Below, in pieces: positions 1 through 21,759 of a stretch of 21,759 nt of DNA. The translations under genes and the position numbers were made by a program. Each line of letters opens with the position of its first letter. The stretch's first letter is position 1. The stretch comes from a virus. Below the pieces are notes generated by a model. That model was not told the origin of the DNA. It worked only from the letters and a program-made list of their open reading frames with translations, and ran no database searches. The stretch lies in the IMG/VR virus record IMGVR_UViG_3300025712_000424, positions 1 through 21,759 of that record. One strand, written 5' to 3'.

Positions 1-1062
1 AGATAAAGCATAACTCCCGAGAGTCAAAGAAGCAACCAAAGGTATTTGAACAACCAGAGGACTTCGATATACTATCAATACCAACAATAGACCAAGCACC
101 AGACTGGAAATTATTTCTGCGAGCAGTACTAGCGATGGACGACTAATTACAGTCCCATCTAGCATTGTTTGTAATATGTTTGCTTGAATCTCGTGAGGGA
201 GTTTTGCTCCATATGGAGTATTCACTTGAGGTACGATGCCTTCTGCGGATACACCCATGATCACTGCTTTGCCTGATAGATCGGGCAGGGTATCTTTACC
301 CAATTCATAACTGTCAAAGTGATACTTGTAATCTATGTACACTCTTCCATTGCTGTCTGTTATGATCTTATCGTAAGGTGGTATTCTGAATGCTTCTATT
401 CCTAATTCATTTACAAAGACCTGATAAGAGGGTTCTCCTGTGAGGTTTCTTAACATCTCTAAAGCAAAAGAAGGATAGATCTTATCGTTTACATTAATTG
501 ATACAGGAACTTGTCTTACTTTACCATCTACATCATTGGGTGCCACAGCAACACCTACACCAAAGGCATTGTCTTCGAATATTTCTAGATTGGTGACTAT
601 CCCTGGATAGTTATAAAGATAAGGTAGAGCATCTCCACCTATGGTACCTGTTCCTACATGAGGTGCCTTACTATCTAAACCTTTGATTGAAGGCATTTGT
701 GATAGAACAACCCCACCATAAGGAAAGACTGATGATAAGAACTCATCATCGGTTGGGTTTGATGGATTTGCGAAAGTCGTATTGATTCCTAGTACAAAAC
801 CACCAGAATTAAATGTCTCAATTACATAGTTTCCGAGAACACTTCTATTAATAGGATAACCTGTATTTTGTAATGTGGTTTCACCTATCTCTAGTAGAAC
901 TATCTGATCACTATGCACTGGTTCAGTTGACATTATGTAATCAAACCAATTGAGTCGCAAAGTTTCTACTGGGACTGGATCAGATACTCTTAAAGCAGTC
1001 AATCCACCCAAAACTAATAAGCACATCCACCAAGATGTTAAAATCTTAGCAAATTTGTTCAT
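1..1062 (-). CDS. CHASE2-domain membrane protein (C-terminus outside the window)
   Basis: Open from ATG at 1062 to the window edge, 354 codons without a stop. An N-terminal hydrophobic segment (about residues 7-24) is followed by a long extracytoplasmic-type region (about 30-310) that reads as a CHASE2 sensor domain: an early LRLNWFDY stretch, a central IGGDALPYLYNY block and a late KAVIMGVSAEGI strand before another hydrophobic segment (about 315-335). In the family, CHASE2 is a periplasmic ligand-sensing domain, usually followed by transmembrane helices and a cyclase, kinase or phosphatase; any output domain here is beyond base 1. Bacterial CHASE2 genes often neighbour FecR-domain genes, as here. 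There is no Shine-Dalgarno, and a late-promoter-like AATAAATA ends five bases before the ATG. Domain call fairly sure; ligand and output unknown. Confidence 0.8.
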   Translation of the reverse strand, partial: MNKFAKILTSWWMCLLVLGGLTALRVSDPVPVETLRLNWFDYIMSTEPVHSDQIVLLEIGETTLQNTGYPINRSVLGNYVIETFNSGGFVLGINTTFANPSNPTDDEFLSSVFPYGGVVLSQMPSIKGLDSKAPHVGTGTIGGDALPYLYNYPGIVTNLEIFEDNAFGVGVAVAPNDVDGKVRQVPVSINVNDKIYPSFALEMLRNLTGEPSYQVFVNELGIEAFRIPPYDKIITDSNGRVYIDYKYHFDSYELGKDTLPDLSGKAVIMGVSAEGIVPQVNTPYGAKLPHEIQANILQTMLDGTVISRPSLVLLAEIISSLVLGLLLVLIVYRSPLVVQIPLVASLTLGSYALS

Positions 1063-1067
1063 AAGGT

Positions 1068-1075
1068 TATTTATT
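1068..1075 (-). promoter_or_regulatory. T4-late-like promoter AATAAATA in front of the CHASE2 gene
   Basis: AATAAATA on the minus strand matches 7 of 8 bases of the T4 late promoter TATAAATA. It is separated from the ATG at 1062 by five bases (ACCTT), the same spacing as the exact late promoter at 7287-7294. Transcription would start at or next to the start codon, giving a leaderless message. In an AT-rich genome one such match could be chance; the matched spacing is the argument for it. Confidence 0.4.
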
Positions 1076-1103
1076 AGATTCTAAAATTGACTATATACTT
1101 ATA

Positions 1104-1140
1104 TTACGATTCTGAAACTTTTAAGTTACGAATCTGAAAC
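1104..1140. repeat. Tandem 15-base direct repeat in the spacer upstream of the CHASE2 gene
   Basis: TTACGATTCTGAAAC (1104-1118) and TTACGAATCTGAAAC (1126-1140) differ at one base and lie 22 bases apart start to start, about two helical turns. A weaker relative, TACGAATATACAAAC, begins near 1153. The repeats occupy the only non-coding stretch of the left part of the window (1063-1217) and could be an operator for the CHASE2 gene. No known binding site was recognised. Confidence 0.45.
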
Positions 1141-1217
1141 GAATTATGATACTACGAATATACAAACGATTTGACAAATTAATGAAAGTCTCCAGAATAC
1201 AAAAAGTCTGGAAAATC

Positions 1218-1700
1218 TCACTCAAATAATTTATACTTAAACTCTAGTGACACTTCATGCCTTTCTGTATTGAAAAGGTATTCATTGTGCACGACTACAC
1301 TCCATTGCATCGTATTAATGAATCTAAGGTACTTGATTCTAAACTCATCATCCATGTAATCTATAGAATTTTTTATATACCAACCTGCAAAAATCTTCGT
1401 TAAGAGTACTCTCTGTCGATCAGGATTAGTTTTAAATAGAGGATTGCCCTCTTTGAGATTACAAGTAAACTCTTCAATGCATTTCTTTAATCTTTTGGTT
1501 TGATGATGATCTATTGCGGATGCAATAAGATATTTCTTATATAGTCTCTTACTTGTTCTGGACCATGAGGTCTGATCAACTCTATAGTTGTCTATATAAT
1601 TTTTCTTCACAGGCAAAGGCAAAGAGATTAATATCTCCTCAACCTGTGCGTGTAAAAAGAGTGGCAATGCTAGAACTAAGGTAAACAAAGTTCTAGTCAT
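1218..1700 (-). CDS. Secreted protein of unknown function in the curli-like cluster
   Basis: 160 residues. A clear signal peptide (MTRTLFTLVLALPLFLHAQ, cleavage near residue 18) predicts export to the periplasm. The mature part is basic, rich in Tyr and Lys, with two cysteines (about C74 and C80), and has no motif I recognise. Its ATG overlaps the TAG that ends the -1 reading frame at 1693-1854 (ATGACTAG), so translation is probably coupled to that frame rather than to the zero-frame lipoprotein stop 145 bases upstream. Position between the lipoprotein and the CHASE2 gene suggests a periplasmic accessory of the curli-like system, which is inference. Confidence 0.75.
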   Translation of the reverse strand: MTRTLFTLVLALPLFLHAQVEEILISLPLPVKKNYIDNYRVDQTSWSRTSKRLYKKYLIASAIDHHQTKRLKKCIEEFTCNLKEGNPLFKTNPDRQRVLLTKIFAGWYIKNSIDYMDDEFRIKYLRFINTMQWSVVVHNEYLFNTERHEVSLEFKYKLFE

Positions 1701-1854
1701 CGCAATACTCTGGGTTGTTAGAACAATAGAATTTAACTGCGTTCAGCATAAACATCATTTCGTCTTGCGTTAAATCTCCATCACCCTTGACATTCCTAGC
1801 ATCCTTTTTAGGGGATGCAGGAGTTTGTCTTTGGGGTGGAGTTCTTACTTTCCC
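1693..1854 (-). CDS. -1 frame extension of the lipoprotein gene, EF-hand/dockerin-like
   Basis: After the heptamer GGGAAAG (1854-1848) the -1 frame is open for 51 codons, from GTA at 1848 to TAG at 1693-1695. It cannot be a separate full gene: the frame is closed upstream by TAA and has no ATG, GTG or TTG until ATG-ATG about 22 codons before its end. The sequence looks coding. It has a Pro/Lys linker, then a 12-residue calcium-loop pattern NVKGDGDLTQDE (D5, G6, hydrophobic 8, E12) as in EF-hands and dockerins, a short helix and a CSNNPEYC tail with two cysteines. Its stop overlaps the next gene's ATG. Joined by frameshift, the product would be a 145-residue lipoprotein with a Ca-binding tail. 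A single-base assembly error would give the same picture. Confidence 0.65.
   Translation of the reverse strand, partial: GKVRTPPQRQTPASPKKDARNVKGDGDLTQDEMMFMLNAVKFYCSNNPEYCDD
1795..1821 (-). other. Hairpin downstream of the slippery site
   Basis: On the minus strand CCTGCATCC pairs with GGATGC-T-AGG: nine base pairs with one bulged T around an eight-base loop (CCTAAAAA). It begins 26 bases after the heptamer, further than the usual 5-9 base spacing of a frameshift stimulator, so a role in frameshifting is possible but not strongly supported. There is no T-tract, so it is not an intrinsic terminator. Confidence 0.4.
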
Positions 1855-2129
1855 TCTTTGGATTCTGGTTTAGACTGTAGTTCGTCTGTCTGTTTGTCGA
1901 CTTCCTCAACTACTGTTTCGACTACACCACCAACTGCTGTTGATGCTGTGGAAACGATGCTTGCTGCATCTTCTAATACTGCTTGTCCAACACCACCGAC
2001 AGTGCCGACAGTCGCATCGATAACACCTGTAGAAAGTTCTTTACCACCTTCTATAACTGCACCAACTGATGCGCATGATTGAACAAATAGTCCAAGAATC
2101 AATATGCTTATTGTATACAATTTAAACAT
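1845..2129 (-). CDS. Small lipoprotein of the curli-like cluster (zero-frame product)
   Basis: 94 residues. The start is set by AAAAGGAG five bases before the ATG at 2129; an upstream in-frame ATG at 2153 would run through this Shine-Dalgarno. The signal sequence MFKLYTISILILGLFVQSC ends in a lipobox (VQS|C19), so the mature protein should be lipid-anchored. The rest is a small-residue, glycine-zipper-like segment (GAVIEGG, TVGGVG, TAVGGV) and a charged tail ending SKPESKEGK. The final codons contain the slippery heptamer G GGA AAG just before TAA, so a fraction of ribosomes may read on into an EF-hand-like extension. No homology recognised; not an obvious CsgE or CsgC. Confidence 0.75.
   Translation of the reverse strand: MFKLYTISILILGLFVQSCASVGAVIEGGKELSTGVIDATVGTVGGVGQAVLEDAASIVSTASTAVGGVVETVVEEVDKQTDELQSKPESKEGK
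1848..1854 (-). promoter_or_regulatory. Candidate -1 programmed frameshift site GGGAAAG
   Basis: The zero frame reads GAG GGA AAG TAA, so the heptamer is G GGA AAG, the X XXY YYZ form. GGGAAAG is the slippery sequence known from the lambda tail assembly chaperone G/GT. Slippage gives GGG AAA GTA and enters a frame that is open to the next gene's start codon. Seen: heptamer, phase, adjacent stop and open -1 frame. Inferred: that slippage happens in vivo. Confidence 0.65.
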
Positions 2130-2142
2130 AATATCTCCTTTT

Positions 2143-2190
2143 GAGTTTTTCAACTCTAGTTAACTCGTAATGTGCTCTCTAAGAGAGTAC
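2143..2190 (-). other. Two small hairpins between curlin-like 2 and the lipoprotein gene
   Basis: In the 90-base spacer the minus strand can form GAGTT-GAAA-AACTC (2156-2143, GNRA-type tetraloop), sitting just upstream of the lipoprotein's AAAAGGAG. It can also form GTACTCTC-TTA-GAGAGCAC (2190-2172, one mismatch). Neither is followed by a T-run on the minus strand, so they are not terminators. They could tune translation or protect mRNA ends after the structural-subunit gene. Confidence 0.35.
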
Positions 2191-2219
2191 AATACTCCTT
2201 TTTCCTCTTTCCTATGTAT

Positions 2220-3014
2220 TTAGTTGCCTTGTGTCACTGATATCGAACATCCACCAACTGTTTGACAATCTTGCGTAAGAGAATAAGTTTGTGCTGTGGA
2301 TCCTTGTTGAAGCATGTATAAGTCTGTATCATATGTTCCATTTATTGTAACTGTGGCAGTATGTGTCGCACTTCCCTGTTGTATCATATCAACATCATTG
2401 TAACTATTATTGATTGTTAAACTGAGTGTTTTGTCTTGGTTGCTTTCTTGTCTTGTGTACACATCGTTATAATCACCATAGATATAGGTGATGTTTGAAT
2501 GTTCGTGTCCTGAGTTATTTGCTCGTTGACTTCCCAAAAACTTATTGTTAGAACCATGAATATCTAATCGTGTAAAATGCCCACCATATTCATAATCATC
2601 AATTGCTAACAATGTGCCTGAACTTGTTACATGATATCCTTGATAGAAGTCTACATCATTACTATTGCCTGCGATATGAAATTCAAATCTATCACTCCCA
2701 CAGGATGATCCTTGATTACATGTTTGTACAATTTTTAGATTATTGTAATCGCCATCTAAATCTCCACCCCAACTTAAACCTGAACCCCATAATGTAGTGT
2801 AACCAACATATGCACTATTGCCTTGTTGTGTTATGTCAACTACATTATTGGCACCACCCACACTAAAATCTACTTTGCTGTTGTATCCTGTTTGGTTTAT
2901 GGTGAGATCAAAGTTGTTACCCACTTGATTCATATAGATTTCATTATCTTGTGCTATTAGTAATGAAGCATAAGATGCTAAAATCATCCAACCAATAATA
3001 AGCAATTTGTCCAT
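2220..3014 (-). CDS. Curlin-like amyloid subunit 2 (CsgA/CsgB family)
   Basis: 264 residues with a signal peptide ending near residue 21 (SLLIAQ|DN). The mature protein is built of degenerate curlin repeats, the N-x5-Q-x-G-x-x-N pattern: IYMNQVGNNFDL, LTINQTGYNSKV, VDITQQGNSAYV, VDMIQQGSATHT, YMLQQGSTAQ. It is Asn/Gln/Gly/Ser rich and nearly free of Lys and Pro. The first two repeats closely match those of curlin-like 1 (4110-4829), so the two are paralogues. Unlike E. coli CsgA it has cysteine-bracketed loops (CNQGSSC, CQTVGGC). The start overlaps the FecR stop (TAATG) behind AGGAAGG. It should be exported by the CsgG/CsgF pair upstream. Whether it forms fibres on the host, or is a virion or lysis component, cannot be told from sequence. 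Confidence 0.82.
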   Translation of the reverse strand: MDKLLIIGWMILASYASLLIAQDNEIYMNQVGNNFDLTINQTGYNSKVDFSVGGANNVVDITQQGNSAYVGYTTLWGSGLSWGGDLDGDYNNLKIVQTCNQGSSCGSDRFEFHIAGNSNDVDFYQGYHVTSSGTLLAIDDYEYGGHFTRLDIHGSNNKFLGSQRANNSGHEHSNITYIYGDYNDVYTRQESNQDKTLSLTINNSYNDVDMIQQGSATHTATVTINGTYDTDLYMLQQGSTAQTYSLTQDCQTVGGCSISVTQGN

Positions 3015-4150
3015 TATCCTTCCTGTTTTATAATTATGTTAATAGAACCACCTTCGTTCACTGTAATCTCACTGGTAGCACCTGAGTTGTTGGTGGCATT
3101 GATAGTAGCATTTGCTTCCATACTCATTTTTATCGATAACACACCACCAGCATCTCTAAAGAATGTCACTGTACCTGAACCCTGATCGATAAAAGTATTG
3201 AAGTTGGTGACTTTGTCAAATCCTGGAGCAATTGTCCCTTTGATAAAAGAACCATCTCCCGATTTGTTTTGAGAGCCACCACCTTTCTGTCTTTGTATTT
3301 CAATATTTTCTAATACTTCTAATACATCTTGAAGTAAATCAACATCAAGTAAGTCAATATCTAATTCAGTAAACTCTAAACTGTCTTCTGTTAATTCTGG
3401 ATCTTCTTCTAATAAGTTTTCTTCTAGTAGATCTATATCTAATATTCCACCATCTGAAGAATCACTCGAAGACATCTCTTCTTGCTGTTTTGCTATTTCT
3501 TTTGGTGGCGAAACTATAAACATGTTATCAATTAGATTCATGTCTATATCTAAAGTTGTTGGTGGAGTTGGACTCGTTTCTATATTCGGAGTCATTGTTG
3601 CTTGATATGCCTCGTTAAGAGTCACACTACCACCAGCAGTCGTCACCAATATCTCACCAGATGCGTTTCCGTTTTCATCTGGTAATAGTATGATGAGAGA
3701 TCTTCCTATCTCATCTACTGTTGTTGTAAAGTCTGTTCCCCTAATTGCTATATTTGCAGATGGGGTAGTAATATTTATATTTTGTTTGGGCACCAACCCA
3801 ATCTTTCCTGTAGCAAATCTTGCTGTGCCTGATGCGAATCGCATAGACATTTTGCTTTTACTAGGATTTGGATCGTAGACAACTTCGTCTATGATCACTT
3901 TGCTGTGTTCTGTAAGTTTAAGAGTGGTATCGTCTATGAAGGTAACTTCTAATCTACCCTTCCCTGTACGCACATCATCATTGGAGAGTATATCAAATTC
4001 CAACTCTGGATCATATTGCTCTGCTGTTCGCAAAACCTTAGATCCAGAGCCAGACATGTCTGTAATATCCCCAATCGGTGAGGCATACGCACTCCCAACT
4101 AGCAGTGTGCTAGTCAGCAGTATCTTGTTGAGTGATTGCAATAACTGCAT
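3014..4150 (-). CDS. FecR-domain periplasmic protein
   Basis: 378 residues. A signal peptide (cleavage near GSAYA|S24) is followed by a FecR domain at about residues 55-145, with DDVRTGKGRLEVTF, SGTARFATG and the family's typical TPSANIAIRGTDF. FecR domains are best known from periplasmic regulators of TonB systems and are also found alone beside CHASE2 genes. Residues 233-285 form an acidic LDIDLL-type repeat region (LDIDLLEENLLEED, ELDIDLLDVDLL), which may bind calcium or act as a spacer. The C-terminal 80 residues are Gly/Asn/Ser rich and beta-like. It sits between the two curlin-like genes with overlaps at both ends (41 bases upstream, TAATG downstream), so it is part of the same system, perhaps a scaffold. 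There is no clear Shine-Dalgarno at the ATG, consistent with coupling. Confidence 0.85.
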   Translation of the reverse strand: MQLLQSLNKILLTSTLLVGSAYASPIGDITDMSGSGSKVLRTAEQYDPELEFDILSNDDVRTGKGRLEVTFIDDTTLKLTEHSKVIIDEVVYDPNPSKSKMSMRFASGTARFATGKIGLVPKQNINITTPSANIAIRGTDFTTTVDEIGRSLIILLPDENGNASGEILVTTAGGSVTLNEAYQATMTPNIETSPTPPTTLDIDMNLIDNMFIVSPPKEIAKQQEEMSSSDSSDGGILDIDLLEENLLEEDPELTEDSLEFTELDIDLLDVDLLQDVLEVLENIEIQRQKGGGSQNKSGDGSFIKGTIAPGFDKVTNFNTFIDQGSGTVTFFRDAGGVLSIKMSMEANATINATNNSGATSEITVNEGGSINIIIKQEG

Positions 4151-4829
4151 TATCTGATGTCACGTCTAAATCAATGTGCCCATAACAAGAAGTAACTCCT
4201 GTTGGACATGTCCCTGATTTTTGTATAATATCTAAATCACCACTGCCACCATCAAAGTCAACTGTTTGATATTGATAAGCACCATCTGTTTGACTTGACA
4301 CGATGTCATTATCTGAACCATCAACTTCCCAATCCCATGTAGCATCGTCAACTTCTACATCTATATCAAATGTATTAGTAGATCCTGTTAAGATTAGGTC
4401 AAAATCAAATCTTTCTGCTGAGGTCACATAACCCCAGTCTAAGTCCCAAGTGTTTGAATCTCCTGTAGCACTCAGATCAAAATCTGAACTGTCTGTACTT
4501 CCAAGATATCCTATATTCCAGTCTAAAACATTTGAGTCACCAGTGAACAAAGTTGTGAAACTTGAACTATCTGATTTAAGTGGACCATAAAGAATATTAC
4601 TATTACCTATTTGGTCTATATCAATATTTAAACTAGAACCTGTTATAACCATATCGGCAGCAGTTGAACTAAAGTCATTGCCTCCGATTTTATTCCCATA
4701 ACCTGTTTGTTGAATGTTCAGGTTAAGAGTATCACCAACTTGCTCTATGAAGATTTGGTTGTCAGATGTACTTTGCGCATAAGTTCCTACTGACACGAGT
4801 AGTATTACTAAAGATGTTAAAAATTTCAC
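4110..4829 (-). CDS. Curlin-like amyloid subunit 1 (CsgA/CsgB family)
   Basis: 239 residues. It starts at GTG, not ATG: GTGA overlaps the CsgG stop and AGGAG lies seven bases upstream. The signal peptide ends near GTYAQ (residue 19). Curlin-type repeats are clear at the N-terminus (IFIEQVGDTLNL, LNIQQTGYGNKI, IDIDQIGNSNIL) and degenerate into Asp/Ser/Thr/Trp-rich strands such as SNTWDLDWGY and TNTFDIDVEV. The C-terminus carries a CPTGVTSC loop and ends VIAITQQDTAD. It is very acidic, with many aspartates, compared with E. coli curlins. The N-terminal 25 mature residues match curlin-like 2. One of the two may act as nucleator and the other as main subunit, but sequence alone does not say which. 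Confidence 0.8.
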   Translation of the reverse strand: MKFLTSLVILLVSVGTYAQSTSDNQIFIEQVGDTLNLNIQQTGYGNKIGGNDFSSTAADMVITGSSLNIDIDQIGNSNILYGPLKSDSSSFTTLFTGDSNVLDWNIGYLGSTDSSDFDLSATGDSNTWDLDWGYVTSAERFDFDLILTGSTNTFDIDVEVDDATWDWEVDGSDNDIVSSQTDGAYQYQTVDFDGGSGDLDIIQKSGTCPTGVTSCYGHIDLDVTSDNAVIAITQQDTAD

Positions 4830-5731
4830 CTTTTTTCTCCTGTTTCGTTATCGGCATCCACTTGAGGGAGTCTCCTCCAATAACCTCGTTCTTCCCCTTG
4901 TAATATAATACTAAAGACTGCCTCCTCAATGGCAGTTCGTACAGCATAGGTCACACTCTCATTCTCAGAGATTCCATCTTCTATTTCGACTAATTTAGTG
5001 TCGGTATCTACGAATCGAAAAACATCGAATCCTTGAGCAACACTTAAAACAGTTTTGTATGACTGGACATTCATAAGAACTTCTCCAGTTGACACACTAA
5101 CTGCTCGCAGAGATATTATAACTGCATCTCTACGATATTGTTGGCTGGCACCGACACCTAAGTATCTGGCACCATTACCACCTGTTTCTATGTTCGTATC
5201 ATATCCGATGATTCCTCCCTCGAATATCATACCAGCAAATAACATTGGTTGAATGACTTCTTTATCATCATTCATATCTAAGTAAGTTTGGCGAGTTGAT
5301 TTAACAATCTGTCTTTCTCTTACTAAGTGATCTAATCCTGTTCTTTCTACAACTCTAAACCATTTGCCATCACCTGCTGCTTTGAGTGCATCAATCAATA
5401 AAGATTCTGCACCTTGTGTCACAGCAGTTGAAAAGTCAGCAATGTTTTGTTTAGACTTTCTTTGCCCTGTTAGATCATTAAACTTATAAACTGCGACCAC
5501 TGGTTGCTGATAGGGTGGTCTTAATAGTTTTAATTTTTTATGTGTAGGCAACTCAACATTTGTTGGACCTTCTACACAAGGGATAAATTGCTCATAGGTA
5601 GAACCATAGATATCTTTCACTTGGAACTTACCATCTGCCTCTACGCAATCTAATACTCTAGGATTGGGCATTGATGCACAACCTGATAGAATAAGAATAA
5701 CTGCTAGGAGGACTTTAACCACCGATGCCAC
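4826..5731 (-). CDS. csgG: CsgG-like outer-membrane curli secretion channel
   Basis: 301 residues. Lipoprotein signal with lipobox LSG|C18, then a longer N-terminal region than E. coli CsgG (277 aa), then the CsgG domain from about residue 77: PVVAVYKFNDLTGQ, the FSTAVTQGAE helix, WFRVVERTGLDHLVRERQI, the membrane-strand region EGGIIGYDTN, GGNGARYLGVG, and VSTGEVLMNVQSYKT. CsgG forms a nonameric outer-membrane pore for curlin subunits. In the constriction loop the E. coli Phe56 is kept (DFSTAV), Asn55 is Asp, and Tyr51 appears absent, so the pore lining differs. GTG start at 5731 overlaps the CsgF stop; AGGA lies seven bases upstream. A second GTG at 5722 with AGGTGG is an alternative. No CsgE is visible. 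Confidence 0.93.
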   Translation of the reverse strand: MASVVKVLLAVILILSGCASMPNPRVLDCVEADGKFQVKDIYGSTYEQFIPCVEGPTNVELPTHKKLKLLRPPYQQPVVAVYKFNDLTGQRKSKQNIADFSTAVTQGAESLLIDALKAAGDGKWFRVVERTGLDHLVRERQIVKSTRQTYLDMNDDKEVIQPMLFAGMIFEGGIIGYDTNIETGGNGARYLGVGASQQYRRDAVIISLRAVSVSTGEVLMNVQSYKTVLSVAQGFDVFRFVDTDTKLVEIEDGISENESVTYAVRTAIEEAVFSIILQGEERGYWRRLPQVDADNETGEKR

Positions 5732-6227
5732 CTATAGTTCCTGCACCCACTGGTATAGTAATTGTAGTGGTAGATCCTTCAGAATCGACGATAGTCAATA
5801 TGATAACTTCATCTCCTGCTACACATCCTGTCATGTCACCCATACAGATTCCTGTTTCATATGTGACAGTGTTGCCTTCTATAAGGAATGTACCAAAAGT
5901 AGACCCCTCTCCACTAAAGAGTGCCTCTACTAAGTCTTTACTGATTTGTGAGTAGATTCTAGATTCTAAGTTTCTCATAAACTTAGCAAGAGTTGAATTT
6001 TCCGCATCTCTTTCTGCTTGTCTTATCGCAGCATCTATATCTTCTTGTATCTTATCTCTTCTTGCTTTCTCTTGGTTATCAATCGTTAGATAATGTGAAG
6101 ATGTACCAACTCCACTAAATGATGGATTTTTAAATTGTTGTACTAATTGATCTGCTGTGAGTCCTACCATAAAGAATGGTATTACTAGAGCAATCAGTTT
6201 ATTTACTAGATTTATTTTTCGATGCAT
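5715..6227 (-). CDS. csgF: CsgF-like curli assembly factor
   Basis: 170 residues from ATG at 6227, chosen because GAAGGA lies seven bases upstream and a signal peptide follows directly (IALVIPFFMVGLTA). The mature N-terminus DQLVQQFKNPSFSG matches the CsgF signature (F-x-NP-x-F-G) that inserts into the CsgG pore. The second half also aligns: SRIYSQISKDLVEAL with the E. coli SQILGGLL region, and EVIILTIVDSEGSTTTITIPV with its final strands. It is longer than E. coli CsgF (138 aa): a charged helix (about 52-90), a CMGDMTGC loop and a Gly-rich tail. In the family, CsgF couples secretion to nucleation at the cell surface. Its start overlaps the preceding membrane-protein gene by 29 bases and its end overlaps csgG by 17. 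Confidence 0.85.
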   Translation of the reverse strand: MHRKINLVNKLIALVIPFFMVGLTADQLVQQFKNPSFSGVGTSSHYLTIDNQEKARRDKIQEDIDAAIRQAERDAENSTLAKFMRNLESRIYSQISKDLVEALFSGEGSTFGTFLIEGNTVTYETGICMGDMTGCVAGDEVIILTIVDSEGSTTTITIPVGAGTIGGIGG

Positions 6228-6498
6228 TCTGTTTTCCTTCTTCGAGTATTTTTTGTCTTTCACGATATTCAAGTACAACATTGACTTTTTGTTGTAATCG
6301 TATCAGATCTTGATCAAGCATTCTTGTTTGATCTATCACTCGAATTAGTGCAAAGTGCATCTTTTCGATTTGGGGTTCTATCTCTTCCGAGATAAAATTC
6401 CACACAAAGTATACAAAGTATCCCAAACCTGCCATCATGACAGCAGGGAAACCATATTGACCTATAAGGTCAACGAGTAATGAAGTTTGTTCTTCCAT
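6199..6498 (-). CDS. Small membrane protein with coiled coil, holin-like (second copy)
   Basis: 99 residues. One transmembrane helix (about 12-38: IGQYGFPAVMMAGLGYF and on) is followed by a long charged amphipathic helix (about 40-85) and a Lys/Asn-rich tail. Size and order resemble BhlA/UviB-type phage holin-like proteins. It shares its N-terminal plan with the product of 6663-6959 (L-x-x-x-G-x-x-G-x-P, then a Gly-Phe membrane helix), suggesting a duplicated pair. Its ATG directly follows the TAA of the 54-codon gene. Holin function is inference; no endolysin gene is in the window. Confidence 0.65.
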   Translation of the reverse strand: MEEQTSLLVDLIGQYGFPAVMMAGLGYFVYFVWNFISEEIEPQIEKMHFALIRVIDQTRMLDQDLIRLQQKVNVVLEYRERQKILEEGKQNASKNKSSK

Positions 6499-6663
6499 TT
6501 AATCTGGCAACTCCAGTTTCTTTAATACTTCTGCGATTGCCATTACTTCTTCGACATTAACTGCCTGTTCTGGTATCGTTGCTGGTGTAACAACAACCTC
6601 TTCCTCTACGACTTCTTCATTGCAGAGTGCAAAGTATAATAATCCTATAACTAAAAATTCCAT
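6499..6663 (-). CDS. Small acidic single-span membrane protein (54 aa)
   Basis: 54 codons. ATG at 6663 overlaps the preceding stop (TAATG) with AGGAG six bases before it; TAA abuts the next ATG. It begins with a short hydrophobic segment (MEFLVIGLLYFALC), then an acidic, valine-rich stretch (EEVVEEEVVV) and a helical end. This tight stop/start packing on both sides and the good Shine-Dalgarno support a real gene. Function unknown; by company it belongs with the two holin-like proteins. Confidence 0.7.
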   Translation of the reverse strand: MEFLVIGLLYFALCNEEVVEEEVVVTPATIPEQAVNVEEVMAIAEVLKKLELPD

Positions 6664-6959
6664 TAATCTCTCCTAGCATCAACTTTGCCGTCTTCGACAA
6701 AATTTTCTGCTCTTGCAACTCTATCGATATCTGGTCTCAAGTCCAAGGCACTACTGACTAACAAATCAATCTTTGTCATTTCGTTTGCCATAGTTCTTGC
6801 TCTATTTTCTAAGGACTCACAAAACATAGTTAGGGTTGCGATCGAATCAACAATCCCCTGCATAATCTGTTTCATGACTAAGAAGATAAAGAACCCCATT
6901 ACCAATGCCATGGCAATTGGGACTCCTAGATCACCTACTAATATGAAAAAACTTTCCAT
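6663..6959 (-). CDS. Small membrane protein with coiled coil, holin-like (first copy)
   Basis: 98 residues. N-terminal membrane helix (about 5-33: GDLGVPIAMALVMGFFIFLV), then an amphipathic helical region to about 75 and a charged tail. The layout matches 6199-6498, with the 54-codon gene between them. The ATG lies inside the end of the Fe-S carrier gene (29-base overlap). Likely inner membrane; a holin or membrane-scaffold role is inferred only from size and topology. Confidence 0.65.
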   Translation of the reverse strand: MESFFILVGDLGVPIAMALVMGFFIFLVMKQIMQGIVDSIATLTMFCESLENRARTMANEMTKIDLLVSSALDLRPDIDRVARAENFVEDGKVDARRD

Positions 6960-7281
6960 TCTCTATTCCATTTATTGTAAAGGATTCACCACAACCACAG
7001 GTTGCCTCTGTATGAGGGTTCACAAAGTCGAACCGACTGTTCAGACCTTCTGTGATATAATCTAAAGTCATCCCTTCTAAGTGAGGAGCAGATAATTTGT
7101 CGATGGCAACTTTGAATTTACCATAATCTATAATCTGATCACTCTCTTCTATTTGGTAAAGAAAATCAAATACATACTTCCAGCCATTACAACCTGCAGG
7201 TTGAAGTCCTAATCTGACTCCTTCTTTACCTTTTGTCTTGTCTAACAAAACTTCGATTGCCTTGTCAGTAATTTCAATCAT
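6931..7281 (-). CDS. A-type Fe-S cluster carrier (IscA/ErpA/HesB family)
   Basis: 116 residues, the usual length of the family. All three cluster-binding cysteines are present: C31 in LQPAGCNGW, and C95 and C97 in CGCGESF. Proteins of this family accept and deliver Fe-S clusters during assembly. HesB/IscA homologues are recurrent host-like genes in marine T4-like phages, possibly supporting Fe-S enzymes or virion iron during infection. The C-terminus runs 15 residues past CGCGESF. It is the first gene behind the exact late promoter TATAAATA, which ends only five bases before its ATG, and no Shine-Dalgarno is seen, so leaderless translation is predicted. Family confident; target proteins unknown. 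Confidence 0.9.
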   Translation of the reverse strand: MIEITDKAIEVLLDKTKGKEGVRLGLQPAGCNGWKYVFDFLYQIEESDQIIDYGKFKVAIDKLSAPHLEGMTLDYITEGLNSRFDFVNPHTEATCGCGESFTINGIENGKFFHISR

Positions 7282-7286
7282 ACTTC

Positions 7287-7294
7287 TATTTATA
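7287..7294 (-). promoter_or_regulatory. T4-type late promoter TATAAATA
   Basis: Exact match to the T4 late promoter, which is read by gp55 with gp33 and the gp45 clamp. It lies in the only non-coding gap here, just after the intrinsic terminator of the upstream unit (7315-7343). The five-base spacing to the ATG at 7281 puts transcription start at the start codon. No terminator is seen between here and about 1217, so this promoter probably drives the Fe-S carrier, the small membrane proteins and the whole curli-like cluster late in infection. Confidence 0.75.
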
Positions 7295-7314
7295 CCTACT
7301 CTTTATTCGAGTAC

Positions 7315-7343
7315 AAAAAAAAGGGAGCATTAATGCTCCCTTT
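7315..7343 (-). terminator. Intrinsic terminator ending the replication gene unit
   Basis: On the minus strand GGGAGCATTAATGCTCCC is a perfect palindrome (7-bp stem, TTAA loop, extended by three A-T pairs) followed by eight T residues (7322-7315). It starts 18 bases after the stop of the EF-hand gene. On the plus strand only three T residues follow, so it is a one-way terminator for the leftward transcript. Confidence 0.92.
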
Positions 7344-7361
7344 CTCGAGATTGCTTAGAAA

Positions 7362-7646
7362 TTAATCTACGAGATCTTTGAATGCTTCAAGGATCTTTGC
7401 TTTTGTATCTCTAGCACCAACTACTAATTTCTCTTTCTTTGCGAGTTTTAGTAATTCTGCTTTGGTTTTCTTTTTGAGATCAGCCAATTTGAACTTAGCA
7501 GTTGCAACTGCAACTTTCGCATCATCTAAATCAACATCACCATCTTTGTCTAGATCAAAAGTAGACGTACCTGTGGATGATTTGCTATACAAATGCATGC
7601 CACCAGCCAATACTACTATTGCTAGAATAAAAATCAAAAATTCCAT
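7362..7646 (-). CDS. Membrane-anchored EF-hand protein with SAP/Rho-N-like tail
   Basis: 94 residues with AGGAG eight bases before the ATG. An N-terminal membrane helix (about 3-20, MEFLIFILAIVVLAGGM) leads to a full EF-hand loop at 31-42 (DLDKDGDVDLDD: Asp at 1, 3, 5, Gly 6, hydrophobic 8). After a helix comes a Lys-rich two-helix segment, about 56-92 (KKTKAELLKLAKKEKL, TKAKILEAFKDL), that resembles SAP or Rho N-terminal domains. Such domains bind nucleic acid in other proteins, but that is only suggestive here. Last gene before the terminator. A second EF-hand-like loop is in the frameshift extension near 1780. Confidence 0.75.
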   Translation of the reverse strand: MEFLIFILAIVVLAGGMHLYSKSSTGTSTFDLDKDGDVDLDDAKVAVATAKFKLADLKKKTKAELLKLAKKEKLVVGARDTKAKILEAFKDLVD

Positions 7647-7670
7647 TTTGGTTTCTCCTAAGGTTAGTTA

Positions 7671-7862
7671 TTATCCAAGTAAAGGATTCTTCTCTTTTGC
7701 CTTACCAAAGTTAAGAGCGAACAAGTCGATAACTTTGTATAGTTTAGCAAATAAGACGTCGTCCTTCGGTGTAGGTGTCATTGCAGCAACTGCTGAACAC
7801 ACTGTTACAATTACAGGCAACTGTTGTACAATTGCCCAGATTGTTCCGATTAGATCTAACAT
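7671..7862 (-). CDS. Small membrane protein (63 aa), conserved-looking
   Basis: 63 residues with AGGAG seven bases before the ATG. A hydrophobic N-terminal helix (about 3-27) is followed by TPTPKDD and an amphipathic helix (LYKVIDLFALNFGKAKEK). This TPTPxDD...IDxxALNxGKAK pattern resembles small membrane proteins of phages, as far as I can judge by eye. It follows regA by two bases. Function unknown; one membrane span plus an amphipathic helix is compatible with holin-like or membrane-remodelling roles. Confidence 0.65.
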   Translation of the reverse strand: MLDLIGTIWAIVQQLPVIVTVCSAVAAMTPTPKDDVLFAKLYKVIDLFALNFGKAKEKNPLLG

Positions 7863-7864
7863 AT

Positions 7865-8293
7865 TTAGTCTCCTGTTGACTCAACATCAACTTTATTGCC
7901 GATGTTGTACTTCGGCACTAGACTCCATAATGTCTTCTCTTTGAATGGTATGATTTTGATTTGCGATAGTGGTGCTATTGGTTCTTCTATTTTAGAGAGG
8001 TCCACAATGCTAATCAATCCCCATTCTGCTAATAATTTTGAGATAGAGTTTCTTCTACCTATATCATTCTCACTAATGTCTGTGTCTTTTCCATCTAGTT
8101 TGAACAGTTCTTTAAAGTGTACTATAAAATACTGTCCTCTTTTATGTAATATATGACAGGATTGAAATAGTGTTTTGTCCTTCCTAGAAGCAACACCAAT
8201 CCGTGTCAAGGTTTCTTTTACTTTTAAAAAATCATCTGATTGTTTCAGTTTGATCTCTAGTAAGTCGGAAACCTCATTCTTTAGTTCTTCCAT
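7865..8293 (-). CDS. regA: RegA translational repressor
   Basis: 142 residues; T4 RegA has 122. The core is strikingly like T4: DDFLKVKETLTRIG, KDKTLFQSCHILHKRGQYFI, VHFKELFKLDGK, RRNSISKLLAEWGLI, and LVPKYNIGN near the C-terminus. RegA binds translation initiation regions of early phage mRNAs, including those for gp44, gp45, gp62 and itself, and represses them. There is a ten-residue N-terminal extension (MEELKNEVSD) relative to T4 and a short C-terminal tail. ATG lies 20 bases inside the gp62 gene behind AGGTGGG. The order gp45-gp44-gp62-regA is the T4 order, but gene 43 polymerase does not follow. Confidence 0.93.
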   Translation of the reverse strand: MEELKNEVSDLLEIKLKQSDDFLKVKETLTRIGVASRKDKTLFQSCHILHKRGQYFIVHFKELFKLDGKDTDISENDIGRRNSISKLLAEWGLISIVDLSKIEEPIAPLSQIKIIPFKEKTLWSLVPKYNIGNKVDVESTGD

Positions 8294-8669
8294 GGTTTAT
8301 CCCACCTTTGTCCATTGTTTGATTCATTTTCAATATTGAATCGTCATCAAGGAGGGATAGATACTCTTCTGCTTTTTTGGAAGACACACCATAATACTCT
8401 TTAACGACATTCAAATCTTTTAATTCGATAGATTTTTCCCATTTGGAAAATCTTTTTCGCTGTCTAAGAGTATTTATTAAAAATTGAAACTGAAGACGAT
8501 GATCCAGGTGGTATCGACTGTTCATTTCATTTGCGAATAACACAGCATCTTGGTGATATGATAATGCTTTGTTAGTTAGAAAAGGGTTGTATGCTTTCTC
8601 TGCAATGCTATCAGGCATCACATCTTGCTTGGTATAACTGACTGCTGTTACGAAATCAAATGGGTTCAT
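8274..8669 (-). CDS. 62: Clamp loader small subunit, T4 gp62-like
   Basis: 131 residues. It begins MNPFDFVTAVSYTKQD and contains YNPFLTNKALSYHQDAVLFA-NEMN, HLDHRLQFQFLIN and LRQRKRFSKWEK, which match gp62 of marine T4-like phages. T4 gp62 itself is longer (187 aa). One gp62 with four gp44 subunits forms the loader that opens the gp45 clamp. ATGA overlap with the upstream gene at 8666-8669 indicates coupling. Identification rests on motif memory and on position between gp44 and RegA. Confidence 0.88.
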   Translation of the reverse strand: MNPFDFVTAVSYTKQDVMPDSIAEKAYNPFLTNKALSYHQDAVLFANEMNSRYHLDHRLQFQFLINTLRQRKRFSKWEKSIELKDLNVVKEYYGVSSKKAEEYLSLLDDDSILKMNQTMDKGGINHGRTKE

Positions 8670-8950
8670 GATGGATCAAATCCTGCTGTGATGTCTGCTA
8701 TCACTTGATTCATTTTAATTCCGACTCTTTCGAGATAAGATTTCTTTGATTCATTATTGCCTTCGGGAAGAATGGTTTGTACTTCTTTTGTTGATAGATT
8801 CTCTCTAATAATTTTGCCATCATTGTAGACCACATCAAAGTATTTGACATCATCTTGTGGATATGCGTGAATCAGTTTGACTTTAGATGCCCATTCTTCA
8901 ATCTCGATCTGTTTTCGTCTCTGTTCTACTTTATCTGAATGCTGTCCCAT
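8666..8950 (-). CDS. Unknown conserved-looking phage protein in the replication block
   Basis: 94 residues from ATG at 8950, chosen because it overlaps the stop of the SDR gene (TAATG). A longer frame from 9031 would run 80 bases into that gene. Sequence: a charged N-terminal helix (HSDKVEQRRKQIEIEEWASK), then a beta-like stretch (VKYFDVVYNDGKIIRENL) and a helical end. No motif recognised. It is inserted, with the SDR, between gp44 and gp62, which are adjacent in T4. Confidence 0.7.
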   Translation of the reverse strand: MGQHSDKVEQRRKQIEIEEWASKVKLIHAYPQDDVKYFDVVYNDGKIIRENLSTKEVQTILPEGNNESKKSYLERVGIKMNQVIADITAGFDPS

Positions 8951-9672
8951 TATTTCTCGACCATTAATTTTCCATACTCTTCCAGTATATAGTTCGCACA
9001 AGCACGTGGTGATAGTAAACCTGATCCCCACATATTGACTTCTCTGTCAACAGAATCATCAACTTTCCATTGTTCTAAACTTGTTCCTTCAAGAACACGA
9101 TTCGTGATGGTTGGGTCCGCAACTCCTATTGCGTCAGGTGGTATTGGATCCAACCATACGAACTTTCTCTCGGGATTTTCATACTGAGCACGAGCAACTA
9201 GTATTTGCTGTGCTGCTTTGCATGAAGAGATAGCAAATCGAGCAACTCTTTTGTCACTCTCTCTTGCATTTGGTAAATTCAAATTGGCAGGTACTGTACC
9301 TGATCCAAGATGAACTACTTTTGTATTGACCCATTGTAGATAAACTTTCTGAAACAGTTCTAGATATCCTACAACATTTGCTCTTAGCATTTCTTCAAAA
9401 TCAAAAAGACTTTGTTCACCGATGGGGTTTCCTAGTCGACCTAGATCCATTGGTGAGGATGCCTTGTTCCATTTCACTGCACAGTTAAATGCTACATCGG
9501 GTTCTGGTTCTAAAGATAGTCGTTGGATTGAAACAGGATCAGTCAGATCTAATTCAAGCAAATCCTCTGTTGGAGTAGAGGAAGTCCCTTGGACATAATG
9601 TCCTAAGGATAGCAACTCATCATAAAGTGCCTTTCCGATACCTGTTCTCGCACCAACGACTAGAAATCTCAT
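8950..9672 (-). CDS. SDR-like NAD(P)-binding protein, catalytic Tyr not conserved
   Basis: 240 residues. The Rossmann N-terminus MRFLVVGARTGIG carries the SDR glycine motif (GxxxGxG). DLTDP, FNCAV (NAG-like) and a LRANVVGYLELFQ helix follow in SDR order. At the active site the lysine is present in FAISSCKAAQQI, but the residue four before it is Ile, not Tyr, and HLGSG supplies the Ser region. So it binds a dinucleotide probably without classical SDR catalysis, or uses another residue. It overlaps gp44 by ATGA. A role in replication is not suggested; nucleotide-sugar or cofactor modification is possible. A second SDR lies at 13826-14473. Confidence 0.75.
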   Translation of the reverse strand: MRFLVVGARTGIGKALYDELLSLGHYVQGTSSTPTEDLLELDLTDPVSIQRLSLEPEPDVAFNCAVKWNKASSPMDLGRLGNPIGEQSLFDFEEMLRANVVGYLELFQKVYLQWVNTKVVHLGSGTVPANLNLPNARESDKRVARFAISSCKAAQQILVARAQYENPERKFVWLDPIPPDAIGVADPTITNRVLEGTSLEQWKVDDSVDREVNMWGSGLLSPRACANYILEEYGKLMVEK

Positions 9673-10607
9673 TTAAATGCACACTCCGACATAATCTCAG
9701 TTAAGCAGGCAACCAAGTTAATCTCGGCATCTGCTACGAATGCATTCTTATATTGATAGTCAGCAATCAACAATACTGCTGCTGGTATTGATTCTGCTTT
9801 TAGTTTACTCTCTAAAGAGTTAAAGATCTTTCTATATAGTAAGATAGGGTCTTGATCAGCATTTTGGGCAATCCATTTACGCATCTCACCCCACTTACGA
9901 TTTTCCATGGCACTCATTAATTGAGCGATCTTTTCTTCTGCCATGTTGGTTAAAATACCTGAATCTATAACTCCAGAACTAGAGTATCTCTGTAGTTCGT
10001 TGAGTATCCTGCGGAAGTCTGGGAAGTGTTTGTTGACCAACTCTGCTACCACCTCCTTAGAGTAGTCGATTTCCTCAGTCTCTAATATGTGGCACACTCT
10101 TTTAAAGAATGCACCAGCAATAGCAGGTTTGTCGTCGTTTGCTACTTTAAAATCTATCACTGTACATCTAGAATGTAGAGGTTCAATAATCCTGTTCTTG
10201 TAATTACAAGTAAAGATAAATCTACAGTTAGAACTGAACTCTTCGATAAATCCTCGAAGAGCAGGTTGTACAGATTCAGGTGACATATAATCTGCCTCGT
10301 CAAGTATTACGATCTTAGAGTTTCCACCCAAAGATACTGTAGAGGCAAAGTTCTTAATCTTTGTTCGTAAGGTATCGATCAATCTTCCTTCATCGGAACC
10401 ATTGATCACTATGTAGTCTGCACCAATTTCATTACAAAGTGCTTTGGCGATGGTAGTTTTACCTGTACCAGCAGTTCCACATAAAAGCAGATTGCTGATT
10501 TCACCTTTAGCAACAAAGTCTTTAAAGGTAGACTTAATGCTTTCTGGTAGCACTACATCTTCAATATTGCTTGGTCGGTATTTTTCGACCCAAATAAATT
10601 CATTCAT
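9669..10607 (-). CDS. 44: Clamp loader large subunit, T4 gp44-like AAA+ ATPase
   Basis: 312 residues; T4 gp44 has 319. WVEKYRP start typical of clamp loader subunits, Walker A GTAGTGKT (44-51), Walker B IVILDEAD (99-106), arginine-finger SRC (146-148), then the lid and collar helices. Four copies with one gp62 load gp45 onto primer-template DNA, which supports replication and, in T4, late transcription. Start at 10607 has GGGAG eight bases upstream. It follows a 118-base structured spacer after gp45. Confidence 0.96.
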   Translation of the reverse strand: MNEFIWVEKYRPSNIEDVVLPESIKSTFKDFVAKGEISNLLLCGTAGTGKTTIAKALCNEIGADYIVINGSDEGRLIDTLRTKIKNFASTVSLGGNSKIVILDEADYMSPESVQPALRGFIEEFSSNCRFIFTCNYKNRIIEPLHSRCTVIDFKVANDDKPAIAGAFFKRVCHILETEEIDYSKEVVAELVNKHFPDFRRILNELQRYSSSGVIDSGILTNMAEEKIAQLMSAMENRKWGEMRKWIAQNADQDPILLYRKIFNSLESKLKAESIPAAVLLIADYQYKNAFVADAEINLVACLTEIMSECAFK

Positions 10608-10725
10608 AAAACTTCTCCCGAGTTAAGATGAAACAATCCCCACCAATTGTTTCCGTGATGCCTGCCCAGAGGACGGATAAGAGGAGGACATCTCCCGAAT
10701 CAAACTGTTAAAGTCTGATTCTTTT
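10608..10725 (-). ncRNA. GC-rich structured spacer between gp45 and gp44 (candidate RNA element)
   Basis: 118 bases. By hand count about 36 of the 64 bases at 10638-10701 are G or C, well above the surroundings. On the minus strand two hairpins form. GAATCAGAC/GTTTGATTC (10721-10697) has 9 bp with one G·U, which would be A·C on the plus strand. GAAACAAT/ATTGTTTC (10653-10630) has 8 perfect pairs around TGGTGGGG. Between them GATG/CATC and CCGT/ACGG pairings are possible. TCGGGAGA occurs at both ends (10698-10691 and 10621-10614), the second serving as the gp44 Shine-Dalgarno. A 22-codon ORF (10691-10623) is present, but its GGGAG touches the ATG. It could be a leader controlling gp44, a small RNA or a mini-peptide. 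No known Rfam family was recognised. Confidence 0.4.
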
Positions 10726-11388
10726 TTAAGCATTATATTTGGAATCTGGTTCCAATGCTATAAAGTATTCTACATCGAGTGTTGAATGTTTAAAATGTGA
10801 GATGTTTTTACTAGATACAAACACATTGTAATCTCCATTCAACAGTTTAAGATTCTCGATCTTAAAATTCATCTTGTATTTAGTACCATCACCATCGGCA
10901 ACGATTCTGCTAAACACATTAGAGGTGGTGTTCTTTTTATCTCTTACAGATAACCTTACCACTGCCCCATCTGATTCTAGAATCAAATCACTGACACCTA
11001 ATACTGCTGATGCTTTTCCAACAGCATCTCTAACTTGCTGTGTTAGAGTAAAGGTAATCTCAGGTTCTGGAAAGTTAATATCCTTCTGAGGTGAGATAAC
11101 AGTATTCTCTGCAGCAAAAAAGTAAACCATGCTAGAGTTAGCATCTGATATTACCACTGAAGAGTCACCAAACTCATATTCCGCATCTTCGAATAAAGAT
11201 GTCGCACCTAAAAATTCTGAGAGGTCATAAATGGCGAAGTCGTTATAACTTTCAGAAACTGTTGCTTTTGCCATGATGTTTTTCATCGCAGATATAGTTC
11301 TGAATGTTTTGCCTTCTTTTACAACTATCCCAGAGTTGATTGTAGAAAAGTTCTTAAGAACCTCTCTTGTATTTTCACTTATCTTCAT
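10726..11388 (-). CDS. 45: Sliding clamp, T4 gp45-like
   Basis: 220 residues; T4 gp45 has 228. The start MKISENTREVLKNFSTIN at 11388 is preceded by GGGAGG; a longer frame from 11496 adds 36 unrelated residues and is rejected. Gp45 features include the FAIYDLSEFLG strand-helix, ALEPDS near the C-terminus and two-domain spacing. The trimeric clamp tethers DNA polymerase and, in T4, activates late promoters of the TATAAATA type found at 7287-7294. It overlaps the DUF3310 gene by 14 bases. Followed by the structured spacer and then gp44. Confidence 0.92.
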   Translation of the reverse strand: MKISENTREVLKNFSTINSGIVVKEGKTFRTISAMKNIMAKATVSESYNDFAIYDLSEFLGATSLFEDAEYEFGDSSVVISDANSSMVYFFAAENTVISPQKDINFPEPEITFTLTQQVRDAVGKASAVLGVSDLILESDGAVVRLSVRDKKNTTSNVFSRIVADGDGTKYKMNFKIENLKLLNGDYNVFVSSKNISHFKHSTLDVEYFIALEPDSKYNA

Positions 11389-11701
11389 TATTACCTCCCA
11401 GTAAATCATGATTATGTACTGCCATAATGGCATAATGTAAGACTTTGAATAGATCTTTTCTATTCTTGCCACCTTTCTTTCCATATCTTTGGGCATATTT
11501 CATTATGTTGCCCATACAGAAACCTTCTCCGTGACCAGAGTCAATAATGAACTCGGTCGCTTGAAACTTGTTGAGTGAGTAATGTTCATCGTAAGTCTTG
11601 TTGACATATCCCAATAACTCCGCAATGATCTTATCTTCACTGTATTTGTACTTAGATTTATCGGGCAAAAACCCATCATCTCTTTTCTTAAACAATCCCA
11701 T
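11375..11701 (-). CDS. DUF3310-family protein (T7 gp1.7-like nucleotide kinase family)
   Basis: 108 residues. The C-terminal half has the DUF3310 pattern: ATEFIIDSGHGEGFCMGNIMKYA, then RYGKKGGKNRKDLFKVLHYA. Phage members are small, and the T7 gp1.7 nucleotide kinase has, as I recall, been placed in this family. Here the N-terminal 40 residues are extra and charged. No Shine-Dalgarno is seen before the ATG, four bases after the preceding stop, so reinitiation is likely. A role in nucleotide metabolism would fit its place beside the clamp genes, but this is inference from family membership. Confidence 0.75.
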   Translation of the reverse strand: MGLFKKRDDGFLPDKSKYKYSEDKIIAELLGYVNKTYDEHYSLNKFQATEFIIDSGHGEGFCMGNIMKYAQRYGKKGGKNRKDLFKVLHYAIMAVHNHDLLGGNNEDK

Positions 11702-11705
11702 AATA

Positions 11706-12614
11706 CTATATTATAAGTCCAGTCGCATATTCTGTAAAGGTGGTTTTGTAATTAAATACATCATCAATTAACCACTTAAAGAATGCTGTGTTGAAGTTGT
11801 TGCGTTCTACTCTATTGATATACATAAGAGGAATGCTCACAAACAATCCTTCTACCTTATCGGTAGGAATACTCATCCAATGATTGTTACGCAGTCTTGG
11901 TGCCTTTGCCTCGAACTGATCAATGGTATACTCTTTCATGTCACTCCACCTAACTCTAAAAGCATAGATGACTTGACCAGTGACAGGATCTCTACCTGAC
12001 ATACAAATGAAAGGATCGTCTTTGTCATACTTCTTAATCCTATCAGATGAAGGAGTCTTTTCTGTTTCTTGACCCCATGAACAACTACCACAAAAATAAC
12101 CAGAACTCTTTCTAGTTGCTGTTTCTGATTTTTGTTCTACAGGTATGCCATCAGCATCGATAGAATCATGACCATGAATGTGCTCATCATCCTTCCATTC
12201 AAAATAAACTGCTAATGGTTTTTCTAATGCTTTGCCACCTGAACCATACTCAGAGAATGTTCTAGCAAAAGAGCAATGCATAGGATTGCTTGGGTCAAAG
12301 GTAGATTCAAATAAGAACTCAGATTCTGCAACAACTGCTAGATTCTGAATCTTATCTAACCATTCATCATCCCTATCAGCAGGATGAACATTAGACTTAG
12401 TTGATGAAGAGTTAACAACCTTATCAAAAAGAGTCTTAATCTTTGGTGTAGATCGCATAGTCTCACGACCCTTGTAATCCATAAACATATCAAACTCGGG
12501 TTCAACTTCAGCAACAAATGTTCTACATGCATCTATCTTTGTATCAAAGGTAGTTCCTGAATCGACTTTAGAGTCGATCCAGGATTCTAGAACTGGATAG
12601 TTAATCTTGTTCAT
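11706..12614 (-). CDS. Unknown protein next to the CobS-like ATPase
   Basis: 302 residues from ATG at 12614, 14 bases inside the ATPase gene; a longer frame from 12656 is possible but lies wholly within that gene. Not recognised. Visible features are an aspartate- and serine-rich N-terminal half, a HIHGHD cluster (about residue 146), a GYFCGSCSWGQ motif with CxxC (about 175), and a hydrophobic-aromatic C-terminus (FNTAFFKWLIDDVFNYKT). The HGH and CxxC groups could bind metal. Its coupling to the CobS-like gene suggests a partner or substrate of that ATPase, which is inference. Confidence 0.7.
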   Translation of the reverse strand: MNKINYPVLESWIDSKVDSGTTFDTKIDACRTFVAEVEPEFDMFMDYKGRETMRSTPKIKTLFDKVVNSSSTKSNVHPADRDDEWLDKIQNLAVVAESEFLFESTFDPSNPMHCSFARTFSEYGSGGKALEKPLAVYFEWKDDEHIHGHDSIDADGIPVEQKSETATRKSSGYFCGSCSWGQETEKTPSSDRIKKYDKDDPFICMSGRDPVTGQVIYAFRVRWSDMKEYTIDQFEAKAPRLRNNHWMSIPTDKVEGLFVSIPLMYINRVERNNFNTAFFKWLIDDVFNYKTTFTEYATGLII

Positions 12615-13761
12615 CTTCGAAAGATTCCTCAGTAGATACTTCAGCATCAGTAACAATGCCCTCGTCTACTTTAGTGTAGAGGTCAAGGAATGATTCCTTA
12701 GTCTCGGCATCAAATCTGTTAAGACAAACTTCAATTGCTTTCATTCTATTTTGACCAAACATATTGAAAGCACGAGCAATGTGAACTAATCTACGAGTAC
12801 TGATCACTTCGTCGATCGCACCATCGTTATAAGTTCTACGAATAACATCTGCCCAATCGGCAAGTTTTTCTACGAAGTCAGTATCGGCAACTTCTGAATT
12901 AAGAATTCTTTTCTCAATAGCGATACTAGGATACTGCTGTTCAAATGTAACAGCAAATCTTTCTAGCATTGCTTCATTCATAATTTGAGTACCAACGAAT
13001 TTACCATCGTCATTGCCTTGACCTTTAGTGTTAGCAGTAGCAATGATGTTAAATCCTGGAGCAGGGAATACAAACTCACCAGTCTTTTTGATAAGATATC
13101 CTTTGCCCTCTAGGATGGATTGTAAACACATTAGTTTGTTACCACCTAAGTCAACTTCGTCAAGTAATAGAACTGCACCTTTTCTCATTGCTTTGAGAAC
13201 TGGTCCTTCTCTATACTCTAGATTGCCATCAACCAAAGTGTGACCACCGATAAGATCATCCTCATCAGTCTCTACAGTAATGTTCACTCGGAACATCTCT
13301 CTCTTTAGTTTAGCACAAATCTGCTCAACCATAAGTGTTTTACCATTACCAGATAAACCTGTAATGAAGACTGGGAAGAACATTTCTGATTCTATCACTT
13401 TCTTCACATCAGTAAAGTTTCCGAATGGTACAAAGTTGCTCATTTTAGCAGGAACGAGTTTTACCTCGTCATCCAACACATTAGTCACAGCAGGGACTGC
13501 GACTGGTGTTGGAACTACTTTGAGAGCAGGTTGAGTTCCTGGACTCAGCAAAGTAGTGAAGTTGTAAGATTTGCCCTGTTTAAACTCGTGGCGACCACAA
13601 GATATCCATCCAGGCATATTGTCGACACAATCTAATCCGAGAATCTCTTCTCTTGTAAATTGTGTTTGAGCAGGATACTTAGATTGTATTTCACCTAAGA
13701 ACTCCTCTCTGGCAGGTGTCATATTGAACACTTTGCCATTTGGGTAATAAAGATCCGTCAT
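12601..13761 (-). CDS. cobS: CobS/MoxR-type AAA+ ATPase
   Basis: 386 residues. The N-terminal about 110 residues are variable, with a GWISCGRHEF segment (about 51-60). The AAA_5 module follows: Walker A GLSGNGKT (135-142), the EDDLIGG loop, Walker B VLLLDEVD (197-204), sensor ATANT (241-245), arginine finger LERF (267-270) and a C-terminal acidic tail. CobS-like ATPases are common in T4-like marine phages. In bacteria CobS works with the VWA protein CobT in cobaltochelatase, and MoxR ATPases more generally remodel proteins with VWA partners. The VWA protein 14694-17006 is the natural partner. The leader has GAGGAG before the ATG and its own promoter at 13795-13824. Actual cobalamin synthesis is doubtful. 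Confidence 0.9.
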   Translation of the reverse strand: MTDLYYPNGKVFNMTPAREEFLGEIQSKYPAQTQFTREEILGLDCVDNMPGWISCGRHEFKQGKSYNFTTLLSPGTQPALKVVPTPVAVPAVTNVLDDEVKLVPAKMSNFVPFGNFTDVKKVIESEMFFPVFITGLSGNGKTLMVEQICAKLKREMFRVNITVETDEDDLIGGHTLVDGNLEYREGPVLKAMRKGAVLLLDEVDLGGNKLMCLQSILEGKGYLIKKTGEFVFPAPGFNIIATANTKGQGNDDGKFVGTQIMNEAMLERFAVTFEQQYPSIAIEKRILNSEVADTDFVEKLADWADVIRRTYNDGAIDEVISTRRLVHIARAFNMFGQNRMKAIEVCLNRFDAETKESFLDLYTKVDEGIVTDAEVSTEESFEDEQD

Positions 13762-13794
13762 AGTTTACTCCTCTTATTAATTAACTATTCATAT

Positions 13795-13824
13795 ATCATA
13801 TAAAAAAGTACAGGGTGTCGTAAA
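13795..13824 (-). promoter_or_regulatory. Early-type promoter (copy 1) for the CobS-like operon
   Basis: TTTACGACACCCT (-35 region, 13824-13812), 18-base spacer, -10 TATGAT (13800-13795). The extended -35 block is shared with the promoters at 17013-17042 and 17365-17394, well beyond the normal sigma70 hexamer. Here transcription would begin near 13788 with a leader of about 27 bases containing GAGGAG. The -35 lies next to the stop of the SDR gene. Confidence 0.75.
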
Positions 13825-13825
13825 G

Positions 13826-14473
13826 TCACTTTGTATACTTTTGTGTATGTCTTCTAAATTCAAAATCTTTGTAGCACTCTGGATCAATAAACTGATCAGG
13901 AATTAATCTGATCTCACCCAGACAATATTCCTTTGGGCACTCCATCATAAAGTTAAAAAGGGAAAACATGTATGCTCTATCAATCATCGGAATGTGCAAT
14001 CTGTTGAACATTTCTTCAATTTGATTGGTTTCAACTGCACCCAAACTGAGTAAGCAATGTCTTTGTACACACTCAACTCTATCTTCTGGTGCAGATAACC
14101 CATACTTGTTAATTTCTGATCGGATAAGATCTGCTAGTTTTTGCTTGTTGTAAATGTAATCATATCCTTCTGGATTAGCAATGATGTCTGTAAGTTGAGA
14201 ACCAACATGGATCCAATCTTTAGGCATCACATCATCAGTATCATAGATCACCTCATTCACTATGTCATATTGCATACTTGCTGGTGCATTGTTGAAGACG
14301 ATGTCAGAGTCAGCACAAAGTTCTATCGCATGCTTGTACTCTTTATTGTCATTCAAGTCAATGCCTTGTTCTCTAGACACAAGATGAATGTCTACTGAGG
14401 GCACTTCGTTAAGAATAAGATAGTCGTGGAAAAGTTTCCCGACTCCTTTAGATGCTCCCAGTATTGTTATCAT
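13826..14473 (-). CDS. Short-chain dehydrogenase/reductase-like protein
   Basis: 215 residues. N-terminal Rossmann motif TILGASKGVG, then VSREQG, DIVFNNAP (NNAG-like), a serine in HVGSQL and YIYNK further on, which gives the SDR Y-x-x-x-K. So, unlike the SDR at 8950-9672, the catalytic Ser, Tyr and Lys can all be placed. The C-terminal third (with MFNRLHIPMIDRAY and FIDPECYKDF) is not SDR-like to my eye. It follows the Cys4 miniprotein by two bases in the VWA operon. Substrate unknown. Confidence 0.75.
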   Translation of the reverse strand: MITILGASKGVGKLFHDYLILNEVPSVDIHLVSREQGIDLNDNKEYKHAIELCADSDIVFNNAPASMQYDIVNEVIYDTDDVMPKDWIHVGSQLTDIIANPEGYDYIYNKQKLADLIRSEINKYGLSAPEDRVECVQRHCLLSLGAVETNQIEEMFNRLHIPMIDRAYMFSLFNFMMECPKEYCLGEIRLIPDQFIDPECYKDFEFRRHTQKYTK

Positions 14474-14475
14474 AA

Positions 14476-14697
14476 TTACTTAATAGACCTTAGAAGATGA
14501 CCTCTCTTGTCATCATTCCACTTGCCACCATTGTTAACCCAAACTCTGAATGCCTTACATTCTACTTCTTCTGTCTTACACTTCTTTGTATAAGAACAAG
14601 TATCGCAAGGAGCAGGTCCGACATTGTATATAGCATCTGCCAGAGATACACTTGGTATCTCATCCTGCCAATTTGGTTCTATCGTTAAAGTTCTCAT
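14476..14697 (-). CDS. Cys4 miniprotein, likely metal-binding
   Basis: 73 residues, ATGA-coupled to the VWA gene. Four cysteines in the pattern C-x2-C-x5-C-x6-C (about residues 31-47, PCDTCSYTKKC and VECKAF) are followed by RVWVNNGGKW. This suggests a zinc knuckle or Fe-S site. Small proteins with a C-x2-C...C...C-x-A-F motif recur in marine phages, but I cannot name the family. It might bind DNA or regulate; no direct evidence. Confidence 0.7.
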   Translation of the reverse strand: MRTLTIEPNWQDEIPSVSLADAIYNVGPAPCDTCSYTKKCKTEEVECKAFRVWVNNGGKWNDDKRGHLLRSIK

Positions 14698-17006
14698 AAT
14701 TGTAATCCCTCGATTAATTGATTCACTACGAATCTAGATTTTAATTTTGCACCAGCATTTCTGGCAAAAGCAGTTTTGATTTTACCTTTCTGTGCACCCA
14801 CCAACTCATCACTCAATTGATCATCACCCTTTGCTTTGATCTCTTTAATGAAAAGAAACTTGTCCATATGTGTACCTTTCAGGTGACCACCACCAGACTT
14901 CAATACACCTTTCCAAACCTTATCCTCGTCATTCTCTTTTCTAATAGACTTGACATTGTGACCAAATCCATAGAAATATGACTCAAACTCTCTTTTGGTT
15001 TTCACGAGGAAGTATCCTGTAATAGAAGCACCAGTCTCATTCTTAACATACTCACATAGCAAGTTGTAAGATTTGAACTGGTCACCAGTGATAGCAATGT
15101 CATACTTTCTGTTTGAGTATGGGTCAGTGTAAAAAGTTTTATCCATACCCCATCTACCAGATGATGCAACACCATCGCTATAAATTCTTTCAGAATAACC
15201 ATCGGTGATCACAATCAGATTCTGATAATCTGTTCTGTATTGTAATCTTTGCTCTCTTAATAGTTTTCTAGCAGTCAACATAAGTAAGTTGAGAGGTGTC
15301 CCACCCATTCTTAAGCAAGTTGGATAGTTATAGATATTCAAACTAGATGCTAATCCATAAACTGACATTCTAGATCTGTCACCTGTATAGTCAGGATTGC
15401 AATAATCTCTCTCTGCTTGCTTGGCATCATCATAAGGTGCCCAACCAACTAACTTAGATCTCGCATTTCTAGTGTCCCAATAGATTCCTTTCGCATTCTC
15501 TTTGAATACCATCATGGCAACAACATCAAGTGCTTTTCTATAGTCACGAACTTTCATATTGTTGTTAAACAACTCGGTCAAAGTAGCATCCTCAGTTCCT
15601 CTAATCATAGAGAGTTCTTTCTCATCATCATCAACATCATGCCAGTTAGAACCATGCTTAGTGAAAAGGAAAATTCTGTGAGCGATGTTAACTTTTCTAC
15701 AGAACTCGGCAAGGATAAATGCTTGCTCTAAAATGCTTTCAGCATTATCATCCATAGAACCAGACCAGTCAATATAAACTATGACACCATGGTTTTTGCC
15801 TTCTGGTACTACAGTTGCTCTTTTAAACATATCTTCAACGATTTGATATTTTGCTAGTTTTAGAGTATCAATAGCACCTGTCTTAGCACTCTTTGCTTTA
15901 GCATGTAAAGAAGCATTCTTCTTCATCTCAAACTCTTTAACCATCATCGCAACAATCTTTTTGTTCTTTCTTTCTAATCGCTTTCTGGTAAACTCAACAC
16001 CAGACTTAAAGGTATCAGTTGTAGACTCGTTAGCATAAAAGTCATCTACAATTGATGAAACTGTTTTCCAGTCAACCATCACTTCTTTAGGATCAGCATT
16101 GCCATCGAGGTAAGAACTATTAAGTTCTATGGGTTCACTAGCAAACACATCATAGAATTTTCCTTCGTTATCGTGGGCATTCTCTTCAGTCATTGCTCTT
16201 CTAGCATCAGACTCTTCCTGTTCAGGAGTTTCAAGTTTCTCACTAGATTCTGAACCACCCTCTGGGTCTTCAGTAGAATCTTGCTGTTCATCACCAGAGT
16301 TAGATTCAGTTTCTGATTCGTCATCAGTGCCCTCATCATTATCACCAGAAGTATTGTTTTCTTCACTCTCTTCTTGCTCTTCATCAGATTCGCCATCAGA
16401 AGGAATATCATCGAACTGCTCATCGTCTTCTTTATCTTCATTTGCTTCAGAGTAAGCATAGATCTCTTCAGACAAAGCAACCACTTCTTCCCAAGTTTCA
16501 GTATCAAGTGATCTCTGTAATAATGCTTTCTCTTCGTCAGTAAATTTAATTCCTAATCCCCAACCAACTTTAGTGGTTAGATTAATTCTGTCTATAAGTG
16601 ATAAATCATTCAACTCATCCTGATCCATATTAGCAATACCAAAGAAGTCTAATGCCATCAGTTCTTTATAAGCACGGATGAAAGACTTCTTAAGTCCTGG
16701 ATATTTTTTCTTAATAAGTTTTTCGATTCTAACATCTTCTATCACATTAAGATACCCTTTCATTGTAGGGTTCTTATGAACAGCAGAGTGTAATCCTTCA
16801 GCAGGTGTATTCCTAGCATGACCAACTTCGTGACCAATAAACAAGTCAAGAAGATCATCTGATAGTGAATCTTTAAAGATAGGGATAACGAGTTCCCTAT
16901 TCTTTACATCAAACATAGCAGTAGGAACCTGCTTATGTGTAATAGTTAAATTTTCCTCAGCGAGTAGTTTCGCTAAGTTGTCTTTGTGTGTATTGCCTCT
17001 TACCAT
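14694..17006 (-). CDS. CobT-like VWA protein with N-terminal HEXXH domain
   Basis: 770 residues from ATG at 17006. An earlier ATG at 17012 lies inside the promoter's -10 spacer and would precede the transcript. Domains: an N-terminal metallopeptidase-like domain with HEVGH (59-63) and the downstream NVIEDVRIEK motif (about 87-96) that usually gives the third ligand; a very acidic Asp/Glu/Ser linker (about 188-270); a helical region; and a C-terminal VWA domain with MIDAS residues DWSGS (413-417), GGTPLN (Thr about 570) and VITDG (Asp about 602). The plan resembles CobT and DUF2201-type proteins, which pair with MoxR/CobS ATPases such as 12601-13761. Likely an ATPase-activated metal- or protein-remodelling complex. 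A protease role is possible because HEXXH is intact. Confidence 0.88.
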   Translation of the reverse strand: MVRGNTHKDNLAKLLAEENLTITHKQVPTAMFDVKNRELVIPIFKDSLSDDLLDLFIGHEVGHARNTPAEGLHSAVHKNPTMKGYLNVIEDVRIEKLIKKKYPGLKKSFIRAYKELMALDFFGIANMDQDELNDLSLIDRINLTTKVGWGLGIKFTDEEKALLQRSLDTETWEEVVALSEEIYAYSEANEDKEDDEQFDDIPSDGESDEEQEESEENNTSGDNDEGTDDESETESNSGDEQQDSTEDPEGGSESSEKLETPEQEESDARRAMTEENAHDNEGKFYDVFASEPIELNSSYLDGNADPKEVMVDWKTVSSIVDDFYANESTTDTFKSGVEFTRKRLERKNKKIVAMMVKEFEMKKNASLHAKAKSAKTGAIDTLKLAKYQIVEDMFKRATVVPEGKNHGVIVYIDWSGSMDDNAESILEQAFILAEFCRKVNIAHRIFLFTKHGSNWHDVDDDEKELSMIRGTEDATLTELFNNNMKVRDYRKALDVVAMMVFKENAKGIYWDTRNARSKLVGWAPYDDAKQAERDYCNPDYTGDRSRMSVYGLASSLNIYNYPTCLRMGGTPLNLLMLTARKLLREQRLQYRTDYQNLIVITDGYSERIYSDGVASSGRWGMDKTFYTDPYSNRKYDIAITGDQFKSYNLLCEYVKNETGASITGYFLVKTKREFESYFYGFGHNVKSIRKENDEDKVWKGVLKSGGGHLKGTHMDKFLFIKEIKAKGDDQLSDELVGAQKGKIKTAFARNAGAKLKSRFVVNQLIEGLQL

Positions 17007-17012
17007 TATCAT

Positions 17013-17042
17013 ATAATACTAAAAAGTAGAGGGTGTCGTAAA
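17013..17042 (-). promoter_or_regulatory. Early-type promoter (copy 2) for the VWA operon
   Basis: TTTACGACACCCTCTAC (17042-17026), 18-base spacer from the -35 hexamer, -10 TATTAT (17018-17013), then exactly six bases to the ATG at 17006. Transcription is therefore expected to start at the start codon, and there is no Shine-Dalgarno, so the message is predicted to be leaderless. Confidence 0.8.
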
Positions 17043-17046
17043 CCCC

Positions 17047-17358
17047 TCATGAAGAGTTTTTGATAAGTGCTTGTGCTTTGCCTAAGATCCAAGGATCTCT
17101 ATGGGGTAAATTATACCCAGATGTACCATCCCAGTTTTTGAAATGCTCATCATATTGATCAGAATAGGCATCGGGATTTGCTTTGATTAGATCGGCAAGT
17201 TCGTTTGCCCAATCTTGCCATTTATGATCAGTGATTAACTCATGATCTAATTCATAATAACAACAACTATGAATTAGCATTTGTAATCTTCTGCGTTTGA
17301 TTAATTCGCCAACCTTAATTGTAGGGTTGGGAAACTCGGTGTATTTTCGTTTTTTCAT
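17047..17358 (-). CDS. Orphan NAD+-DNA-ligase domain Ia-like protein
   Basis: 103 residues. The central part reads like domain Ia of bacterial LigA: the YYELDHELITDHKWQDW segment corresponds to the LigA Y-Y-x-x-D-x-x-I-S-D-x-E-Y-D motif, followed by ELADLIKANPDAYSD. In LigA this domain binds the NMN half of NAD+. No adenylation, OB or BRCT domain is present here. Stand-alone LigA-related proteins occur in phages, and their role is unclear. The ATG lies six bases after the -10 of promoter copy 3, so it is leaderless. Could modulate host LigA or bind NAD+; both are inference. Confidence 0.65.
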   Translation of the reverse strand: MKKRKYTEFPNPTIKVGELIKRRRLQMLIHSCCYYELDHELITDHKWQDWANELADLIKANPDAYSDQYDEHFKNWDGTSGYNLPHRDPWILGKAQALIKNSS

Positions 17359-17364
17359 TCTAGT

Positions 17365-17394
17365 ATGATACTAAAATGTAGAGGGTGTCGTAAA
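17365..17394 (-). promoter_or_regulatory. Early-type promoter (copy 3) for the LigA-like gene
   Basis: TTTACGACACCCTCTAC (17394-17378), 18-base spacer, -10 TATCAT (17370-17365), six bases, ATG at 17358. It matches copy 2 at all 17 bases of the -35 block and at TTTTAGTAT before and into the -10. Again a leaderless start is predicted. Confidence 0.8.
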
Positions 17395-17397
17395 GTC

Positions 17398-18030
17398 CTA
17401 CAGTATATCTATTGTCATGGTATGCACATTGCGTGTGTACCAAAATGGTAAAGTGTATCGTTCTGCTCTTCTGACTTTAGTTACTCCATGATAAAATTCC
17501 ATTCCTTGAAACATAACCAACTTGCCTGCTTGGGGTTCTATTTCAAATCCCATGGGTAATTCAGGACAGGGTTCAAAATATGTTTTGCCCCCATCATAGT
17601 TATCGTTCAAGTATAGAATAGATGCCCATGCTGTTTCTGGATAAATATCTTCTCCTGTTTCAGGGTCTGCCATCTTATCGATATGAGGATTCTGATCCAT
17701 CCCAACCTGCCATCTCATGATCTCTGCTTGTTCAGGATAAATTTGATCTTGGTATGCACCATATATCTGTGCGATAGTGATGAATTGCACTTTACGCATC
17801 AAGTTTCGTATGTGATGGGTTCTGATGCTCTCAAAGGCAATACGTCTACCATTGTAATGCTCGGCAGCATCATTATAGGTGACCATGTGTTGGTGGGTTT
17901 TGTGAAAGTGTATTAGATGCCTACATTCAGAATCTGACAGAACATTAGGCAGTTCTAATATTTTGAAGTCTCTCAATGAGTCTTGACTGCTCTCTTTTTC
18001 GTTTTGTTCTTCGTTTAATTGCTCGTTCAA
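17398..18030 (-). CDS. 2OG-Fe(II) oxygenase, prolyl 4-hydroxylase-like
   Basis: 210 residues from TTG at 18030, supported by GAGGT six bases upstream; no ATG occurs before about residue 49. Iron ligands H116-x-D118 (NPHIDK) and H181 (FYHGVTKV), and the 2OG-binding basic residue about R191 (AERYTLPFWYTR). The spacing GGKTYFEP...G-K-L-V-M-F is typical of the P4H/PKHD family. Substrate may be a protein or other host or phage molecule. The gene begins 86 bases inside the peptide deformylase gene in another frame, an unusually long overlap. A promoter for the next gene follows its stop. Confidence 0.88.
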   Translation of the reverse strand: MNEQLNEEQNEKESSQDSLRDFKILELPNVLSDSECRHLIHFHKTHQHMVTYNDAAEHYNGRRIAFESIRTHHIRNLMRKVQFITIAQIYGAYQDQIYPEQAEIMRWQVGMDQNPHIDKMADPETGEDIYPETAWASILYLNDNYDGGKTYFEPCPELPMGFEIEPQAGKLVMFQGMEFYHGVTKVRRAERYTLPFWYTRNVHTMTIDIL

Positions 18031-18484
18031 GTTTCAACCTCGATGCATGTTCTATGAATAATATACCATCTAAATGATCTAGTTCGTGTTGGAAACATCT
18101 GGCAGTAATACCACCATATTTTGCTTCTTGCTTTTTGCCATGCTCATCATGGTACTCTACTTCTATTGATGCTGGTCTACTTATACTTACAAAGAGTCCT
18201 GGGAAAGATAAACACCCTTCTTCCATCATCACTCTTTCTTGTGACCATGCTCTAATAGTTGGATTGATACATATGACAGCATCTTTCTCATCTTCTGTTC
18301 TCATAACAAATGCTCGAGCAGATATGCCGACTTGATTAGCAGACAATCCTAATCCTTGTCCCTTGTACATTGTTTCTACAAGTTTGGTTTTGAGTTCTGT
18401 AGGATCTACAGGTGCATTGTCAAAATCAAAAGTTGATGTTGGTTGTCTTAATACCTTAGATGATTCTTCTACTAATTCGTACAT
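17945..18484 (-). CDS. def: Peptide deformylase
   Basis: 179 residues. All three family motifs are intact: GLGLSANQVG (44-53), EGCLSFP (89-95, with metal ligand Cys91) and QHELDHLDG (HEXXH, 133-137). Peptide deformylase removes the N-formyl group from new proteins. Phage-borne copies are well known in marine T4-like phages and are thought to favour phage or photosystem protein maturation. This one has a basic C-terminal helix after residue 150 (RAIKRRTKRKREQSR), longer than typical short phage versions; the 2OG oxygenase gene starts within it. Follows the TET/JBP-like gene with a GGA-type Shine-Dalgarno. Confidence 0.95.
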   Translation of the reverse strand: MYELVEESSKVLRQPTSTFDFDNAPVDPTELKTKLVETMYKGQGLGLSANQVGISARAFVMRTEDEKDAVICINPTIRAWSQERVMMEEGCLSFPGLFVSISRPASIEVEYHDEHGKKQEAKYGGITARCFQHELDHLDGILFIEHASRLKLERAIKRRTKRKREQSRLIERLQNIRTA

Positions 18485-18487
18485 ATC

Positions 18488-19777
18488 TTATCCAAAAAAT
18501 GATTCTAATGTGTTTCGTTCGTTATCAGCAGGGAAACCATGATAGACTAAGTAATCATCCCACTCTTGTTCATCCCACATTGATGGTGAGATACCATTCC
18601 ACAATGGTCTCCAGTGTTCATGCTCTTTGTTGTTCTTTCTTTCATAAACATACTGCTTTCTGAGTTGCTCATATTCAAAAGAACCTGCCTCTAGCATCTT
18701 CTCTCTGAAATAACAAACGATTGACATTCTTTCAAATCCATCGTCACCGATGATCTCAGTGTTTCCATGAATGCCCTCATGATTATTTATAAGCAACAAA
18801 TCTCCAGGACGAATGTTGATTGCCACTCTAAATTCTGGTAGCACTAGATATCCACCTTTGAAATCCTTTCCATTAGTAAGACAACATAAATTAGAGAAAC
18901 CTGAACTCAAATCGCCAGCATCTCTATGGGCAGCAGTTCTAAATGTTTTGTTCACAGTCGCAGTGGTAAACACTGTATCTGAGATTAAGAACTTAGGATC
19001 TAGTCTGTCAGCATGTGATCTTTGTGATGCATATCTTTCTGGTAATAGATCTTGAAAATAGTTATCAAGTTTGTTTAAAAATGGAAATGCCATCTTAAAC
19101 TTCTCAGGGTTATGCTCTGTAAATGATGTGGGTCTGCAATAAGGTATTCTTGGATATCTATCAAAGAAACCTGCGATACCACTATACACTGCTTGAGCAT
19201 ACGATGTTTCTGAGATGTATTCACTTGCTATCTTTGTAGCATATGCATTAGCATCTTCAGGACTCATGGCTCTGAGTTTAGCAAGTATTTGATCAAAGAA
19301 TCCTTCATATTCAAAATCTGGATCATCTTTGATTTTGTTTCTCAACCAAACCATACCTCGAGTGGGTACAGAATCATCATCTTTCCACTTCTCAAGTATT
19401 TGATCAACAGGATCTTCATCAAACAATGAACTACCACCTGACATGAAGTGGTCGAGTAATTCTAGTTGACAATCTGTCACCCAGTCTCTATTACCCTCTT
19501 TTTCACCTCTTGGTCCAGCAGCAAGACCTCTGTTGTGTGTTTGACCTGCTGCCTCAATCAGACCATTATAGCAGTCTTCCATCTCTGTAGCAGTGAACAC
19601 ATTCTTTCTAAATTTGAACATGATGTTTGCTTCTGATCTTTCATCAGTTAGAGTTGGTGGAGCATAAAAATCTGTATCTGATTCGACTACTAAGTCAAAG
19701 TGTGATTCATCCAGGAACTTACCTAATAGATGCTCACAATCGTGTTTACTTTTTGCTTGTATTACTTCTACTGTCAT
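18488..19777 (-). CDS. TET/JBP-like 2OG-Fe(II) dioxygenase
   Basis: 429 residues. The C-terminal half carries a TET/JBP-type double-stranded beta-helix: FRTAAHRDAGDLSSGF with ligands H284 and D286, GGYLVLPEFRVAI, RPGDLLLINNHEGIHGNT with H337, and R350 as likely 2OG contact. In the family these enzymes oxidise 5-methylcytosine or thymine in DNA. Phage members often sit with glycosyltransferases, and one lies directly upstream here (19820-20644). The N-terminal 200 residues are acidic and not recognised. No DNA methyltransferase or thymidylate-modifying gene is in the window, so the base substrate is open. ATG is six bases after a -10 (TACAAT), so leaderless. Confidence 0.75.
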   Translation of the reverse strand: MTVEVIQAKSKHDCEHLLGKFLDESHFDLVVESDTDFYAPPTLTDERSEANIMFKFRKNVFTATEMEDCYNGLIEAAGQTHNRGLAAGPRGEKEGNRDWVTDCQLELLDHFMSGGSSLFDEDPVDQILEKWKDDDSVPTRGMVWLRNKIKDDPDFEYEGFFDQILAKLRAMSPEDANAYATKIASEYISETSYAQAVYSGIAGFFDRYPRIPYCRPTSFTEHNPEKFKMAFPFLNKLDNYFQDLLPERYASQRSHADRLDPKFLISDTVFTTATVNKTFRTAAHRDAGDLSSGFSNLCCLTNGKDFKGGYLVLPEFRVAINIRPGDLLLINNHEGIHGNTEIIGDDGFERMSIVCYFREKMLEAGSFEYEQLRKQYVYERKNNKEHEHWRPLWNGISPSMWDEQEWDDYLVYHGFPADNERNTLESFFG

Positions 19778-19783
19778 ACCTAT

Positions 19784-19812
19784 ATTGTATCCGATAATTG
19801 TGGTGTTGTAAA
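19784..19812 (-). promoter_or_regulatory. Early-type promoter (divergent copy 4) for the TET/JBP-like operon
   Basis: TTTACAACACC (-35 block, 19812-19802), 17-base spacer, -10 TACAAT (19789-19784), six bases, ATG at 19777. The -35 block shares TTTACRACACC with the other three copies, but the spacer differs and it is closer to plain sigma70. It begins directly after the stop of the glycosyltransferase gene. Confidence 0.75.
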
Positions 19813-19819
19813 GTGGGTT

Positions 19820-20644
19820 TTAAAAAAAACTGTCCAAAGCATTTGCTGTTTCAACTTTAGAAGATTCATATACTGCTTTCCATTTAACTCGAACTTCAGT
19901 TCTAGTTGTGGCACCTTGTTCAGCAACCCAAGAAGGATTGTCCTTTTCATACTGTGTCACATAATTAGGAAAGTGTTTCATTAATTGTATTTGACTTTGT
20001 TCTTGTACTGTGTTATCGCGAGACACTGAGTTACCACCACTGGTGCCGTGCTTGTGATCAAATACCCAATCATGAAGCATTAGATTCTTGTGTCCTTTTT
20101 CAAACATTGCTAATAGAACATAGAAGTCTTCAAGTATCTTTGCTTGTGGGTTCTCATCTTCTAAGACAGTAAAACTTACCCCAGCATCTTGTATCATTTT
20201 AGAGTTGATACCATAACAGGAGTAAGATCTAATAATCTCAGATCTAGATTCTTTATGTAATGTGTTAGATGATTTTGGCGATGGTCCAACCCAGAAGTAA
20301 TTGTCGAGTTCTTTTTCAATTTCGATAAACATTTGGGCATATTCTGCAGCAGTTTCGAGTTTAACATGTTTAATTTTGTCACCCTCATATACTCGTTTCA
20401 TAAAGATACACTGATCGTCGATGATCATCACCTTTTCACCTAGTTCCATACAAGACTGTCTGACTCCAGGAATGAATAACTCTGCATCCCACTCATGAAC
20501 ATTCATTGTTGGGTTATGCTGTTTTAAAATAGAACCTCTACCACTATGAGTTGCTACAACAACTCTTTCTTGTATCTCTTTAGGCAAATTGTTATATGCC
20601 TTTTGATTCTCTTCTCTTTTATAAGTTGGAATTACAATAATCAT
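19820..20644 (-). CDS. GT-A-like glycosyltransferase
   Basis: 274 residues. MIIVIPTYKRE is a GT-A-type N-terminal strand and nucleotide-binding loop. VMIIDDQCIF (about 72-81) supplies a DxD-like acidic motif (D76, D77) for metal and sugar-nucleotide. YGINSKMI and ILEDFYVLLAMFEKG further on look like acceptor-side elements with an E-D pair. Position directly upstream of a TET/JBP-like dioxygenase recalls the TET/JBP-associated glycosyltransferases of phages, which are proposed to decorate hydroxylated DNA bases. It is ATGA-coupled to the GDPD-like gene, so it could instead act in lipid or surface glycan modification. Confidence 0.65.
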   Translation of the reverse strand: MIIVIPTYKREENQKAYNNLPKEIQERVVVATHSGRGSILKQHNPTMNVHEWDAELFIPGVRQSCMELGEKVMIIDDQCIFMKRVYEGDKIKHVKLETAAEYAQMFIEIEKELDNYFWVGPSPKSSNTLHKESRSEIIRSYSCYGINSKMIQDAGVSFTVLEDENPQAKILEDFYVLLAMFEKGHKNLMLHDWVFDHKHGTSGGNSVSRDNTVQEQSQIQLMKHFPNYVTQYEKDNPSWVAEQGATTRTEVRVKWKAVYESSKVETANALDSFF

Positions 20645-21090
20645 AATTCGTATTCTCCTACATAGTCAGAGCATATGGCATGACATACTCTACTAAATTC
20701 TTGTGACACATACTCAGGCATCACCTGTATACTTCTGCTCGTCAATTCTTTTCCTGGTTGAGTCCACATATACCCACTACTTGTGAGTGTTGTATCATCA
20801 CTTTGATGAAAGAAAGTGTTAGACACTTCTGAATCCAATAACATCTTAAATGTTCTTATGTCTTTCGCATGCACCCATGTGTGATCATTTACAAGTATAT
20901 CATCTGGGCAAACCTCTTGAGGATCATCATGTCCTAGATAAAATGCTCCATTGTTATTCCCTGCATCTATGTATCTAATATCGATTTCAACATCATATCC
21001 TCTGCCCAGTGCTTCTAGAATGTAAGAGATAGTGTTTTCTCGTTCTATCTGCTTACCATCAATGTTTCCTCTATGGGCAATAAGTATCAT
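20641..21090 (-). CDS. Short GDPD/PI-PLC-superfamily protein
   Basis: 149 residues. The first third has the glycerophosphodiester phosphodiesterase signature: AHRG (H6, R7), ENT (18-20), EALGRGYDVEIDIR (E35, D37) and LGHD (H54), which together give the usual catalytic His pair and metal ligands. The family's TIM barrel is normally about 240 residues, so the C-terminal strands are missing or very short. Mini-GDPD proteins could hydrolyse phosphodiesters of lipids or small molecules. ATGA overlaps on both sides place it in one unit with the cupin and the glycosyltransferase. Catalytic ability uncertain because of the short length. Confidence 0.7.
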   Translation of the reverse strand: MILIAHRGNIDGKQIERENTISYILEALGRGYDVEIDIRYIDAGNNNGAFYLGHDDPQEVCPDDILVNDHTWVHAKDIRTFKMLLDSEVSNTFFHQSDDTTLTSSGYMWTQPGKELTSRSIQVMPEYVSQEFSRVCHAICSDYVGEYEL

Positions 21091-21437
21091 CTTTCTATTT
21101 CGTATTTATCTCCGATTACACATGGAGTTTTTACACACATAATAGTACAATCTTCTTTAAAGTTTGGATCAACTACAAAGTCGGGATGTATAATAAACAC
21201 ATCTCCTTTAACATATTCAACACCATCTATTTCAACAACACCATCAAACACATAGTTGTATTCAGTTGCCTCTTTATGATAATGCTTTTCCCAGACTTGA
21301 CCTGCTGGATGCATCTTAACTGATACTTCAAAGTCATTGGTCTTGAGTAGTGAGGGTTCGAAGTTTCCTATAAACCAACCACCTGTAAAATCTTCAATGC
21401 GAAACTTTTCTATAGTTCCTCTTTTATCTTCTGTCAT
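21087..21437 (-). CDS. Cupin-domain protein
   Basis: 116 residues from ATG at 21437, chosen for its ATGA overlap with the upstream stop; an in-frame ATG at 21485 would add 16 residues and lacks a Shine-Dalgarno. Cupin motif 1 is seen as WEKHYHKEATEYNYVFDG (His, His, Glu) and motif 2 as GDVFIIHPDFVVDPN (His). A small single-cupin protein may bind a metal and act as an isomerase, sugar-modifying enzyme or sensor. The gene company (GDPD, glycosyltransferase) hints at small-molecule or glycan work. Confidence 0.75.
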   Translation of the reverse strand: MTEDKRGTIEKFRIEDFTGGWFIGNFEPSLLKTNDFEVSVKMHPAGQVWEKHYHKEATEYNYVFDGVVEIDGVEYVKGDVFIIHPDFVVDPNFKEDCTIMCVKTPCVIGDKYEIER

Positions 21438-21759
21438 CCTCTTATACCCTCTGTTTGTTTTCTCATGTACATATAATTTACCCATGCTACAAATCTATCT
21501 TTGTTATCTTTGTACCAATAGAATACTTTGCCTAGATACCTATCCATTGTTCTTTCTGGAGTATACTCTGACATCACAGGGTTTATGTCAAACATACCAC
21601 AGTTAGATTCATCCTCCCAATATGTTTCGCCTGTGTTATCCATTTCTGGAGAGTCTTTCCAAAATTCTGCTGATGTTATTTTTTCACCAGTGTCATGTAA
21701 TGTGAACATAGTATCTTCTTCTGTATAATGATAGTGTGCTTTAATACAAGAAATTAATT
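21434..21759 (-). CDS. Unknown protein, 5' end outside the window
   Basis: The frame is open from the right edge of the window to TGA at 21434 (108 codons). An internal ATG at 21709 would give 91 residues, but it lacks a convincing Shine-Dalgarno. The codons before it (KAHYHYTEEDT) read as protein, so I favour a gene entering from the right. Aromatic and acidic, with FWKDSPEMDN and a YLGKVFYWYKDNKDRF segment. Not recognised. It is coupled to the cupin gene by ATGA. Confidence 0.6.
   Translation of the reverse strand, partial: LISCIKAHYHYTEEDTMFTLHDTGEKITSAEFWKDSPEMDNTGETYWEDESNCGMFDINPVMSEYTPERTMDRYLGKVFYWYKDNKDRFVAWVNYMYMRKQTEGIRG

Follow-up and report, generated by a model that had tools for sequence, protein, structure and literature searches.

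A curli-type export module, probably a late operon, in a T4-like marine phage genome

Why would a T4-like phage carry the parts of a bacterial system that exports curli subunits? Curli modules are widespread in marine phages and have gone without explanation since 2020. As a kind they are already published (Zaragoza-Solas et al. 2020; Wittmers et al. 2022; Buchholz et al. 2022), and the original prediction was correct in recalling them as common and unexplained in pelagimyophages (PMC7029224). We analyzed one such locus in a stretch of 21,759 nucleotides of virus record IMGVR_UViG_3300025712_000424, hereafter the window. Our main reading, to which we give a probability of about 0.6, is that a late operon would provide a type VIII (curli) channel and the surface export of two curlin-like proteins, CUR1 and CUR2, together with accessory partners.

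Content, order and relatives of the module

The features on which the analysis is built are the following:

7315-7343, minus: intrinsic-terminator-like hairpin, GGGAGCATTAATGCTCCC followed by eight T, ending the preceding unit (sequence)
7287-7294, minus: T4-type late promoter octamer TATAAATA, 13 nt ahead of the start of the IscA-like gene (same octamer class in relatives)
6931-7281, minus: IscA/HesB-like Fe-S protein, 29-nt overlap with the TM2 gene (PF01521, 1.3e-16)
6663-6959, minus: TM2, small bitopic membrane protein with a conserved C-terminal DGKxDxRRD (phrog_18771, 7e-23)
6199-6498, minus: TM1, paralogue of TM2, which immediately precedes csgF at nearly every locus (phrog_18771, 1.4e-24)
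5715-6227, minus: CsgF homologue, carrying a signal peptide and, N-terminally, a conserved FxNPxFxG segment (PF10614, 5.7e-12)
4826-5731, minus: CsgG homologue, outer-membrane export channel lipoprotein (PF03783, 2.9e-50)
4110-4829, minus: CUR1, the first of two secreted curlin-like subunits, modelled as a beta-solenoid (family match, AlphaFold, motif count)
3014-4150, minus: FECR, secreted FecR-domain protein with an acidic linker and a C-terminal beta domain whose last strand is of curlin type, IxIxQ (PF04773, 1.9e-11; AlphaFold, Foldseek, motif count)
2220-3014, minus: CUR2, the other secreted curlin-like subunit (motif count, profile match with the CUR1 family)
1845-2129, minus: LP, zero-frame product, a small lipoprotein with the lipobox ..VQSC (sequence)
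1848-1854, minus: putative -1 slippery heptamer G GGA AAG, immediately before the TAA stop of LP (sequence)
1780-1838, minus: stem-loop following the heptamer (fold of 75 nt at -26.1 kcal/mol, z -3.6)
1693-1847, minus: LP extension in frame -1, with YCSNNPEYCDD at its end (homologue comparison)
1218-1700, minus: SEC, small secreted protein of no recognised family, its start codon overlapping the LP extension at the latter's end (L263, a relative, has a homologue in this position)
1-1062, minus: membrane adenylate/guanylate cyclase, its CHASE2 part, running off the end of the contig (PF05226, 6.8e-26)

All the genes named in the original prediction (CsgF, CsgG, two curlin-like proteins, FecR, lipoprotein, secreted protein and CHASE2) were found in one tightly overlapped run, csgF for instance overlapping csgG, and at 7865-11388 the same strand carries the replication genes regA, gp62, gp44 and gp45. 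The idea that a T4-like phage has a cluster for curli-type export is upheld: a CsgG channel, an adjacent CsgF, secreted subunits with curlin repeats, and FecR and CHASE2-cyclase proteins in conserved order together make up a phage-encoded type VIII secretion (T8SS) module. The cluster had been placed at 1-6227; its gene content was right but its end was not, as the module extends past 6227, where TM1, TM2, the IscA-like gene and the promoter appear to form one transcription unit with it.

A chimeric assembly had been named as the case against the cluster, and a search of other genomes for its gene order as a check. The order TM2-TM1-csgF-csgG-CUR1-FECR-CUR2-CHASE2 hardly varies among about 100 viral contigs, and the junction regA-...-TM2-TM1-csgF recurs in many of them; a chimera is therefore excluded. 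The dN/dS values between the window and relative L004, 0.07-0.16 for module genes versus 0.07-0.09 for replication genes, indicate purifying selection on the module, and the cluster, judged from its sequence, is genuine and appears functional. Scans for Rfam families and tRNAs found nothing in the window, and a csgG match in Salmonella phage S.Kent 1-2-1 was set aside, as it comes from a 1499-base record without annotation.

The pelagimyophage curli operon of HTVC008M and its metagenomic relatives (Zaragoza-Solas et al. 2020, PMC7029224) has csgF, csgG, a curlin-like gene, FecR, a second curlin-like gene and the CHASE2 cyclase in the same order as the window. In HTVC008M, however, the module follows gp32 instead of regA, LP and SEC do not separate CUR2 from CHASE2, and csgG is only 49% identical. 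Methylophilales phage Melnitz also shares the order TM2-TM1-csgF-csgG-curlin-FecR-curlin-cyclase; its authors stated that csgA and csgB are absent and proposed a role in lysis (Buchholz et al. 2022, PMC9004378), but the Melnitz record annotates two curlin-repeat proteins, whose homologues belong to the window module. The T8SS of pelagipodophages and pelagimyophages likewise unites CsgF, CsgG, CsgA/B-like proteins, FecR and AC in one module, with one or two genes always preceding csgF (Wittmers et al. 2022, PMC9599517). As to the identity of the phage itself, its gp44 is 61% identical both to that of pelagiphage HTVC008M and to that of cyanophage P-SSM4; because of this tie the host is unproven, and the attribution to pelagimyophages is not supported.

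Late promoter and leading membrane proteins

The sequence NATAAATA has been published as the cyanophage late promoter (PMC2984593). Late-promoter octamers lie within 60 nt of TM2 in 66 of 86 unique upstream regions, versus 2.6% expected, and mostly at 13 nt, whereas none was found before csgG (0/83) or before FECR (0/79). With a T4/cyanophage-type late promoter ahead of its first gene, the module is probably a late operon, and the original prediction's 'late in infection' thereby gains sequence evidence that makes it probable.

TM1 and TM2, which lead the module upstream of csgF, are paralogous bitopic proteins of 98-99 aa. They are nearly always present in the viral modules, and proteins of phrog_18771 were absent from the bacterial csg loci examined. 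As a dedicated lead of the module they have not been described before and add to published accounts of phage curli clusters. Judging from position, they are probably the published 'histidine kinase': where PMC9599517 has 'HK' before csgF, the window has these two proteins. They match no Pfam family, and a HisKA/HATPase domain was found in none of the 22 members of the TM1/TM2 alignment; a histidine kinase was rejected on this ground. In 82% of TM1 and 95% of TM2 the positive charges are C-terminal to the helix, which predicts an N-out/C-in topology, and an Rz-type i-spanin was therefore rejected as well. A TM2-like match in Bacillus phage Moonbeam was taken as chance, being antisense within another gene (E 0.09).

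Two small single-TM proteins at the head of an operon with a late promoter would also fit a lysis device, in which CsgG, perhaps together with holin-like TM1/TM2, permeabilises the envelope late and the curlins are secondary, in keeping with the pinholin/secretin proposal made by Buchholz et al. (PMC9004378). We consider this unlikely: Pfam gives no holin match for TM1 and TM2, and PHROG a single weak one (E 0.04); the curlin genes, csgF and FECR show as much constraint as csgG, which a bare pore would not require. Moreover, gp44 finds matches in 2537 phage records, but among cultured phages only HTVC008M and Melnitz carry the module (csgG with TM2); because of this rarity among cultured gp44-bearing phages, the outer-membrane lysis route offered in the original prediction is disfavoured.

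Lipoprotein, channel and secreted subunits

LP is apparently made in two forms through -1 ribosomal frameshifting. Its heptamer is of the X XXY YYZ type and ends the zero frame, a structure lies downstream, and the -1 frame is conserved: an extension ending in C-x6-C is found in 24 of 24 heptamer-bearing LP homologues, versus 2 of 40 without the heptamer (p 1e-15). A separate downstream gene was rejected: in most -1 frames a start codon is either lacking ahead of the conserved part or occurs just once, within that part, and no homologue carries the extension in frame 0. This putative frameshift lipoprotein, present in some members, has not been described before in phage curli clusters; neither it nor the late promoter was found in the portion of PMC9599517 available. 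It is conceivable, and we suggest it tentatively, that the module is more than a curli locus taken over from bacteria, namely a purpose-built late organelle. It would be headed by two inner-membrane proteins found in phages only, and one branch would use the frameshift to make two forms of an envelope lipoprotein, the long one with a C-x6-C tail, both serving to tune or anchor the exported fibre.

Compared with csgBAC/csgDEFG of E. coli, the module has few canonical curlin repeats, and FecR, CHASE2, TM1/TM2 and LP are extra. CsgG (37% identical to its E. coli counterpart) retains the lipobox cysteine, its loop ahead of FSTAV being different and one residue longer; CsgF (21%) retains the N-terminal NPxFxG segment in the alignment. 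CsgE, required in E. coli for efficient export, was not found among the scanned cluster proteins of this contig, which is a fragment, nor were CsgC and CsgD. The altered loop and the failure to find a CsgE gate would suit an ungated CsgG through which nutrients or cofactors enter or metabolites leave, as proposed in PMC7029224 and PMC9599517. Such a pore is quite improbable, for it leaves CsgF, two curlins, FECR and their conservation unexplained.

CUR1 and CUR2 themselves have no Pfam match. Their curlin-like nature is supported by homologues, with a Curlin_rpt match in 25 of 51 members of the CUR1 alignment, and by the AlphaFold model of CUR1, a predicted beta-solenoid (pLDDT 83.7), for which Foldseek gave nothing below E 0.001 among solved structures. 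Late timing, as for virion genes, would accord with CUR1/CUR2 sitting on particles, as fibres or decoration, or in the lysate. This is quite improbable: no structural genes adjoin them in the window, and signal-peptide-like N-termini next to an export channel suggest that they leave through the envelope.

FECR starts with a signal-peptide-like helix followed directly by the FecR domain; the cytoplasmic anti-sigma N-terminus and the inner-membrane helix expected of an anti-sigma regulator of iron uptake are both missing. Its model matched PupR/anti-sigma sensor domains and 5ix9, a 'cell surface anchoring domain', in Foldseek, and a sequence search of solved structures gave no credible relative. 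The curlin-type strand motif ends 82 of 83 FECR proteins, which are related sequences and not independent events, versus 4 of 450 other proteins. Profiles do not support the C-terminal domain as a curlin (hhalign 2.4%, no Pfam match).

Cyclase, proposed function and meaning

As the window ends inside the CHASE2 gene, the cyclase domain was seen in relative L263 only, whose 681-aa protein is 91% identical over the visible CHASE2 part and carries a Guanylate_cyc domain (PF00211). Metal-binding motifs of the cyclase are retained in most relatives, and FECR and CHASE2 occur in nearly every module covered. One could thus imagine a signalling cassette in which both proteins raise cAMP and reprogram the host, the curli parts being the trigger. 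The sampled genomes, as indirect evidence, make this quite improbable: in the SAR11 family (that of a Pelagibacter-labelled MAG, and possibly not the host's), cNMP-binding domains occur in 4 of 99 genomes and class III cyclases above the cut-off in 2 of 99, both with the phage module, and none of 11 phage records has a cNMP-binding protein. With cAMP receptors nearly absent from this sample, the phage cyclase has no obvious receiver. No genome of the sample has a CsgG of its own.

For the export of curlin-like proteins late in infection, we infer the following roles. CsgG would be the outer-membrane channel of the infected cell and CsgF a surface chaperone, with CUR1 and CUR2, as beta-solenoid proteins, exported to the cell surface, where they may form fibres. 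FECR would act as a secreted anchor or nucleator-like partner and not as an iron regulator, LP in its short and long forms as an envelope accessory, and TM1/TM2 as phage-specific inner-membrane partners, while the cyclase would read the periplasm through CHASE2. The most likely benefit would be that a coat of protein covers the infected cell and the debris it leaves, altering contact with neighbour cells or rival phages; it may act by aggregation, 'sibling capture' or receptor masking. Several observations count against fibre export: CUR1 has no significant match among solved structures, the FECR C-terminus is not linked to curlins by profile, CsgE was not found among the proteins scanned, and no clumping of Melnitz-infected OM43 cells was observed by Buchholz et al. 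(PMC9004378).

The earlier labels of histidine kinase and iron regulator should be doubted, and the scarcity of cAMP receptors in the SAR11-family sample suggests that the cyclase needs an explanation other than host CRP-type control. Late timing, a pair of dedicated membrane proteins and the putative frameshift lipoprotein of some members make these phage curli modules testable, as they indicate what to tag and when to look.

Gene content and the leading membrane pair

The curli-type cluster announced in the original prediction is borne out: CsgF, CsgG, two curlin-like subunits (CUR1 and CUR2), and FecR-domain (FECR), lipoprotein (LP), secreted and CHASE2 proteins are all encoded in the 21.8-kb viral record, tightly overlapped on the minus strand, and the T4 replication genes said to share that strand (regA, gp62, gp44 and gp45, all T4-type) indeed lie upstream. 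Elsewhere the window carries genes of CobS-like, peptide deformylase, 2OG-oxygenase, Tet/JBP and TAGT type. At window 18488-20644, a Tet/JBP-type 2OG oxygenase gene adjoins a TET-associated glycosyltransferase-like gene, a pair that suggests DNA base hypermodification in this phage.

As a kind, the phage curli module is already published: csgF/csgG operons are described in pelagimyophages (PMC7029224) and csgGF in the Methylophilales phage Melnitz (PMC9004378), and passages of a third report describe CsgA/B, FecR, and a cyclase plus 'HK' in podo- and myophages (PMC9599517). Gene order in two cultured phages, Melnitz and the pelagiphage HTVC008M, is the same as in the window. The window CsgG is 49% identical to that of HTVC008M, and the clamp loader (61% identity) is equally close to HTVC008M and to cyanophages P-SSM4/P-RSM3.

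About 100 viral loci were collected via CsgG, and one profile was built per module gene; the order TM2-TM1-csgF-csgG-CUR1-FECR-CUR2-CHASE2 is almost invariant among them. What is new is the leading pair of small membrane proteins, TM2 and TM1, and its phage specificity. The two are paralogues of 98-99 aa (phrog_18771), and neither has a kinase domain; a very acidic small ORF of approximately 53 aa lies between their genes (window 6501-6663, minus strand). When TM2 alone was used as query, csgF lay downstream in 64 of 65 loci with room downstream. In the sole exception, contig L248, TM2-TM1 has a CHASE2 gene in its vicinity on the opposite strand, so that the pair is separable from the rest of the module; at L248 4001-4596 and 7060-8292, TM2-TM1 has no adjoining csgF and the CHASE2 gene is partial, at the contig end. 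Leaving aside a short Salmonella record and a Bacillus match attributed to chance, searches of 50,697 phage records with TM2 and with CsgG hit the same two phages. The pair is not present in the bacterial csg loci found, and the few genome-collection loci that have it all carry the whole phage module. Four GTDB MAG contigs (L104, L107, L111 and L179) place the phage curli module in bins labelled Sphingobacteriales, Rhodobacteraceae or Pelagibacter; the 'bacterial' csgG of such bins is therefore probably phage sequence.

Late promoter

The late-promoter statistics are also new. TATAAATA or a cyanophage-type variant, in a pattern that also admitted NCTAAATA, picked after inspecting the sequences, is found <=60 nt ahead of TM2 in 66/86 unique upstream sequences (chance expectation for the octamer class, 2.6%), 36 of the 66 being at exactly 13 nt; strict TATAAATA alone accounts for 37/86. 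The class precedes TM1, csgF, csgG, CUR1 and FECR in 4/453 cases together. NATAAATA is a known cyanophage late promoter (PMC2984593). The window has:

Window 7287-7294, minus strand: late-promoter octamer, preceded directly by a terminator-like hairpin and followed, at a distance of 13 nt, by an IscA-like gene overlapping TM2.

What supports the promoter is its conserved position among relatives; in the window by itself, the octamer count does not exceed chance (3 seen versus 1.7 expected). After regA, window 7362-7862 holds two small genes (63 and 94 aa, the latter product with an EF-hand-like DLDKDGDVDLDD motif); late-promoter-like octamers precede these genes in relatives as well (41/50 and 19/39, respectively).

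Secreted subunits and a candidate frameshift lipoprotein

Between the window and the related locus L004, dN/dS is 0.07-0.16 for all module genes tested and 0.07-0.09 for gp44, gp45 and regA. CUR2 (window 2220-3014, L004 11696-12490) has a dS of 0.24 versus about 1.0-1.9 for other module genes of this phage pair, which suggests recent recombination of this second curlin gene. The CUR1 model is a beta-solenoid (pLDDT 83.7) lacking a close match among solved structures, and Curlin_rpt is matched by 25 of the 51 proteins in the CUR1 family. FECR, predicted to be secreted, comprises a FecR domain, an acidic linker and a C-terminal beta domain; its Foldseek matches, for which the aligned residues are unspecified, are PupR, another anti-sigma sensor domain and the 'cell surface anchoring domain' 5ix9. 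A curlin-like pattern occupies its last strand in 82/83 cases, but profile comparison does not support homology of the C-terminal domain to curlin.

LP is a new candidate for frameshifting, as read from its sequence:

Window 1693-2129, minus strand: LP with candidate -1 programmed frameshift (GGGAAAG before TAA, hairpin, C-x6-C extension).

Its 3' end is G GGA AAG TAA. An X XXY YYZ heptamer occupies the last two codons of 24/64 distinct LP homologues; for comparison, 5.3% of the ORFs from these loci carry one in their last three codons. A frame -1 extension ending in C-x6-C follows in 24/24 heptamer-bearing homologues versus 2/40 others (Fisher 1e-15), the extensions being all related to one another (19 distinct at <90% identity). 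Most of the heptamer-bearing homologues have a hairpin downstream of the heptamer (mean z -3.2 versus simple shuffles; window, -3.6 versus dinucleotide shuffles), and a pN/pS of 0.29 over 53 non-independent pairs indicates constraint on the extension. The LP scan found module genes nearby in 20 of 27 heptamer-bearing loci, where LP typically lies between CUR2 and CHASE2. A literature search found no report of a lipoprotein frameshift of this kind. Heptamer-less relatives (L293, L298, L311 and similar) are often directly followed by a 30-40 aa single-TM ORF (MEVLIPLGIMVLVIAL...).

Host side and the module as a whole

The sample comprised 99 genomes from the family of a Pelagibacter-labelled MAG. 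CsgG was present in two of them, in each case on a contig carrying the phage module; class III cyclases pass the cut-off in two genomes and fall below it in one. Domains that bind cNMP are present in 4/99, and 11 phage records yielded no cNMP-binding protein. If the hosts resemble the sampled genomes, cAMP made by the phage would have no obvious receptor. The module itself, well constrained and widespread, is a probable late phage operon predicted to export curlin-like proteins.
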